Assembly (NCBI GenBank): GCA_004367505.1
Contig: SFCB01000201.1
Location: 1 to 64,000 of the forward strand
Length of the DNA stretch: 64,000 nt
Source of the DNA: Chloroflexi bacterium OHK40
GTDB taxonomy: Bacteria; Chloroflexota; Chloroflexia; Chloroflexales; Chloroflexaceae
Direction of reading: 5' to 3'
Below the pieces are notes generated by a model. The model did not search any database. It was not told the DNA's origin and worked only from the letters and a program-made list of their open reading frames with translations. A program made the translations under genes and the position numbers. The first letter of the stretch is position 1; each line of letters begins with the position of its first letter. This document shows positions 1-64,000 of this stretch, piece after piece.

Positions 1-739
1 GCTCAGGCTCCAGGTCGCCGCGATTGCGCAGGGCCTCCAGCTGCTCGTCGGCGGCTTCGAGGTTGAGCGCGGCCTGTAAGGCCCGGGCGCGCAAATACTG
101 CACCCAGCGGCGCTCGCGGGGGCCGAGGGGGGCCTCGCCAGCCATCTGCAGGAGCAGTTCGGCCTCGGCGAGGCGGTGCGCCTCCTCCAGGTAGGCATAG
201 TTGCTGCGCAGCTCTTCAAGACCGCGCTCGGCATCCAGGTGGAGCAGGTGGTAGATCGCCTCACGCCGCAGCAGGTCGGCCTGGCCGCTCATCGGCACCA
301 CACTGATCAGCGTGCTGTCGGGCATCAGCGGCATGGCGCGCCCGGCGGAACCCGGGGGGGTGGTGCGCTGGCTGAAGTGCTGGTAGAGCTGGCGGTGCAG
401 TTGCCGGAGCTCGTCGGGGCGCTCGCGCCGCCACTCGTCGAGGAGTGTCTTGCGCACCTCGTCGTGGTAGGCGAGCCGTCCGTCCCCCAGGTCGCGCACA
501 AAGCTGTAGTCGCGCAGCATCTCGAGCACCCGCTCGTTGCCGTCGCCGCTCTCGCGCAGCACCCGGAGGACACTCGCGTCCACCCAGCGTGGCACCGCCA
601 CCCGCCGCAGCACCTCGGCCTGGCGCGGGCCGGCCCTGGCGAGGACCTGGTCGATGGTATACACGAGCAACTCGTCGCCGCTTTTGCTTCTGGCGGCGCC
701 GAGCATGGTGCTGAGATAGCTGTGGATGTCTCCAGGCAT
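1..739 (-). CDS. C-terminal helical part of a STAND-type ATPase, runs off window
   Basis: This frame is open from an ATG at 739 to the window edge, at least 246 residues, and is missing from the ORF track because no stop lies in the window. The protein starts MPGDIHSYLSTML and is rich in alternating Leu, Ala, Arg and Glu, as expected of a winged-helix plus TPR-like helical region that follows the NTPase of STAND proteins (inference from composition, no repeat consensus proven). It lies 8 bp behind the ATPase ORF 748-1668 in another frame. Removing 8 bp at the junction would join the two into one protein, so this is probably the second half of a broken gene rather than an independent one. Separate translation from its ATG is possible. 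Confidence 0.6.
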   Translation of the reverse strand, partial: MPGDIHSYLSTMLGAARSKSGDELLVYTIDQVLARAGPRQAEVLRRVAVPRWVDASVLRVLRESGDGNERVLEMLRDYSFVRDLGDGRLAYHDEVRKTLLDEWRRERPDELRQLHRQLYQHFSQRTTPPGSAGRAMPLMPDSTLISVVPMSGQADLLRREAIYHLLHLDAERGLEELRSNYAYLEEAHRLAEAELLLQMAGEAPLGPRERRWVQYLRARALQAALNLEAADEQLEALRNRGDLEPE

Positions 740-747
740 ACGCCATT

Positions 748-1668
748 CTACCATTCGTCATCGGCGACGGGCCGCTGGGCCTGTTCCAGGTTATCGCCGA
801 TGATCCCGAGCAGCTGGGGGTTGCCCTGGATGGCACTATAGAGCGTCTGCACTTCGCCGTCGGTCAGCGCGGCGAGCTGGCGATTCTCGCGCAGATACTG
901 GGCTACGTCTTCCACCGTAAAGAGCTCGAGCGGTAGCTGGCCCACTACCCCGGCCCATTCGGCGTCGAAGCTCGGCAGGCGCCGGCCGGCCAGCACCACC
1001 ACCGTGTTCGTCAGGCGCCCGTCGCGGATGCGGCTCAGCAACTCGCGCTGAATCCAGCGGTCGGCGGCGTTGGCGACCCAGCGCTCGCCCTCCTCCTGCG
1101 AGGTGCGCTCGTAGCTGTCGAAGAGGAAGAGCGCCGAGGTAGCAGCTGTCAGATCGGCGAGGCAGGCGAAGAACGCCTGGGTCACCCGGTCTTCAATCGC
1201 CTGGAGCAGCAGCGGGTTGTCCGTCTGCACGATGAAGAGGTTATCCTTGACGATAGTGCGTCCCGCCACCTCTCCGATCGTCACATCGCCGAGTTGGGCG
1301 CCCGCAAAGTTGAGCTGGGCGCCAGGCCCGGGCTCACCATCGTCGCTGATCACCAGTCGTGGTGCCGTGGCCTCGTTGATCGCGGCGGTGAGGCGGTTAA
1401 AGTACTCGGGGCCCAGGGCGTCGCGGAAGCGTCGCACCAGGGTGAGCACATCATAGGCCTGGCCGTCGCTAAAATCGAGCAGCACCGACCGGGCGCCCCG
1501 GGCACTGGACTCCTGGACGAAGCGGCGCAGCAGCCAGGATTTGCCCATCCCCGGGCCGGCGGCGACGAGGATGATCTTCCGACCGCTCGACCCCTCCAGG
1601 CTTTTGCGGAAGCGCTCCAGTTGTCTTAGCCTATCCACAAACAGCTCTTGGAGCGAGCGGGTTGCCAT
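748..1668 (-). CDS. STAND/AAA_16-type NTPase domain protein
   Basis: A 306-residue ATPase domain. Walker A GPGMGKS lies at about residues 38-44, Walker B-like ALFLFDSYE near 179-187, and a sensor-like strand VVVLAGRR near 223-230. This fits AAA_16/NACHT-like signal-transduction ATPases, which switch on nucleotide binding. I chose the ATG at 1668 (MATRSLQELF) because the 27 residues upstream in the tracked ORF look like non-coding sequence. The ORF stops at VADDEW, just where such proteins normally continue into a winged helix and repeat domain. That continuation is present in another frame immediately downstream (1-739). Its biological role is unknown. Confidence 0.65.
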   Translation of the reverse strand: MATRSLQELFVDRLRQLERFRKSLEGSSGRKIILVAAGPGMGKSWLLRRFVQESSARGARSVLLDFSDGQAYDVLTLVRRFRDALGPEYFNRLTAAINEATAPRLVISDDGEPGPGAQLNFAGAQLGDVTIGEVAGRTIVKDNLFIVQTDNPLLLQAIEDRVTQAFFACLADLTAATSALFLFDSYERTSQEEGERWVANAADRWIQRELLSRIRDGRLTNTVVVLAGRRLPSFDAEWAGVVGQLPLELFTVEDVAQYLRENRQLAALTDGEVQTLYSAIQGNPQLLGIIGDNLEQAQRPVADDEW

Positions 1669-1783
1669 GTCGTTTGGATACCCGATACTGGCTGCTCGAT
1701 ACAGGGCCGAGCCACCCGCGCGGCACGGAACCGCTGGCAGGCCGAGCACAAAGCAAGGCCCCCGTCCTTGTCCCCCGTCCCCT

Positions 1784-2938
1784 CTAAATCACATTCTTCT
1801 CAGCCTGCAGCGCGCCCGCCTGGAAGCGTGTCACACGCAGTTCGTCGATGTCGATCGTGTGGGCACGGCCGTCGAGGATCTCCTCGGCGATCAGCAGGCC
1901 GGCCGCCGGTGCGTGCATAATCCCGTGGCCGCTGAATCCGCTCACATCCACATAGCCAGCGAGGGCCGGATGGCGGCCGAGGATGGGGTTATGATCGGGG
2001 GTGATCTCGTAGAGGCCCGCCCAGCACTGGCTCTCGGCGAGGCCCGCCTGCTCCAGCACCGGGAAGCGCCACAGCCCCGCCTCAAGCACCTGGTCCAACC
2101 AGTCCCAGTCGACCGTCGTCGTAAAGCTGCTCGGCTCAGCGGGGTTCGACTTACCCATCAGGATGCTCTCGCCCTCCTTGCGCATATAGAATCCGCTGGC
2201 CACGTCGATCGTCAGCGGGATGGGGCCGGGGATCTGGGGGAAGGGCGTCGTCATGTAGATATTGCGGCGATACGGGCGCACCGGCAGTTCGAGCCCGGCC
2301 ATCGCTGCTACCGTGCCGGCCCAGGGGCCGGCGGCATTCACGAGCACCTCGCAGGCCACCGGCCCCTGGCTCGTATGCACGCCACGGACGGCGCCGCCCC
2401 CCACGTCCACGCCCGTCACAGGGCTGGCCCGCCGAAGCTGGACGCCCATGCGCTGGGCGGCCCGCAGGTAGCCCAGCGCGATCCCGTACGGGTCGCAGTA
2501 GCCGTCGTCGGGGCCGAAGGTGGCGCCAATCAGATCGTCAGTGCGCATGCGCGGCACGAAGCGCGCCGCCTCCTCCGGGGTGAGCAACTCCACGCGCACG
2601 CCAAGCGCGCGCTGGAGGGCGACGTTCTGGCGGTACTGCTCCCAGGTGGCCGCATCGTTCACCAGGAAGAGGTAGCCGACCTGGTGCAGCTCGGCGTGGC
2701 CGCCCACCTCCTCGTCGAAGGTGCGGAGCTTCTCGATGCTGTAGCGGGAGAGCCGGATGTTGGTGGCGCTGGAGAACTGGTGGCGCACCCCTGCGGCCGA
2801 GCGGGCGGTGCTCCCGCTCACCTCGGCTTCCTCCTTCTCGAGCACCAGCACATCGGTGCAGCCGCGTATGGCGAGGTGGTAGGCCACGCTTGCCCCCATC
2901 ACGCCTGCACCCACGATCACCACTTGCGCGCTGGTCAT
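1784..2938 (-). CDS. FAD-dependent oxidoreductase (DAO / sarcosine oxidase beta-like)
   Basis: A 384-residue flavoprotein of the D-amino-acid oxidase family. The N-terminus has the Rossmann FAD motif VVIVGAGVMGASVAYHLA (GxGxxG at residues 10-15), followed by a glutamate-ending strand (VLVLEKE). The segment STARSAAGVRHQF resembles sarcosine/dimethylglycine oxidase beta subunits, which oxidise N-methylated or secondary amino acids with oxygen as acceptor. Near the C-terminus the motif GYVDVSGFSGHGIMHAPAAG matches the FAD-binding end of the family. No alpha, gamma or delta sarcosine oxidase subunits are adjacent, so a single-subunit amine oxidase or dehydrogenase is likelier. The substrate cannot be read from the sequence. 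Confidence 0.85.
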   Translation of the reverse strand: MTSAQVVIVGAGVMGASVAYHLAIRGCTDVLVLEKEEAEVSGSTARSAAGVRHQFSSATNIRLSRYSIEKLRTFDEEVGGHAELHQVGYLFLVNDAATWEQYRQNVALQRALGVRVELLTPEEAARFVPRMRTDDLIGATFGPDDGYCDPYGIALGYLRAAQRMGVQLRRASPVTGVDVGGGAVRGVHTSQGPVACEVLVNAAGPWAGTVAAMAGLELPVRPYRRNIYMTTPFPQIPGPIPLTIDVASGFYMRKEGESILMGKSNPAEPSSFTTTVDWDWLDQVLEAGLWRFPVLEQAGLAESQCWAGLYEITPDHNPILGRHPALAGYVDVSGFSGHGIMHAPAAGLLIAEEILDGRAHTIDIDELRVTRFQAGALQAEKNVI

Positions 2939-2976
2939 CGCCGTTCGCCCCGAATCTACCCTGCCTCCAGGGCTTC

Positions 2977-2982
2977 ATTATA
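2977..2982 (-). promoter_or_regulatory. -10 element of the FAD oxidoreductase gene
   Basis: The minus strand reads TGTATAAT about 40 bp upstream of the ATG at 2938, a perfect TATAAT hexamer in otherwise GC-rich DNA. No clear -35 hexamer is visible at 16-18 bp. Confidence 0.4.
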
Positions 2983-3184
2983 CACGACACTCATGCGCCG
3001 GTACGCGCCTGTGGTACCATTTCGTCGCTCCAGGCGCGCCTGGTTCGATGCCTCCCTCGTGTGGGAAGGTGGTGCCGGAACAGATGGGCGCGCGATGATT
3101 CGTGGCCTCCCCGGAGTTGTGTCATCCCGACCCACGCAGGCCCCCGGCCCGTGGCTTGCAGATCATTCTCAAGGAGCGCTGAGC

Positions 3185-3703
3185 ATGCGTCACTCGTCAG
3201 ATGGTATGAGCATCGACCACGTCGTCCTGGCGATCCTCCGGCGCCACGACCAGGTTGTCATGGTCCAGCAGCACATGCCCCGCACCGGGCAGCCGTACTG
3301 GCTCCTCCCGGGAGGGCTCGTCGAAGCTGGCGAACTGCTCAGCGACGCCCTCATCCGTGAGGTGGCCGAGGAGGCAGGGGTGGCGGTCACAGCGCTTGGC
3401 CCCCTGGTGCTATGCTCCCAGATCGATCGCCCGGCACGGGCTACCCAGGCGCTATTCTTTGTCTTCGAAGTGACGAACTGGCAGGGCGAGCTCCAGAGCC
3501 GCGACCCGGACGGCGAGGTAAGCCGGGCGGAGCTTGTCGCCTATCCTGAGGCGCTCCGGCGCCTGGAGACAAACGGGGGCTGGCTCGGGGTGCAGGAGCC
3601 GCTCCTGGCCTATCTCCGGGGCGGCGCCGCAGGAACGATCTGGTTCTACCGCGAGGATGGGGACCAGCAACACCGGGTGGGCGTGCTTCAGGCCAGCGCA
3701 TAG
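3185..3703 (+). CDS. Nudix hydrolase
   Basis: A 172-residue protein with a complete Nudix box, GLVEAGELLSDALIREVAEEAGV (G-x5-E-x7-REVxEExGV), near residues 45-67. The family hydrolyses nucleoside diphosphates linked to another group and needs Mg2+ held by the REVAEE glutamates. The tracked ORF begins at 1541, but its first 548 residues are antisense to the FAD oxidase gene and are not real. AAGGAG at 3171-3176 sits 8 bp before the ATG at 3185 and fixes the start. It is transcribed towards rarA. The substrate is unknown: family members range from 8-oxo-dGTP to ADP-ribose and cannot be separated here. Confidence 0.88.
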   Translation: MRHSSDGMSIDHVVLAILRRHDQVVMVQQHMPRTGQPYWLLPGGLVEAGELLSDALIREVAEEAGVAVTALGPLVLCSQIDRPARATQALFFVFEVTNWQGELQSRDPDGEVSRAELVAYPEALRRLETNGGWLGVQEPLLAYLRGGAAGTIWFYREDGDQQHRVGVLQASA

Positions 3704-3800
3704 TCTCGGGGGCGCTGGCCTGAAGCCCTGGCGCGCCTTCCTATCCTCACAGGCATGCCCTGGAGGCCGGTCACTGGCTCGCTCCTGGCCACCCTTGCCT

Positions 3801-5303
3801 TCAGCGGCGCGCTTTCCCGCGTGAGCGTGGCGCTGGGGGCTGGGGAGGAGTCTCCGGAACCTCCTGCGACTCCTCGCCCGGCGCCAACTCCTCGATCTCC
3901 GCCCGCGCGGCATCTTCCCGGGGGCCACTTTCGCGTCTTGCGCGTGGCCCCCCTTCACGCGCTTCCCGTGGCCCGATTACACGTTCCAGCCGCTCGCGCA
4001 CCAGGCTCTCGAAGCCGTTCCCGGTGGGCTCATAGTAGATCCGGCCCTCAAGGTTGGGGGGCAGGTGCGCCTGATCCGATCGGCCCTCCGGCAGGTCGTG
4101 GGCGTACTGATAGCCCTTGCCGTAGCCCAGGCTCTTCATCAAGCGGGTGGGGGCATTGCGCAGGTGCAGTGGCACGGGCTCGTTGCGCGTCTCGGCCACG
4201 TCCTGCATGACGGCGCCATAGGCTCGGTAGACGGCGTTGCTCTTGGGGGCCTGGCAGAGGTAGACTACGGCCTGGGCGAGGGCGAGCTCCCCCTCGGGCT
4301 GGCCGAGAAAATGGACCGCCTGCTGGGCGGCGATCGTCTGGGGCAGAGCGCCTGGATCAGCCAGGCCGATATCCTCCACGGCCATGCGCACCAGGCGCCG
4401 GGCGATGTAGAGCGGATCCTCACCACCGTCGAGCATGCGGCCAAGCCAGTAGAGCGCGCCGTCAGGGTCGCTGTCGCGCACGCTCTTATGCAGCGCCGAG
4501 ATCGCGTCGTAGTGGAGTTCGCCGTTCTTATCATAGCGCGTGGCCCGGCCCTGGAGCGCGTCGCGGATGTCGTCGAGGGTGATCAGGCGTTTGTCGCCAA
4601 TGGCGGGCGGTTTGGCGCTGGCGGCGGCCTCAAGGGCGTTCAGGGCGGTACGAGCGTCGCCGTTGGCCATATTCACAAGGTAGCCACGGGCATCGGCGGC
4701 GAGCATCACGTTCAGGTTGCCGAGCCCACGTTCGCGGTCGGCAATGGCCCGATCCACCAGCCGGCCTACGGCCTCGACGCTCAGCGCCTCAAGGGTAAAC
4801 ACCCGGGCCCGCGAGAGGAGCGCGCTGTTCACCTCGAAGGAGGGGTTCTCGGTGGTCGCGCCGATCAGGATCACCGTGCCGTCCTCGACGTAGGGGAGCA
4901 CCGCATCCTGCTGGCTCTTGTTAAAGCGGTGGATCTCGTCGATGAAGAGGACGGTGCGCTGCTGGAACATACCAAGCCGGTCCTGGGCCTCCTGGATCAC
5001 CCGCCGCAAATCGGCCACGCCGGCGCTCACGGCGCTGAGGGGCTCGAAGTGAGCGTTGGTGCTGGCGGCGATGATCTGAGCCAGCGTCGTCTTGCCGCTG
5101 CCTGGCGGCCCCCAGAGGATGATCGAGAACAGCTGATCGCTGGTGATCGCCCGCCGCAGCAGCTTGCCCTCGCCGACGATATGCTCCTGGCCGAGGTACT
5201 CCTCCAGCGTGCGTGGGCGCATGCGGGCCGCCAGGGGCGCCTGGCTCTGGAGCACCTGGGTCCGCTGGGTGTCGAAGAGGGTTGGGCCGCGTTTGGGTGG
5301 CAT
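3801..5303 (-). CDS. rarA: Replication-associated recombination protein A (RarA/MgsA AAA+ ATPase)
   Basis: A 500-residue AAA+ ATPase of the RarA/MgsA/WRNIP1 family, which is related to clamp-loader subunits and acts at stalled replication forks. The family start ([20 protein letters not shown]) is followed by Walker A GPPGSGKT at residues 65-72, Walker [11 protein letters not shown], sensor 1 [12 protein letters not shown] and a C-terminal tetramerisation region with [14 protein letters not shown]. RarA proteins are usually about 430-450 residues. This one has some 55 extra residues rich in Arg, Glu, Pro and Gly at the C-terminus, a disordered-looking tail. A minus-strand GTGCTACAAT at 5383-5392 is a likely -10 region. 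Confidence 0.93.
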
Positions 5304-5382
5304 GGCAGTGGGCAGTTCTGGCCGGCAGGGTCTGAACAGGGGCGCTTCGCTGCAAGAAACCGGCTGGCGATCGTTCTCCTAA

Positions 5383-5388
5383 ATTGTA
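5383..5388 (-). promoter_or_regulatory. -10 element of rarA
   Basis: Minus-strand TACAAT within GTGCTACAAT, about 80 bp upstream of the rarA ATG. The context GTGCTA matches the -10 contexts seen upstream of 9480 and 20784. Confidence 0.35.
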
Positions 5389-5460
5389 GCACGGGTCATC
5401 CGCTGTCCCAGTACCAGCAGCGCCGAACGGCCCATTCGCACAGGGGAGAAAGGGACTATT

Positions 5461-5477
5461 GAGTCGCCCGGCGACTC
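5461..5477. repeat. 17-bp perfect hairpin GAGTCGC-CCG-GCGACTC
   Basis: Seven paired bases around a 3-base loop, in the divergent region between rarA and the ABC ATPase. There is no T-run next to it on the plus strand, so it is not a canonical terminator. It lies just upstream of a possible plus-strand -10 (GCTACAGT). Confidence 0.5.
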
Positions 5478-5487
5478 TCCCGTATGC

Positions 5488-5690
5488 TACAGTCAACAGA
5501 AGAGCGCGGCCCCAGAGGACGACGGTTGGCGAATAAGTCCCCGGACCGACATCCCGCACTTATTCCCCCAATTCCGCCCGCCCCCCCTTTTTCCCCGCGC
5601 CGCTTGCCGAAAGGCCCGCGGGGCAGCGCACCTTCTTGTAACCCCTGACGAGCGTGGCGGCCAGTGCTGGCCGCCGCTTCGTTTTTTCGG
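5488..5690 (+). ncRNA. Candidate structured small RNA or leader RNA
   Basis: From a -10-like TACAGT (5488-5493, context GCTACAGT) to a strong terminator at 5656-5690 there is no convincing ORF but much potential structure. GAATAAGT (5531-5538) pairs with ACTTATTC (5558-5565). CCCCGCG...CGCGGGG (5593-5622) encloses a GCC-GAAA-GGC tetraloop hairpin. The last hairpin carries a T-run. The expected transcript is about 190 nt. It could be an independent sRNA; 6S RNA comes to mind because of size and because 6S genes are known to lie near rarA in some bacteria, but the internal 5' hairpin does not fit the 6S fold well. It could also be an attenuated leader of the ABC gene. I could not match it to a known family by eye. 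Confidence 0.35.
5656..5690 (+). terminator. Intrinsic terminator in the rarA-ABC divergent region
   Basis: GGCGGCCA-GTGC-TGGCCGCC (5656-5675) is an 8-bp GC stem with a 4-base loop, followed by GCTTCG and TTTTTT (5682-5687). No plus-strand protein gene lies in front of it: rarA points away. It must therefore end a non-coding transcript or act as an attenuator before the gene at 5795. Confidence 0.75.
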
Positions 5691-5757
5691 TACGCCTCAG
5701 GCCAGAGCCCCTCCCAATTCGTACATTTTATCCCTATCGGCGCCCCCCGCTATCCGC

Positions 5758-5763
5758 TATACT
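5758..5763 (+). promoter_or_regulatory. -10 element of the ABC ATPase gene
   Basis: TATACT in the context CCGCTATACTAG, 31 bp before the ATG at 5795. No good -35 hexamer is seen at the usual distance. Confidence 0.4.
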
Positions 5764-5794
5764 AGCAAGGTACAGGTTTGCAAAAGGTGTTCAG

Positions 5795-6505
5795 ATGAGT
5801 GATGCGGCAGGGCCGCCGGTGATCCAGTTCGAGGGTGTGAGCAAGCGCTACGAGGAGGGAGGTCGCTCCCGGGTCGTTCTCGATGATGTCTGGGCGACGT
5901 TTGGCCAGGGTGAACTGGTTGTGCTCCTGGGCAAGAGCGGGAGCGGGAAAAGCACCGTGCTGAACCTGGCCAGCGGAATCGACCTGCCGACGAGCGGTGA
6001 GATCCGGGTGGCGGGCCGCTCGCTCACGCGGATGAGCGAGCGGGAGCGGACGCTCTTCCGCCGGCGGAACGTGGGCTTCGTGTTCCAGTTTTTCAACCTG
6101 GTGCCCACGCTGACGGTGCTGGAGAATGTGCTGTTGCCCCTGGAGCTGAACGGTGTCGGCGGCCCTCAAGCCCGGGCGGCCGCTGAGGCCATGCTTGGTG
6201 AGGTCAGGCTCGCCGACCGGGCCAGCAGCTACCCCGACCGGCTCAGCGGTGGGGAGCAGCAGCGGGTGGCGATCGCCAGAGCGCTCGTACACAATCCGGG
6301 CATCATTCTGGCCGATGAGCCCACCGGGAACCTCGATGCCGAGACCGGTCAGCACGTGCTCACCCTGCTCGATCGGCTCACGCGCCAGGCCGGTAAGACG
6401 CTCCTGATGGTCACCCACAGCCCCGAGATGGTCGGCGTGGCCGACCGGGTTCTCCGGATGCGCGAGGGCCAGCTAGTGGAGGAGGCACCGCTGCTGGCCG
6501 GATGA
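5795..6505 (+). CDS. ABC transporter ATP-binding protein (LolD/MacB type), orphan
   Basis: A 236-residue ATPase subunit. It shows Walker [11 protein letters not shown]-loop [21 protein letters not shown], signature [15 protein letters not shown], Walker [13 protein letters not shown] and H-loop VTHSPEM. The [22 protein letters not shown] stretch is typical of the MacB/LolD/FtsE branch, whose permeases have FtsX-like folds. The tracked ORF is longer (from 5654), but AAAAGG at 5781-5786 and the promoter place the start at ATG 5795. No permease gene is next to it: the following 200 bp are non-coding and then comes a tiny ORF. It must therefore work with a permease encoded elsewhere. Confidence 0.88.
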
Positions 6506-6733
6506 GCCAATTGTCAGAGCCCGGGCCCGCCGGCGACAGCCCATCGTCACCGGGGTGCGCTATGCTCAATCTACCCGAACCTGTACCCATGGCCGCTTGT
6601 GGTCGGCCACGGTGATGATGCGGGATGGCAGGGCGCCCACCAGAGGCGCTCCGATACCCCCATCCGGCGCCAGTAGCGTGGTGGGCCGCTCGAATCCGAT
6701 GCATTGTCACAGATTGAAAGCGAGAGCAAAGCG

Positions 6734-6928
6734 ATGAGCACGTTGATCGATCCCAAAATCTATAAGGCGCCCCGCTGGATTACGACTGAGGCTGGCCAGT
6801 GGGCCTACCTGAGCAACGCCGAGTGGCGCACCACGGCCGACCGGGCCTTTGAGGTGAGCGAGCGCCGCCGCCTGCTGGACGAGGCCGAGCATCTGCGCCA
6901 GCGCCATGCGGGCGAGGCCGCGATGTAG
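6734..6928 (+). CDS. Small hypothetical protein (64 aa)
   Basis: A 64-residue protein, MSTLIDPKIYKAPRW..., with a Trp/Tyr-rich first half and a charged helical second half (RAFEVSERRRLLDEAEHLRQRHAGE). It has no signal peptide or membrane segment and I recognise no family. I preferred ATG 6734 over the TTG at 6704 used by the track. There is no strong ribosome site at either. The balanced composition and the tight 16-bp convergent spacing to the kinase gene argue that it is real, but this is weak evidence. Confidence 0.45.
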   Translation: MSTLIDPKIYKAPRWITTEAGQWAYLSNAEWRTTADRAFEVSERRRLLDEAEHLRQRHAGEAAM

Positions 6929-6944
6929 CGACCCTGCGTGGCGG

Positions 6945-8741
6945 CTACTCTCCCCGCTTGACACCGAGCACGATCGCGCTGCCGCGCGGTACGTAGTCGC
7001 CGTTGCTCAGCCCTGTGGCTGCACCTTCGACGGTGGCGCTCACGACCTCGCCGACCGCGTAGCGATCATAGTCGGGTAGCCGGTCGCGCCCCTGCTCGTC
7101 GACAAAAACAAGCCGTAGCCCGGGGGTATTGGCGAGGATCTGCTCGGCCTGCTCGCGCTGGAGCCCGATCACATCCGGAAAACGCACCACATCGCCCCGG
7201 CTCACGCGGATCGTTGCCACCGTGCCCTGAGGCACGCGGAGCCCGGCGCTCGGCGCCTGCGCGATCACATAGCCGGCGTCGACCGTGGTGCTCGGCTCCT
7301 CAACGACTTCGACCGGGAACCCGGCGGTGACCAGGCGATCCCGGGCAAAGGTGATAGGCGTACGCGTGACGTCGGGCATCTCCACGAGCAGCGGGCCAAG
7401 GCTGACGGTGTACGTCACTGGCTGTCCAGGGAGGAGCATGGTGCCGGGAGGCACCTCCTGGCTAATCACCTGGCTGAAGGCGATCACTGGATCGTTGCGC
7501 TCCTGCCGAACCGGTACGAGCCGGGATTGCCGCAGGGTGGCGTCAGCCGTATCACCGGTGAGGCCGGCGAGGTCGGGCACGGCCACCGTCTGCTCGACGG
7601 TTGTGGTCGGCGCGCCGGGCGCGAGGGTTGCGGTGGGGAAAGCCTGGCCGCCGCTCGATCCACCGCCGCCAGGGCCGGCGATGAGTTGCCCAAGGGCGCC
7701 ACTGCTGACGAGGGCGGCCAGCCCGAGCACCCCGGCGAGCACGAGCATTCCAACGAGAAAGACCCCACAGCCCAGGCCGTCCTGGCGGGGAGCCCGGACG
7801 GGCGTGGGGCGGGGTGGGGGGATGGGTACGCGGCCCGTCCCGGCCATGGCCGGTTGGGGCCGGGGTTGCGCAGCTGGCGCGGCCGAGCGGGGCAGGGCCG
7901 GGTTGATCACCGTCTCCTGCTGGGCAACCTGGTCGTAGCTGGCGAGCAGTTGCGCGAACTGCTGAGCGCCCTGGGGCCGCTGCGAGGGATCTTTGGCCAG
8001 CGCGCGGAGCACGAGTGCCTCAAGGCCCAGCGGAATCTGCGGGTTGAGGCGTCGCGGCGGCGGCGGTGGCTCCGTCACGTGCTTCATGGCGACGGCGACG
8101 GAGCTGTCGCCGGTGAAGGGCAGGCGGCCAGTGAGCATCTCGTAGAGCACAACGCCGAGGGCGTAGACATCGGACTGGGGCGTGGCGGGGCGGCCCTGGG
8201 CCTGCTCCGGAGAGAGATAGTCCACCGTCCCGAAGGAGACACCCGTCTCGGTGAGGGCGGTGGAGAGGTGGCTCTTGGCCACCCCGAAGTCGGTGATGTG
8301 GGCGCGACCATCAGGCGTGACGATCACGTTCTGGGGCTTGATGTCGCGGTGGACCATCCCGGCGCGGTGGGCGGCGTGCAGGCCAGCGGCGATCTGCTGG
8401 GCAAGGCCAACCGCACGGGCCACCGCGAGCGGCGCCTCGCGGTTGATGATCGTCTTGAGGTCGGTGCCCTCGACGAACTCCATCACGATGTAGTGGATGT
8501 CGCCGTCGCGGCCGACATCGTAGACATCGACGATGTTGGGGTGGGTGAGCATCGCGGCCGCCTGAGCCTCGTGCCGGAAGCGCTCGAGGAAGTCGGGCTC
8601 GCTGAGGTAGTGGCTATGGGGGATCTTGATGGCCACGCGGCGGTTCAGGCGCAAGTCGCGGCCGGCGTAGATGCGGGCCATGCCGCCCTCGCCGATCTTG
8701 CGCTCAAGCTCGTAGCGGCCATCGAGGACTTTCTGCTGCAT
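6945..8741 (-). CDS. PASTA-domain Ser/Thr protein kinase (PknB/Stk type)
   Basis: A 598-residue transmembrane kinase. The kinase domain (about 10-270) has the glycine loop GEGGMARIYA, Lys39, HRDIKPQN with catalytic Asp133, DFG at 151-153 and SPEQAQG in the P+1 region. A Pro/Ala/Gln-rich linker leads to one membrane helix (about 324-345). Three PASTA modules follow outside the cell (about 385-448, 452-515, 518-596). PASTA kinases sense muropeptides or lipid II and control cell wall growth and division in monoderm bacteria. MurJ and an LCP protein are encoded nearby but not in the same operon. The gene follows an RNase H-like nuclease gene after 13 bp and is probably co-transcribed with it. No PP2C phosphatase is adjacent. 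Confidence 0.95.
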   Translation of the reverse strand: MQQKVLDGRYELERKIGEGGMARIYAGRDLRLNRRVAIKIPHSHYLSEPDFLERFRHEAQAAAMLTHPNIVDVYDVGRDGDIHYIVMEFVEGTDLKTIINREAPLAVARAVGLAQQIAAGLHAAHRAGMVHRDIKPQNVIVTPDGRAHITDFGVAKSHLSTALTETGVSFGTVDYLSPEQAQGRPATPQSDVYALGVVLYEMLTGRLPFTGDSSVAVAMKHVTEPPPPPRRLNPQIPLGLEALVLRALAKDPSQRPQGAQQFAQLLASYDQVAQQETVINPALPRSAAPAAQPRPQPAMAGTGRVPIPPPRPTPVRAPRQDGLGCGVFLVGMLVLAGVLGLAALVSSGALGQLIAGPGGGGSSGGQAFPTATLAPGAPTTTVEQTVAVPDLAGLTGDTADATLRQSRLVPVRQERNDPVIAFSQVISQEVPPGTMLLPGQPVTYTVSLGPLLVEMPDVTRTPITFARDRLVTAGFPVEVVEEPSTTVDAGYVIAQAPSAGLRVPQGTVATIRVSRGDVVRFPDVIGLQREQAEQILANTPGLRLVFVDEQGRDRLPDYDRYAVGEVVSATVEGAATGLSNGDYVPRGSAIVLGVKRGE

Positions 8742-8754
8742 TGGACGAACTCGG

Positions 8755-9261
8755 CTACTCCATCAGCACGTGCAGGCCGGGGGCGGGTGCGTCAACGGCG
8801 CGGCCATCGAGCAGGGCTTCAAGCGTCGCCAGGTTGACCACGTCCTCGTAGTTGTATGCGAGCAGGGTCGCCAGGGCGGATCGGTCGCTGTACATCTCGA
8901 AGCGGCTCCAGAGGCGCGGGGCGTCCCACCCGGAGATGCCGGCCGTGGAGCGGGCGATGCCAAGGCGTTCCTCGACCACCTTCAGACCACCGCGAAGACC
9001 ACGCTTGCGGCAGACATACAGCAGGTCGCGGTGCGCGAATTCGGCTTTCAAATCGGCGAGGAGCCGTTTCCGGATCACCGGCAGGTCAAAACAACTGCCG
9101 TTGAAGGTGACGATCGTTGTCACGCCGTCGAGGGCTCCGTAGAGATTCAGGTCGTTCACACCGCCACCAACAAGCTGCACCGTGCCGGAGCCGGCACGGT
9201 AGATGCCGATGACGCTGATGCTCCCGCTGAAGGTCGTCTCGATATCGAGGTAGGCGCGCAT
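8755..9261 (-). CDS. RNase H-like 3'-5' exonuclease domain protein (YprB type)
   Basis: A 168-residue protein of the RNase H-like DEDD exonuclease fold. Exo I is DIETT at residues 6-10, Exo II is FNGSCFDLPVI, and Exo III is YNYEDVVNLATLEALL. These supply the acidic residues for two-metal catalysis. This matches the PF13482/YprB group, often called ribonuclease H-like and of unknown substrate. It is the first gene of a likely two-gene unit with the PASTA kinase. Confidence 0.8.
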   Translation of the reverse strand: MRAYLDIETTFSGSISVIGIYRAGSGTVQLVGGGVNDLNLYGALDGVTTIVTFNGSCFDLPVIRKRLLADLKAEFAHRDLLYVCRKRGLRGGLKVVEERLGIARSTAGISGWDAPRLWSRFEMYSDRSALATLLAYNYEDVVNLATLEALLDGRAVDAPAPGLHVLME

Positions 9262-9343
9262 CGGCAGCTCCCGGCGGCCCTGGCGGGGCGCTCACGGCCT
9301 CATTATGACACGGTGCGCTGTGAGCGTCAATTTGCGGATGTGC

Positions 9344-9349
9344 TATAGT
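9344..9349 (+). promoter_or_regulatory. -10 element of the nucleoside hydrolase gene
   Basis: TATAGT in the context GTGCTATAGTA, 130 bp upstream of ATG 9480. TGAGCG sits 17 bp upstream but is a poor -35. An identical GTGCTATAGTA occurs upstream of 20784. Confidence 0.4.
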
Positions 9350-9380
9350 AGCCCATCCTCCGCGGCGCAGGTGGCCTGGA

Positions 9381-9411
9381 GCACCCCGGGCGCTGCCATC
9401 CCGGGTGGTGC
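9381..9411 (+). promoter_or_regulatory. Leader hairpin before the nucleoside hydrolase gene
   Basis: GCACCCCGGG (9381-9390) pairs with CCCGGGTGGTGC (9400-9411) with a 2-base bulge and a 9-base loop, between the putative promoter and the start codon. There is no T-run. It could affect translation or RNA stability. No known riboswitch consensus is recognised. Confidence 0.3.
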
Positions 9412-9479
9412 CATGTCGGCGCCGCAAGGCCGGTCACGGTTGTCGATTCTATCTCGCACTCGTCATTCCTGGAGCCGCA

Positions 9480-10442
9480 ATGTCACCCGTATCGACGCCT
9501 CGGCGCGTGCTGCTCGATACCGACCCCGGCATCGATGATGCCCTGGCGATCCTGCTCGGCCTGGCCTCACCCGAGATCGAGTTGGCCGCTCTCACCGTCG
9601 TCCATGGCAACTGCACCCTGTCGGAAGCCGTCGCAAATGCGCTGGCGGTGCTCGAACTGGGCGGCGCCCCCGGGCTGCCCGTGGCCGTCGGCTGCGACCG
9701 CCCGCTCCTCCGCCCGCCCTACACCGCTCCGGAGACCCACGGCATGACCGGCCTGGGCTACGCCCGGCTGCCGGTCGCCGGCGCCACGCCTGTGGCGGAG
9801 CATGCAGTGGACCTGCTGATCCGCGAGATCATGGCCGCACCGGGCGAGGTGACGCTCGTCGCCGTCGGGCCGCTGACGAATGTGGCCCTGGCCCTGCGCA
9901 AGGAGCCGCGCATCGCCGGGGCGGTGCGCGACTGTATCGTAATGGGTGGCGCCTTCCACTGCGATGGCAACACCATCCCGCTCGCCGAGTTCAACATCTA
10001 CGTGGATCCACACGCCGCGCAGATCGTGCTCGACAGCGGCATGCCGCTCACCCTCATGCCCTGGGATATCACCAGCCGGGTGCAGCTGATGCAGTCCGAC
10101 GTCGATCGGCTGCTGGCCCGTGGCGGCCCGATCGCGGCATTCATCGCTGAGGCTACCCGTTTCTACATCGAGTTCCACCGCAGCCACTTCGGCTGGGTGG
10201 GCTGTTCGATCAACGACCCAGCAGCGCTGGCGCTGCTGTGGTGGCCGGAACTGGCCCGTGTGCGCGAGCTGCACGTGGCGGTGGAGCTGACGAGCGAGCT
10301 GACGATGGGCCAGACGGTGGGGGATTTCCTCGGCAAGGCCGGGCGGGCGCCGAATGTGCGTCTGGTCGAGCAGTTCGACGGCCCCGAGTTCGTGCGGCGC
10401 TTCGTTGAGCGCATGGAGGCGCTGATCGACCGGGTGCGTTGA
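9480..10442 (+). CDS. Nucleoside hydrolase (IU-nucleoside hydrolase family)
   Basis: A 320-residue protein with the family signature RVLLDTDPGIDDALAI, whose aspartates bind the catalytic Ca2+, and later VAVGPLTNVALAL and the active-site stretch AEFNIYVDPHAAQIV. The enzyme cleaves the N-glycosidic bond of purine or pyrimidine ribonucleosides for base salvage. GGAG at 9471-9474 sits 5 bp before ATG 9480. The upstream 25 codons of the tracked ORF look non-coding. It is monocistronic and converges on murJ. Base specificity (pyrimidine RihA/B or inosine-uridine) cannot be decided from sequence alone. Confidence 0.92.
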   Translation: MSPVSTPRRVLLDTDPGIDDALAILLGLASPEIELAALTVVHGNCTLSEAVANALAVLELGGAPGLPVAVGCDRPLLRPPYTAPETHGMTGLGYARLPVAGATPVAEHAVDLLIREIMAAPGEVTLVAVGPLTNVALALRKEPRIAGAVRDCIVMGGAFHCDGNTIPLAEFNIYVDPHAAQIVLDSGMPLTLMPWDITSRVQLMQSDVDRLLARGGPIAAFIAEATRFYIEFHRSHFGWVGCSINDPAALALLWWPELARVRELHVAVELTSELTMGQTVGDFLGKAGRAPNVRLVEQFDGPEFVRRFVERMEALIDRVR

Positions 10443-10457
10443 GCCGCCTGGTGCCGG

Positions 10458-12026
10458 TTAGCCCGTCGGCTGGCGCCCCACCCGCGCCCGCAGTGCCCCG
10501 AGGAAGAAGCCCAGGGCCTCGAGGCGGAGGGCCACGCAGAGCCCGAAGTAGGCGGCGGCGCCGGTGGCGGCCGCCAGGGGCACCAGGGCCGCAGCGGGGA
10601 GTCCGGCGCCGATGGCTGTGACCCCGAGCACCGCCAGGGCCATCAGCGTGCTGGCCAGCAGGCCCTTGAGGGCCGCCTCGCCGAGCCGCAGGCCGCTCAG
10701 AGGCACCTCACGCCGGAGCAGCGCATAGGTGATCAGCGCGTGGCCGATCCACTGGGCCGAGTTGGCGGCCACCAGGGCGAGGAAACTATCGGTGAGCCAG
10801 AGCAACGGCAGCGCTGCCAGCAGATAGCAGCCGATTGCTGCTCCCTGGATCAGGTTGGGCGTGAGCGTATTCTTGCGGGCGTAGAATGCAAAGATCAGCA
10901 CCTGGTCCAGCGCGGCCGCCGGTAGCCCCGGCAGATACCAGAGCAGTGCCAGCGCGGTGACCGTAGTGTCCGTTGCGACGAAGGCGCCACGCTCGAAGAC
11001 CAGGGCAGTGATCGGGCCAGCCAGGGCCGCCAACCCGGCGGTTGCCGGGAGGATCAGCAGGAGCACCACCTTCAGGCCCATCGCCAGGGTGGCGCGAAAG
11101 CTCGCCTCGTCGCCTGTGGCGCTCTGCCGCGCGAGGGTGGGCAGCACTGCCAGCGACACCGCCGAGGCCACCAGCCCGAGCGGGAACTGGATGAGCGTCG
11201 TGGCATAGCGCATCGTCGCGAGGGCCGCCGTGTACCCGGAGGCCAGCCAGCGGTCAACAAGCGTGCCGAGGATGGAAAAGCCGATGCCCAGGGCCACCGG
11301 CGCGTAGAGGCGAACGATCCGTCGCACCGCCGGATGGCGGGTGCCCGGGCCGCGCCGCAGCCGGGCGCCACGCAGCCCCGGAAGTTGCAGCGCGACCTGG
11401 CCAAGCGCCCCGATCAGCGCGCCGGCCGCCAGGCTGTTGATCCCAAGCCTGTCCTGCAGGAGCACGACCCCCAGCACCATGCCCAGGTTGAAGACAACCA
11501 TCACGAAGGCTGGCAGCAGGAAGCGTCGCTGAGCGTGGAGTACCGCAGTGGCCAGGCCGCTGATCCCCATCAGCAGCACGGCGGGCATGAGCAGACGCAC
11601 CAGGGGGGTAGCCAGCGCGCGCAGCTCGCCCTGCTCCGGGCGCGTGAGCAGCGCCACAAGCGTGGGCGCCTGCCAGACAGCCAGTGCCGTGAGCGCCGTC
11701 AGGGCCGCCAGGGCGATCGTCAGCACCCCGGAGACAATGCGCCAGAACTCATCGGGCTCGCCTTCGGCGTACTCCGAGAAGACCGGAACGAGGGCCGCGC
11801 TGACTGCGCCGGCGATCAGCAGATCGTAGACGGTATTGGGCACCGTCCACGCGATCTGGAAGGCGTCCACCTCGACGCCGCGCCCGAAGTAGTAGGCGAT
11901 GATCGGCTCGCGCACGAAGCCCACCGCCCGGCTGGCGATATTGCCCACCGCGATCAGCAGCGCGGCCACAGCCACCCCGCGCATCGCGCTGGCCGGCCGG
12001 GTCGTCGGGGCGCCTGGCTCCCTCAC
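10458..12026 (-). CDS. murJ: Lipid II flippase MurJ (MviN family)
   Basis: A 522-residue polytopic membrane protein with about 14 hydrophobic segments and family motifs near the N-terminus: NIASRAVGFVREPIIAYYFG, DAFQIAWTVPNTVYDLL and AGAVSAALVPVFSEY. MurJ translocates lipid II across the cytoplasmic membrane for peptidoglycan synthesis. The tracked start is a GTG at 12026. An ATG 14 codons later (MRGVAVAALL) is also possible. An LCP gene lies upstream on the same strand, 109 bp away. MOP-family flippases also move polysaccharide precursors (Wzx), but the N-terminal motifs favour MurJ. Confidence 0.92.
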   Translation of the reverse strand: MREPGAPTTRPASAMRGVAVAALLIAVGNIASRAVGFVREPIIAYYFGRGVEVDAFQIAWTVPNTVYDLLIAGAVSAALVPVFSEYAEGEPDEFWRIVSGVLTIALAALTALTALAVWQAPTLVALLTRPEQGELRALATPLVRLLMPAVLLMGISGLATAVLHAQRRFLLPAFVMVVFNLGMVLGVVLLQDRLGINSLAAGALIGALGQVALQLPGLRGARLRRGPGTRHPAVRRIVRLYAPVALGIGFSILGTLVDRWLASGYTAALATMRYATTLIQFPLGLVASAVSLAVLPTLARQSATGDEASFRATLAMGLKVVLLLILPATAGLAALAGPITALVFERGAFVATDTTVTALALLWYLPGLPAAALDQVLIFAFYARKNTLTPNLIQGAAIGCYLLAALPLLWLTDSFLALVAANSAQWIGHALITYALLRREVPLSGLRLGEAALKGLLASTLMALAVLGVTAIGAGLPAAALVPLAAATGAAAYFGLCVALRLEALGFFLGALRARVGRQPTG

Positions 12027-12135
12027 GGCACTGTCGCTCGGATGGCTTCACGCCTGCGCGCAGGGCGCGGCCACCGTGATGGCAGCAGCATGCCCTGACG
12101 CACGCGTGCCCTTGCCGTGGAATAGGCCCGGATGC

Positions 12136-13236
12136 TCATTCGCCGCCAGCGGTCGAGATCGCGCTACCGGTGAACTGGCTCACGAGGCGCCGTAGCGCTC
12201 TCGGCTCCGCCGCAAAGGTCGCCGGGTCGCGCAGTTCGACGATCGCGCTCGAATCAATCGCGTAGCGCAACACATCGTCGGGGCTGACGCCGCGCGCAAA
12301 CCCGGCAACTTCGAGCATGCGGCTGCGGCTCAGATCAGTTTGCACATAGCCCCGCAGGGCGCCCGTATAGTCGTCGAGGCTGGTCAGCTGCTGGAGGAGG
12401 CCCCGCTCGCGAATGCGGTCGAAGATCGCCATCAGCACGAGTTGCTGGCGCTGATTGCGCCCGAAGTCGCTGTCGGCGTGGCGGGTGCGGGCGTAGATCA
12501 GCGCGCGCTCGCCGTCCATATGCTGGGGGCCCGCGCGAAAGCGAACCTCGATCGTCTGGTAGTCGGCGGTTGGGTAGGCCGGATCGTACAGCGCCTCAGG
12601 GACATCGACCGTGATCCCGCCGAGTTGGTCGATCAGCGTCTCGAAGCCCTGGAAGTTGATCAGCACAAAGTTGTCGACATCGACGCCGACGAGGCGGGCG
12701 ACAGTGGCCTTGGCTACTACCGCGCCACCGCCAGGACCGTAGCGCTTCTCGCCGATGGCGTACGCGGCATTGATCCGGCCCTCGCCGCCCCCGGCGTAGG
12801 GTACCCACAGGTCCCGGGGGATCGAGAGCATGCTCACCCGGCCAGTGTCGCGGGCGATCCGCACCAGCACGATCGCGTCGGTGCGCGTGGGCTCCGTGTC
12901 TTCGGCGCGAGCATCGGTGCCGAGCAGCAGGACGCTGAGCGTCTCGGTGCTCAGACCCGGGGCCTCGTCGGGCGGGCTGGAGGCTACTGACTGCGGGACG
13001 GTAGGCGGCGCCGAAACGGGCGCCTCGGTTGCCGGTGTGCCATCGGCTGGGACGACCGGATCGGCGGCGAGGGGCAGTTCAGTGGGCAGGTCAATGGCGG
13101 CGGGGGTGACGATCATCGAGTCAAGATCCGCGAGTGCCTGTCGCCATTCCAGGGCGAGGCGCAGCATCGTGGCCGCCAGTATCAGGCTGACTGCGAGGAC
13201 GGCGCCAAGCGCGAGGCGCCTGCGAAGTGGGGGCAT
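12136..13236 (-). CDS. LytR-CpsA-Psr (LCP) family cell-wall glycopolymer ligase
   Basis: A 366-residue protein with an N-terminal membrane anchor (LRRRLALGAVLAVSLILAATML), a Pro/Ala-rich spacer and an extracellular LCP domain starting at VLLLGTDARA. The domain contains the conserved RTDAIVLVRI and MLSIPRDLWV arginines and INAAYAIGE. LCP enzymes transfer lipid-linked glycopolymers such as teichoic acids or capsules to peptidoglycan, so it may attach the polysaccharide made by the large locus later in the window (inference). I chose ATG 13236 instead of the tracked 13416. AGGAGG sits only 1 bp before this ATG, unusually close, but GGAG also occurs about 10 bp further upstream. Confidence 0.88.
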   Translation of the reverse strand: MPPLRRRLALGAVLAVSLILAATMLRLALEWRQALADLDSMIVTPAAIDLPTELPLAADPVVPADGTPATEAPVSAPPTVPQSVASSPPDEAPGLSTETLSVLLLGTDARAEDTEPTRTDAIVLVRIARDTGRVSMLSIPRDLWVPYAGGGEGRINAAYAIGEKRYGPGGGAVVAKATVARLVGVDVDNFVLINFQGFETLIDQLGGITVDVPEALYDPAYPTADYQTIEVRFRAGPQHMDGERALIYARTRHADSDFGRNQRQQLVLMAIFDRIRERGLLQQLTSLDDYTGALRGYVQTDLSRSRMLEVAGFARGVSPDDVLRYAIDSSAIVELRDPATFAAEPRALRRLVSQFTGSAISTAGGE

Positions 13237-13276
13237 ACCTCCTGATCTCCACCCTACAGAGCAGCGATTACGAACT

Positions 13277-13289
13277 ACTATACCATAGT
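13277..13289 (-). promoter_or_regulatory. -10 element within a palindrome upstream of the LCP gene
   Basis: The 13-bp inverted repeat ACTAT-ACC-ATAGT contains a minus-strand TATAGT hexamer, about 40 bp before the LCP start. A palindrome directly on a -10 element could be an operator, or chance. Confidence 0.35.
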
Positions 13290-13292
13290 TCC

Positions 13293-13319
13293 TCAGGCCC
13301 CCAACGGCCGGGGGACTGA
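13293..13319 (-). terminator. Terminator-like hairpin after birA
   Basis: On the minus strand TCAG-T-CCCCC / GGGGG-C-CTGA forms a 9-bp stem with one mismatch and a 7-base loop, between birA and the LCP promoter. It lacks a T-run, so termination is uncertain. Confidence 0.35.
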
Positions 13320-13434
13320 AATTGGGCTGACGGCCCGCTGAGCCTTCCGGGCCTGAAGCAACCCCTGCCGAGCCGAGCGCAGGCGCGGCCACAGGGCGAC
13401 GCGGTGCTGGCTGCATGCCGTGGATCGGCCCGCG

Positions 13435-14259
13435 CTACGCGAGCAAGCCAACATCCCCCGCCGATACGGTTCGCAGCGCGCCCGTTGCCTCCCGTACCAG
13501 GAGTGACCCACGGGCATCGACGTCTTCGGCCAGGCCGCGTACCGGGCCTCCGGGCGTCTCGACGAGCACCTCCTGGCCGATGGTGCTCAGGCGGCCGCGC
13601 CAGGCGGCAAAGAGCCCATCGCGTTCGCCCCGAGCCAGCCGGGCGTGCCAGGCGTCGAGCCGGCGCAGCAGTGCGCGGAGCAACTCCAGGCGCGAGACGG
13701 GCCTCCCGCTCGCGGCAACGAGGCTGGTGGCCGGGTAGCGCAGTCGCTCGCTGGGAGGGGCCGCGCTCACGTTCACCCCACAGCCGATGATCGCCCACTC
13801 GATCCCGGCGGCGCCGGTACTCACCTCGAGCAGCAATCCCGCCGCCTTGGCCAAGCCCCCCCCCTGCTGTGCCAGCATCACGTCGTTGGGCCACTTCAGA
13901 CTCGGGCGGAGCGGCCCGATCATCTCGATGGCCTCGCACAGGGCCACGGCGGCCATCCAGACGAGGGCCGGCCCGTGCTCTGGCGGCAGCCAGGTGGGGC
14001 GGAAGGCGAGCGACATCAGCAGCGCCGACCCGGCTGGCGCCTCCCACGGGCGCCCCATCCGCCCACGGCCAGCGGTCTGTACATCTGCCACCACCAGCAG
14101 CGGTAGCGCATCTGCCGGAAGGGTCCGCAGCAAGTCGCGTGCCACATCCATCGTCGAGCCGACGGCCTCATAGCAGCGGATCGTCTGTGGTAGCGCCGCT
14201 GTGCGAAGATCTTCCGCAATCGCCGTTGGATCAAGTGTTTCACTAGTCATCGTCCTCAT
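13435..14259 (-). CDS. birA: Biotin--[acetyl-CoA-carboxylase] ligase (BirA, class I)
   Basis: A 274-residue biotin protein ligase. It has the biotinyl-AMP motif [12 protein letters not shown], the lysine motif SLKWPNDVM and the downstream [10 protein letters not shown], with a small SH3-like C-terminal domain ending near [13 protein letters not shown]. It activates biotin with ATP and attaches it to the lysine of biotin carboxyl carrier protein. It lacks the N-terminal helix-turn-helix of the E. coli bifunctional repressor, so it should not regulate transcription. A minus-strand extended -10 (TGGTACAAT, 14258-14266) overlaps the tracked ATG. The real start may therefore be the ATG at 14250 (MTSETLD) on a leaderless mRNA. 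Confidence 0.93.
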
Positions 14260-14298
14260 TGTACCAGCCCGAGGTACGCTCAGGAAGGAGCAGCGCCT

Positions 14299-17200
14299 GT
14301 GGAGCAGCCGGTCGATATCCTCTGGGTTGTCCTCTGTGCCGGCCTCGTCTTCACTATGCAGGCGGGCTTTATGTGCCTGGAGGCGGGAGTCACGCGGCGC
14401 AAGAACAATATCAACGTCGCGATGAAGAACCTCACCGACTTCGGTATCTCGACGCTGGTCTACTGGCTCTTTGGCTTCGGGCTGATGTTTGGCGTAAGCC
14501 TGGGCGGCCTGATCGGCAGCAGCCAGTTTGCCCCTGATCTAGGAGTTGTCGGCCCGCAGTTCGCGGCCTTCGCTCTTTTCCAGGCGATGTTCTGCGGCAC
14601 CGCCGCCACCATCCTCGCGGGGGCCGTGGCCGAGCGCATGCGCTTCAGCGCCTACCTGGTGCTGATGGTGATCGTAGCCGGCCTGACCTACCCGATCTTC
14701 GGCCACTGGGCCTGGAACCCGGGATCGCCCGGCGCCGACGGCTGGCTCAAGCAGCTGGGATTCGTGGATTTCGCCGGCTCGTCGGTGGTCCACAGCTTTG
14801 CCGGTTGGACCTCTCTGGCCGCAGTGCTGGTGCTTGGGCCACGGCTCGGGCGCTTCCCCAAGGACGGCCCGCCGGCCCGCATGCAGGGCGCCGATATTCC
14901 CCTCGCCACGCTCGGTACGCTCATCCTCTGGTTCGGGTGGTTCGGTTTCAATGGCGGTAGCACCCTGGCCTTCACCGAGCGGGTGCCGGCGGTGCTGGTC
15001 AACACCGCGATTGCCGGATCGGCTGGCCTCACCGCCACACTGCTGGTAGGCTGGCGCCTGCGGGGCCGCGCCGAGGTCGATCTGGCCCTCAACGGTGCTC
15101 TCGCCGGGCTAGTCGCGGTGACGGCAAATGCCCACGTCGTCTCCACCGCCGAGGCGCTGCTGGTTGGCGCCGTGGGCGGTGTGCTGATGCTCGCCTGCGA
15201 CTACCTGCTGCTGTGGCTGCGTATCGACGATGCCGTCGGCGCCATTCCCGTCCATCTGGCTGCTGGCATCTGGGGTACGCTGGCGGTGGCCCTCTTCGGC
15301 GACCCGGCCCTGCTCGGTACCGGCCGCTCCTGGGTGGAGCAGTTCGGCGTGCAGTTGCTGGGCGTGGTCATTTGTGCCGTCTGGACCTTCCCCGTCACCT
15401 ACCTGCTCATGCGCCTGCTCGACCGGGTCTTCCCCTTCCGCGCGCCGCCCGGCGATGAAGAGCTCGGCCTGAATGTCTCCGAACACGGCGCCACCACCGA
15501 TCTGCTGGAGCTCTTCATGGTCATGGATCGCCAGCAGCGCACGGGCGATCTGAGCCTGCGCGTGCCGGTGGAGCCTTTTACCGAGGTGGGGCAGATCGCC
15601 GCGCGCTACAACAGCGTCATGGAGACCCTCGAGCGGGCGATTGCTCGCACCGAGACGATCGTCAAGACGGCCATGGACGGCATCATCACCTTCGGCAAGG
15701 ACAACCTGGGGATCATCACGCTCAACCCGGCCGCCGAGATGATCTTCGGGCTTGGCGCCGCCGGTGCGGTGGGCCGGCCGGTGCTGAGCCTGCTGGCTCC
15801 GGGCCAGCCGGTGGACGCGGCGGCGATCGCCGAAACGGCGGCCAGTGGCGCCCGGCGCGAGGTGCTGGGCCAGCGCGCCGATGGCAGCACCTTCCCCCTG
15901 GAAGTGGTGGTGACGGAGGCCCGGGTGGGCAAGGAGCCCTTCTACACGGGCACCTTCCGCGACATAACCGAGCGCAAACGCTACGAGGCGGCGCTCGTGC
16001 GAGCTAAAGAGGACGCCGAGGCCGCCAGCCGGGCCAAGAGTACCTTCCTTGCCAACATGAGCCACGAGCTGCGTACGCCGCTCAACGCGATCATCGGCTA
16101 CTCCGAGATGTTGCGGGAGGAGGCCGAGGATCTGGGCTACGAAGATCTGGCCCCCGATCTGGAGAAGATCGGCACGGCTGGTAAGCACCTGCTCGAGCTG
16201 ATCAATAACATCCTCGACCTCTCCAAGATCGAGGCGGGCCGCATGGATCTCTTCTACGAGCGCTTCCCGGTGGCGCGGGTGATCGACGAAGTGGTTGCCA
16301 CCGCTACCCCGCTGGTAGAGCGTAACCACAGCCGGCTCGTGGTCGAGCAGAGCGGCGATCTGGGTAGCATGCACGCCGACCTGACCAAAGTGCGCCAGGT
16401 GCTGCTCAACCTACTCTCGAATGCCGCCAAGTTTACCGATGAGGGCGTGGTGACCCTGCGCGTCGCCCGGGCGGCCATGGCCGGCGACGGGCGCGCGGCG
16501 ATCATCTTCACCGTGAGCGACACCGGGATCGGCATGACGCCCGAGCAACTTGGCCGGCTCTTCCAGGACTTCACGCAGGCCGACGCCAGCACCACACGCA
16601 GATACGGCGGCACCGGTCTGGGCCTGAGCATCAGCCGGCGCTTCTGCCAGATGATGGGCGGCGATATTACCGTGGCCAGCGAGCCGGGCCAGGGCTCGAC
16701 CTTTACCGTCGTGTTGCCTGCCGGGGCGGATGCGAGCGCCGATGGAGCCGCGAGTGCCAGCCAGAGTGCCCCGGCGACCATGGGCGGAACGGGGGCCGTT
16801 GTTCTGGTGATCGACGACGACCCCCTGGCTCGCGAGCTGATCGAGCGTACCCTGGCCCGCGAGGGCCTGCACGTGCTAACGGCGGCCAGCGGCGAGGAGG
16901 GGCTGGCGCTGGCCCGGGCCTACATGCCCCAGGCAATCACACTCGATGTGATGATGCCCACCATGGATGGCTGGAGCGTGCTCGCCGAGCTCAAGGCCGA
17001 CCCCCAGCTCGCGGCCATCCCGGTGATCATGCTGACGATGGTGGATGACAAACAACGGGGCTTTGCGCTCGGGGCCGCCGAATACCTGATGAAGCCGATC
17101 GAGCGCGAGCACCTCGTGCGCGTGGTGTCGGCCATCTGTGCGCCGCCGGAGGGTGATGGGACCGCCCCGCACATTCTGGTGGTGGAGGACGATGCGACCA

Positions 17201-17553
17201 CGCGGGAGATGCTGCGGCGCTTGCTGGAGCGCGAAGGCTGGGTGGTGAGCGATGCCGAGAATGGCGAGGTGGCCCTCGGGCGTATGGCCGAGCAGCGGCC
17301 CGATATGATCCTGCTCGACTTGATGATGCCGCGCATGGACGGTTTCGAGCTGATCAGTGCGTTACGCTCGACCACCCTCTGGCGCTCGATTCCGATCGTC
17401 GTGCTCACCGCGATGGATCTGAGCTCCGCCGACCGGCTGCGCCTCAATGGGTATGTGGAGAAGGTGCTGCAAAAGGGCGCCTACCACCACGAGGAGTTGC
17501 TCGACGACGTGCGCAGCCTGGTGCTCGGCTATGTGCGACGACAGCGGCGGTGA
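14299..17553 (+). CDS. Ammonium transporter-histidine kinase fusion with two receiver domains (Amt sensor)
   Basis: A 1084-residue fusion. Residues 1 to about 385 are a full Amt/Mep channel with about 11 helices. Asp157 ([10 protein letters not shown]) and the twin histidines His165 and His319 (AIPVHLAAG) match E. coli AmtB D160, H168 and H318, so ammonium binding is likely kept. A HAMP-like linker (about 395-440) and a PAS domain (about 445-565) follow. HisKA has SHELRTPL with His589. HATPase has [16 protein letters not shown] and GGTGLGLSI. Two receivers have phospho-acceptors Asp883 and Asp1007. GTG 14299 is preceded by AAGGAG at 8 bp. Amt-kinase fusions such as Ks-Amt5 from an anammox bacterium are known ammonium sensors. 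Neither a PII gene nor an output regulator lies next to it. It should signal extracellular ammonium through phosphorelay. Confidence 0.95.
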
Positions 17554-17717
17554 GGAGCCTCGGGACGGGGGATCGGCGCGTCAAGGTAGCCTGTACAACG
17601 CCGCCTCGTGGCGCGCGGTGCGCGGTGTGCTATCCTTGTCGCAGCGGCGGCATACAGGGATGCGATGCTCCCGGCGCATGCTGCCCGGCGCGCGTTAGAC
17701 GTGTCAGGGAGGCCCAC

Positions 17718-18287
17718 ATGAGCGATGAGCGGATCTCGCGGCTGCCCGTGCCCGAGGAGTCGGAGTTGCCCGAGGACATTCAGGAGTTGTTTGCAAAGAA
17801 CCGTGAGAAGCCAGGCTTTGTGCCGAATGTCTTCCGGGCCTACAGCCTGCGGCCAGCGGCGCTGCGCGGCTTCGTGGCGCTCTACGACGCGCTGATGGCC
17901 AGCGAGAGTGGGTTGAGCAAGGCTGAGCGTGAAATGATCGCCGTGGTCGTCTCGGCGCTCAACAGCTGCCACTACTGTCTCATCAGCCATGGCGCGGTGT
18001 TGCGGGTGCGCACCAGAGATCCCCGGCTCGCCGATACGATCGCCGCCAACTACCGGGCCGCCGCGCTCACGCCTCGCCAGCGGGCCATGCTCGACTACGC
18101 CGTGAAGGTGACACGGGCCTCGGCCGAGATCGGCGATGGCGATCTGGAGTTGCTGCGCGAGCATGGCTTCAGCGACGAGGAGATCTTCGATATCACGCAG
18201 ATCGCCGCCTTCTTCAACTACAGCAACCGCGTTGCCTCGGCCCTCGGCCAGCGTCCGAACGAGGAGTTCTACGGGATGGCTCGCTGA
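17718..18287 (+). CDS. AhpD-like peroxidase-related protein (carboxymuconolactone decarboxylase fold)
   Basis: A 189-residue all-helical protein with the AhpD core motif SCHYCLISHGA (CxxC followed by His) inside EMIAVVVSALNSCHYC. It fits the uncharacterised peroxidase-related family (TIGR01926 type), whose Cys pair and His support alkylhydroperoxidase or thiol-disulfide chemistry. GGGAGG at 17707-17712 sits 5 bp before ATG 17718. The upstream part of the tracked ORF is not coding. It follows the Amt-kinase gene by 164 bp and converges on the CDF gene. The physiological substrate is unknown. Confidence 0.85.
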   Translation: MSDERISRLPVPEESELPEDIQELFAKNREKPGFVPNVFRAYSLRPAALRGFVALYDALMASESGLSKAEREMIAVVVSALNSCHYCLISHGAVLRVRTRDPRLADTIAANYRAAALTPRQRAMLDYAVKVTRASAEIGDGDLELLREHGFSDEEIFDITQIAAFFNYSNRVASALGQRPNEEFYGMAR

Positions 18288-18332
18288 ACACCTGCGTATG
18301 GAGTGCGCGGCGGTGAGCCCGGAGCCTGCGCG

Positions 18333-19253
18333 CTATCGAACGAGGCTCTCCCGGTCCAGGGTCTGGTCGGCGAAGGAGTCCGGGTCCTCGATCGGCTCAA
18401 GGTGCGTAAAGACGGTGGTATTGGCGAGGGCGGCGCGCACATCATGCTCGATCCGCTCGAGCAGGATGTGCCCACGCTGCACGCTCCACGAGCCGGGCAC
18501 GAGGATGTGTACCGAGACGAAGCGCCTGGCGCCGGCCTGGCGGGTGCGCAGGGCGTGGTACTGGACGCCCTCGCGCTCGCTGTATGCCTGGAGCACGGCG
18601 ATCACCCGGTCGCGCTCGGCGGCTGGCAGCGCGGTGTCGAGCAGGCCGAGGACCGAGCGCTGGATGATCCGCGCGCCAGACCAGATGATATTGGCGGCGA
18701 CGATCAGCGCGATGATCGGGTCGAGCCGCTGCCAGCCGGTCAGGGCTACGGCGGCCACGCCGAGCACCACGCCCACCGACGTCCAGACGTCGGTCATGAG
18801 GTGGTGGGCGTCGGCTTCGAGCGTGATCGAACGGTAGTGGCGGCCCGCCTGGAGGAGCACGCGAGCAACGAGCAGATTGATCGCGGAGGCGGCCACGGAG
18901 ATTGCGAGGCCGAGCCCCACCTGCTCGATCGGCTCGGGGCTGCGCAGGCGCCCGATGGCAGTGTAGGCGATACTCCCCGCTGCCAGCAGGATCAGGCCAC
19001 CCTCCACGCCGCTGGAGAAATACTCGGCCTTGTCGTGGCCATAGGCGTGGTCCTCGTCGGGCGGTCGGGCAGCCACGCTCAGCACCACCAGAGCCACCAG
19101 GGCCGCCACGAGGTTGACGAGCGACTCCAGGGCGTCGGAGAGCAGGCCTACCGAGCCCGTGATCAGGTAGGCGCCCGCCTTCAGACTGATCGTTGCCAGG
19201 GCGGCGCCGATCGAGAGCCAGGCATAACGCGCCAGCGAGGCCCGGCCCGTCAC
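18333..19253 (-). CDS. Cation diffusion facilitator (CDF) metal transporter
   Basis: A 306-residue protein with six predicted membrane helices and a cytoplasmic C-terminal domain. Metal-site motifs of the family are visible: SDALESLVN in helix 2, [13 protein letters not shown] in the loop after helix 3, and [12 protein letters not shown] in helix 5, giving the DxxxD/HxxxD tetrahedral site typical of Zn(II)/Fe(II)/Mn(II) antiporters. It starts with a GTG that overlaps the thiolase stop by 4 bp (GTGA), so its translation is probably coupled to the thiolase gene. Metal specificity is not certain. The C-terminal 90 residues carry the usual dimerisation fold. Confidence 0.9.
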
Positions 19254-20431
19254 ACCGCCTCGATTGCCAGCGCCACCGCCTCGCCGCCGCCCAGGCAGAG
19301 CGAGGCGATGCCCCGATGGCCGCCGCGTTGGCGCAGGGCGTAGAGCAAGGTCACAAGCACGCGCGCGCCACTGGCGCCGATCGGGTGGCCGAGGGCGATC
19401 GCGCCGCCGTGAACATTCACCCGGTCGGGGTCGAGGCCAGCGGCGCGGATGTTGGCGACAACCTGGGCGGCGAAGGCCTCGTTGATCTCGAAGAGGTCGT
19501 AGTCGTCGATCGTCGTGCCGGCCCGATCCATCAGGCGGGCAATGGCGAGGGGCGGCGCCGTGAAAAGCTCCAGGGGCGCCACGGCGGCCTGGGCGGCGTG
19601 ATCCACCCGGCCCAGCGGGCGGAGGCCGAGCCGGGTGGCACGGCGCTCACTCATCAGCAGGAGGGCCGCCGCGCCATCGGTGATCCCGGGGGCGTTGCCA
19701 GCGGTGACGGAGCCATCCTCGGCGAAGGCCGGGCGAAGCTTGGCGAGGGCCTGCAGGCTGGTGTCCCGGCGGGGGCCTTCGTCGGCGGTGACCACGGTGA
19801 GCTTGCCCTTCGGGCCGGGTACCTGCACCGGCACAAGCTCATCGGCGAAAAGGCCAGCGTCCTGAGCGGCGATCGCCCGCTCGTGGGAGCTGAGCGCGTA
19901 GGTGTCCTGGTGCTGGCGGCTAACGTGCTGGGTGCGGGCGATCCACTCGGCGCTGTTCCCCATGTGGTGATGCTCAAAGGCGCACCAGAGCCCATCGTGC
20001 ACCACGGCATCGAGCAGTTCGCCGTGGCCGAGGCGGTAGCCGTGGCGGGCGCCGGGCAACAGGTAGGGGGCGCCGCTCATATGCTCCATACCGCCGGCGA
20101 TGATCGCCTCGGCCTCGCCGCTGCGGATGAGGGCCGCGCCGAGCATCACGGCCTTGAGGCCGCTGCCGCAGACCTTGTTGATCGTGAGGGCGCCCACGCT
20201 GCTGGGCAGGCCGCCCCGGAGCGCGGCCTGGCGTGCCGGGGCCTGGCCGAGCCCGGCGCTCACGACGTTGCCCATAATGCACTCGTCGATGCCCGCCGGA
20301 TCTACCCCGGCCCGCTCGACCACGGCCCGCACCACAGCCGCGCCGAGGTCGGCGGCGCCGAGGCCCGCGTAGGCCCCGTTGAACTTGCCGATCGGCGTGC
20401 GCGCCGCAGCCACGATCACCACATCCTGCAT
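19250..20431 (-). CDS. Acetyl-CoA C-acetyltransferase (thiolase)
   Basis: A 393-residue thiolase II. The N-terminal signature is [17 protein letters not shown]. The nucleophilic cysteine lies in [11 protein letters not shown], the catalytic histidine in [16 protein letters not shown] and the second cysteine in [12 protein letters not shown]. It condenses two acetyl-CoA or cleaves acetoacetyl-CoA, for polyhydroxyalkanoate, ketone or short-chain fatty-acid metabolism. AGGAGG lies 4 bp before the ATG, and TATAAT at 20465-20470 (minus strand) is a good -10. It overlaps a CDF transporter gene downstream by 4 bp, with which it has no obvious metabolic link. Confidence 0.93.
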
Positions 20432-20464
20432 ACGCCCTCCTGATGCCGGCCACTTCCTTCCGCT

Positions 20465-20470
20465 ATTATA
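20465..20470 (-). promoter_or_regulatory. -10 element of the thiolase-CDF operon
   Basis: Perfect TATAAT on the minus strand in the context GCGGTATAATAGCGG, 34 bp upstream of the thiolase ATG. The -35 region is not recognisable. Confidence 0.45.
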
Positions 20471-20580
20471 CCGCGCTCACTCGCGGCGCTGTGCGCTGGC
20501 CACACCGGGGCTGATGCACCGCTCACCGGCTCCTCGCCTGCGCGAGAGCAGGGTGCCTCCGTAACACACCTCTGGCTCCA

Positions 20581-20631
20581 CCATCCCACCGCCTCGTGTG
20601 GGGTCGTAGCTACCGGGTCTCCCTGGGATGG
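20581..20631. repeat. Inverted repeat CCATCCCA / TGGGATGG in the divergent region
   Basis: A perfect 8-bp pair enclosing 35 bases (which include the palindrome GTAGCTAC), between the thiolase and AcuB-like promoters. The 350-bp intergenic stretch 20432-20783 holds no gene that I can see. The repeat may be a regulator site or a non-coding structure. Confidence 0.35.
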
Positions 20632-20699
20632 CACCCCTCGACCGATAATCCGGCCCCCGGGGTTGTGGCCCTTTTACGCTGCCCCGGTCGTGCGGGTGC

Positions 20700-20705
20700 T
20701 ATAGT
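20700..20705 (+). promoter_or_regulatory. -10 element of the CBS-ACT gene
   Basis: TATAGT in GTGCTATAGTA, 79 bp before ATG 20784. The same 11-mer is found upstream of the nucleoside hydrolase gene. Confidence 0.4.
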
Positions 20706-20783
20706 ACGGCTCTGGCGGGGCCTGGATCGCTCCGCGCCGAGGGTCTGTGCCTTGTGTAGCACGTGGTCTACAAGGAGGTAGCC

Positions 20784-21452
20784 ATGGTTGTCGGCGAACG
20801 TATGTCGCGCCCGGTGATCACCGTCGCGCCGGAGACTCCATTGCACGACGCGCTGCAACTGATGCGCTCCGAGCGCATCCGCCGCGCCCCGGTTGTGGCT
20901 CATGGCCGGCTGGTCGGGATCGTCTCGATGAAGGATTTGCTCAACGCTTCGCCCTCGCAAGCTACCACTCTGAGCGTCTGGGAGCTCAACTACCTCCTGA
21001 GCAAGCTGACGGTGGAGCCGATCATGACCCGCACCGTGCATACCGTCACCGAGGACGCACCGATCGAAGAGGCGGCGCGGCTGATGGTCGATAAGCGGGT
21101 GGGTGGGCTGCCGGTGCTGCGGGGCGGCGAGGTGGTGGGAATAATCACCGAGACCGATCTGTTCAAGCTCTTTCTGGAGTTGATGGGCGCCCGCGAAAGT
21201 GGCGTGCGGTGCGAGGTGCGCGTCGCCGACCAGCCAGGGGCCCTCGCGCAGCTGACGGGGGCGATCGCGGGGGCGGGCGGGAACATGCTCGCGCTTGGCA
21301 CCTTCGCCGGCGAGAGCCCGGGCCATCGCACCGTCACCTTCAAGGTGGCTGGCCTCGCTCCCGAGGAGCTGCGCAGGCTGGTGCAGCCGCTGGTGGAGCG
21401 TGTGGTGGACGTGCGAGTGAGCCATCCTGCTGGCGCCGCGCAGAGCGAGTGA
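20784..21452 (+). CDS. CBS-CBS-ACT domain protein (AcuB-like)
   Basis: A 222-residue protein with two CBS motifs (about residues 5-60, MSRPVITVAPETPLHDAL; and about 76-135, IMTRTVHTVTEDAPIEEA) followed by an ACT-like domain (CEVRVADQPGALAQLTGAIAGAGGNML). CBS pairs bind adenine nucleotides and ACT domains bind amino acids or other small ligands. The AcuB family of Bacillus, near acetoin genes, has this layout, but its mechanism is not settled. AAGGAGGT lies 4 bp before ATG 20784, which overrules the tracked start at 20763. The gene stands alone, 248 bp before a hybrid sensor kinase. Confidence 0.85.
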   Translation: MVVGERMSRPVITVAPETPLHDALQLMRSERIRRAPVVAHGRLVGIVSMKDLLNASPSQATTLSVWELNYLLSKLTVEPIMTRTVHTVTEDAPIEEAARLMVDKRVGGLPVLRGGEVVGIITETDLFKLFLELMGARESGVRCEVRVADQPGALAQLTGAIAGAGGNMLALGTFAGESPGHRTVTFKVAGLAPEELRRLVQPLVERVVDVRVSHPAGAAQSE

Positions 21453-21700
21453 GCGCAGTGGGGAGCGTGCGGTGGCGCGCTCCCCTGACTCACGCCTGGG
21501 TCAGGGTGGACCGAGCAGGTGGCGGATGCCGCAGGCATTGGGCGGCGGCATCGGCGCCTCAACCCCGCCAACGCGGAGTGGAACCTCGCAGGCCCGAGGG
21601 GCGGGTTGCGCTCCAGCGGAGTTGCCTGCATCATGGAAAGGGGGTCCGTCGCACGTTTCGGCCAGAGAGATCGTACAGGCGTATGGCCGGAGGAGCACCG

Positions 21701-23401
<1,701 letters not shown>

Positions 23402-23414
23402 CGCCGTCTCACAG

Positions 23415-25730
23415 CTACTGCCCGCCCCGCGCCGCGCGCCAGACCTTCTCAGGCCGCAGAGGGATGTCGATGTGGCGCACGCCGAGGTGGGCCAGGGCGT
23501 CGATCACGGCGTTGGCAATCGCCGGAGTGGAGCCGATCGTAGCAGCCTCGCCGATCCCCTTCACCCCGAGCGGGTTGAGTGTCGTAGGCGTGACAGTCTT
23601 GTCCAGCGTGAAGATCGGGAAGAGGTTGGCCCGTGGCACCGCATAGTCCATCAGCGAGCCGCTGAGGAGTTGACCGGCGCCATCGTAGACCACCTCTTCG
23701 AGCAGGGCCTGGGCGATGCCCTGGGCCAGACCGCCGTGAACCTGGCCAGCCACGATCACCGGGCTGATTCGTGGGCCGCAGTCGTCCACCGAATAGTAGG
23801 CGCGGATGCGCACCTCACCCGTCTCGATATCGACCTCCACCACCGCCACGTGGGCGCCGAAGGGGTACGTCAGCTCGGCGGGGCGAAAGAAGTCGGTGGC
23901 CTCCAGGCCCGTCTCGATCTCCGGGGGCAGGTTGCGGCTGTAGGCGCGCCTGGCGATCTCGGCCAGGGTAAGGGCGCTATCGGGCGCGCCGCGCACCTGG
24001 TAGCGCCCATCGATCAGTTCGATATCATCGACGTTGGCTTCCAGGTCGTAGGCGGCGATCTGCCGGGCCTTCTCGCGTACTTTGGCGGCGGCGCGCACCA
24101 GGGCGGCCCCACCCACGGCGAGCGAGCGCGAGCCCATGGTGCCAATGCCCATCGGCGTGCTGGCGGTATCGCCGTGGCGCACCACAATCCGTTCGAAGTC
24201 GGCCCCGATCTGGTCGGCCACGATCTGGGCGAAGGTGGTGCCGGTGCCCTGGCCGTGGGGCGAGATCCCGGTGGTGACGGTCACCGCGCCGCTGGGCTCA
24301 ACCTTGATCTGGGCGCTCTCGTAGGGGCCGAAGCCGCACATCTCTACATAGCAGGCAATGCCGATGCCGAGCAGGGCAGGGTGCCCCTCGGCGCGCCGCC
24401 TGGCCTGCTCGGCACGTAGCTCCTCATAGCCCGCGATCTCCAGCGCCCGGGTGAGGGCCCGGTCATACTCGCCGCTATCGTAGATCAGGCCCGTCGGCGT
24501 CTTGTAGGGGAAGGCGTCGGGGGGGATAAAGTTGGCCCGGCGCACGGCGACCGGGTCGAGCCCGAGCTCGGCGGCCACCCGGTCCATCATCCGCTCGATA
24601 TAGTAGGCGGCCTCGGGGCGGCCGGCGCCACGATAGGCGGCCACGGGCGTCGTGTTGGTATAGACGCTGGTAGCCTCCAGATCCACGGTAGGGATCTTAT
24701 AGACGCCGACGCCCATGGCGGTAGTGAGGTCGGGCAGGCCGGGAGCGAGAGGGTAGGCGCCGAGGTCGGCGACGACGCGCATCTTCAGGGCGGTGATCGT
24801 ACCGTCGGGTTCTACGGCGGCCTCCATCTCGCAGACCTGGCCACGGCCGTGGGTGGTAGCCAGCACATGCTCCAGGCGGTCTTCCACCCAGCGAATGGGC
24901 GCACCGAAACGCAGAGCCAGGGCACCGCAGAGCACATCCTCAGGGTAGATCCCGATCTTGACGCCGAAACCGCCACCGACATCGGGGGCGATCACGCGCA
25001 CCTGGCTTTCGCTGAGGCGCAGGGCCGTTGCCAGTTCACCGCGGATCTGGTGGGGCGTCTGGGTGCTAGTGTAGAGCGTCACACCGCCGGTGGCCGGGTC
25101 GGGCGCGGCCAGCACTGCCCGGCCCTCCATGGGCATCCCGAAGAGGCGCTGGTTGGCCATACGCATGCGCACGACGCGGTGGGCGGCGGCGAAGGCGGCC
25201 TCGGCGTCGCCGCGCTTGCGCCGGCGGGTATGGTCGATGTTACTGGCCATCCCGTCAAAGATGACAGGCGCGTCCGGGTCGGCGGCCCGCAGAAAGTCGG
25301 CCACGGCGGGGAGGGGCTCATACTCCACCTCGACGGCCTGGGCTCCATCGATCGCGGCCTCGAAGTGCTCGGCCACCACGGCTGCGAGGGCCTCACCCAC
25401 GTGGCGCACGCGCTCGACGGCCAGGGTATGGCGGACGCGACCGGCGTACTTGCCGCCGTTACCGCCGCCCTCGCCGGAGCTGGCCAGGGGGAGCGGCTCC
25501 ACGGCGCCAAGCAACTCGCGCCCGGTGATGACCGCGAGCACACCGGGGATGGCCATGGCCGCCTCGACGTTGATCGCGCCGATGCGGGCATGAGCATGGG
25601 GGCTACGCACGAGGGCCACGTGAAGGGTGCCGGGCAGTTTGATATCGCTCACATACGAGCCGGCGCCACGGATGAGGCGCGGATCCTCTTTGCGCTTCAC
25701 CTCGGCGCCCATCAGCGCTGCATAGGCCAT
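23415..25730 (-). CDS. Xanthine dehydrogenase-family molybdopterin-binding subunit (form II CoxL-like)
   Basis: A 771-residue large subunit of the molybdenum hydroxylase family (Ald_Xan_dh domains). The start VKRKEDPRLIRGAGSYVSDI is typical of CO dehydrogenase/aldehyde oxidase large subunits. The active-site loop reads AYRGAGR. That is the form II signature, not AYxCSFR of true form I CO dehydrogenases, so CO oxidation should not be assumed. The molybdenum-site glutamate lies in the C-terminal motif GVKGIGEAATIGSTPAIANAV. The FAD (CoxM) and iron-sulfur (CoxS) subunits that normally flank it are absent here: it sits between a kinase gene and the polysaccharide locus. The substrate is unknown, probably an aldehyde or N-heterocycle. 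Confidence 0.9.
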   Translation of the reverse strand: MAYAALMGAEVKRKEDPRLIRGAGSYVSDIKLPGTLHVALVRSPHAHARIGAINVEAAMAIPGVLAVITGRELLGAVEPLPLASSGEGGGNGGKYAGRVRHTLAVERVRHVGEALAAVVAEHFEAAIDGAQAVEVEYEPLPAVADFLRAADPDAPVIFDGMASNIDHTRRRKRGDAEAAFAAAHRVVRMRMANQRLFGMPMEGRAVLAAPDPATGGVTLYTSTQTPHQIRGELATALRLSESQVRVIAPDVGGGFGVKIGIYPEDVLCGALALRFGAPIRWVEDRLEHVLATTHGRGQVCEMEAAVEPDGTITALKMRVVADLGAYPLAPGLPDLTTAMGVGVYKIPTVDLEATSVYTNTTPVAAYRGAGRPEAAYYIERMMDRVAAELGLDPVAVRRANFIPPDAFPYKTPTGLIYDSGEYDRALTRALEIAGYEELRAEQARRRAEGHPALLGIGIACYVEMCGFGPYESAQIKVEPSGAVTVTTGISPHGQGTGTTFAQIVADQIGADFERIVVRHGDTASTPMGIGTMGSRSLAVGGAALVRAAAKVREKARQIAAYDLEANVDDIELIDGRYQVRGAPDSALTLAEIARRAYSRNLPPEIETGLEATDFFRPAELTYPFGAHVAVVEVDIETGEVRIRAYYSVDDCGPRISPVIVAGQVHGGLAQGIAQALLEEVVYDGAGQLLSGSLMDYAVPRANLFPIFTLDKTVTPTTLNPLGVKGIGEAATIGSTPAIANAVIDALAHLGVRHIDIPLRPEKVWRAARGGQ

Positions 25731-25923
25731 GGGGAGAACCTTTCAGGTGCTCACATGAGCGCGATGATCCTCTGGCGGAGGATCGGCGCGCCCGATCAAT
25801 TGGGATCGTCCACGGGGCTCTTACACATCTTAACCGGACTCGAACAATTCAACAATATCATGCGCCCGCCGGAAGCAGGCGTGGGGCCGGCGGCGTCCTG
25901 TCGCACGGCTGACGAAATTGTAA

Positions 25924-25953
25924 TTGCATTTCCATGCATGGCTGGCTATCCTA
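25924..25953 (+). promoter_or_regulatory. Promoter candidate at the head of the polysaccharide locus
   Basis: TTGCAT (25924-25929), an 18-bp spacer and TATCCT (25948-25953), within an unusually AT-rich stretch (25830-25960) between the CoxL-like gene and the ABC permease. The 320-bp gap 25731-26051 holds no other gene that I can see. Confidence 0.4.
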
Positions 25954-26051
25954 ACACTACCGCTTCTAGTGGACAGGTGGCACCGTGTGTCATGGAATGG
26001 CACGCCCGGGCCTATTGCCGCCGCGCCATAGCTGAAAGGTGTGTCCATCCA

Positions 26052-26924
26052 GTGGCTGTGATCGATACCGATCGGCCCGCGCCGACAGTGCGCACGCCCC
26101 CGCTGCAACAGCCCCTGATCGTCATTAGCGCTCAGCGCGGCCCCCTGGCACTCCGCTGGCGCGACCTATGGGAGTATCGGGAGCTCTTTTTCTTCCTCGT
26201 CTGGCGTGATGTGAAGGTGCGCTACAAGCAGACGCTGCTCGGGGCCGCCTGGGCCATCCTCCAGCCCGTCATGGCGATGGTAATCTTCTCGGTTTTCTTC
26301 GGCGGGTTGGCGAAGATCTCATCGGACGGATTCCCCTACCCGGTCTTTGCCTATGCAGCGCTCTTGCCGTGGCAACTCTTCGCTACCGCGCTCACCACAT
26401 CGGCCAATAGCCTGATCGCCAGTTCGAGTATGGTGCGCAAGGTCTACTTCCCGCGGATCGCTCTGCCCGTCGCGGGGGTACTGGCAAGCCTGGTCGACTT
26501 TGCGATCGCCTTTGTGGTCCTGATCGGGCTGATGGCCTGGTACCGGCTGGTTCCAACACCGGCGGTGCTGCTGCTGCCCCTTTTCCTCGCCCAGGCGGTG
26601 CTCACAGCTCTTGGGGTTGGCCTCTGGCTTTCGGCGCTGAACGCCCGCTACCGGGATGTGCGCCATGCCCTGCCGTTTGTGGTACAGTTCTGGCTCTTTG
26701 CCACGCCGGTGGTCTATCCGAGCAGCTTGCTGCCAGAGCCGTGGCGCACGCTCTTCGGCCTCAACCCGATGGTCGGCGTGGTCGAGGGGTTCCGCTGGGC
26801 GCTGCTCGGCAGCAGCCCACCCAGCCTGATGATCGGCTTTTCGGCGCTGGTCTCACTCATGCTAGTGATCACCGGGGTGATCTACTTCCAGTCGGTGGAG
26901 CGCAAGTTCGCCGATGTCATCTAG
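26052..26924 (+). CDS. ABC-2 type polysaccharide export permease (Wzm/TagG type)
   Basis: About 290 residues with six membrane helices and the family entry motif WEYRELFFFLVWRDVKVRYKQT followed by LGAAWAILQPVMAMVIFSVFF. It ends in YFQSVERKFADVI, matching polysaccharide or teichoic-acid exporter permeases. Together with the Wzt-like ATPase encoded 269 bp downstream it should export lipid-linked glycan across the membrane. The long tracked ORF (from 24849) is mostly antisense to the CoxL gene. I chose GTG 26052, with AAGG 12 bp upstream, but GTG 26058 or ATG 25992 are possible. Confidence 0.88.
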   Translation: MAVIDTDRPAPTVRTPPLQQPLIVISAQRGPLALRWRDLWEYRELFFFLVWRDVKVRYKQTLLGAAWAILQPVMAMVIFSVFFGGLAKISSDGFPYPVFAYAALLPWQLFATALTTSANSLIASSSMVRKVYFPRIALPVAGVLASLVDFAIAFVVLIGLMAWYRLVPTPAVLLLPLFLAQAVLTALGVGLWLSALNARYRDVRHALPFVVQFWLFATPVVYPSSLLPEPWRTLFGLNPMVGVVEGFRWALLGSSPPSLMIGFSALVSLMLVITGVIYFQSVERKFADVI

Positions 26925-27193
26925 ATGCTTTCCAAAAGCAGGTGCGGGAGGTGGGCTTCAGGCCCTCACTTCCGCCGCTGTCGCGGCTTCCCCCGCTTCC
27001 GTGCGCGGGCAGTGAACCAGGGGGCGAGAGGAACGCGGCTTCAACCTGGATGCAGGGAGCGCACACCGGGGCATCCCGAGTGGCGGGGAGGTAGTTCCAC
27101 CGTCCGGGCCCGTGCCGACGACGGGGGATACCGCAGGGTCTGGCCCGGGCAGTGCGGGCTGTAAGGATGAGGGCGCTACCAACGGGGCAACCG

Positions 27194-28462
27194 ATGACAT
27201 ACGCGATCCGCGCGCAAGGGCTGGCCAAGCTCTACCACATTGGCCAGCAGCAGGAGCAGGCCCGTTACACCACCCTGCGGGACACGCTTGCAGGGGCGTT
27301 CCGGCGGCCCTTTGGCCGGCGCCGGGGGCCAGCCCAGGAGCTCTGGGCGCTCAATGGGGTCTCCTTTGATGTGCGGCCGGGCGAGGTGGTTGGGATCATC
27401 GGGCGCAATGGCGCCGGGAAGAGCACCCTGCTCAAGGTGCTCTCGCGCATCACCGATCCATCGCGGGGCCGGGCTGAGCTCTACGGCCGGGTGGCCTCGC
27501 TCCTGGAAGTGGGCACGGGGTTCCACCCCGAGCTCACGGGGCGCGAGAACGTCTTCCTGAACGGCGCCATTCTCGGCATGCGCCGGCGTGAGATCGAGCG
27601 CAACTTCGACGAGATCGTCGCGTTCGCCGAGGTGGAGAAGTTTATCGATACCCCGGTCAAGTTCTACTCGAGCGGGATGTATGTGCGCCTCGCCTTTGCG
27701 GTGGCCGCCCATCTCAACCCCGAGATCCTGATCGTGGACGAGGTGCTTGCCGTGGGTGACGCGCGCTTCCAGAAGAAGTGCCTCAACAAGATGCAGGATG
27801 TTGGCCAGCAAGGCCGTACCGTGCTCTTCGTCTCCCACAGTATGCAGGCGATCTTGCGCATGTGCGAGCGAACCATTCTGCTCGACGCGGGCACAGTGCT
27901 CGATGATGGGCCCTCGCAGAAGGTTATCAACACCTACCTCGGGCGCGACTTTGGCGCGATGGGGCAGCGCGTCTGGGCGGATGCGGCCCGCGCTCCCGGT
28001 GGCGAGGTGGCCCGCCTGCGGGCGGTGCGCGTGCGTGATGAGGATGGCACGACGACCGATGCGGTGGATATTCGCCGGCCGGTGCGGTTGGAGATGGAGT
28101 TTGAGGTGCTGCAGGATGGCTATGTGCTGCTGCCCCACTTCAAGCTTGCCAACGAAGACAATGTGCGCCTCTTTACCACGGTAGACACCGACCCGCAATG
28201 GCGGCGCCGCCCGCGCCCCTGTGGCCGCTATGTCAGCGTCGTGACGGTGCCCGGTAACCTGCTCGCTGAGGGCACGATCTTCGTGGATGCCGCGATGACT
28301 ACATTGGATCCGCAGATCACCCAGTTCTACGAGCGTGATGTGACCGCCTTCCAGGTCTTCGATCGGCTGGAAGACGACACGGCCCGTGGCGATTGGACGG
28401 GCACCCTGCCGGGTGTACTGCGGCCCAGGCTGGATTGGAGTACCACCTACTCGCAGGTGTGA
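27194..28462 (+). CDS. ABC polysaccharide exporter ATPase with Wzt C-terminal carbohydrate-binding domain
   Basis: A 422-residue protein. The ATPase part (about 1-250) has Walker A GRNGAGKST with Lys76, the Wzt/TagH hallmarks VASLLEVGTGFHPELTGRENVFLNG and KFYSSGMYVRLAFAVAAHL, and Walker B EILIVDEVLAVGD. The C-terminal 170 residues are a beta-rich Wzt_C-like domain (HFKLANEDNVRLFTTVDTD). In E. coli O9a this domain recognises the finished, capped polymer before export. Its presence suggests that chain termination and export are linked here too (inference). The start at ATG 27194 is preferred over the tracked 27152. Ribosome sites are weak at both. Confidence 0.92.
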   Translation: MTYAIRAQGLAKLYHIGQQQEQARYTTLRDTLAGAFRRPFGRRRGPAQELWALNGVSFDVRPGEVVGIIGRNGAGKSTLLKVLSRITDPSRGRAELYGRVASLLEVGTGFHPELTGRENVFLNGAILGMRRREIERNFDEIVAFAEVEKFIDTPVKFYSSGMYVRLAFAVAAHLNPEILIVDEVLAVGDARFQKKCLNKMQDVGQQGRTVLFVSHSMQAILRMCERTILLDAGTVLDDGPSQKVINTYLGRDFGAMGQRVWADAARAPGGEVARLRAVRVRDEDGTTTDAVDIRRPVRLEMEFEVLQDGYVLLPHFKLANEDNVRLFTTVDTDPQWRRRPRPCGRYVSVVTVPGNLLAEGTIFVDAAMTTLDPQITQFYERDVTAFQVFDRLEDDTARGDWTGTLPGVLRPRLDWSTTYSQV

Positions 28463-28544
28463 AGGCCGTTTTGTGGTACGCTCTGATCGGCTGGCAGGAT
28501 GTCGGCGCCTGGAGCGCCACGATCGGGCAGAGGGTTCTGAGCCT

Positions 28545-29876
28545 ATGGATCGTTTTCGAGATGATCTGATCGCACGAATCAGCGAGCGCCGTGCCGTCGT
28601 CGGCGTGATCGGTCTGGGCTACGTGGGGCTCCCGCTGGCGGTCCGGGCCGCTGGCCTGGGCTTCCCGGTGATCGGCTTCGAGGTGAGCGCGGCGAAGGTG
28701 GCGCAGATTAATCGTGGTGAGAGCTATATCGGCGATGTGCCTTCCGAGCAACTTGCCCCGCTGACACGGTGTGGCGCCCTTCTGGCCACCACCGATGCTG
28801 CCCGGATGGCCGAGTGCGACCTACTGGTGATCTGTGTGCCCACCCCGCTCAATGTCACCCGTGACCCCGACCTGAGCTATATCGAGTCGGCCGCCACGAT
28901 GATCGCCGCGAGCCTGCGCCCCGGGCAACTGGTGATCCTGGAGAGTACTACCTACCCGGGCACCACTCGCGAGGTGGTCTGGCCCCGGCTCCAGGGGCGT
29001 GGGCTTGCCCCTGGCACCGAGATCTTTCTGGCCTTCTCTCCCGAGCGCATCGACCCCGGGCAGACTAGCAGCAAAGGTTGGGGGGTGGAAAACACACCCA
29101 AGGTGGTAGGTGGATTGACCCCGGCCTGCGCTGAACTGACGGCCGCCTTCTACCGCCATATCACCAACCAGGTTGTCTGCGTGAGCTCGCCCGATGCCGC
29201 CGAGCTCACCAAGCTCTTCGAGAATATCTTCCGGGCGGTCAATATCGCCCTGGTGAACGAACTGGCACTGCTCTGTGATCGGATGGGGCTCAATGTGTGG
29301 GAGGTGATCGACGCGGCGGCCACAAAGCCATACGGCTTTATGCGCTTTACGCCTGGCCCCGGCCTGGGTGGCCACTGCATTCCGATCGATCCCTTTTACC
29401 TTACCTGGAAGGCCCGCGAGTTAGATCTGACCACCCGATTCATTGAGCTCGCCGGTGAGATCAATACCCAGATGCCACGCCACGTCCACGATCTCGTCGT
29501 GCGGGCGCTCAATCGCCAGAAGAAGGCCCTGAATGGCTCTACCGTGCTGCTGCTTGGCGTGGCCTACAAACCCGATGTGAACGACTACCGCGAGTCGCCC
29601 GCCTTTAAGGTGTATGACCTGCTGGCCGCCGATGGTGCCCGTGTGTTCACCTGCGATCCGCACGTACCTAGCTTCGAACTGCACGATGGCCAGGTGATCA
29701 CGACCATGCCTCTCAGTGATGATCTCCTCGCCAGCTGCGACTGCGCGGTGATTATTACGGACCACCGGGCCTTCGACTACCAGCAGATTGTGACGCTGGC
29801 GCCGGCAGTGGTCGATACGCGCAATGCTACCCGCGCGATCGAAGGCCCCCTTCGCGCGAAGATCACGCTGCTCTAG
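28545..29876 (+). CDS. wbpA: UDP-N-acetylglucosamine 6-dehydrogenase-like nucleotide sugar dehydrogenase (WbpA type)
   Basis: A 443-residue three-domain dehydrogenase. NAD binding is at VIGLGYVGLPLAV. The central domain has SSPDAAELTKLFENIFRAVNIALVNEL, and the catalytic cysteine lies in GPGLGGHCIPIDPFYLTWKARE. The C-terminal domain has GVAYKPDVNDYRESPA. These motifs match WbpA/WecC-type enzymes, which oxidise UDP-GlcNAc (or UDP-ManNAc) twice at C6 to the uronic acid, rather than UDP-glucose dehydrogenase. ATG 28545 follows AGAGGG at about 9 bp. The product would feed HexNAcA residues into the exported glycan. See also the AlgD-like gene at 55540. Confidence 0.85.
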   Translation: MDRFRDDLIARISERRAVVGVIGLGYVGLPLAVRAAGLGFPVIGFEVSAAKVAQINRGESYIGDVPSEQLAPLTRCGALLATTDAARMAECDLLVICVPTPLNVTRDPDLSYIESAATMIAASLRPGQLVILESTTYPGTTREVVWPRLQGRGLAPGTEIFLAFSPERIDPGQTSSKGWGVENTPKVVGGLTPACAELTAAFYRHITNQVVCVSSPDAAELTKLFENIFRAVNIALVNELALLCDRMGLNVWEVIDAAATKPYGFMRFTPGPGLGGHCIPIDPFYLTWKARELDLTTRFIELAGEINTQMPRHVHDLVVRALNRQKKALNGSTVLLLGVAYKPDVNDYRESPAFKVYDLLAADGARVFTCDPHVPSFELHDGQVITTMPLSDDLLASCDCAVIITDHRAFDYQQIVTLAPAVVDTRNATRAIEGPLRAKITLL

Positions 29877-29975
29877 GCGGCTATCCGATAGACGTGCCAG
29901 CGCCCGTCGCCTCCACCAGCCTTCTCGCCCGGTATTGGCACGCACTGTAGACCCTGGAAATGGTGCGAGGATGCC

Positions 29976-30908
29976 ATGGCTGCGGTTCCCGGGGGCGCTC
30001 GCAAACGTGCACGAGCGGTCGGCGATGTTGTACAAACGCTCCATGCGCTGCCATTCGTGAGTGTGATCGTGCCGACCTACAACGGTGCGGGTACGCTGGA
30101 TGCTCAACTGGCTGCGCTCTATGCCCAACGCTACGCCGGCCCCTGGGAGGTGATTGTCGTCGATAATCGCTCAACGGACGCAACCGTGCAGATCGTAGGG
30201 GAGTGGCTCGACCGGATGCCCAACCTGCGGCTGGTGCCAGCCTATGAGCGGCAGGGGCGCGGCTACGCGCTCAACTGTGGTGCCCGCGCTGCCCGGGGCG
30301 AGATCTTTCTCTTCTGCGACTGTGACGATGTGGCGGGTGAGGGCTGGGTTGCCGCAATGGCCGAAGCCCTTTGTGCTCACGCGGTGGTTGTTGGGCTGAC
30401 GGAGATTGAGCGACTGAACCAGCGGCGCCCCGGCGCGATCAAGCCCTATAATAGTGCCTCGCACGTGAGCCTCGACTTTCTTCCCCACGCTACTGGCTGT
30501 AACTCGGGCGTCACCCGCGAGGCTTTTGAGGCGGTGGGTGGCTTCGAGGAACGTTCGCAGCGAGCCCAGGATATCGACTTCTCCTGGCGCTTGCAGCTTG
30601 CCGGCTACAAGATTTTCGACGCGCCGGATGCGGTGCTCCACTACCGCTATCGTGAGGGGCTCCGGTCCGTGTGGCGCCAGACGGTGCATAACGCTATTGC
30701 CCACGCCTGGCTCTACCGGCGCTTTCGCTCCCAGGGCATGCCACGCTCATCCTGGCGTGCAGCACTGCGAGACTATCTCTGGTTAGTGCGCTACGCCCGT
30801 ATTCTCCCGGTGCGCCCCTACGAGTTCCGCGTCGCCTGGGTGTACCGCGCCGGGTTACGCTGGGGCCGGCTTCTTGGATCGCTCATCTATCGCGTGTGGT
30901 ATCCCTAG
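29976..30908 (+). CDS. Glycosyltransferase family 2 (1 of the polysaccharide locus)
   Basis: A 310-residue GT-A enzyme. The donor domain starts FVSVIVPTYNGAGTLDAQLAAL, with VDNRSTD and the metal-binding CDCDD. An acceptor-side stretch SGVTREAFEAVGGFEERSQRAQDIDFSWRL is typical of inverting GT2 enzymes, and DxDFSWR is the catalytic-base region. No membrane helices, so it acts on lipid-linked intermediates at the cytoplasmic face. Donor sugar unknown. Its stop is followed 4 bp later by the first of two 46-bp repeats. It is the closest relative in this window of the next GT2 (31112). Confidence 0.88.
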   Translation: MAAVPGGARKRARAVGDVVQTLHALPFVSVIVPTYNGAGTLDAQLAALYAQRYAGPWEVIVVDNRSTDATVQIVGEWLDRMPNLRLVPAYERQGRGYALNCGARAARGEIFLFCDCDDVAGEGWVAAMAEALCAHAVVVGLTEIERLNQRRPGAIKPYNSASHVSLDFLPHATGCNSGVTREAFEAVGGFEERSQRAQDIDFSWRLQLAGYKIFDAPDAVLHYRYREGLRSVWRQTVHNAIAHAWLYRRFRSQGMPRSSWRAALRDYLWLVRYARILPVRPYEFRVAWVYRAGLRWGRLLGSLIYRVWYP

Positions 30909-30912
30909 TCGT

Positions 30913-31048
30913 CCATCCGAGCTCTGCTGCGGAGTCCCGATGCCCCACCGGGGCGGCTCAACAGGATCGCGAACCGGCGACATAATCATGGTGATCCACT
31001 AACCGTCCGAGCTCCGCTGCGGGGTACACACGTCCCACCGGGGCGTCT
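30913..31048 (+). repeat. Pair of 46-bp direct repeats (30913-30958 and 31003-31048)
   Basis: Two copies with a 90-bp period, 37 of 46 positions identical by my hand alignment, in the gap between two GT2 genes. Both contain CCGAGCTCYGCTGCGG and CCCACCGGGGC. Each copy can fold: CCGAGC pairs with GCTGCGG, and GCCCC-ACC-GGGGC in copy 1 becomes GTCCC-ACC-GGGGC in copy 2, where the C-to-T change keeps a G-T pair. No T-run follows either hairpin. They may be relics of a duplication or conserved RNA elements. Confidence 0.6.
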
Positions 31049-31111
31049 GTGCAGGCTGATCCGGCGTGTGGACCGGATTCTGGTAAGCGTTGCCTCCCTT
31101 TCCTTCAGCCT

Positions 31112-31990
31112 ATGGATCTTTCTGTTATCATCCCCTGCTACAACGCGGCCGACACGATCGGTGACCAGCTTGAGGCTCTGGCTGCCCAGCAGTGGGCGCG
31201 GCCCTGGGAGGTGATCGTGGCGGATAACGGCTCGCGGGACGGCTCCCGCCAGGTGGTCGCGGGCTTCACTGGTCGGGTGCCGGGGCTGCGGATCGTGGAT
31301 GCTTCGGCGCGGCGCGGCGGGGCCTTCGCGCGCAACCAGGCCGCTCGCCTCGCCCATGGCGCGGCACTGGCCTTTGTCGACGCGGACGATGTGGTAGCGC
31401 CCGGCTGGGTGGCGGCCATCGGTACGGCACTCGCGGAGCGACCCTTCGTCGCCTCGCGCTTCGATATCGAGCGGCTCAACCGCGACTCGTGGGTGAGCCG
31501 GACGCGCACCAATCCGCAGGCGGATGGCCTGCAGCGGATCAGCTACCCGCCGCACTTGCTCCACGCTGGCGGTTGTGGTCTCGGTATCAGGCGAGAGCTC
31601 CACGAGCATGTCGGCGGTTTTGATGAGCAGTTGCTGCGCCTGATGGATACGGACTACTGCTTCAGGGTGCAGCTGCAGTGCGGCGTGGAGTTGGCCTTTG
31701 TACCCGAGGCTGTGGTGTATGTGCGCTATCGCGACACCCTGAGGGGCATGTTCCGGCAGACCCGCGAGCGAGCCGCCTACAATGTCTATCTCGCCAAGCG
31801 CTACTGGCCAGCCGGGAAGCCGCACAAGCCCCTGCGCTCATGGTACCTCTTTGGCCGGCGCTGGCTCCGCCATGCGCTTCGTCTCGGTCGGGTGCGTTCG
31901 CGCGAGCAGTTCGCCGAGTGGCTGCGCACGCTCGGTTGGCACGTCGGCATCCTCCAGGGCAGCATTCAGTATAAGGCGCCGCCGCTGTGA
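31112..31990 (+). CDS. Glycosyltransferase family 2
   Basis: A 292-residue GT-A enzyme starting MDLSVIIPCYNAADTIGDQLEAL. It has ADNGSRDGS, the metal-binding DADD in LAFVDADDVVAPGWVAA and a catalytic-base region LLRLMDTDYCFRVQL. Overall layout and several phrases (WEVIVxDN, QxAxGxVxRxVW-like ends) parallel the GT2 at 29976, suggesting a duplicated gene pair separated by the 46-bp repeats. ATG 31112 is chosen because the domain begins there; no good ribosome site is visible. The stop overlaps the next gene's GTG by 4 bp. Confidence 0.87.
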   Translation: MDLSVIIPCYNAADTIGDQLEALAAQQWARPWEVIVADNGSRDGSRQVVAGFTGRVPGLRIVDASARRGGAFARNQAARLAHGAALAFVDADDVVAPGWVAAIGTALAERPFVASRFDIERLNRDSWVSRTRTNPQADGLQRISYPPHLLHAGGCGLGIRRELHEHVGGFDEQLLRLMDTDYCFRVQLQCGVELAFVPEAVVYVRYRDTLRGMFRQTRERAAYNVYLAKRYWPAGKPHKPLRSWYLFGRRWLRHALRLGRVRSREQFAEWLRTLGWHVGILQGSIQYKAPPL

Positions 31991-32709
31991 GTCACCTGAC
32001 CCGCTCCCAACCCGGGCCGCTACGCCTCGCCATGGCTAGTGCAAAGCGCCGCCTGCTCGGTACGATCGTAGGTGTCGCTACCGATGCGCCGCTCGCCGCG
32101 CTCACGTTCGATGATGGCCCCGACCCCGAGTTTACGCCGCAGCTCCTCGCGGTGCTCGAGCGCCATCACGCGCGCGGCACTTTCTTCATGCTCGGCCAGC
32201 AGGCCGCCGACCATCCTACGCTGCTGGACCGGGTGGCGGCGGGAGGACACACAATCGGCAACCATACCTTCGACCACGTCCGGCTGCCGCAGACCCCGCG
32301 TGGCGAGCGCCTGCGCCAGCTGTGGCGCTGTCGGGCAGCCCTCAGACCCTACGGCGCGCCGATCTTCCGCCCTCCCTACGGCGGTCAGAGCGTTGGCTCG
32401 CGCATTGATGCGCTCCTGCTCGGCTACGCCGTAGTCGCCTGGAGCGCCCACGTTGAGGATTGGCTTCCCCAGACGCCAGAGGCCCTGGCTCGGCGTATCG
32501 AGGATCAGCTTCGTCCTGGCGCGATCCTGCTCCTCCACGATCGGCTCCATCACCCACGGGTGCCCGCTGCCGCCGACCGCCGCCCGCTCATTGCCGCCCT
32601 CGATCTGGTCCTTGGTCGGCTGGGCGAGCGCTTCCGTTTTGTGACGGTGACCGAGTTGCTGCGTAGCGGGCGCCCCCTGCGGACGAGTTGGTTCCGCCCC
32701 GCCCTCTAG
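31987..32709 (+). CDS. Polysaccharide deacetylase (NodB/CE4 family)
   Basis: A 240-residue CE4 enzyme with the conserved motifs: TFDDGPDPEFT (catalytic base and metal Asp), HTIGNHTFDH (metal-binding His pair), FRPPYGG, and AILLLHD with the general-acid His. It should remove N-acetyl or O-acetyl groups from a polymer or precursor. There is no signal peptide, and the first 15 residues (before MASAKRRL) may not be translated. The GTG start overlaps the previous stop (GTGA), indicating coupled translation with the GT2. If cytoplasmic, it would act on lipid-linked sugar, as PIG-L-like steps do. Confidence 0.88.
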   Translation: MSHLTRSQPGPLRLAMASAKRRLLGTIVGVATDAPLAALTFDDGPDPEFTPQLLAVLERHHARGTFFMLGQQAADHPTLLDRVAAGGHTIGNHTFDHVRLPQTPRGERLRQLWRCRAALRPYGAPIFRPPYGGQSVGSRIDALLLGYAVVAWSAHVEDWLPQTPEALARRIEDQLRPGAILLLHDRLHHPRVPAAADRRPLIAALDLVLGRLGERFRFVTVTELLRSGRPLRTSWFRPAL

Positions 32710-32738
32710 CGCCGCAGAATGCCCAACGCGAGGTTGTT

Positions 32739-33458
32739 ATGGGATTCGTCCACCAGATCCGCCAGCGCTGGACTGACTTGCTCATGCGGCGCGCGGGCTA
32801 CGATAGGCTGGGCCGCCTGGCAACCTGGCTTGCTACGTGCTATATCCGGCCGTACAAGGCCCGCGTAGGGGTGGCTCACCGTTATCCCCGTGGTTACATC
32901 GCGCCGAGCGCCGAGATCGCCCATACCCAGCTGCGGCTCGGACGGCACGTGTTTATCGGCGATCGGGTGGTGATCTTTCAGCGCCATAAGGCGGGGCCCG
33001 TCGAGTTGGGCGACTATGTAGAGCTGCACCGCGACGTGATCATTGAGAATGGCGCCGGCGGGAGCCTCCAGATCGGCGAGCGCACCGGCGTCCAGCCTCG
33101 CTGCCAGTTTTCGGCCTATGTGGCGCCCATCAGCATCGGCCGGCGCGTGCAGATCGCGCCCGCATGCGCCTTTTACCCCTATGACCATGGTATGGCGCCG
33201 GGCGTGCCGATGCTGGAGCAGCCGCTCACGAGTCGTGGCCCGATCGTGATTGAGGATGATGTCTGGCTCGGCTATGGCGTGGTCGTTCTTTCCGGAGTGC
33301 GAATTGGCGCGGGTGCCGTTATCGGTGCGGGCGCCGTTGTTACACGTGATCTTCCGGCTGGTGCAGTAGCGGTTGGTGCGCCCGCGAGAGTAGTGAAGAT
33401 GCGCGATGAGCTCACGTCACACGAAGCGGCCGTTGCTTTCGTTGCGCCCCATCAGTGA
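32739..33458 (+). CDS. Hexapeptide-repeat acyltransferase (LbetaH family)
   Basis: A 239-residue protein whose residues about 50-225 contain left-handed beta-helix hexapeptide repeats (LRLGRHVFIGDRVVI, VELGDYVELHRDVIIENG, VRIGAGAVIGAGAVVT). It ends in GAPARVVKMRDEL, as in sugar O-acetyltransferases such as WcaF/Maa. An acetyl-CoA-dependent transfer to a sugar hydroxyl or amine is likely. GAGG lies 5 bp before ATG 32739. An N-terminal 45-residue basic, aromatic segment is outside the repeat fold. Acyl group and acceptor are unknown. Confidence 0.87.
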   Translation: MGFVHQIRQRWTDLLMRRAGYDRLGRLATWLATCYIRPYKARVGVAHRYPRGYIAPSAEIAHTQLRLGRHVFIGDRVVIFQRHKAGPVELGDYVELHRDVIIENGAGGSLQIGERTGVQPRCQFSAYVAPISIGRRVQIAPACAFYPYDHGMAPGVPMLEQPLTSRGPIVIEDDVWLGYGVVVLSGVRIGAGAVIGAGAVVTRDLPAGAVAVGAPARVVKMRDELTSHEAAVAFVAPHQ

Positions 33459-33499
33459 GCGATACACCCGTGTCGAACAAGGGCAGGAGGTGAGGTGCA

Positions 33500-34495
33500 A
33501 TGGCTCCCCTGGTGACCGTCGCCATTCCCGTCTATAAGCGACTCGGCTACCTGCCGGGGGCTTTGCGTTCGGTGGCCGCGCAGGACTATCCGGAGATCGA
33601 GCTGATCGTCTCGGACAACGGTGAGCATGGGGCGACCCTCGATGCGCTCGTGGCCGCCCACTATCCGCGCCCCTACAGGCTGCGCCGTAACCAGCGCTCG
33701 GTGCCGATCGTCGAGCACTTCAATCAGCTGATAGACTCGGCGAGCGGGGTTTACTATGCCATGCTCAGCGATGATGACGAGATCAGCCCGACATTCATCG
33801 GGGAGTTGGTGAGGCTGCTCGAGCGCTACCCGGAGGCGACGGCAGCGCTGGCTCGCGTCGAAGCCTTTAGCGAAGATGGGGCGCGGGTGCTCGCTGCCAC
33901 CGACGATGCCCCGCTGCCGCCTGAGTTGATGAGCGGCATGGCGTTCGTGCGGGCCTGGTGCACCCACCAGCATAAGTTTATCAGCTTCACCACTAACCTC
34001 TCGCGCACAGCCGACTTGCGGGCGGCCGGTGGCTACCCGCCGATCGAGCGGGCCAACGGCTCCGACAATGCCCTGTTGATCAAGCAGAGCCTCGGGCGGG
34101 CGATTGCCTTCAGTGCCCGGTGCACCTTCCGTCACCGGATGCACGCCACAAGCTTCGGCAAAGCTGCCGAGATCGAAAGCCTTGCCCGCTCCAGCCGGCA
34201 GTTCCTGGCCTGGCTGGCCGAAGATCCGGGGCTGCGTGCCTGGGGTCAGCAGCACGCCGCCGAGTATGCCGAGCTGCGGGAGTTGGCCGCTGGCCTGGCC
34301 TACGGCACCTACCTGGCGCGCTGGCGTGGCCTCTACCGGGGCCAGATCTCTGGCTTACGCTGGGTCCTGGCCGGATTCCGTCTGCCCTTCCATCCGCGTT
34401 ACACTCGGCAGGCTGCGGCAACGGTGCTTTATAGCCTGCCCGGGCTCGATCGCCTGGCACGGCGCCACAAGCGCCCGAGGCTGGCGAACCGCTAA
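33500..34495 (+). CDS. Glycosyltransferase family 2
   Basis: A 331-residue GT-A enzyme. VTVAIPVYKRLGYLPGALRSV and VSDNGE form the nucleotide site and LSDDDEISPTF the metal site. No membrane helices are seen, and the C-terminal 100 residues are basic and amphipathic, which may attach it to the membrane. AGGAGG lies about 8 bp before ATG 33500 (GCAGGAGGTGAGGTGCA), a strong ribosome site. Donor and acceptor unknown. Confidence 0.86.
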   Translation: MAPLVTVAIPVYKRLGYLPGALRSVAAQDYPEIELIVSDNGEHGATLDALVAAHYPRPYRLRRNQRSVPIVEHFNQLIDSASGVYYAMLSDDDEISPTFIGELVRLLERYPEATAALARVEAFSEDGARVLAATDDAPLPPELMSGMAFVRAWCTHQHKFISFTTNLSRTADLRAAGGYPPIERANGSDNALLIKQSLGRAIAFSARCTFRHRMHATSFGKAAEIESLARSSRQFLAWLAEDPGLRAWGQQHAAEYAELRELAAGLAYGTYLARWRGLYRGQISGLRWVLAGFRLPFHPRYTRQAAATVLYSLPGLDRLARRHKRPRLANR

Positions 34496-34525
34496 TCCTG
34501 CTGGCACGCCAGTGAGATCGAGACA

Positions 34526-35836
34526 ATGCCAACGATGAACGTCCTCCATATCAGTACCAGCGATCTCGCGGGCGGTGCCGCACGGGCGGCCTACCGCCTC
34601 CATACCGGCTTGTGCCGGAGTGGTGTCAGTTCCCGCATGCTGGTTGCCAAAGCGCTCAGTGGCGACCCGACCGTAGCTACGATCGAGGGCGGGCGGGGGT
34701 TGCTTGGCAACCTGCAGGGCAAGCTCCGCGCCCGGCAGATCCGGGCCGACTTTTCGGCCTATACCCGTACCCGTGCGGCTGGCCACGAGCCCTTCAGCGA
34801 CGACCGGAGCCGCTTCGGGGCGGCGCTGGCACGGGCTGCCTCCTCGGCCGACGTTGTAACGCTTCACTGGGTGGCGGGACTGCTGGACTACCAGGCCTTC
34901 TTTTCGGCGCTGCCTTCCTCCATCCCGGTTGCCTGGCGGCTCTCCGACATGAACCCATTTACCGGTGGCTGCCACTACGACGAGGGCTGTGGCCGGTGGG
35001 CAACCGGCTGTGGGGCCTGTCCACAGCTCGGCTCGGCGCGGGCCGATGACCTGTCGCGGCAGGTCTGGCGGCGAAAACAGGCTGCCCTGGCTCAACTCGG
35101 TGCCGGGCGCTTGCGGGTAGTAGCGCTGAATGGCTGGATGGCCGAGCAGGTGCGGCAGAGCCCCTTGTTGGGCCGCTTTGCGGTCACGGTGATCCCCAAC
35201 GGTGTGGATCCTGATGTCTTCGCGCCTCGTGATCGGCGGGCGGCGCGGGATGTGCTCGGCATCCCCCAGGACGCGCGGGTGGTGCTCTTCGTGGCCATGG
35301 CTACGACGAATCGGCGCAAGGGCTTCCGCCTGCTCATCGAGGCCCTGGGAGGCCTGGGTGAGGTGCCGGGCCTCGTGCTTGTCTCGATCGGTCGCTCCCG
35401 GGCGATGCCTGAGCTCGGTCTCCCCCACCTGGCACTCGGCGAGCTGCAACAGGAGCGGCTCCTCTCGCTCGTCTACAGCGCGGCCGACGTGTATGTCATT
35501 CCATCATTACAGGATAATCAGCCCAACACGGTGCTGGAGGCCATGGCCTGTGCGGTGCCGGTGGTCGGGTTCGCTGCCGGCGGTGTCGGCGAGATGGTGC
35601 GCCCGGGGGTAACGGGCGAACTGGTGCCAGTCGGGGATGTGGCCGCCCTCCGCGCTGCGATTGCGACGCTGCTTGCCGATGATCAGCGGCGCCACGCTCT
35701 GGGCGAGCAGGCCCGGGCCACTGTCCTGGCTGAGTATCGGCAGGATGTACAGGTGCAACGCTACCGTGAGCTCTACGCCGAGCTTGTTACCGCCGGTGCC
35801 GGGGCCAGGGCGGCGGCTGTGAGCGTGGTGAGATAA
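34526..35836 (+). CDS. Glycosyltransferase family 4 with Cys-rich insertion (WcaC-like)
   Basis: A 436-residue GT-B enzyme. The N-terminal domain starts NVLHISTSDLAGGAARAAYRLH. The C-terminal donor domain has VIPNGVDPDVFAP, VLFVAMATTNRRKGF and the retaining GT4 motif PSLQDNQPNTVLEAMACAVPVVGF with E-x7-E. In the middle is a cysteine-rich stretch, TGGCHYDEGCGRWATGCGAC, with four regularly spaced Cys, seen in a WcaC-like subgroup and possibly a structural metal site. It should extend a lipid-linked oligosaccharide. Donor sugar unknown. Confidence 0.88.
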   Translation: MPTMNVLHISTSDLAGGAARAAYRLHTGLCRSGVSSRMLVAKALSGDPTVATIEGGRGLLGNLQGKLRARQIRADFSAYTRTRAAGHEPFSDDRSRFGAALARAASSADVVTLHWVAGLLDYQAFFSALPSSIPVAWRLSDMNPFTGGCHYDEGCGRWATGCGACPQLGSARADDLSRQVWRRKQAALAQLGAGRLRVVALNGWMAEQVRQSPLLGRFAVTVIPNGVDPDVFAPRDRRAARDVLGIPQDARVVLFVAMATTNRRKGFRLLIEALGGLGEVPGLVLVSIGRSRAMPELGLPHLALGELQQERLLSLVYSAADVYVIPSLQDNQPNTVLEAMACAVPVVGFAAGGVGEMVRPGVTGELVPVGDVAALRAAIATLLADDQRRHALGEQARATVLAEYRQDVQVQRYRELYAELVTAGAGARAAAVSVVR

Positions 35837-35920
35837 CGGTTTGTTCATCACGAGATGAAACAGGAGACATCCAGCTTTCATTTCCAACGGGTACAAGTTA
35901 GGGTACGATAGTAGGTAGGC

Positions 35921-35926
35921 TATAGT
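35921..35926 (+). promoter_or_regulatory. -10 element upstream of the Wzz/BY-kinase gene
   Basis: TATAGT in GGCTATAGTGTG, 171 bp before the TTG start at 36097, in the largest gap (260 bp) inside this part of the locus. It suggests an internal promoter. Confidence 0.4.
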
Positions 35927-36022
35927 GTGCTCAACCCCCATCCTCCCGTATCGTCGTGCACATATAGCCGAGCCGGGGGGATGTTCCATCGCCGGACAGG
36001 GCCTCGACGAGGTAGTCTGGCT

Positions 36023-36045
36023 AGCCTCACCATCGCGGTGAGGTT
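36023..36045 (+). promoter_or_regulatory. Leader hairpin before the Wzz/BY-kinase gene
   Basis: AGCCTCACC-ATCGC-GGTGAGGTT forms a 9-bp stem (one G-T pair) with a 5-base loop, 51 bp before the start codon. A small palindrome CCTCG-A-CGAGG lies at 36002-36012. There is no T-run. It does not match the cyclic-di-GMP (GEMM) riboswitch core. Confidence 0.4.
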
Positions 36046-36096
36046 AGTTGAGGCTTGCGTCTAAGGCAGCGCTGTCAGTGGAGAAAGGCGACGCTG

Positions 36097-37512
36097 TTGG
36101 AGCTCAAAGACTACATCCGCTTCATCGCGCGATGGTGGTGGTTGTGTGCGCTGGCGGCGGCCATCGGAGCCGTCGGTGCGTATCTGATCACTAGCCGGGA
36201 GACGCGCGTCTACGCGGCGACCACGAAGCTGCTGGTCAATCAGAACCAGGGGCAGTTTGCCCGCCCCACAACCACCTATGACGATCTCCGGACGCGGGAA
36301 CGGCTTGCGCAGACGTACATGGAGCTGCTGCGGTCTCGCCCGGTGATGCAACGCGCTATCGCTAATCTTGGTCTCGAGATGGAGCCCAAGTCGCTTGCGG
36401 GGAGGGTTGCCACCGAAGGCCTGAACGAGACCGAGCTGATCGAGTTAACGGTGCGCGACCCGGACCCGGAGCGGGCGGAGCGCATGGCCGACGCGGTGGT
36501 ACAGGCCTTTCAGGAGTTGGAGCGAGATCTGCTCTCCAACCCGTTCGCCTCGGATTCGAGCCTCGTCGTGATTGAGACGGCTCAGGCCTCCCGGCAGCCA
36601 GTCAGCCCGAATATCAACCGCAGTATGATTATTGCGGCGGTGATCGGCCTGTTCCTGGCGATGCTGCTCGGGTTTCTTCGGGACTATTTCGATGACTCGA
36701 TGGGCGGCGGCGGTGATATGGAACGGCGTACTGGTCTCACCCCGCTCACGACCATCGGGGTCATCAGTGGCGCCAACAAGCTGATCACCCAGCGCGATCC
36801 GTACCACCCCATCGCGGAGCAGTACCGCCTGCTGCGAACCCAGATCGATGCCTTTCCCCTCGGGCGGCCGCTCAAGACCCTTGTGGTGACCAGCCCGCGT
36901 CCCGCCGATGGAAAGACGACCACGGCCGCCAACCTGGCGATCGCCCTGGCGCAGACTGGCCGTTCCGTCATACTTGTCGACGCTGATCTCCGTGCACCGC
37001 GACTCCATCGCCTCTTCGGGCAGGAAAACACAACGGGCCTGGCCCACCTGCTTTCCCATGGCGGAGCCTCCGGTGTCATTAGCACGTTCCTGCGCCCCAC
37101 GAATGTAGAGCGGCTGCGCTTGCTGCCTGCGGGAACCTCGGATGCGCACCCGGCTCAGCTGCTCGGTGGGAGCCACCTGGTTGAGTTGACCGCGGCCCTG
37201 ACGGCCGAGGCCGACATGGTGATCTTCGATACGCCGGCCCTGCTTACGGTCGTGGATCCGGCGCTGATCCTGCGGGCGGCCGATGCGGCGCTGCTGGTGG
37301 TGGGCGCAGGAGTCAGTACGGGCGTTGAGGTGCGCCGGGCGTACGGCGAGCTGCAGCAGCTCAACGCCAATCTGCTGGGCATCCTGCTCAACAAGGCGCG
37401 CATGGCGCACATAGTCAGCCAGTCAGCGCTGGCGCCAATCACAGCCGTCAAGGCGCCGCCTCAGCCCACACGGCTTGGCGCCGAGAATGAGGCGCACAAG
37501 CTGCAGCCTTAG
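36097..37512 (+). CDS. Fused Wzz-type co-polymerase and BY-kinase (CpsD/Wzc-like)
   Basis: A 471-residue protein. A Wzz domain begins LELKDYIRFIARWWW with membrane helices at about 14-33 and about 170-190 flanking an extracellular loop. A cytoplasmic BY-kinase domain follows: Walker A PADGKTTTA with Lys273, Walker A' SVILVDADLRAPRLHRLFG and Walker B ADMVIFDTPALL. Such proteins set polymer chain length and cycle through tyrosine phosphorylation. The C-terminus (RLGAENEAHKLQP) has no tyrosine cluster, so classical tail autophosphorylation looks impossible. I chose TTG 36097 because AAAGG lies 8 bp upstream and the domain starts there. Confidence 0.9.
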   Translation: MELKDYIRFIARWWWLCALAAAIGAVGAYLITSRETRVYAATTKLLVNQNQGQFARPTTTYDDLRTRERLAQTYMELLRSRPVMQRAIANLGLEMEPKSLAGRVATEGLNETELIELTVRDPDPERAERMADAVVQAFQELERDLLSNPFASDSSLVVIETAQASRQPVSPNINRSMIIAAVIGLFLAMLLGFLRDYFDDSMGGGGDMERRTGLTPLTTIGVISGANKLITQRDPYHPIAEQYRLLRTQIDAFPLGRPLKTLVVTSPRPADGKTTTAANLAIALAQTGRSVILVDADLRAPRLHRLFGQENTTGLAHLLSHGGASGVISTFLRPTNVERLRLLPAGTSDAHPAQLLGGSHLVELTAALTAEADMVIFDTPALLTVVDPALILRAADAALLVVGAGVSTGVEVRRAYGELQQLNANLLGILLNKARMAHIVSQSALAPITAVKAPPQPTRLGAENEAHKLQP

Positions 37513-37527
37513 TGCGGAGAACAGCAG

Positions 37528-39075
37528 ATGGATCGTTACTCTCAGCGCCGCCTCTGGGCACTGTTTATCGGCTGCGCCTTACTGTCGGCCTGTAGCAGCG
37601 CGCCGCCGACCGCCGAGCAGGCCGCCCCAACCAGTGAGCCCGTACCGGCGGTCACCGCCGAGGCTCGTACGCCCGCGCCCCAGCCCGCCAGTGCCGGTCT
37701 CCAGAACGGGGTGGTTGTCGTCAACGGGCGTGTGTTGCCGCGTACCAGCGCCGAGCTACTCCTGCCGAGCGGCGCGGTCATCGAAGAGGTGCTTGTCAGC
37801 GAGGGCGACTCTGTGGCCGAAGGCCAGCCGCTGGTACGCCTGGATATGCGCACGATCGAGCTGCGGATCAAAGAGGCGGAGACGAATCTGGCCGAGGCTC
37901 GTGCCGCCTATGAGTTGCTTGTGGCCGACGCAACACCGGCTCAGATGGCACAGGCGTCGGCTCGGATTGAGCAGGCGCGCGCCAATTTACGCCAGGTGAC
38001 GGGCCGGGTCTCTGAGGAAGATATCGCCGCAGCTCGCCAGGAGGTCGAGGCGGCCAGGGCCGCGCTCGATGAACTGCTGGCTGGTCCCAAGGCCGAGGAT
38101 GTGGCGATCGCCCAGTCGGAGGTGGAGCGTACCCAGGCGGAGTTGCGCCGCGTTCGTGATGCGGCCGCAGGCGAGAAGATTCTGGCAGAGTCGCGCGTGG
38201 AGCGGCTCGCCAACGCGCTTCGCGACAGCCAGGCCTACTACGAGCGGGTCTACTGGGATAATCGCCAGCGCTACGGGGAGGGCGAGTTGCCTGCAGAGGC
38301 GGCCGCTAATGAGGCCGCCGCGTTGCGGGCGGTGCAGAATGCTGAGTTGGTGCTGAATGAGGGCCGGATCGAGTTTGAGCAGGCTCAGAAGAATGAGCGT
38401 AACCTGATCGCGGCGGCCGAAGCCGAGGTGGTTGAAGCTGAGGCGCGCCTGCGCCGGCTGCTGGCCCCCCCGGATGCCTCGCGGGTTGCCGATGCCCAGA
38501 GCCGCCTGAGTGCGGCGAACGCCTACCTGGTTCAGCTCTCGGGCCAGGCCCGCGCGGGCGCCATCGAGCTCGCCGAGGCCGAGCTCGCCGAGGCCGAGGC
38601 GGCCTACGCAGGCCTCGTGGCTGACCCGACGACGCCCGAGTTGGCCCTGGCCGAGGCCCGTGTGCATCGGGCTGAGCTCCAGCTTGAGCAGGAGCAGCTG
38701 CGCCGTGAGCAGGCCGTGCTGCTGGCCCCCTTCGCCGGCGTCGTTGCTGATGTGACTGTCGAGCCCGGGATCACGATCGGCGATGCACGGGTGGCCGTGG
38801 TGCTCGCCGATTTTAGCTCCTGGCAGATCGAGACCGATAGCCTGAACGAGCTCAGTGTTGTTCACGTGCGTGAGGGCGATAAGGCCCGGATAACGTTCTT
38901 CGCTCTGCCCGGCTTTGAGATCCCTGGCGTCGTCACCCACATCACGACCATCGGAAAGACGGATTCGCCGAGCGAGCTGACGACAAATTATCGGCTGACC
39001 GTCACGCCGGATTACTGGGATGAGCGGCTGCGCTGGAATATGACCGCGACGGTGGCGATCATCCCGCAGAACTAG
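37528..39075 (+). CDS. Lipoprotein HlyD/AcrA-like membrane fusion (adaptor) protein
   Basis: A 515-residue protein with a lipoprotein signal (LFIGCALLSACSS, lipobox cysteine Cys22). A lipoyl/barrel-sandwich half-motif (SGAVIEEVLVSEGDSVAEGQPLVRLD) is followed by a very long Ala/Glu/Arg-rich coiled coil (about 115-400), and the other half of the lipoyl domain (LLAPFAGVVADVTVEPGITIG) and a beta-barrel end the protein. Adaptors of this type link inner-membrane pumps to outer parts. There is no pump gene beside it, so it probably serves the polysaccharide machinery whose Wzz/BY-kinase gene is 15 bp upstream. GGAGAA lies 8 bp before ATG. Confidence 0.88.
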   Translation: MDRYSQRRLWALFIGCALLSACSSAPPTAEQAAPTSEPVPAVTAEARTPAPQPASAGLQNGVVVVNGRVLPRTSAELLLPSGAVIEEVLVSEGDSVAEGQPLVRLDMRTIELRIKEAETNLAEARAAYELLVADATPAQMAQASARIEQARANLRQVTGRVSEEDIAAARQEVEAARAALDELLAGPKAEDVAIAQSEVERTQAELRRVRDAAAGEKILAESRVERLANALRDSQAYYERVYWDNRQRYGEGELPAEAAANEAAALRAVQNAELVLNEGRIEFEQAQKNERNLIAAAEAEVVEAEARLRRLLAPPDASRVADAQSRLSAANAYLVQLSGQARAGAIELAEAELAEAEAAYAGLVADPTTPELALAEARVHRAELQLEQEQLRREQAVLLAPFAGVVADVTVEPGITIGDARVAVVLADFSSWQIETDSLNELSVVHVREGDKARITFFALPGFEIPGVVTHITTIGKTDSPSELTTNYRLTVTPDYWDERLRWNMTATVAIIPQN

Positions 39076-39109
39076 ACTTTGCCGATTGAAGGCTTCGGCC
39101 ACATTCGCC

Positions 39110-39757
39110 ATGACGATGCAGCAGCTCAAGGGTGGCGTGCGGCCGCTCTATCGCGCCGCCCGCAATCATCTCGATCGGTTGAGTCTCAAGCGCCGGATTG
39201 CCCACGCCCCTCGCCCGCTGCGGTTGGTCATCGGTGCGGGGCGGACCAGCCAGCCCGGCTGGATCGCCACTAACATCCAGCAGTTGAATGTGCTGGTGCC
39301 CGCCGACTGGCGGCGCTACTTCAGAGGGCCGACTGTCGATGCGCTGCTGGCCGAGCACGTCTGGGAGCACCTGACGCTTGATGAGGGGCTCGCGGCAGCT
39401 CGCCTGTGCTTTGCTTATCTTCGGCCCGGCGGCTACCTGCGGCTTGCCGTGCCCGATGGGCTGCACCCCGACCCGGCCTACCGCGAGCATGTGCGACCCC
39501 AGGGAAGTGGTCCAGGCGCCGACGATCATAAGGTGCTATATACTTATCGATCGTTGGGCGCGCTGCTCGCCAGGGCCGGCTTCAGCGTTGAAGCGCTCGA
39601 GTACTTCGATGAGACGGGAGTCTTCCACCATCGGCCCTGGGAGCCTGACGATGGGTTGATCAGGCGCTCGCTACGCTATGACCCCCGCAATCAGGACGGT
39701 CGCCCGACGTACACCTCGCTGCTGGTTGATGCCCGCAAGGGACCGGCGGCGAGCTGA
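39110..39757 (+). CDS. SAM-dependent methyltransferase-like protein (COG4627 type)
   Basis: A 215-residue protein with a shortened Rossmann-like fold: LRLVIGAGRTSQPGW in the place of motif I, DALLAEHVWEHLTLDEGLAAA at the acceptor-strand position and FAYLRPGGYLRLAVPDG afterwards. This layout fits the predicted SAM-dependent methyltransferases common in glycan clusters. The GxGxxG loop is weak (IGAGRTS), so activity is not certain. Start codon choice (ATG 39110, with a TTG at 39086 as alternative) is not backed by a clear ribosome site. It may methylate a sugar of the polymer or cap the chain. Confidence 0.7.
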   Translation: MTMQQLKGGVRPLYRAARNHLDRLSLKRRIAHAPRPLRLVIGAGRTSQPGWIATNIQQLNVLVPADWRRYFRGPTVDALLAEHVWEHLTLDEGLAAARLCFAYLRPGGYLRLAVPDGLHPDPAYREHVRPQGSGPGADDHKVLYTYRSLGALLARAGFSVEALEYFDETGVFHHRPWEPDDGLIRRSLRYDPRNQDGRPTYTSLLVDARKGPAAS

Positions 39758-39771
39758 TGTTCGCCAGGTGA

Positions 39772-40833
<1,062 letters not shown>

Positions 40834-40848
40834 CACCTGGAGTGAGCG

Positions 40849-41742
40849 ATGCAGCCCCCCCGCCTGGAGCACCTGCCGCCGCCACAGAAGACTGGCTGGC
40901 CCTGGACCGACGTCCCGCCCCCGTTGGCGCCAACGATGCCTGACGGTACGCCGTGGCCCCGGATTACTGTTGTAACCCCGTCCTTCAATCAGGCAGGCTT
41001 CCTTGAGGAGACGCTGCGTTCGGTGCTGCTCCAGGGCTACCCGAACCTGGAGTATATCGTGATGGATGGCGGCAGCACCGATGGGAGCGTTGAGATCATC
41101 GAGCGCTACGCTCCCTGGCTCAGCTTCTGGCAGTCCCAGCCGGATGGCGGCCAGTCGGCAGCGATCCGCGCCGGGTTTGCCCGGGCTACCGGCTCGGTGC
41201 TGGCCTGGCTCAACTCCGATGATCGCTACCAGCCCCATGCGCTAGCACGGGTGGGGCGCTTCTTCGCTCGCCATCCACGGGTGGTGTTCGCGACCAGCGA
41301 TGTGAACCATATTGACGCCGCAGGCGGGGTGATCAAGCGTGGCTATGTGGCCGGCCCCGCCTTCGTGATTACCGCCAACATCGGGCTGCACAATATGGTG
41401 CAGCCGGGTTGCTTCTGGCGGCGCGAGACCTATGAGCGGGTGGGGGGTCTGGACCCGTCGTTGCGCTTCTGTATGGACCGGGACCTGTTCCTACGCCTGC
41501 TCCAGGCCGGGCCTGCCCGCCGGATGCCGGGCCCCCCGACCGCCGACTTCCGGCACCACCCCGAGGCGAAGTCGTCGACGATCCGCCATGTGGCCGCAGA
41601 GGAAGGCGAGACGCTGATCGCCCGCTACGGTTCCTGGTACCTGCGCCCGCTGCGACGCCCTCTGGCCCATCTCTGGGAGCTGATGAAGTGGCCGGCGAAG
41701 ACGCGGAGCTGGCTCCATCGTCGCTGGGGCGTTGAGCTCTAG
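40849..41742 (+). CDS. Glycosyltransferase family 2
   Basis: A 297-residue GT-A enzyme with a 35-residue Pro-rich N-terminal extension. Motifs ITVVTPSFNQAGFLEETLRSVL, MDGGSTDGS, the metal site LNSDDRY and the acceptor stretch FCMDRDLFLRLLQAG are visible. This is the WcaA/EpsE-like subgroup. It is separated from the epimerase gene by 15 bp and ends 91 bp before the next start. Donor unknown. Confidence 0.87.
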   Translation: MQPPRLEHLPPPQKTGWPWTDVPPPLAPTMPDGTPWPRITVVTPSFNQAGFLEETLRSVLLQGYPNLEYIVMDGGSTDGSVEIIERYAPWLSFWQSQPDGGQSAAIRAGFARATGSVLAWLNSDDRYQPHALARVGRFFARHPRVVFATSDVNHIDAAGGVIKRGYVAGPAFVITANIGLHNMVQPGCFWRRETYERVGGLDPSLRFCMDRDLFLRLLQAGPARRMPGPPTADFRHHPEAKSSTIRHVAAEEGETLIARYGSWYLRPLRRPLAHLWELMKWPAKTRSWLHRRWGVEL

Positions 41743-41833
41743 GGGTGCTCCGTTGACCGGGCGCCGCCGGTTGCTGTTCCCCCAGACGCCCCGACGCCCA
41801 TCGCTGGGACGCGGGAGAAGGGATGTACACGTT

Positions 41834-43093
41834 ATGCCTGGCAGTACGTTGAAGCAGCAGCTGCGCCGCCTGCGCGTGGTACGCTACACCATGGCCCCAC
41901 AGGTGCGGCAGGTTGCCTTCGCGTGGCGCCGCTTGCGGGCCGAGCGAGCACGTTTTACACCGGTTGATGACCTGAAGCTCCTCGCGACCGAGCGCGGCTG
42001 GCCATACACCACACTGGCGCCGCCCTCCGTCCAGCAGGCGCTGCCCTCCAGGGCTGTCCCCGAAGACGCGAGCCTGCTCCTGCGGCGCGGTGTGGCCTTC
42101 GCCCGGTTGCACGATCAGCATGTGCAGAAGGGCGTGGATCAGGTCGAACAGCTCTGGTTTGCGAATCTGGCAGCCGTTACACGCTATCCCATCGCTGAGA
42201 CGTTTACCTGCGAGGTCCCGGGCGTGATGATCCAGGCGCCGGATGGCGCCGTGGTGACCGACCGCTTCGAGGCCCTCATTCAGTCGTCGCGCCTGGATTG
42301 GGATCGGGTGATGATGCCGCGTGTGCCGACCGGGCCGCCTGTTTCCGGGCTTGCCCTCTCGCTGCTCGGCTGGTCGGTGCAGAACTATAGCCACTGGCTG
42401 GTAGACATTCTGCCGCGCACGATGCCGGTGCGTGAACGATTGAGCGAGTTGCGCCTGCTCGTGCCTGCCACCCTCAAGCGCCACCACCGCGAGAGCCTGG
42501 CGTTGCTCGGGGTGGCCCCGGAACAGTTGGTACCGCTGGCGCCCGGGTGGCACCGCCTTGAGCGGCTGCTGATCAGCCATACCGCTCAGCGCCTGATGCT
42601 GCCGAGCCGGGCGCACCTGATCGCCCTGCGCGATGCGCTCTGGGCAGCTGCTTTCGGTGGGGAAGCTCGCCCCACGCCCTGGCGCCACGTCTTTGTGAGC
42701 CGCGCCCGAACTGGCCGGCACATCCTGAACGAGGACGCATTGCTGCCAATCCTGCGCGAGTACGGGGTGGAAGTTGTGTTTGGCGAAGAGTTGAGCCTGC
42801 GTGAGCAGATCCGGCTCTTTGCCGAGACGAAGGTGCTGATCGGGCCTCACGGCTCCGGTCTGAACAATAGTCTCTTTATGCCTTCGGGCGGGAAGCTGCT
42901 GGAGATCTACAATCCCCTGCGCTGGAACTATTGTGTGCGCAATGTCGCCAACACCCTTGGTCATCTACACTGGTACCTCTTCGGTGAGCCGGGGGACGGC
43001 CCCAGCTTTAACTTCCGCGTCGATCCGAAGAAGTTCGCAAAGTTTCTCGCCTATGCCTTTGAACGCGACACGGTGCTCGAAGACCGCTACTAG
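41834..43093 (+). CDS. Glycosyltransferase 61 (DUF563) family protein
   Basis: A 419-residue protein with the DUF563/GT61 features: GWSVQNYSHWLVDILPRTMPVRERL with the conserved NYxHWL, HVFVSRARTGRHILNED, EVVFGEELSLREQIRLFAETKVLIGPHGSGLNN and PSGGKLLEIYNPLRWN. GT61 members include plant xylan arabinosyltransferases and bacterial EPS proteins. Its exact donor is not known. ATG 41834 is used instead of the tracked 41732 because the upstream part is Arg-rich and non-domain-like. No membrane helix. Confidence 0.85.
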   Translation: MPGSTLKQQLRRLRVVRYTMAPQVRQVAFAWRRLRAERARFTPVDDLKLLATERGWPYTTLAPPSVQQALPSRAVPEDASLLLRRGVAFARLHDQHVQKGVDQVEQLWFANLAAVTRYPIAETFTCEVPGVMIQAPDGAVVTDRFEALIQSSRLDWDRVMMPRVPTGPPVSGLALSLLGWSVQNYSHWLVDILPRTMPVRERLSELRLLVPATLKRHHRESLALLGVAPEQLVPLAPGWHRLERLLISHTAQRLMLPSRAHLIALRDALWAAAFGGEARPTPWRHVFVSRARTGRHILNEDALLPILREYGVEVVFGEELSLREQIRLFAETKVLIGPHGSGLNNSLFMPSGGKLLEIYNPLRWNYCVRNVANTLGHLHWYLFGEPGDGPSFNFRVDPKKFAKFLAYAFERDTVLEDRY

Positions 43094-43113
43094 CCGCCGA
43101 CAAGCGATCTCCT

Positions 43114-44196
43114 ATGGCTGCATTGCCCCGCATCACGTTTGGAATCATCGTGCTGAATGGCGAGCCGTTCACACGCTATAACTTGCGGGCCCTCTATCCC
43201 TTTGCCGCCCAGATCATTGTGGTAGAGGGCGCGAGCCCCCACGCGGCAAGCAGTGCTACCCCCGATGGCCACTCGGTTGATGGGACGCTCGCCGTGCTGC
43301 GGCGCTTCCAGCAGGAAGAGGATCCCGAGGGCAAGCTGCTGGTGGTGACAGCCGAGGACGAGGGCCATCCGAATGGTTTCTGGCCCGGGGAGAAGGACGA
43401 GATGAGCCGGGCCTATGCCGCTCGCGCTACCGGCGACTGGCTCTGGCAGATTGATATCGATGAGTTCTACCAGCCCGCTGAGATGGCGCGGGTCTGTGCG
43501 ATGCTCGCCAACAACCCGGCCCTTGCGACGGTCTCGTTCCGGACCCTGACCTTCTGGGGTGGGCTCACCTATCACGTCGATGGCTGGTTCCTACGCCACC
43601 GCCGCGAGGAGCAGTTTCATCGGCTCTTCCGCTGGGGCCCCGGCTATACCTATGCAACCCATCGCCCGCCGACAGTGCTCGACCCCCAGGGAGTGAACCT
43701 GCGCAAGCTCGGTTGGAAGCAGGGCTACGATCTGGCCCGCGAGGAGGGGATCTTCCTCTACCACTATTCGCTGGTCTTCCCGTTTCAGGTGCAGCGTAAA
43801 GGCGACTACTACAGTTCCTACTTCAAGCGTAGCCCCGATTGGGCTGCCAGCACGTATATGACCCTCGCCCGCCCCTTCCGCGTCCATGCGGTGCATCGCT
43901 ACCCTAGCTGGCTCGACCAGTACCGTGGGAGCCATCCCCCGGCGGTGCTCGCGATGTGGGAGGATGTGCGCGCCGGCGTGTTTCCGCACATCCAGATTCG
44001 GCAGACCTCTGATGTGGATCAGCTGCTGGCCTCACCGCGCTACCGCCTGGGCCGGTTGGGGTTGAAACTCAGCGGCCACGTGATCTATGGTCTGCGCCGG
44101 TCTGCGCTCCGCGCCTTCCGCAAACTGCCGCCGCCGACCCAGCAGTTCCTCAAGCACCACGTGCCGGTTCTCCACCGGCTGGCCACGGCTACCTGA
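43114..44196 (+). CDS. Glycosyltransferase family 2-like protein
   Basis: A 360-residue protein with a GT-A-like start (ITFGIIVLNGEPFTRYNLRALYPF), VVEGAS and the metal-binding motif WLWQIDIDEFYQ, followed by WPG-rich and WGG-rich segments. This is the glycosyltransferase-92/GT2-like type often seen in exopolysaccharide loci, where a shortened nucleotide domain is combined with a long aromatic C-terminal half (HYSLVFPFQVQRKGDYYSSY). Activity and donor are not proven. It starts 20 bp after the GT61 gene and is followed by an AsnB-like gene. Confidence 0.75.
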   Translation: MAALPRITFGIIVLNGEPFTRYNLRALYPFAAQIIVVEGASPHAASSATPDGHSVDGTLAVLRRFQQEEDPEGKLLVVTAEDEGHPNGFWPGEKDEMSRAYAARATGDWLWQIDIDEFYQPAEMARVCAMLANNPALATVSFRTLTFWGGLTYHVDGWFLRHRREEQFHRLFRWGPGYTYATHRPPTVLDPQGVNLRKLGWKQGYDLAREEGIFLYHYSLVFPFQVQRKGDYYSSYFKRSPDWAASTYMTLARPFRVHAVHRYPSWLDQYRGSHPPAVLAMWEDVRAGVFPHIQIRQTSDVDQLLASPRYRLGRLGLKLSGHVIYGLRRSALRAFRKLPPPTQQFLKHHVPVLHRLATAT

Positions 44197-44245
44197 GGCT
44201 GTGGCGGCTCCTAGCGCTGGGGCTGGCCCCGGCTTACCCGATTCT

Positions 44246-46045
44246 ATGGCGTACACACCATCCTGGTTTGCAGCCCAGATCTCCAGCGTCACCGCTGCGC
44301 CGGTGAGCGCCACTGCGGGCCAGCAGGTGGTGGTCGCCGGGCCACTCTGTGTGCGCCTGTCCGTCGCGCCAGGCACCGATGTGGCCGTGAGTCGGGACGG
44401 TGCTGTGACATTGGTGCTCCACGGCGATCTGGTTTCGCCACGGCCAGGTATCACGGCTGTCGATCTGCTTGCATGGTACCTGGCCCGTGGTCTCGCCTGG
44501 GTGGCGGAGCTCGATGGATCCTACGCCCTGCTGATCATCGATGGGCGCGATGGTGCCGTGGTGACCGTTACCGATCGCCTGGGTTCCCGGCGGGTCTATG
44601 GTGGGCGCTGCGACGGTGGCTATGGCCTCGCCTCCTCCCTCGGGCTGCTCCCCTGGGAGGATGAGGCGCTTGATCGGATCGCCCTGGCCGGCTATCTGGT
44701 CAACGGGGTGGTGCACAACAACCGTACGCTCCTGGCCGGCGTGCGCGTGCTCGAACGGGCCTGTGTGCACCGGGTGGGGCCTTCCGGCGTCGAGGCCACG
44801 CCCTACTGGGAGTACGTTTTTGATGATAGCGCCCGTGACACTCCGGTGGAGGAGCTCCAGCGCGAGCTTGCGGCCCTGGTGGTGGAGGCCGTGCGCCGGC
44901 GGCTGCCCGCCAGCGGGGCGCTCTACCTGAGCTTGAGCGCTGGCTACGATGCTACGGGCATTCTCGGCGCGCTGGGATTCGCGCTGCAAGTGCCCGGTGT
45001 GCGGTGCGTCTCCTACTCGCTTGGTGGTGATCACCCCGACGATGATGCGGTGATCAGCCGGGCAATGGCGGCGGTTGCTGGCTATGAGCACCGCGTCATT
45101 CCGAGCTATACCGGCGACCTGTTGCAGGTTCTGGCCCACAATGTGGCTCTGGGCCAGGGGCAGGCCCACTTCTGCGATGAGGTACAGTACTGGACCACGA
45201 TCGGGCCCGAGCTCCAGGCTGAAGCCGGGGCGCTCTTCGTTGGCGATCAAGCCTTCGGCTTTACGACCCCCGCACCTCCGCGCTCATACGCGGAGGTGCT
45301 ACGCAAAGTGTACATCGCCAGCTTCGCCGATCTGCCGGTGCTCGCAGCGTGGCTTCCCGCGCCGCTGTTCCGCGAACTGAGCGAGGCCTGGGGCGCCGAG
45401 CTCGAACGGATCGTTGCCACGTGCCCCGCAAGCGCGCAACTCGAAGACGTAAGGGACTACCTATACCTCGATCAGCGGGTGAGCCACCTTATCCTTCCCT
45501 GGCGCGAGCGATTCGCCGGCACATGGGCGCTCGTGCGCTTCCCGCTGCTCGACCGCACCATCCTCGACTTTAATCGGCGGCTGCCGCCCGAGTTGCGTCG
45601 CAGTAAGGCCCTCTGGAAGGCGACCAGCCGCAGTTCCTACCCTGACCTTTTCACCCAGCCCCGGGGCCGGTCGCGTTATCAACCGGCCTGGTCGGAAGAA
45701 TATGCTCGCGCTGCGCCCGCGCTCGCCGCGTTGATCGATGCCCATGATAGCCCTCTCGACGCACTGATACCGCCTGAACTGCTGCTCGGGCTGCTGGACG
45801 CTCACAGTAACACCCATCGGGCGGCGGGAAGCCTGCCTGCCCGTGCGCGGTGGCTGGCTGAGAAGGCCTTGGGGCGGCTCCGGCGATCGCTGGGGCAGGC
45901 CCCCGGTGCCAGGAGCCAGCCGGAGGGTCCGCAGCATGCCTTACTCCTTCAACGCCTGCTGGTGCTGCGTGAGTACCTGCGTCAGCGGGCTGCTCATGCC
46001 TCTCGACCGGTGGCCTACATCCACGGAGATGCCGATGATGTGTGA
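44246..46045 (+). CDS. Asparagine synthase-like protein without N-terminal nucleophile (1)
   Basis: A 599-residue protein with the AsnB two-domain layout. The N-terminal Ntn-like domain includes VAELDGSYALLIIDGRDGAVVTVTDRLGSRRVYGG, but the mature protein would start with Ala instead of the Cys2 needed for glutamine hydrolysis. The ATP-pyrophosphatase loop is LSLSAGYDATGIL (residues 229-241), a degenerate SGGxDS. The GGDHPDDD and GDQAFGF stretches resemble conserved AsnB blocks. In O-antigen loci AsnB relatives such as WbpS/WbtH make uronic-acid amides. Without the Cys this one would need free ammonia or a different acceptor chemistry, as beta-lactam synthetase does. See 51692 for a second copy. 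Confidence 0.82.
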   Translation: MAYTPSWFAAQISSVTAAPVSATAGQQVVVAGPLCVRLSVAPGTDVAVSRDGAVTLVLHGDLVSPRPGITAVDLLAWYLARGLAWVAELDGSYALLIIDGRDGAVVTVTDRLGSRRVYGGRCDGGYGLASSLGLLPWEDEALDRIALAGYLVNGVVHNNRTLLAGVRVLERACVHRVGPSGVEATPYWEYVFDDSARDTPVEELQRELAALVVEAVRRRLPASGALYLSLSAGYDATGILGALGFALQVPGVRCVSYSLGGDHPDDDAVISRAMAAVAGYEHRVIPSYTGDLLQVLAHNVALGQGQAHFCDEVQYWTTIGPELQAEAGALFVGDQAFGFTTPAPPRSYAEVLRKVYIASFADLPVLAAWLPAPLFRELSEAWGAELERIVATCPASAQLEDVRDYLYLDQRVSHLILPWRERFAGTWALVRFPLLDRTILDFNRRLPPELRRSKALWKATSRSSYPDLFTQPRGRSRYQPAWSEEYARAAPALAALIDAHDSPLDALIPPELLLGLLDAHSNTHRAAGSLPARARWLAEKALGRLRRSLGQAPGARSQPEGPQHALLLQRLLVLREYLRQRAAHASRPVAYIHGDADDV

Positions 46046-46865
46046 ACCCGACGCGCCACCGCGCTTTTCGATCGTCACGATTACGCTGAATAGTGCCGAT
46101 GCTGCCGAGCGCACCGCCCGAAGCGTGCTGGCCCAGCGCGGTGCCACCTTCGAGTATATCGTCAAGGATGGTGGCTCCCACGACGATACGGTGAGCCGCC
46201 TGCGCACCCTCGGGGTGGAGCAGTTGGTGGTCACGCCAGATCGTGGTATCTATGATGCGATGAACCAGGGCCTGGCACGCTGCCGGGGCGACTACGTCTG
46301 CCTGATGAATGCCGGTGACACCTTCGCCGGCCCTGATGTGCTCGCCACGGTGGCGGCCCATCTCGTCCGGCTCGGCGAGCCCGAATTCGCCTACGGCGAC
46401 ATTCGCAGCCTGGTGCGCCATCCGCATCTGCGCGATGAGGATCAGCAGGGCGGGCGGCTCATCCGCTACCCGGAGCGCCTCAGCCGCTTCTGGCTCTACC
46501 GCAAGATGATCTGCCACCAGGCCTGGTTTGTGCGGCGCGAGCTCTATACAGCCGTGCCCTACGATCCAGATTACGCCATTCTGGCTGATTACAGCTACCT
46601 GCTCGATATGCTCCTCCGGCGGCGTGTGCGCTACGCCCACATCCCGGAGGTGGTGGCGATCTTCGATGCGGGCGGCCTCAGCACCAGGCGCAGCGAGCAG
46701 CAGCGGCTGGAGCGCCAGCGGGTTCATCGGGCAACCTTTAGCGCCCCGGAGCGATGGCTGTATGGCGGCCTCTTTCAGAGTATCGGGTGGCTCAACCGGC
46801 GTTTTGTGTACCGCCTCTACCCACTCCTGCCTGAGCCGGTGCGCGGGCGGCTCGGCGGCCTGTAG
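46035..46865 (+). CDS. Glycosyltransferase family 2 (WcaA/WbbD-like)
   Basis: A 276-residue GT-A enzyme: FSIVTITLNSADAAERTARSVLAQ, KDGGSHDDTV, DRGIYDAMNQGLARCRGDYVCLMNAGDTF. The phrase GIYDAMNQGL with GDYVxFLNAGD is typical of colanic-acid and O-antigen transferases that use UDP-GlcNAc or UDP-Gal-like donors. The start at ATG 46035 has GGAG 6 bp upstream and overlaps the AsnB-like gene by 11 bp, so the two are coupled. ATG 46029 in the same frame is an alternative. Confidence 0.88.
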   Translation: MMCEPDAPPRFSIVTITLNSADAAERTARSVLAQRGATFEYIVKDGGSHDDTVSRLRTLGVEQLVVTPDRGIYDAMNQGLARCRGDYVCLMNAGDTFAGPDVLATVAAHLVRLGEPEFAYGDIRSLVRHPHLRDEDQQGGRLIRYPERLSRFWLYRKMICHQAWFVRRELYTAVPYDPDYAILADYSYLLDMLLRRRVRYAHIPEVVAIFDAGGLSTRRSEQQRLERQRVHRATFSAPERWLYGGLFQSIGWLNRRFVYRLYPLLPEPVRGRLGGL

Positions 46866-46895
46866 GCCCGCTAGCCCGCAGCCGACAACCAGACC

Positions 46896-48041
46896 ATGAC
46901 GACCATCGCCCACATCTCAACGGTTCATCAGCCCTTCGACCAGCGGATCTTCCACCGGGAGTGCGCCAGCCTCGCACGGGCGGGCTATCGGACCCACCTG
47001 CTGGTGCAGCTCGCTGAGCCGTATCGGCAGGTGAATGGAGTGCATGTGCACGCCGTCGATCGACCGCAGCCAAACCGGCTGGGGCTGCACCTTGGCCGGC
47101 GTCTGCGCCGGCTGCTGACGACGGCGCAGGCGGCGCGACGTCTGGAGGCTCGGGTGTACCACCTGCACGACCCGGAGCTGATCCCGCTGGGCCTCTGGCT
47201 CAAGGCCCGCACTGGGGCGCGGGTGATCTTCGACTGCCACGAGAATAATACCGCCTATCTGCGGCAGAAACGCTATTTGCATCCGCTCATACGACGCGGG
47301 CTGACGATCAGCATGGCCGGGGCAGAGTGGCTGGCGGGCCGCTGCTTCGACGCCATCGTGACTGCCGACCGGGGCGTGGCCGAGCTCTACCGGCGGCGGT
47401 TCGGCGCCCGGCGGGTGGTCACGGTGCACAATTTTCCGCACCTCGATCTGTTCCTGCGCCAGCCAGCGGGTGATGACAGCGCACGACCGTACGACCTTGT
47501 CTACCACGGGACGATCCCGCGCTATCACCTTGAGGTGGCCTTTGCGGTAGCCGAGGCCCTGCGCCGGCGCGGGGCCCGTGCGCGCTGGCTTTTCTTCGGG
47601 CGCTGCCCCGAACTGGCCTGGGCCCGCGCTGAGGCCACACGGCGTGGCCTGGCCGAGGACTTCACGCTTGATGACCAGCTTATCCCTCACGAGCAGGTGG
47701 CCGCCCGGGTGCTGCAGGGCCGCGTGGGCTTCATCCCGCTGCCGGATCTGCCGAAGTTCCAGCACAATATTCCCACCAAGCTGTTTGAGTTTATGGCTCT
47801 GTCGATGCCGACGGTCCTCAGTGACTTGCCACCCAGCCGGCCCTTCGTTGGGGATGGCGCATGCGCGATTATGGTCCCCCCCGATGATACAGAGGCTTAT
47901 GCCGATGCCATCCTGCGCCTGCTGAACAATCCAGCGCTACGCCACCGCATGGGTGCGGAAGGACGCCGGCGTGTCGAGGGCGAGTTCAACTGGCAGCACG
48001 AGGCGCAGCGTCTGCTCGATCTTTACGCGGAACTGCTATGA
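46896..48041 (+). CDS. Glycosyltransferase family 4
   Basis: A 381-residue GT-B enzyme. AHISTVHQPFDQRIFHRECASL at the start and VYHLHDPELIPLGLWLKAR in the N-terminal domain are typical of GT4 members of EPS loci. The donor domain has PTKLFEFMALSMPTVLSDLPPSRPFV, with a shifted E-x7-E, and VVTVHNFPHLDLF. It should act in the cytoplasm on the lipid-linked chain. The stop overlaps the next ATG (ATGA, 4 bp), so it is coupled to the deacetylase. Confidence 0.86.
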   Translation: MTTIAHISTVHQPFDQRIFHRECASLARAGYRTHLLVQLAEPYRQVNGVHVHAVDRPQPNRLGLHLGRRLRRLLTTAQAARRLEARVYHLHDPELIPLGLWLKARTGARVIFDCHENNTAYLRQKRYLHPLIRRGLTISMAGAEWLAGRCFDAIVTADRGVAELYRRRFGARRVVTVHNFPHLDLFLRQPAGDDSARPYDLVYHGTIPRYHLEVAFAVAEALRRRGARARWLFFGRCPELAWARAEATRRGLAEDFTLDDQLIPHEQVAARVLQGRVGFIPLPDLPKFQHNIPTKLFEFMALSMPTVLSDLPPSRPFVGDGACAIMVPPDDTEAYADAILRLLNNPALRHRMGAEGRRRVEGEFNWQHEAQRLLDLYAELL

Positions 48042-48952
48042 GCACCAAACGTCTGATCGTGACCGCCGACGACTACGGCCTCTGCCCACCGGTGAATGAG
48101 GCGATCGACGAGTGCCTGGCGGCTGGCACACTACGAGCTACCTGTGTGATGACGAATATGCCCGAAGCGGCAGCCGCCCTCACCTTCCGCCAGCGCTTCC
48201 CCAGCGCCTCGCTCGGACTCCACTGGACGCTCAGCCTGGGCCGGCCGGTGTTGCCACCAGGACAGGTGGCGAGCCTGGTTGGCCCCGACGGCGAGTTTTT
48301 GCCCCAGCCGGAATTGCGCCGGCGGATTATGGCCCGCCGTTACAACCCAGCCCATGTGCGCGCCGAACTGACGGCCCAGTACGAGCGCTTTCGTGAGTTG
48401 GCCGGCGAGCCAGACTTCTGGAATACGCACCAGAATGTACACGTGGCCCCCGGTATGTTCGAGCTCTGCAGCGATCTGGCGTGGGAGCTGGGTGTGCGGG
48501 CTATGCGCGCCCACCGGCGCATCACGGTGCCACGGCGTGGCAATGCGACCACCTACAACATGCGCCACCCGCTCTACTGGCTCAAAGCACGCCTGATTGA
48601 CCGGTGGACGGTCCGGCTTGAGCGCCAGGGCGTGCTTCTGCCCGATGGGATCGTGCATCTGCCGGGCTACCAGGAGGGCAAAGCGGCGATCGAAGCGGTG
48701 GTTGGCCGGCTCCCGTGGCGCTCGCTGCGCCGCGCGGCTGAGTGGATTATTCATCCGTCAACCAGTGCCGACGACAAACTACTCGGTCGGCTGACTGCCT
48801 CTCGGGTGCGGGAGTATGCCGTGTTCCGCGACCCGCAGCTCCGGCAACGGCTGGCCGCTCGTGGGGTGGAGGCCGTGGGCTTCGAGACCCTCGGCGCGGT
48901 GGCGCGACCCGAAGTGACACACGGAAACGACGCTCATGGTCATCACGTATAG
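48038..48952 (+). CDS. ChbG/HpnK (YdjC) family deacetylase
   Basis: A 304-residue carbohydrate deacetylase-like enzyme. LIVTADDYGLCPPVNEAI carries the metal Asp pair, ASLGLHWTLS the His, FWNTHQNVHVAPG the HxxxH-type site and EWIIHPS the C-terminal His. YdjC/ChbG removes an acetyl group from chitooligosaccharides and HpnK acts on hopanoid GlcNAc. The locus also has a CE4 deacetylase (31987), so two amine-unmasking steps, or one on precursor and one on polymer, can be proposed. ATGA coupling with the upstream GT4 and 17-bp overlap with the polymerase-like gene downstream. Confidence 0.86.
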   Translation: MSTKRLIVTADDYGLCPPVNEAIDECLAAGTLRATCVMTNMPEAAAALTFRQRFPSASLGLHWTLSLGRPVLPPGQVASLVGPDGEFLPQPELRRRIMARRYNPAHVRAELTAQYERFRELAGEPDFWNTHQNVHVAPGMFELCSDLAWELGVRAMRAHRRITVPRRGNATTYNMRHPLYWLKARLIDRWTVRLERQGVLLPDGIVHLPGYQEGKAAIEAVVGRLPWRSLRRAAEWIIHPSTSADDKLLGRLTASRVREYAVFRDPQLRQRLAARGVEAVGFETLGAVARPEVTHGNDAHGHHV

Positions 48953-50276
48953 CCAGATCTACCCCGGCCCGATCTGGACAGCCCTGCTCGTTCTGCTGTT
49001 TCTGTACACCATCCTGCGGGGTCGGCCCGAGTGGGCGCTGGGGATGTTCTTTGCGATGTCCGGGTGGGGCCGCAACCTCTGGGTTGGCCCGATGCTCTAC
49101 CTCTACGCCCTGCTCGCCACGGCATACGCCGCGGCCTTTGTGGATCTGCAGGTGCGCCTGCGCCGTGGTGAACAGGTTCGATTTTTTCCTCAGCACGACC
49201 GAAGCATTCTCGTTTTGCTCGGCTGCTGGTGGTTCTGGATGCTGCTGCTCATTCAGCTGTTCATGCCCGATAATGGGCCGGCCCTGCGGCGCAATCTGGT
49301 GCTGATCATCATTGCTGGCATTCCAGCACTGTTTCTCTTCGGCCAGGATCCACGGCGGGTGCGCGGCTTTGCCCTCGCCTATATCGGCTCGGCGATCGCC
49401 GGCGGCTGGATCGCCCTCACTGCCTACGGGATTCCGATCACGGCGCTGCTCACCGACCCGAGCCTCGGCAGCTACGGGCTCTCGAACCTGGGTATTCCGA
49501 ACTACCACGCGATCGCGTGGACCTTCGGCTGCGCACTGATTATGGTGATGGCGCTCTACCTGCAGGCGCGTAGCCTGTTCTCCCTCGCTGGCTACATGCT
49601 CCTCGCTGTGCTGTGTGTGCACTTCTTGATGCTCTCCCTCTCGCGCCAATCGATGGCCGCAAGCATCATCTGCCTTATGCTCTTTGCGATCTGGGCGCTC
49701 TTCAGCCGGACAACCCCCAAGCTCCGTGTGCTCACCCTGCTCGTCGGGGTGATCGGGATGGTCGTGATCCTCTATCAGGTCTCGCCGAGTCTGGTGGTGC
49801 GCCAGAATGAGAGCGGCCTGCTGGAGTCCTTCGACCTGGTGGGGGAGCGCAGCCAGTACTGGCTCTATGGCTGGGCCGTCTTCGTCGAGGCGCCGCTGAC
49901 GGGCAGCGGGATGTCGACAACGTATACCCATAACCTCGCGCTAGGAACCCTCGCCGAGCAGGGCCTGGTCGGTGGCTTCTTCCTGGTGGCTTACCTCGCC
50001 TTTGTCCTGCGTCAGGGGCAGGCGATCCTCTACGGACACGGTGACCCGCAACGGGCTCCGTGGCAGGTGGCTTTCTTTCTGATCGTGCTCTTCTTCCTGA
50101 TCCATAGTATGGCCTCGGGTACAGCGACCAATGGCCGCCACCTCTACTGGGCCGGGCTGTTGCTCTGGTGCCAGTCCGTGCTTGTGCAGCCGGCGCCGGT
50201 GCCGGTCCTGCCTGTGCCAACGCGCCTGATCGCCCGCCCCGCATCGTTCGTGGCGGCGCACCAGGCCGCCGAGTAG
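48936..50276 (+). CDS. O-antigen ligase/polymerase-like membrane protein (Wzy/WaaL family)
   Basis: A 446-residue polytopic protein with about 11-12 hydrophobic segments and the family's extracytoplasmic loop before the last helices. LMLSLSRQSMAASIICLMLF and the WaaL/Wzy C-terminal signature YTHNLALGTLAEQGLVGGFFLVAYL are seen. These proteins polymerise repeat units or join them to an acceptor at the outer face of the membrane. As an ABC exporter is also encoded, ligation to a lipid or protein acceptor is as plausible as block polymerisation. It overlaps the deacetylase gene by 17 bp. Confidence 0.87.
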   Translation: MVITYSQIYPGPIWTALLVLLFLYTILRGRPEWALGMFFAMSGWGRNLWVGPMLYLYALLATAYAAAFVDLQVRLRRGEQVRFFPQHDRSILVLLGCWWFWMLLLIQLFMPDNGPALRRNLVLIIIAGIPALFLFGQDPRRVRGFALAYIGSAIAGGWIALTAYGIPITALLTDPSLGSYGLSNLGIPNYHAIAWTFGCALIMVMALYLQARSLFSLAGYMLLAVLCVHFLMLSLSRQSMAASIICLMLFAIWALFSRTTPKLRVLTLLVGVIGMVVILYQVSPSLVVRQNESGLLESFDLVGERSQYWLYGWAVFVEAPLTGSGMSTTYTHNLALGTLAEQGLVGGFFLVAYLAFVLRQGQAILYGHGDPQRAPWQVAFFLIVLFFLIHSMASGTATNGRHLYWAGLLLWCQSVLVQPAPVPVLPVPTRLIARPASFVAAHQAAE

Positions 50277-50286
50277 AAGGCTCACC

Positions 50287-51681
50287 TTGCCCATGGCCGT
50301 TCCGTTGATTCGCCGCCTCCCAACCCAGCAGCAACTCTTCGACCTCGCCCCGCCTCCGGTCAGGCGCGTGCTGGTGAATCTGGAAGCTGCCCGCCGTGAA
50401 TGGTTCCGGCGTCACGGCGATTACCGGGCCCTTGTGGCCCGCCACGATCCGGCCTTCTACCGGCGCCCCCTGGCCGAGCAGGAGGCTTACCAGCTCGCCG
50501 AACTGCGGCGGCTCCTCGAAGGTGCTCGCCGCGATGTGCCACACTATCGGGCTTCGTTGCCGCCGGACCCGCTCGCAACCCTGGCCGATTTGCGGAGCCT
50601 CCCCACCCTCGAGAAGGGCATGTTGCGCCGGGACCCCTTCGCCTTTGTGAGCGAGCGGCTTCCTCGCCGCCAGCTCTGGGCCCGCAAAACGAGCGGCTCG
50701 ACGGGAACCCCCCTCACGTTCCACCTGGATCGTGAGGCGACCCGGCATCAACAGGCGGCCGCCGATGCCATGCTCGCCGCCTACGGGTGCCCCTTCGGCG
50801 AGCGCCGGGCCCGATTCTCCGGTGCCTATGTGGCGCCGTACGCCAGAACCACTCCGCCCTTCTGGATCTGGATCGATAGCTACCGCCAGCTCCAGTGCTC
50901 GGCCTATCACCTCGCTCCGCCGTTCTTCGACCACTACCTTCAGGCTATCCGCGCGGCGCGGGTGGCCTATGGTACCGGCTACCCCAGCGCCTGGTACCTG
51001 CTGGCGTGCCACGTGCTCGAACGGGGCGGGGCGCCGCCCGGGTTACGGGCGATTATCACCGATAGCGAGGGCGTGAGCCTCGACCAGCAGGCGGTGATCG
51101 AACACGCCTTCGGTTGCCCCGTCTACCAGACCTACGGCACTGGTGAGATAGGGCAGGTCGCCTGGCAGTGTCGTGAGCGGCGCTACCATGTGCTTACCCG
51201 CATTGTTGTGATCGAACTGCTCGACGCAGCGGGCAACCCTGTGGCGCCTGGCGAAGCGGGAGAGGTGGTGGCAACCAGCCTGGCGGGTGCCAACACTCCG
51301 TTTATCCGCTACCGGACCGGCGATCTGGCAATTGCCGCCACTGACCCGTGCCCCTGCGGGCTGCAAAGCCCCGCCCTGTTGAGCATCGAGGGCCGGCTCG
51401 ACGACTACATCCAGACACCCGACGGGCGTACGGTGGGGCGCCTGAGCCACGTGACGAAGCCTGGCAGAGGGATCCGTGAGAGCCAGATTGCCCAGGTCGC
51501 CCGCGATCAGGTCGTCATCCGGGTGGTGCCAGACGCCGACTTTGATCCTGCGTCGATGGCGGCCGTGGTGGCGGCGGCCCACCGCTACCTTGGCGCCGGG
51601 ATGCAGGTGCGCTGGGAGCGCGTTGAGCGGTTGCCGCGCACCAGGGCTGGCAAGCTGCGGCACGTGGTTCGCGAATTGTAA
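50287..51681 (+). CDS. Phenylacetate-CoA ligase-like adenylate-forming enzyme (CapK/PaaK family)
   Basis: A 464-residue ANL-superfamily protein. The ATP loop RKTSGSTGTPLTFHLDRE, VYQTYGTGEIGQVAWQC at the acyl-adenylate site, FIRYRTGDLA and the Cys pair PCPCGLQSP with GRLDDYIQTPDGR match CapK/PaaK. In capsule loci CapK homologues are thought to activate carboxylic acids for transfer to the polymer. A TTG at 50287 has AGAAGG at 6 bp and an in-frame ATG at 50293. I kept the TTG. It lies between the polymerase-like gene and the second AsnB-like gene with about 10-bp gaps, so it may work with the latter on the same carboxyl substrate (inference). Confidence 0.86.
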   Translation: MPMAVPLIRRLPTQQQLFDLAPPPVRRVLVNLEAARREWFRRHGDYRALVARHDPAFYRRPLAEQEAYQLAELRRLLEGARRDVPHYRASLPPDPLATLADLRSLPTLEKGMLRRDPFAFVSERLPRRQLWARKTSGSTGTPLTFHLDREATRHQQAAADAMLAAYGCPFGERRARFSGAYVAPYARTTPPFWIWIDSYRQLQCSAYHLAPPFFDHYLQAIRAARVAYGTGYPSAWYLLACHVLERGGAPPGLRAIITDSEGVSLDQQAVIEHAFGCPVYQTYGTGEIGQVAWQCRERRYHVLTRIVVIELLDAAGNPVAPGEAGEVVATSLAGANTPFIRYRTGDLAIAATDPCPCGLQSPALLSIEGRLDDYIQTPDGRTVGRLSHVTKPGRGIRESQIAQVARDQVVIRVVPDADFDPASMAAVVAAAHRYLGAGMQVRWERVERLPRTRAGKLRHVVREL

Positions 51682-51691
51682 GGGCCGTTGC

Positions 51692-53518
51692 ATGGATCTG
51701 CGCGAGGCGCCCCCCCAATCATTTTGCAGCTTCCTGGCCGCGTTTGGCCCCGCGATCGATGAGGAGGCCTTTGAACGTGCGGCCGCCCGGTTGCCCCATT
51801 ATCGCCCGACACCCACTACCCTCACGCTCGACGGGTTGCGACTCTGCTGGTATGCACCCGAGCGCAACCCGCTCCATCGCTGGGTACTCCACCGCGCCGG
51901 GCAGGTGCTCCTGCTCGTCCAGGGCGACTTCTACGGCCCGCTTGACGAAGGCGCGCTCGCTGCGACGATCGCCGGTGGGCAGATCGACCGGCAGGCCCTC
52001 ACGACAGCCCTGGCCAGGCTGCGCGGCGTCTTCAACGGCTTCGTCATCAACCAGGCCGACCACTCGTGCCTCGCCTTCGTTGACCGGCTTGGCTTTACTT
52101 TCCTCTACCATTGTGCAACGGGCCCCACAACCTGGCTCTCCTCGTCGCTGTGGCCGCTGCTGCGCCTGAGGCCGCAGGCCCCGCTCGCGCCCGAGGCCGT
52201 CGAGGACATGGTGCTGTTCGGCTTCCCGACCGGGAACCGCACCATCCTCCGGGATGTGTTTACCATTCAGCCAGGCCGCATCGTCGCGATGCGTGCTGGC
52301 CATAGCAGCGCCGTACGGTACGTCCCGCCGATCGATCGGCGCCTGTGCAGGCTCGATCTGGCCCTGGACGAGTTTCGCGGCGCATTCGGCTCGCACTTCG
52401 ACTATGTGCGCAGCCTGATCCCGGTCGACCGTTTTGTGACGACCCTGACGGGCGGCCACGATACGCGCGTCATCCTTAATGCCATGCTTGCCAACGCGAT
52501 CGTGCCGACATGCCTTACCGGCACCGATCGCGGTATGACCGGCGATGTTCGCCGCAGCGCACAGATCGCCAGGATTGCCGGCGCGCCTCTGCAAATTGCT
52601 AACTATGGCGAGGCTGATCCCGCGCTCCACGCCGATGCCTTTTTTATGAGCGAGGGTACGGGTACCGGGCTGTGGATGGCCCGGCTCAGCGAGGTGGCCC
52701 GGCTCCACGGCGACGTGGCCTACTTTGGATTCTCCGGCGATATTCTCTCGGGCAGCGGCACGGTTACACTCGGCCTGCTGCGCGGCGATGACGACGCCGA
52801 TGCCCTGGTGCGCAAAGCCTGCCTCTTCAACTACGAATACCGGACCGACCCGGAGACGCTCTGCCGGACCCTCTTCGGGCATGGCTTCGACACGGTGCTC
52901 GAACGCTATGCCGCAACGTTTGCGCCATACCAGGGGTTGGACCGCTACGGCATGTTTGTACAACAGCGGATCGACGACCGGAACTTCCGGCGCATCGGCG
53001 GCTTTGCCCACGCGGCCCAGACGGCTCTGCCAGCCGTGCACTTCTTTCACGACCCGCGCATCGCCGAGCTCTACCTCAGCCTCGATGAAGGGTTGCTGCT
53101 CGGCCGCAAGCTCCACTGCCGCCTCTGCTACGATGCCATTCCCGCGATGGCCTGGGTTCCGGGCAATCCCTGGCATGTGCCGCTCTGGCTGGAGCCGGCG
53201 GCGCTGCACCACGTGCGCGCCGCCGGCAAGTTCGTCCAGCGGCTGCGGCGCGCACCCGCCCGCGCGGTGGCATCTTCACCACCCGATGCGCGGCTGCAGG
53301 CGGCGCTGGCCATGCACGAGGGGCTCGACGCCGTAGATCTCGACGCGCTCCGCGCCCTGGCCGCCCAGGAGGCCGGCTCGCCGCGCGCTCACCTGCTCGC
53401 CCTGCGCGTCGCCACCCTGGCCCGGCTGCTGCGCTTTGCCCGCGGCCAGCCCATCGTGGAGGAACAGCATGCCCGTCTCTTTGCGCGCCGCGAGCAGGGC
53501 GCCGTCGTCGCACGCTGA
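51692..53518 (+). CDS. Asparagine synthase-like protein without N-terminal nucleophile (2)
   Basis: A 608-residue AsnB-like protein. The N-terminal half (FNGFVINQADHSCLAFVDRLGFTFLYH, LLRLRPQAPL) resembles the glutaminase fold but begins MDLREAPP, so it lacks Cys2. The ATP-binding loop is VTTLTGGHDTRVIL (TGGHDT at residues 253-258), a closer match to SGGxDS than in the protein at 44246. Many such proteins in polysaccharide loci are annotated as asparagine synthase and are proposed amidases or ligases of uronic acid carboxyls. AAGGG lies 7 bp before ATG 51692. The tracked start at 51476 overlaps the CapK-like gene in another frame. Confidence 0.82.
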   Translation: MDLREAPPQSFCSFLAAFGPAIDEEAFERAAARLPHYRPTPTTLTLDGLRLCWYAPERNPLHRWVLHRAGQVLLLVQGDFYGPLDEGALAATIAGGQIDRQALTTALARLRGVFNGFVINQADHSCLAFVDRLGFTFLYHCATGPTTWLSSSLWPLLRLRPQAPLAPEAVEDMVLFGFPTGNRTILRDVFTIQPGRIVAMRAGHSSAVRYVPPIDRRLCRLDLALDEFRGAFGSHFDYVRSLIPVDRFVTTLTGGHDTRVILNAMLANAIVPTCLTGTDRGMTGDVRRSAQIARIAGAPLQIANYGEADPALHADAFFMSEGTGTGLWMARLSEVARLHGDVAYFGFSGDILSGSGTVTLGLLRGDDDADALVRKACLFNYEYRTDPETLCRTLFGHGFDTVLERYAATFAPYQGLDRYGMFVQQRIDDRNFRRIGGFAHAAQTALPAVHFFHDPRIAELYLSLDEGLLLGRKLHCRLCYDAIPAMAWVPGNPWHVPLWLEPAALHHVRAAGKFVQRLRRAPARAVASSPPDARLQAALAMHEGLDAVDLDALRALAAQEAGSPRAHLLALRVATLARLLRFARGQPIVEEQHARLFARREQGAVVAR

Positions 53519-54167
53519 GCGGCAGCACCGGACGGGGGCCGCCAGTGGGCTTGTCTGGCCCCGGCCGCGCGGGCCGGGCGGTTGCCTGATCTATCTCATC
53601 CTCGTGGGTGCTCCACTTCTAGCTCTGCTCTGCATTGTTCTCGGCCGCTGGCTCAGCTATCCGCCAGACCCGCGCCGTGCCGATGCGCTGGTTGTCCTTG
53701 GTGGTGGCAACCCGGGGCGGATCGAACAGGCCATCGCGCTCTATCAGCGCGGCCTGGCCCGAGAGCTCTGGCACACCGGTGATGTGCCGCCGCCCGGGGC
53801 TAAACTCTCCCAGGCCGACCGGGCGGCCCGGCTGGCGGTCGAGCGCGGCCTGCCCGCCGAGGCCATCCAGTTGCTGGCCACCCGCTCGACGTGGGAGGAT
53901 GGCCTCGCGATCGCCGAGTTGGCCCGTGCCTCCGGCGTCCGCCGCATTCTGGTTGTTACGGACTGGCCCCATAGCCGGCGTGCGATCTGCACCATTCGTA
54001 AGGCCGCTGGTGATGCCGTGGAGGTAAGCTACGCCCCACCTCCCCCCGCCGGCTATGGCCCTGCCACCTGGTGGTTCTCGCCAAGTGGCCTCTGGGACTT
54101 GCGGCGGGAGCTTGCGGCCGTTCTCTACTACTGGACGTACTATGGGGTTAATCCGCTGGGATGTTAG
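53469..54167 (+). CDS. YdcF/SanA-like DUF218 membrane protein
   Basis: A 232-residue protein with an N-terminal membrane helix (CLIYLILVGAPLLALLCIVL) and the DUF218 domain: DALVVLGGGNPGRIEQAIALYQRGLARELWHTGD and STWEDGLAIAELARASGVRRILVVTDWPHSRRA. Related SanA/ElyC/YdcF proteins take part in envelope or isoprenoid-carrier processes, without a proven reaction. GGAGG sits 5 bp before ATG 53469, so the gene overlaps the AsnB-like one by 50 bp. The tracked start at 53436 is less likely. It ends 1 bp before the next gene. Confidence 0.82.
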   Translation: MPVSLRAASRAPSSHAERQHRTGAASGLVWPRPRGPGGCLIYLILVGAPLLALLCIVLGRWLSYPPDPRRADALVVLGGGNPGRIEQAIALYQRGLARELWHTGDVPPPGAKLSQADRAARLAVERGLPAEAIQLLATRSTWEDGLAIAELARASGVRRILVVTDWPHSRRAICTIRKAAGDAVEVSYAPPPPAGYGPATWWFSPSGLWDLRRELAAVLYYWTYYGVNPLGC

Positions 54168-54168
54168 T

Positions 54169-55428
54169 ATGGTAGCTTCTCTGGCGCGGCGCCTCGAACG
54201 CCGGAGCGCGCCTGTGGGTCTGGCGGTGGCGGCTGTGGCCGTCCTGCTGACACTGCTCTTCTGGGTGCTGCTCCCCGAGCAGCTGCGCGCCAATACCAAC
54301 AGCGACTACTGGAACTTTTACGAGCCGGTTGCACGCAACATCCTCGCCGGTGAGGGCCTCACGACTGCCGACGGGCGACCAGCCCTGCGCTACCCGCCTG
54401 GCTACCCGCTGCTGCTGGCCGCCGTGTTCGGGATTGCTAACGCCCTCGGCGTGCCTGATCTCGTGGCCCTGGCCATCTTTACCTTGCTGTGCGTTGCCCT
54501 GAGTGCGGCGCTGGTGTACGTGATTGCGCGGATGCTCTGGGGGCCGCTGCCTGCGGCGATCGCGGGCCTGCTGTGGATGACCTACCCGCCGGTGTTGTGG
54601 AGTACCAAGCAGCCCAACAGCGAGACGCCCTTCAGTGTCTGTTTTTACGCGGGTGTGGCCATCTTCTGGTACGCCTACAGTCGCCGGACGCGCTCCTGGC
54701 CGCTCTACCTCGCGGCGGGAGTGTGCATCGGCTGCTCGATGCTCATCCGGCCCCTGGCGCTGAGTATTCCCCCGGCACTGGCGCTCTTTGTGCTCCTGGG
54801 TCGCGCCCAGCCGGGCGGGTTGCTGCGCCTGGGACTGGTCGGGGCCTTGCTCGTCGGGTGCGCCCTGCCGGTGCTGCCGTGGCAGGGTTGGATGTACGCG
54901 CAGAGTGGCGCCTGGCATCTCCTGAGCAGCGGCGGGCCATCGAGCATGCGCGATGGCCTCACCTTTGCGGTAGACCGGCGCGACCGTCGGGTTGGCAACC
55001 CGGTTCCTTCCGATGTCCTCGCCACCATGGAGCGCTTGCGCGAGCGGGGCGGCGAGATGCGCTCCTTCGGTTCCGTGGTGCGGATCGTTGGTGAAGAGCT
55101 AGCGCGCGACCCCCCGGCGATGCTCAAGCTGCTCGCCATCAAGGCGATGCGTAGTCTCTACGCGATGGATAGCGAGCGCTACGACACGCTAAGCATCCTG
55201 ATGCAGTGCTTCTACCTCGGGCTGATCGGGTTCGGCGCCTGGCACGCCTGGCGAGGTGATGGCCTACCCCGGGACTACGTGCTGATGACAGGCTTGCTGC
55301 TGCTCGGCTTCTGGGGGATCACCTTCCTGGTATTGTCCATCCTGCGCTACACCGCGCCGATGATCGCCCTGGCCCTGACGCTCGTGCCGGCCCTTCTCCC
55401 GCCTGCAATCCGCAGGCCGCCGTCCTGA
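54169..55428 (+). CDS. Glycosyltransferase family 39/83-like membrane protein (ArnT/PMT type)
   Basis: A 419-residue polytopic protein. A first helix (PVGLAVAAVAVLLTLLFWVLL) is followed by the extracytoplasmic acidic loop NTNSDYWNFYEPVARNILAGEGLT, then RYPPGYPLLLAAVFG, as in polyprenyl-phosphate-sugar transferases of the GT-C fold (ArnT, PMT). The catalytic acidic residue of the first loop may be Asp in NSDYWNF. It would modify the glycan outside the cell with a sugar from a polyprenyl phosphate donor. ATG 54169 follows the preceding stop after 1 bp. ATG 54142, overlapping the previous gene, is an alternative start. Confidence 0.8.
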   Translation: MVASLARRLERRSAPVGLAVAAVAVLLTLLFWVLLPEQLRANTNSDYWNFYEPVARNILAGEGLTTADGRPALRYPPGYPLLLAAVFGIANALGVPDLVALAIFTLLCVALSAALVYVIARMLWGPLPAAIAGLLWMTYPPVLWSTKQPNSETPFSVCFYAGVAIFWYAYSRRTRSWPLYLAAGVCIGCSMLIRPLALSIPPALALFVLLGRAQPGGLLRLGLVGALLVGCALPVLPWQGWMYAQSGAWHLLSSGGPSSMRDGLTFAVDRRDRRVGNPVPSDVLATMERLRERGGEMRSFGSVVRIVGEELARDPPAMLKLLAIKAMRSLYAMDSERYDTLSILMQCFYLGLIGFGAWHAWRGDGLPRDYVLMTGLLLLGFWGITFLVLSILRYTAPMIALALTLVPALLPPAIRRPPS

Positions 55429-55539
55429 TCTGAGCCCTGTAGCCGCCCCCGGGAGCGATGGCAGATCCGGGCCTATGCGGAAGGCATCTTCGCCTCTTGT
55501 TCCATACGTATTGTTTCGGTCGAGCGCAAGGAAGCCACA

Positions 55540-56847
55540 ATGCAGATCAGTATTTTTGGCCTTGGCTATGTGGGAACGGTCACTGCGGCCTGCCTGGCCG
55601 CTCGGGGCCACCGAGTCATCGGGGTGGATGTGGCCGCAGGCAAGGTTGAACTGCTCAACAAGGGCCGCTCCCCGATTGTTGAGCCCGGCCTCGACGCCCT
55701 CGTGGCGGATGTGCGTGCCCGGGAGCTGATCGAGGCCACCACCGATGTTGCCGCAGCCGTGGCCGCCACCGATCTCGCCCTGATCTGCGTCGGCACACCG
55801 TCGCTGGAGCGGGGCGGCCTAGATGTTCAGTATGTCGAGCGGGTCATGGACCAGATCGGCGCCGCCCTGATGGGCCGCGCCCGCCCCTTCCTGATTGTGC
55901 TGCGCAGTACGGTGCTGCCGGGGACGACGCGCCAGTGCGTGCTACCAACCCTTGAGCGGGCCTCCGGGCGGCCCCTCGGCGATGGCTACGAAGTGCTCTA
56001 TCACCCTGAGTTTCTCCGCGAGGGAAGCTCCCTGCGCGACTTTGACCAGCCGGCCTTGATCGTCATCGGTGAAGCGCGCCCTGGCACCGCCGGCCCCTTG
56101 ATCGACCTCTACGGGGGCGTCGAGGCGCCCCGTTTCGTCACGAGCCTCGAAGGCGCCGAGATGATCAAGTATGCCAATAACGCCTTTCACGCCGTGAAGA
56201 TCACCTTCGCCAACGAGATCGGCCAGTTGTGCCAGAGCGTTGGGGTCGATAGTCACGAGGTGATGGAGATGTTTGTGGCCGACCGGCAGTTGAATATCTC
56301 CCCGGCGTACCTGCGGCCGGGCTTCGCCTTTGGCGGCTCCTGCCTGCCGAAGGATCTGCGCGCCCTCACGCGCTTCGCTCGCCACCAGGATCTCAGCCTG
56401 CCGCTGCTAGAGAGCGCCCTACCGAGCAATGGCCTGCAGATCGAGCGGGCGTTGCAGCGGGTTGAAGCCCACCGCCGCCAGCGTATTGGCATGGTAGGCC
56501 TGGCGTTTAAGCCGCACACCGACGATCTGCGCGAGAGCCCGCTGGTGATCCTGGCCGAGCGGCTGCTCGGCAAAGGGTACGCACTCAGTATCTACGACCC
56601 TCAGGTGCAGCTGGCGGCCCTGGTGGGCGGTAACCTCGCCTATGTGCAAGAACGCCTGCCCCACCTCTCACGCCTCTTGTTGCCCGGTCTGGCCGATCTC
56701 GCGGCGTGCGAACTGATCGTGATCGGCCACCCCCTGGCCGAGCCCGCCGTGATTGAGCACTGGCTCACGAGTGGTATTCAGGTGCTGGACCTTGTTGGGC
56801 GTGGCACGCGTCTGGCCCATCCGAACTACGAGGGACTCTACTGGTAA
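55540..56847 (+). CDS. GDP-mannose 6-dehydrogenase-like nucleotide sugar dehydrogenase (AlgD type)
   Basis: A 435-residue enzyme. ISIFGLGYVGTVTAACLAARGHRVIGVDV, KSPIVEPGL-like start, CVGTPS, RSTVLPGTTR, HPEFLREGSSLRDFDQPALIVIGE and YLRPGFAFGGSCLPKDLRALT with the catalytic Cys match the AlgD/Udg family, and the last stretch is closer to AlgD than to UDP-glucose dehydrogenase. The product would be GDP-mannuronic acid (AlgD) or a UDP-uronate. I cannot exclude UDP-glucose as substrate. With the WbpA-like enzyme at 28545 this gives two separate sources of uronic acids in the locus. Confidence 0.82.
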   Translation: MQISIFGLGYVGTVTAACLAARGHRVIGVDVAAGKVELLNKGRSPIVEPGLDALVADVRARELIEATTDVAAAVAATDLALICVGTPSLERGGLDVQYVERVMDQIGAALMGRARPFLIVLRSTVLPGTTRQCVLPTLERASGRPLGDGYEVLYHPEFLREGSSLRDFDQPALIVIGEARPGTAGPLIDLYGGVEAPRFVTSLEGAEMIKYANNAFHAVKITFANEIGQLCQSVGVDSHEVMEMFVADRQLNISPAYLRPGFAFGGSCLPKDLRALTRFARHQDLSLPLLESALPSNGLQIERALQRVEAHRRQRIGMVGLAFKPHTDDLRESPLVILAERLLGKGYALSIYDPQVQLAALVGGNLAYVQERLPHLSRLLLPGLADLAACELIVIGHPLAEPAVIEHWLTSGIQVLDLVGRGTRLAHPNYEGLYW

Positions 56848-56850
56848 GCC

Positions 56851-58137
56851 ATGCACATTCTCTACCTCCATCAATATTTCACGACCCGCAATGGCGTGGG
56901 CGGTACGCGCTCTTACGAGTTTGCGCGCTATCTGCTCAGCCAGGGCCACAAAGTTACCATGGTCACCGCCGCTGATCCGCAGCTGCCCTGGCAGCGGGGC
57001 CTGCTCCGCCACCGGCAGGTGGACGGCATCGATGTGGTGGAGCTACGGGCTGGCTCGTCCGACTACCAGAGCGGCACGGCTGTGGGTTATGGCCAGCGCA
57101 TCGTTGCCTTCGTGCTCTTCGCCCTGGCGAGTGTCGTTGCCGTGCTACGCGCTCGCCGCCCCGATCTGGTCTTTGCAACGTCGACCCCGCTCACGATCGG
57201 TATCCCCGGCGCGATCGCCAGCGCCTGGCACCGGGTTCCGATGGTCTTCGAGGTGCGCGATCTCTGGCCAGAAGCGCCCATCCAGATGGGCGCCCTGCGC
57301 CATCCGGCGGCTATTCTGTTGGCGCGCTGGCTCGAGCGGGCGATCTACCGTCGCGCCGCCCACGTGGTGGCCCTCTCCCCGGGCATGCGCGCTGGGGTGA
57401 TCGACGCAGGGGTGCCGCCCGAGCGGGTGACGGTCATTCCGAACGCCTCGGATCTCGATCTCTTCTCGCCTGAGATCGATGGTAGCGCCTTCCGGGAGAC
57501 TTACGGCCTCGTGGGGAAGTTCGTCTGCTTATATTTTGGCACCATGGGCGAGGCGAATGATCTCTTTCAGGTGGTGCGAGCGGCCCGGGTGCTGCACGAG
57601 CGGGGCGAGGAGCGGATCGTCTTCGTGCTCCACGGCAGAGGTCGCCAGCGGCCTGAACTGGAAGCCTTCGTGAGCGCCCATGGTCTGCGCAATGTCGTCT
57701 TTTCATCGGCCCTTCCCGACAAGTCGGCGGTGGCGCGCCTGGTAGCGGCCGCCGATGTGGGAATGACCATCTATAAGAATCTGCCCATCCTGGCGACCTG
57801 TTCGCCCAATAAGCTCTTTGATACGTTAGCTGCCGGGCGTGCCGTGCTGGTCAATACCCCGGGCTGGCTGCGGGAGCTTGTCCTCACCCATGAGTGCGGC
57901 GTCGCGGTGCGCCCCGACGACCCCTACGATCTGGCCGATAGCGTGACGGCCCTTTGCAACGATCCTGAGCGGGTTGTCCGTTACGGGCGCAATGCCCGCC
58001 GTCTGGCCGAGCAGTCCTTCGACCGGCGCGCCCTCGGTGCCCAGTTGCTAGCGCTGTTCGAGCAGGTGGTGTTGGCCTCCCGCCAGGTCGCCCAATCCCC
58101 ATCTTCGACAACGGCGCCGCGCGAAATGGGACGATAG
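56851..58137 (+). CDS. Glycosyltransferase family 4 (WbuB-like)
   Basis: A 428-residue GT-B enzyme. MHILYLHQYFTTRNGVGGTRSYEFARYL and VPMVFEVRDLWPEAPIQMGAL are typical of the WbuB/WcaI-type branch, and the donor domain has VTVIPNASDLDLFSPE, LYFGTMGEAND and CSPNKLFDTLAAGRAVLVNTPGW. It has one hydrophobic stretch (IVAFVLFALASVVAVL) that may attach it to the membrane. The spacing of 3 bp to the preceding dehydrogenase gene suggests co-transcription. It is the last gene before a strong terminator. WbuB-like enzymes add N-acetyl-fucosamine-type sugars, but the donor here is unknown. Confidence 0.87.
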   Translation: MHILYLHQYFTTRNGVGGTRSYEFARYLLSQGHKVTMVTAADPQLPWQRGLLRHRQVDGIDVVELRAGSSDYQSGTAVGYGQRIVAFVLFALASVVAVLRARRPDLVFATSTPLTIGIPGAIASAWHRVPMVFEVRDLWPEAPIQMGALRHPAAILLARWLERAIYRRAAHVVALSPGMRAGVIDAGVPPERVTVIPNASDLDLFSPEIDGSAFRETYGLVGKFVCLYFGTMGEANDLFQVVRAARVLHERGEERIVFVLHGRGRQRPELEAFVSAHGLRNVVFSSALPDKSAVARLVAAADVGMTIYKNLPILATCSPNKLFDTLAAGRAVLVNTPGWLRELVLTHECGVAVRPDDPYDLADSVTALCNDPERVVRYGRNARRLAEQSFDRRALGAQLLALFEQVVLASRQVAQSPSSTTAPREMGR

Positions 58138-58240
58138 CCGGCGTTCGGTCGCGGGGGCAGGGATCCTGCCTGCTGCGGCTCCGACGTACCGAAGCGCAAC
58201 GTCGTTCCATGTCTACGTGGGAACTCCTGTTCAGCGCTGC

Positions 58241-58271
58241 GGGGAGGGTTTGACCCTCCCCGTTTGTTGTG
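58241..58271 (+). terminator. Intrinsic terminator of the long polysaccharide operon
   Basis: GGGGAGGGT-TTG-ACCCTCCCC (58241-58261) is a perfect 9-bp stem with a 3-base loop, followed by GTTTGTTGT. It lies 104 bp after the GT4 gene. Confidence 0.8.
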
Positions 58272-58541
58272 CTGCCTGAACAACCGCCACGCCAGAGCGC
58301 TCGTGTACGGTAGGCCGCAAAACCGACCGGGGAATGAGTGAGCGGTGAGCGGTGCGAATGACGGGATTGTCATATCGTGGCCATCGCTACACCTCCGGGC
58401 GAGGCCGCCCAGTCTGTTTGCTGGTGTCGTGATGTGCCGTAAGTCACCACCTGGCTACGCTGCCCAGTGCGTCAGGATCGGATTCGGCTGGATCACCCAC
58501 GTGTTGGGGGCACTTGAATAGATGATTACTTTGCTATCTCA

Positions 58542-58555
58542 AAGACTACAGTCTT
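58542..58555. promoter_or_regulatory. Palindrome AAGACT-AC-AGTCTT, possible operator
   Basis: A perfect 6-bp inverted repeat with a 2-bp centre in an AT-rich pocket, 16 bp upstream of a promoter-like TTGGCT/TATGAT pair. A site for a dimeric regulator is plausible. Confidence 0.4.
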
Positions 58556-58570
58556 GTCGTGAATTATTCA

Positions 58571-58598
58571 TTGGCTGTACATCTAGGCCCCTTATGAT
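58571..58598 (+). promoter_or_regulatory. Promoter candidate of the initiating-transferase operon
   Basis: TTGGCT (58571-58576), 16-bp spacer, TATGAT (58593-58598). It would give a leader of about 330 nt before ATG 58936. The region 58262-58935 contains no gene that I can support (the 90-codon tracked ORF looks spurious). Confidence 0.45.
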
Positions 58599-58801
58599 GC
58601 TGGCTAGTACCGCATGTCCATTCATATGTGCGCGTTGCGAGGCAGTGTAGCCGGGCCTTTTTCTCGCACGCGGCAACATCTGGCCGCTCGTTGGGCAGCT
58701 GTGTCGCCGTCCCATTCGGGCATACGCCGGTCATACCACACGGAGGTGGCCATACCGCAGCGCACGGCCACAGCAGGCGTGGCGAAGTAGTGGGGTTGTG
58801 G

Positions 58802-58859
58802 GAACTGAGCCCACGTGGGGCCGTTACCGCATGCGTGGCCGTACGGTGGTTCTCGGTTC
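58802..58859 (+). promoter_or_regulatory. Structured leader segment before the phosphoglycosyl transferase gene
   Basis: GAACTGAG (58802-58809) pairs with CTCGGTTC (58852-58859), one G-T pair, enclosing the palindrome CCCACGTGGG and other GC-rich repeats. It is 77 bp from the start codon. No known riboswitch recognised. Confidence 0.3.
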
Positions 58860-58935
58860 TGCCGGGTTGCTCATTTCACCTCAGGGCTTGCGGGTTGTGA
58901 AGGCGTGCAGCCAGACGATCTGGCTGGAGGGTGTC

Positions 58936-59583
58936 ATGTATCGCCGCGTTGGGAAACGCTGTCTTGATCTGCTTATCGCGGGGGCAGGGCTGATCTTACT
59001 CCTTCCGCTGATCCTCTGCATCGCGCTACTGGTCCGGATCTACCTCGGGCCGGGGGTTATCTTCAGCCAGGTGCGGCCGGGCCTCCATGGGCGGCCCTTC
59101 AGGCTATACAAGTTTCGCACGATGACCGACGCGCGTACTCCGAGCGGCGAGTTGCGCCCCGATGCGGAGCGGCTCACCTCGTTTGGCAAGCTGCTCCGAA
59201 GCACCAGCCTGGACGAGCTCCCCGGCCTGATTAACGTCATCCGGGGGGAGATGAGCCTGGTCGGGCCGCGCCCACTGCTCATGGCCTATCTGGAGCGCTA
59301 CTCGCCGCAGCAGCGTCGGCGCCACGAGGTGCTCCCGGGAATCACCGGCTGGGCGCAGGTCAACGGGCGCAACGCGATCAGCTGGGAGGAGCGCTTCGCG
59401 CTGGACGTATGGTATGTCGAGCACTGCTCGCTGTGGGTCGATCTGAAGATCCTCGGCCTGACTCTGGTCAAAGTGCTCCGGCGCGCGGATATCACTCAGC
59501 ATGGCCATGCGACGGTCGAGGAGTTCCGTGGCGCGCCGGGGCTCTATGAAGCCCACCGCCATGAGGCAGAGTCGGGCGCATAG
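58936..59583 (+). CDS. Undecaprenyl-phosphate phosphoglycosyl transferase (PglC/bacterial sugar transferase)
   Basis: A 215-residue monotopic phosphoglycosyl transferase. The N-terminal re-entrant helix (YRRVGKRCLDLLIAGAGLILLLPLILCIALLV) is followed by IFSQVRPGLHGRPFRLYKFRTM, LLRSTSLDELPGLINVIRGEMSLVGPRPLL with the catalytic Asp-Glu pair, and GITGWAQVNGRN. It transfers a sugar phosphate from UDP-sugar to undecaprenyl phosphate and so starts each glycan. GGAGGG lies 4 bp before ATG 58936. The tracked start at 58798 is wrong. The small size and genes downstream point to a PglC-type enzyme using a diNAc-bacillosamine-like donor (inference). It could equally start the EPS with a hexose. Confidence 0.9.
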   Translation: MYRRVGKRCLDLLIAGAGLILLLPLILCIALLVRIYLGPGVIFSQVRPGLHGRPFRLYKFRTMTDARTPSGELRPDAERLTSFGKLLRSTSLDELPGLINVIRGEMSLVGPRPLLMAYLERYSPQQRRRHEVLPGITGWAQVNGRNAISWEERFALDVWYVEHCSLWVDLKILGLTLVKVLRRADITQHGHATVEEFRGAPGLYEAHRHEAESGA

Positions 59584-59624
59584 TGGCTGCCTGGCCCCGT
59601 GGTTGGGGAATAAGCTGAGGCGGT

Positions 59625-60260
59625 ATGCAACGGGTACTCATCGTCGGGGCGGGCGGGCATGCCCAGGTTGTGGCCGACATCCTTCTCCTACTCGCGGCCA
59701 GCGGTGACTGGATCCCCGTAGGTTACCTCGACGATAACCCCGAGCTGCGAGGTCGCTCGCTGCTCGGGTTGCCTGTGCTCGGCCCCCTGTACGAGCGCCC
59801 GGCGTTCCCCCACGACGCGCTGGTGATCGCCGTCGGGCGGAATGATCTGCGGCAGCGGCTTTACGGCATGCTGCGCGCCGAAGGCGCTCACTTTGCGACG
59901 CTTGTCCACCCTCGGGCGACCATTGCCCACGATGTGGTGATCGGTCCAGGCTCAGTGATCTGCGCTGGCGCAGTGGTCGGCCCAGGCGCCCGTCTTGGCT
60001 GCAATGTAATCATCAATACGGCCGCCACGGTTGACCATCACAACCGGATCGGCGACCACTGCCATATCGCGCCGGGCGCTCACCTCGGCGGCGATGTGCA
60101 GATCGGCGATGGCTGTCTCGTGGGCCTGGGTGCCCTGATAATGCCTCAGCGCTCGGTCGGCGCCTGGAGCATCGTTGGAGCCGGGGCGCTGGTGCACCGC
60201 AGCCTCCCTTCCGGCGTGACCGCCGTTGGTACGCCGGCCCGCGTCATCCGTGAGCACTGA
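59625..60260 (+). CDS. NeuD/PglD-family sugar O/N-acetyltransferase
   Basis: A 211-residue protein. An N-terminal Rossmann-like UDP-sugar domain (RVLIVGAGGHAQVVADILL, GYLDDNPEL) is followed by a left-handed beta-helix with hexapeptide repeats (VVIGPGSVICAGAVVGPGARLG). The catalytic-base His lies in VDHHNRIGDHCHIAPGAHLGG at residues 138-139. The end GVTAVGTPARVIREH matches PglD. It should acetylate the C4 amine of UDP-2-acetamido-4-amino-sugar made by the aminotransferase encoded 15 bp downstream, giving UDP-diNAcBac. NeuD-type sialic-acid O-acetylation is the alternative. Confidence 0.88.
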   Translation: MQRVLIVGAGGHAQVVADILLLLAASGDWIPVGYLDDNPELRGRSLLGLPVLGPLYERPAFPHDALVIAVGRNDLRQRLYGMLRAEGAHFATLVHPRATIAHDVVIGPGSVICAGAVVGPGARLGCNVIINTAATVDHHNRIGDHCHIAPGAHLGGDVQIGDGCLVGLGALIMPQRSVGAWSIVGAGALVHRSLPSGVTAVGTPARVIREH

Positions 60261-60274
60261 AGGAACCCGGTACG

Positions 60275-61450
60275 ATGCGCATTCCCATGTCGAGCCCCGA
60301 CATTACCGAGGCCGAGTTGGCCGCGGTGACCGCCGTTCTCCGCACCCCGACACTCAGTATCGGCCCGCAAATTGTGGCCTTTGAGCAAGCCTGCGCCGCC
60401 TATGTTGGCGCCCGCCACGCCGCTGGTGTCAATTCTGGGACGAGTGGCCTGCACCTCTGCATGATCGCCGCCGGGGTTGGGCCCGGCGATCTGGTGCTTA
60501 CTTCGTCGTTCTCGTTTATCGCGTCGGCGAATGCTGTGCTCTACGAGCGCGCCATCCCCGTCTTTGTGGACGTGGACCGCGCCACTGGGAACCTCAGCCC
60601 CGCCCTGGTGGCCGAGGCGGCCCACGATCTCGCAACGGGTGGCACGGCGGCGGCGCGCTGGCTGCCCCGCGGGGTGGACGCTGCTGCCGTGGGCCAGCTG
60701 CGGGCGATCCTGCCGGTGCACGCCTTTGGCCAGCCTGCCGACATGGATCCGATCATGGAAACTGCCCGCACCTACGGCCTTGCAGTGATCGAGGACGCCT
60801 GCGAAGCGATCGGGGCAGAGTACCGTGGGCGACGGGCCGGAACTATCGGGGATGCCGGAGTCTTCGCATTCTATCCGAACAAGCAGATGACGACCGGCGA
60901 GGGTGGGATGATCGTCTGCGATCGGGACGATTGGCTCCCGCTCTTCCGCTCGCTCCGGAACCAGGGCCGCGATGTGTTCGACAGCTGGCTGAACCACACT
61001 CGGCTCGGCTATAACTACCGGCTCGACGAGTTGAGTGCCGCCCTGGGCCTGGCTCAGCTGCGGCGGATCGACGAGCTCCTGGCCAAGCGTGACCGTGTGG
61101 CGCGCTGGTACCACGAGCGTCTCGCCGGGTTGGAGCTCGTTGAGCGGCCATGGGTGGCCGAGAGTACCACCCGCATGAGCTGGTTCGTCTATGTGGTCCG
61201 AATCCGGCCGCCCGCCGACCGCGATCAGGTGATGGCACGGCTTGCGGAAGTGGGCATCCCGAGCCGGCCTTACTTCACCCCAATCCACCTCCAGCCCTTC
61301 TACCGCGATCGCTTCGGCTATCGCCGGGCGGATCTGCCGGTGACCGAACAACTCGGCGACTGTTCGCTCGCCCTGCCCTTCTCCAGCGTCATGCAGGAGT
61401 CCCAGGTTGACGAAGTCTGCGCACAGCTTCGTCGGGCCGTTGCCGCTTGA
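60275..61450 (+). CDS. DegT/DnrJ/EryC1/StrS sugar aminotransferase (PglE-like)
   Basis: A 391-residue PLP enzyme of the nucleotide-sugar aminotransferase family. IPMSSPDITEAELAAVTAVL, HAAGVNSGTSGLHLCMIAAG (the GT-S phosphate site), VIEDACEAIGAEYRGRRAGTIGDAGVFAFYPNKQMTTGEGG with PLP lysine Lys203, and LGYNYRLDELSAALGLAQL are all present. It should aminate a UDP-4-keto-6-deoxy sugar from the PglF-like dehydratase, with glutamate as amino donor. A roughly 25-residue insert near residue 115 (about 110-145) precedes the HAFGQPADM loop. Close spacing with the PglD-like gene supports a joint pathway. Confidence 0.88.
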   Translation: MRIPMSSPDITEAELAAVTAVLRTPTLSIGPQIVAFEQACAAYVGARHAAGVNSGTSGLHLCMIAAGVGPGDLVLTSSFSFIASANAVLYERAIPVFVDVDRATGNLSPALVAEAAHDLATGGTAAARWLPRGVDAAAVGQLRAILPVHAFGQPADMDPIMETARTYGLAVIEDACEAIGAEYRGRRAGTIGDAGVFAFYPNKQMTTGEGGMIVCDRDDWLPLFRSLRNQGRDVFDSWLNHTRLGYNYRLDELSAALGLAQLRRIDELLAKRDRVARWYHERLAGLELVERPWVAESTTRMSWFVYVVRIRPPADRDQVMARLAEVGIPSRPYFTPIHLQPFYRDRFGYRRADLPVTEQLGDCSLALPFSSVMQESQVDEVCAQLRRAVAA

Positions 61451-61626
61451 GCCGCCATCCCGCCGTCTAGCGCGCGTCGCATCTCGTCGTTGCAGCTGAG
61501 TGACGATTCATCTTTCAGGGGCTGGAAAGCTCCTGGCACGGCGTTTTCAGGCGCTGGGATGGGCTCGCTGGTGTTGGCGCCAGGGGTGAAGATGACAAAT
61601 CGCTGACAGTTTCGTTATCGCCGGAC

Positions 61627-61653
61627 CAGGTGAATCTCTGATTCTGTCACCTG
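61627..61653. promoter_or_regulatory. Inverted repeat CAGGTGA-N13-TCACCTG upstream of the dehydratase gene
   Basis: Perfect 7-bp half-sites whose centres are 20 bp apart, about two helical turns. A near direct repeat GATTC-TG-TCACC / GATTC-ATA-TCACC runs through 61640-61667. The 343-bp gap 61451-61793 holds no gene. A CATAGTAG further down may be the -10 element. These features suggest separate control of the dehydratase gene. Confidence 0.4.
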
Positions 61654-61793
61654 CGATTCATATCACCATAGTAGAGTGTCGCAACCGGGGGAAGAACGAA
61701 CACAACATGGCCGAAAGGTCGACAGCGGTGACACCTGCACGTCAGCGCCGGCTATGGTAGTTGGCGTGCCACTAAACCCGAAAGGAACGGGCC

Positions 61794-63755
61794 GTGCGTT
61801 TCCCTCTTGTGAACCTTCCGGTGCGCAACCGCTATTTCTTTGTCGCCGATCTCGTGCTCTTGCCGCTGGCGGCCTACGCCAGCATCGTGATCCGGCTCGA
61901 GTCGCTGAATCTCAGCCCCTTCTGGAGTGGATTCGGTATTTTCGCGCTGCTCTGCGTTGGGGTCACCTTGCTGGTGTTCTGGCGGCTAGGGATCTATGCG
62001 CGCTACTGGCGCTATGCCTCGCTCGACGAGTTGCTGCTCCTGGCCAGCGGTGTCGTGCTGGCGGATCTGATCGTGGCCGGGATCGTCCTGCTCTTGGCGG
62101 CGAGCTCGGTTAGTCTGATCGTCCCGCGCTCGGTACCGGTGATCTATGCCCTGCTGGCCCTGGTGGTAACGGCCGCTCCACGCCTCGTGGCTCGCCTGCT
62201 CGGGCGACGTTCAGCAATGCGGCGGAAGGCCGCCCGTGGGATGGCGGCCGCGAGCCGGGTGCTGATCATGGGTGCGGGGAGTGCCGGCGCGATGATGGTG
62301 CGTGAGCTTCGCGAGAATCCCCAGGTGGGCATGGAAGTGGTGGGCTTCGTCGATGATGATCCCCACAAGCGCGACGTGCGGATCCATGGTGTGCCGGTGC
62401 TGGGTGGCCAGGAGGACATTCCGCGCCTTGTGCGTCAGTATCAGGTGCAGCAGGTGATTATCGCGATGCCGAGTGTGTCCGGCAAAACGATCCGCCGGAT
62501 TGTCGAGATCTGTGAGCGTGCCGGTGTCAGCACCAAGAGCATGCCGGGCATGTACGAGTTGCTCGATGGGCGGGTGCGCGTCAGCCAGCTCCGCGATGTG
62601 CAGATCGAAGATCTGTTGCGCCGCAAGCCGGTGCGTACCAATACTGCCGCGGTTGAGCAGTTGCTGCGCGGCAAGCGGGTGCTCATTACCGGCGGTGGCG
62701 GATCGATCGGCAGCGAGCTCTGCCGCCAGGTGCTACGCTGCGAGCCCGCCGAGCTGATCGTGCTCGGCCACGGGGAGAATTCGGTCTTTAGTATCGAGCA
62801 GGAGCTGCGGCAGCATCTTTCGACGGGCACCCGGCTGAGCACCGTGATCGCCGATATCCGCTTCGCCGAACGGCTCAGTACGGTGTTCGAGCACTTCAGG
62901 CCTGATGTCGTCTTCCACGCGGCCGCCCACAAGCACGTCCCGCTGATGGAGGCGAACCCGGTTGAGGCGATCACGAACAATGTTCTCGGCACACGGAATG
63001 TGCTCCAGGCTGCCATGAGCTGCGGCGTGGGCCATTTCGTGATGATCTCGACCGATAAGGCGGTCAACCCGACGAGTGTGATGGGCGCGAGCAAGCGGAC
63101 AGCCGAGTTGCTCGTCCACCAGGCAGCCATGGCCAGCGGCAAGCCGTACGTGGCGGTGCGCTTTGGCAACGTGCTCGGTAGCCGGGGTTCGGTAGTGCTC
63201 ACCTTTAAGCAGCAGATCGCGGCGGGCGGCCCGGTGACGGTGACGCATCCGGAGATGGTACGCTACTTTATGACCATTCCCGAGGCCGTGCAGCTAGTGC
63301 TCCAGGCCGCTACCCTCGGCAAGGGCGGCGAAGTCTTCACGCTTGATATGAGCGAGCCGGTGAAGATCGTGGATCTGGCCCGTGATATGATTGAGCTTTC
63401 GGGGCTCGAGGTCGGGCGCGATATCGATATCGTCTTCACCGGGATGCGCCCTGGGGAGAAGCTGTACGAGGAGCTCTTCATCGCGGGCGAGAACTATCAG
63501 CGGACCGTCCACGAGAAGATCTTCATTGCGGCCAATGCCTCGAATCTGGTGCCCTTTGCCCTTGATGAGGGCATCCGTACCCTGGAACTGGCGGCAGCCA
63601 CCAGCGATGTCACGCTGATTGTGCGGGCGCTGAAGGCGCTGATCCCCTCTTTTCAGCACGCGAGTCTGGGGACTGTCGATGCGGCAGAGTCTGTGGCAGC
63701 GCCCGCGCTGCCCTACGAGCCACTGATCGCGCGGGCTGTCGGTAGTCATGATTAA
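61794..63755 (+). CDS. Membrane UDP-GlcNAc 4,6-dehydratase (PglF/WbpM/CapD family)
   Basis: A 653-residue protein with four N-terminal helices (about 15-115), a first Rossmann domain of unclear use (RVLIMGAGSAGAMMVREL) and a C-terminal SDR dehydratase domain. Key motifs are LITGGGGSIGSELCRQVL for NAD+, FHAAAHKHVPLMEANPVEAITNNVLGT, STDKAVNPTSVMGASKR where Met430 replaces the usual Tyr, and PGEKLYEELF. The Ser-Met-Lys set is typical of PglF/WbpM/FlaA1-type inverting and retaining 4,6-dehydratases. GTG 61794 is preceded by AAGGAA at 6-7 bp. It gives the 4-keto sugar used by the DegT enzyme. Close gene order with the PglC-, D- and E-like genes supports a bacillosamine-type pathway. Confidence 0.92.
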   Translation: MRFPLVNLPVRNRYFFVADLVLLPLAAYASIVIRLESLNLSPFWSGFGIFALLCVGVTLLVFWRLGIYARYWRYASLDELLLLASGVVLADLIVAGIVLLLAASSVSLIVPRSVPVIYALLALVVTAAPRLVARLLGRRSAMRRKAARGMAAASRVLIMGAGSAGAMMVRELRENPQVGMEVVGFVDDDPHKRDVRIHGVPVLGGQEDIPRLVRQYQVQQVIIAMPSVSGKTIRRIVEICERAGVSTKSMPGMYELLDGRVRVSQLRDVQIEDLLRRKPVRTNTAAVEQLLRGKRVLITGGGGSIGSELCRQVLRCEPAELIVLGHGENSVFSIEQELRQHLSTGTRLSTVIADIRFAERLSTVFEHFRPDVVFHAAAHKHVPLMEANPVEAITNNVLGTRNVLQAAMSCGVGHFVMISTDKAVNPTSVMGASKRTAELLVHQAAMASGKPYVAVRFGNVLGSRGSVVLTFKQQIAAGGPVTVTHPEMVRYFMTIPEAVQLVLQAATLGKGGEVFTLDMSEPVKIVDLARDMIELSGLEVGRDIDIVFTGMRPGEKLYEELFIAGENYQRTVHEKIFIAANASNLVPFALDEGIRTLELAAATSDVTLIVRALKALIPSFQHASLGTVDAAESVAAPALPYEPLIARAVGSHD

Positions 63756-63773
63756 GCTGTGTCGCGCGCACCT

Positions 63774-64000
63774 ATGCACTCCACCACACCCATCGTCCGC
63801 CTGATCCTGATCGGGGCCTGTCTGCTGATGCTGGCCAGCGCGGCCCTTCTTCCGGCTGTGCCCCGGGTTGCGGCCCGCCAGGAGTTGCCCCGGCGGGGTC
63901 TCGTCGCTGTGGCGGAGCCTTCTGCCAGGGTGCCGGTGGTGACGCTCGAGCATGCCGAGCGCTTCCGGCTGCAGGTCGATGAGGGTGGCCTCCGGGCCTG
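63774..64000 (+). CDS. N-terminus of a secreted protein, cut by the window end
   Basis: Open from ATG 63774 to the window end (75 residues seen). The first 33 residues are a signal peptide (RLILIGACLLMLASAALL followed by PAVPRVAA), so the protein leaves the cytoplasm. It then continues RQELPRRGLVAVAEPSARVPVVTLEHAERFRLQVDEGGLRA with no domain recognisable. It is probably in the same transcription unit as the dehydratase gene, 18 bp upstream. It is missing from the ORF track because no stop is in the window. Confidence 0.6.
   Translation, partial: MHSTTPIVRLILIGACLLMLASAALLPAVPRVAARQELPRRGLVAVAEPSARVPVVTLEHAERFRLQVDEGGLRA

Follow-up and report, generated by a model that had tools for sequence, protein, structure and literature searches.

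Two AsnB-fold proteins without glutaminase residues as putative polymer-tailoring enzymes in a polysaccharide cluster of Chloroflexi bacterium OHK40

Bacterial polysaccharide clusters often contain AsnB-like genes, for which asparagine synthase is the routine annotation. The locus described here raises the question of what two such genes do in a single cluster when both of their products lack Cys2, the glutaminase nucleophile. An earlier note on this DNA had joined the two proteins with a CapK-like adenylating enzyme and two uronate dehydrogenases in a possible uronamide or amide-linked glycan pathway. Here we surveyed and analyzed the window, that is the whole stretch of 64,000 nt, which belongs to a contig of 78.9 kb; the genome measures 6.9 Mb, and its family includes Chloroflexus-like genomes. 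The features needed for the argument are as follows.

28536..29876, + strand: nucleotide-sugar dehydrogenase of the UDP-HexNAc type, motif GGHCIPIDP
44246..46045, + strand: AsnB1, AsnB-fold protein without Cys2, 599 aa, loop SAGYDAT, Asp of the GD motif kept
46029..46865 (start approximate), + strand: GT2f, family 2 glycosyltransferase, in relatives directly after GT2e (or GT4a/Wzy)
46896..48041, + strand: GT4b, family 4 glycosyltransferase, a conserved neighbour
48038..48952, + strand: YdjC-like carbohydrate deacetylase, a conserved neighbour of CapK
48936..50276, + strand: Wzy_C/O-antigen-ligase-like membrane protein
50287..51681, + strand: CapK, CapK/PaaK-like adenylate-forming enzyme, a core cluster gene in relatives
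51692..53518, + strand: AsnB2, very divergent AsnB-fold protein without Cys2, 608 aa, loop TGGHDTR, Cys12
55540..56847, + strand: UGD, nucleotide-sugar dehydrogenase of the UDP-glucose/GDP-mannose type, motif GGSCLPKD
56851..58137, + strand: GT4c, family 4 glycosyltransferase, directly 3' of CapK in seven Chloroflexus-like genomes
58798..63755, + strand: PglC-, PglD-, PglE- and PglF-like set (sugar transferase, acetyltransferase, aminotransferase, dehydratase), also present in locus L063

From about 26 to 64 kb the window is occupied by a Wzy-type polysaccharide cluster, of the slime-polysaccharide type of a Chloroflexus relative, and the polysaccharide context claimed for the AsnB-like genes is thereby borne out. 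The cluster contains an ABC exporter, glycosyltransferases of families 2, 4 and 61, a Wzz/tyrosine kinase and a Wzy-like protein, along with the deacetylase, the two dehydrogenases and the Pgl-like set. Both nucleotide-sugar dehydrogenases exceed the TIGR03026 cut-off, so the two uronate-forming enzymes of the earlier note also stand. No RNA family was found by Rfam anywhere in the window.

AsnB1 and AsnB2 are real coding genes, since their GC3 (0.75 and 0.81) is equal to that of the neighbouring genes; a frame error or a non-coding ORF was ruled out on this ground. AsnB1 has Ala and AsnB2 has Asp as its second residue, which confirms that Cys2 is missing in both. The space between the end of the upstream gene and the start codon is 49 bp for AsnB1 and 10 bp for AsnB2; a hidden Met-Cys start does not fit into it, and an alternative upstream start with Cys2 was thus excluded. 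The loop Asp is D235 in AsnB1 and D257 in AsnB2. The degenerate loop that had been described holds for AsnB1, which has two changes (Gly to Ala and Ser to Ala), and the AsnB2 loop is the TGGHDTR given above. Each change of AsnB1 is seen singly in the family, as LSAGIDS in L082 and as SGGLDAR in L100 and L102.

By family models, AsnB1 matches PF00733 above the curated cut-off. AsnB2 gave no match to PF00733 and by sequence a weak match to GATase_7 (E 0.001), and it was settled as AsnB-like by its predicted fold and by profile-profile comparison. Scores for characterized families fall far short of their cut-offs, with 55.8 bits (AsnB1) and 17.0 bits (AsnB2) against 267 for asparagine synthetase B (TIGR01536), and 49.6 and 24.7 bits against 816.9 for the WbpS-type model TIGR03108. 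AlphaFold models made from 23-row alignments reached a pTM of 0.77 for AsnB1 and 0.72 for AsnB2, and in these models both proteins are predicted to share the two-domain fold of AsnB and beta-lactam synthetase (Ntn plus ATP-pyrophosphatase). The modelling proposed earlier supports the fold of both proteins; model confidence is low in the C-terminal region where the catalytic Lys is expected (residues 474-560 of AsnB1).

The best PDB matches of both models by Foldseek were TsnB9, beta-lactam synthetase, carbapenam synthetase and AsnB (E 7e-20 to 7e-11). Beta-lactam synthetase and carbapenam synthetase, which use a catalytic Lys with a Tyr-Glu dyad, likewise have the AsnB fold without a working glutaminase, but there is no beta-lactam context around AsnB1 and AsnB2. 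The hydroxyamidotransferase TsnB9 (7ylz) is the best structural match of both models (TM 0.54-0.68), although identity is only 15-18%; its substrate is trichostatic acid and its donor is glutamic acid gamma-monohydroxamate (PMC5719088).

A scan seeded with an alignment of three distant relatives from the phylum search gave 20 loci (L086-L105) of an AsnB-like subfamily whose genes stand in polysaccharide clusters of Chloroflexota, Planctomycetota and Pseudoalteromonas; a start MPG[LIV]xG and a loop SGGxD[SAG]R are its hallmarks. Databases give such proteins names like asparagine synthase-related protein. The open-licence literature yielded no paper on AsnB-like proteins of polysaccharide clusters that lack the glutaminase. 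Eighteen aligned members were compared with 14 glutaminase-containing (canonical) AsnB proteins at the residues, such as K449, whose roles are established for E. coli AsnB. Every canonical protein (14/14) has the Cys nucleophile, the oxyanion Asn and the Lys, whereas in the subfamily the Cys and the Asn occur in 0/18 and a Lys at the K449 position (mature numbering) in at most 2/18. The Ser-x-Gly-x-Asp loop is kept in 18/18, as is an acidic residue (Asp or Glu) at the second site. E348 was dropped as a diagnostic position because it varies among canonical members too. Both the loss of the glutaminase residues and the retention of an ATP-pyrophosphatase-type site (SGGxD-type loop and second Asp) are therefore properties of the whole subfamily and agree with what had been read from AsnB1 and AsnB2. 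No Lys is aligned with K449 in either protein, and one alignment places an Arg there in AsnB1; given the low model confidence around this site, the loss of the Lys rests on alignments. The true lasso cyclase found elsewhere in the genome keeps the canonical Lys.

AsnB1 and AsnB2 are tentatively placed, from sequence comparison, as strongly diverged members of this subfamily. With it they share the lack of Cys2, the SGGxD-type loop, the second Asp, the polysaccharide context and a long profile match; they differ as outliers of 16-27% identity without the MPG start, and in the SAGYDA loop of AsnB1. The profile match to the glutaminase-less set A7 covers 421 columns for AsnB1 (E 1e-24) and 434 for AsnB2 (E 4e-14), and that to the canonical set A8 is shorter and poorer (253 and 245 columns). 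In a quick tree all 23 glutaminase-less rows lie on one side of a branch with SH-aLRT 93; the branches of AsnB1 (2.3) and AsnB2 (3.65) are very long, so their exact placement is tentative.

The CapK-like gene does lie directly before AsnB2, at a gap of 10 bp, and its adenylation motifs are kept (TSGSTGTP, YGTGE, YRTGD, RTRAGK). It was found to be PaaK/CapK-like, with 32 bits to PF00501 (cut-off 29.9) and E 5e-17 to structure 4r1l, but unlike those ligases it stands in a polysaccharide context and below all NCBIfam cut-offs. Eight genomes of the family have a CapK with 67-71% identity to the one here. The order GT2d, Wzy, GT2e, GT2f, GT4b, YdjC, CapK, GT4c was seen in seven Chloroflexus-like genomes, and in G061 it goes on through DUF218, PMT-like, GT4c and PglC/D/E/F. 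No AsnB-family ORF occurs in the syntenic regions of these seven genomes and two relatives (L056-L064), where, small gaps aside, the flanking frames touch or overlap at the two AsnB positions. A UGD homologue (69% identical) without an AsnB-like gene is present in L064, and in G268 a UGD stands beside a more distant CapK-like protein. CapK is thus a core gene that does not need the AsnB-like genes, and these are accessory here, either through a gain in this lineage or through losses in the others. The joining of CapK and the AsnB-like proteins in one pathway, as the earlier note had it, does not hold up against AsnB-free relatives with a syntenic and well conserved CapK.

With moderate, roughly even confidence we propose that AsnB1 and AsnB2 are glutamine-independent, ATP-dependent polymer-tailoring enzymes. 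For ATP-Mg binding they would rely on the SGGxD-type loop and the second Asp; the ATP would serve to modify the polymer's repeat unit without glutamine, most plausibly by linking ammonia or a small amine to the carboxylate of a sugar. CapK would be a separate core adenylating enzyme working with GT4b, YdjC and GT4c with or without AsnB2, and its adjacency would be due to where AsnB2 sits. The subfamily loci lie mostly within glycosyltransferase/ABC-exporter clusters; in most Anaerolineae loci a sulfotransferase-like gene adjoins the AsnB-like gene, and the conserved order there (sulfotransferase-like, AsnB-like, GT4, GT4) supports a polymer-tailoring role for the glutaminase-less gene. Without the catalytic Lys the two proteins may not adenylate anything, and its absence across the subfamily makes it less safe to extend the chemistry of AsnB or beta-lactam synthetase directly to these proteins. 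It is conceivable, though we think it unlikely, that these glutaminase-less and Lys-less proteins form an undescribed polysaccharide-tailoring class, which would couple a sugar carboxylate with some amine that is not ammonia or perform another ATP-dependent step, with two paralogues acting on one polymer. For a widespread branch that uses neither glutamine nor the usual catalytic Lys, the annotation asparagine synthase would be wrong.

In the uronamide route of the earlier note, UDP-uronic acids would come from the dehydrogenases, and the AsnB-like proteins would act like a WbpS without its Cys and use free ammonia to turn these acids into amides; this route overlaps partly with glutamine-independent tailoring. 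The two dehydrogenases of the cluster speak for it, as do the need for WbpS/WbqG-type AsnB proteins in making uronamides, known for WbpS of Porphyromonas and Helicobacter (PMC7468200, PMC6025236), and an AsnB-like enzyme shown to accept ammonia instead of glutamine (PMC13060819). AsnB1 and AsnB2 share with WbpS/WbqG and the XrtA/PEP-CTERM amidotransferases of TIGR03108 the AsnB fold and a place in sugar-tailoring clusters, but they stand far below the TIGR03108 cut-off and have lost both the glutaminase residues and the Lys. Nor do dehydrogenase genes accompany the AsnB-like genes across relatives: a nucleotide-sugar dehydrogenase lies within 10 kb in only 2/20 subfamily loci. We regard this specific route as rather improbable. 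Slightly less doubtful, but still on the unlikely side, is that the two proteins have no catalytic role and retain the AsnB fold to partner or regulate the glycosyltransferases; the subfamily-wide loss of glutaminase residues and Lys, the degenerate AsnB1 loop and the very long branches would fit such pseudoenzymes. The loop and the second acidic residue, kept in every aligned member across several phyla, suggest a nucleotide-dependent function instead.

The remaining explanations concern particular chemistries and are all much less probable. A two-step module, in which CapK activates an acid and AsnB2 hands it to an amine, is improbable; it draws on the adjacency of the genes and on AsnB-like genes near CapK-like ones in L065 and L137. 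These are, however, only 2/32 of the other CapK-like loci surveyed, each with two glutaminase-containing AsnB genes, and an obligate pair was rejected because CapK is conserved where AsnB2 is absent. Some class II amidotransferases, e.g. Bacillus PurF, have short propeptides, and removal of an 11-residue propeptide from AsnB2 would expose Cys12 (QSFCSFLAAFG) and leave a working glutaminase. One alignment puts Cys12 under E. coli AsnB Cys2, but others place it elsewhere, a Gln replaces the oxyanion Asn and the N-terminus is poorly modelled (pLDDT <50 for residues 1-62), which makes this very improbable. Hardly credible is a peptide or lactam cyclase akin to the lasso enzymes or beta-lactam synthetase: the fold is common to both and AsnB1 matches the lasso cyclase model NF033535 with E 1e-8, but at 34.1 bits against a cut-off of 525, and the true lasso cyclase of the genome scores 757 bits elsewhere. 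No lasso B1/B2 gene was seen in the ORF list of the window, and the cyclase reading was rejected on the low model score and this absence from the cluster.

Close relatives of the two proteins are scarce. AsnB1 alone as query gave no relative in 84,980 genomes; against plasmids it found distant AsnB genes only, and in other genomes of the family distant, partial-length matches that do not exceed 31% identity. AsnB2 had no match in 40 other family genomes, nor among plasmids and PDB sequences. The idea that two AsnB-like genes in one cluster are unusual is contradicted, for this phylum, by pairs within 10 kb in at least 10/95 genomes with a match (examples are G022:C20, G070:C8, G062:C237, G180:C129, G198:C15 and G045:C13). 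Further pairs occur in loci L087, L100, L101, L102 and L065, and those of L100, L101 and L102 consist of one canonical and one glutaminase-less member each. Related Anaerolineae loci hold a carrier-protein and prolyl-dehydrogenase-like set, which suggests decoration with pyrrole-carboxylate. A member of the glutaminase-less subfamily is also carried by the cultured Bellilinea caldifistulae (L098).

An amino-acid adenylation domain is encoded in the Anaerolineae polysaccharide clusters which carry a glutaminase-less AsnB gene (loci L091, L093, L095, L096, L097, L098 and L105 of the genome searches), and example regions are given below with coordinates within each locus.

L096:16604-21851, adenylation-domain set
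L098:16384-21845 (Bellilinea caldifistulae), adenylation-domain set

The domain is followed by a DSL-type carrier protein in L096, L097, L098 and L105, and it is adjoined in L091, L093, L095, L096 and L105 by a prolyl-carrier dehydrogenase-like protein (PigA/RedW) scoring 376-462 bits, which is under the model cut-offs of 500 and 650 bits. An FAD halogenase-like protein and a PF01757 acyltransferase are also present in L096-L098. This combination of genes suggests a pyrrole-carboxylate decoration, perhaps halogenated, on the polysaccharide of these clusters.

Still more divergent AsnB-fold proteins were found at L103:17129-18634 and L087:19283-21148, sharing clusters with glutaminase-less members. 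Another Cys-less AsnB-like protein occurs in genomes of the same family, Chloroflexaceae (L072:8579-10237, L073:290-2017 and L074:11331-13046); no homologues of the polysaccharide genes of the window adjoin its gene in these three loci, and the full synthetase motifs are retained (SGGIDSS, GEGGD, PKSG).

Elsewhere in the window's own genome (contig 39), a lasso peptide locus lies at L083:3283-10554, where the cyclase scores 757 bits against a cut-off of 525. Beside the cyclase gene, three genes were assigned by eye as B1-like, B2-like and HPr-kinase-like, and an ABC transporter is encoded there as well. One region of the window encodes a fusion protein.

14299-17553, ammonium transporter joined to a PAS domain, a histidine kinase and two receivers
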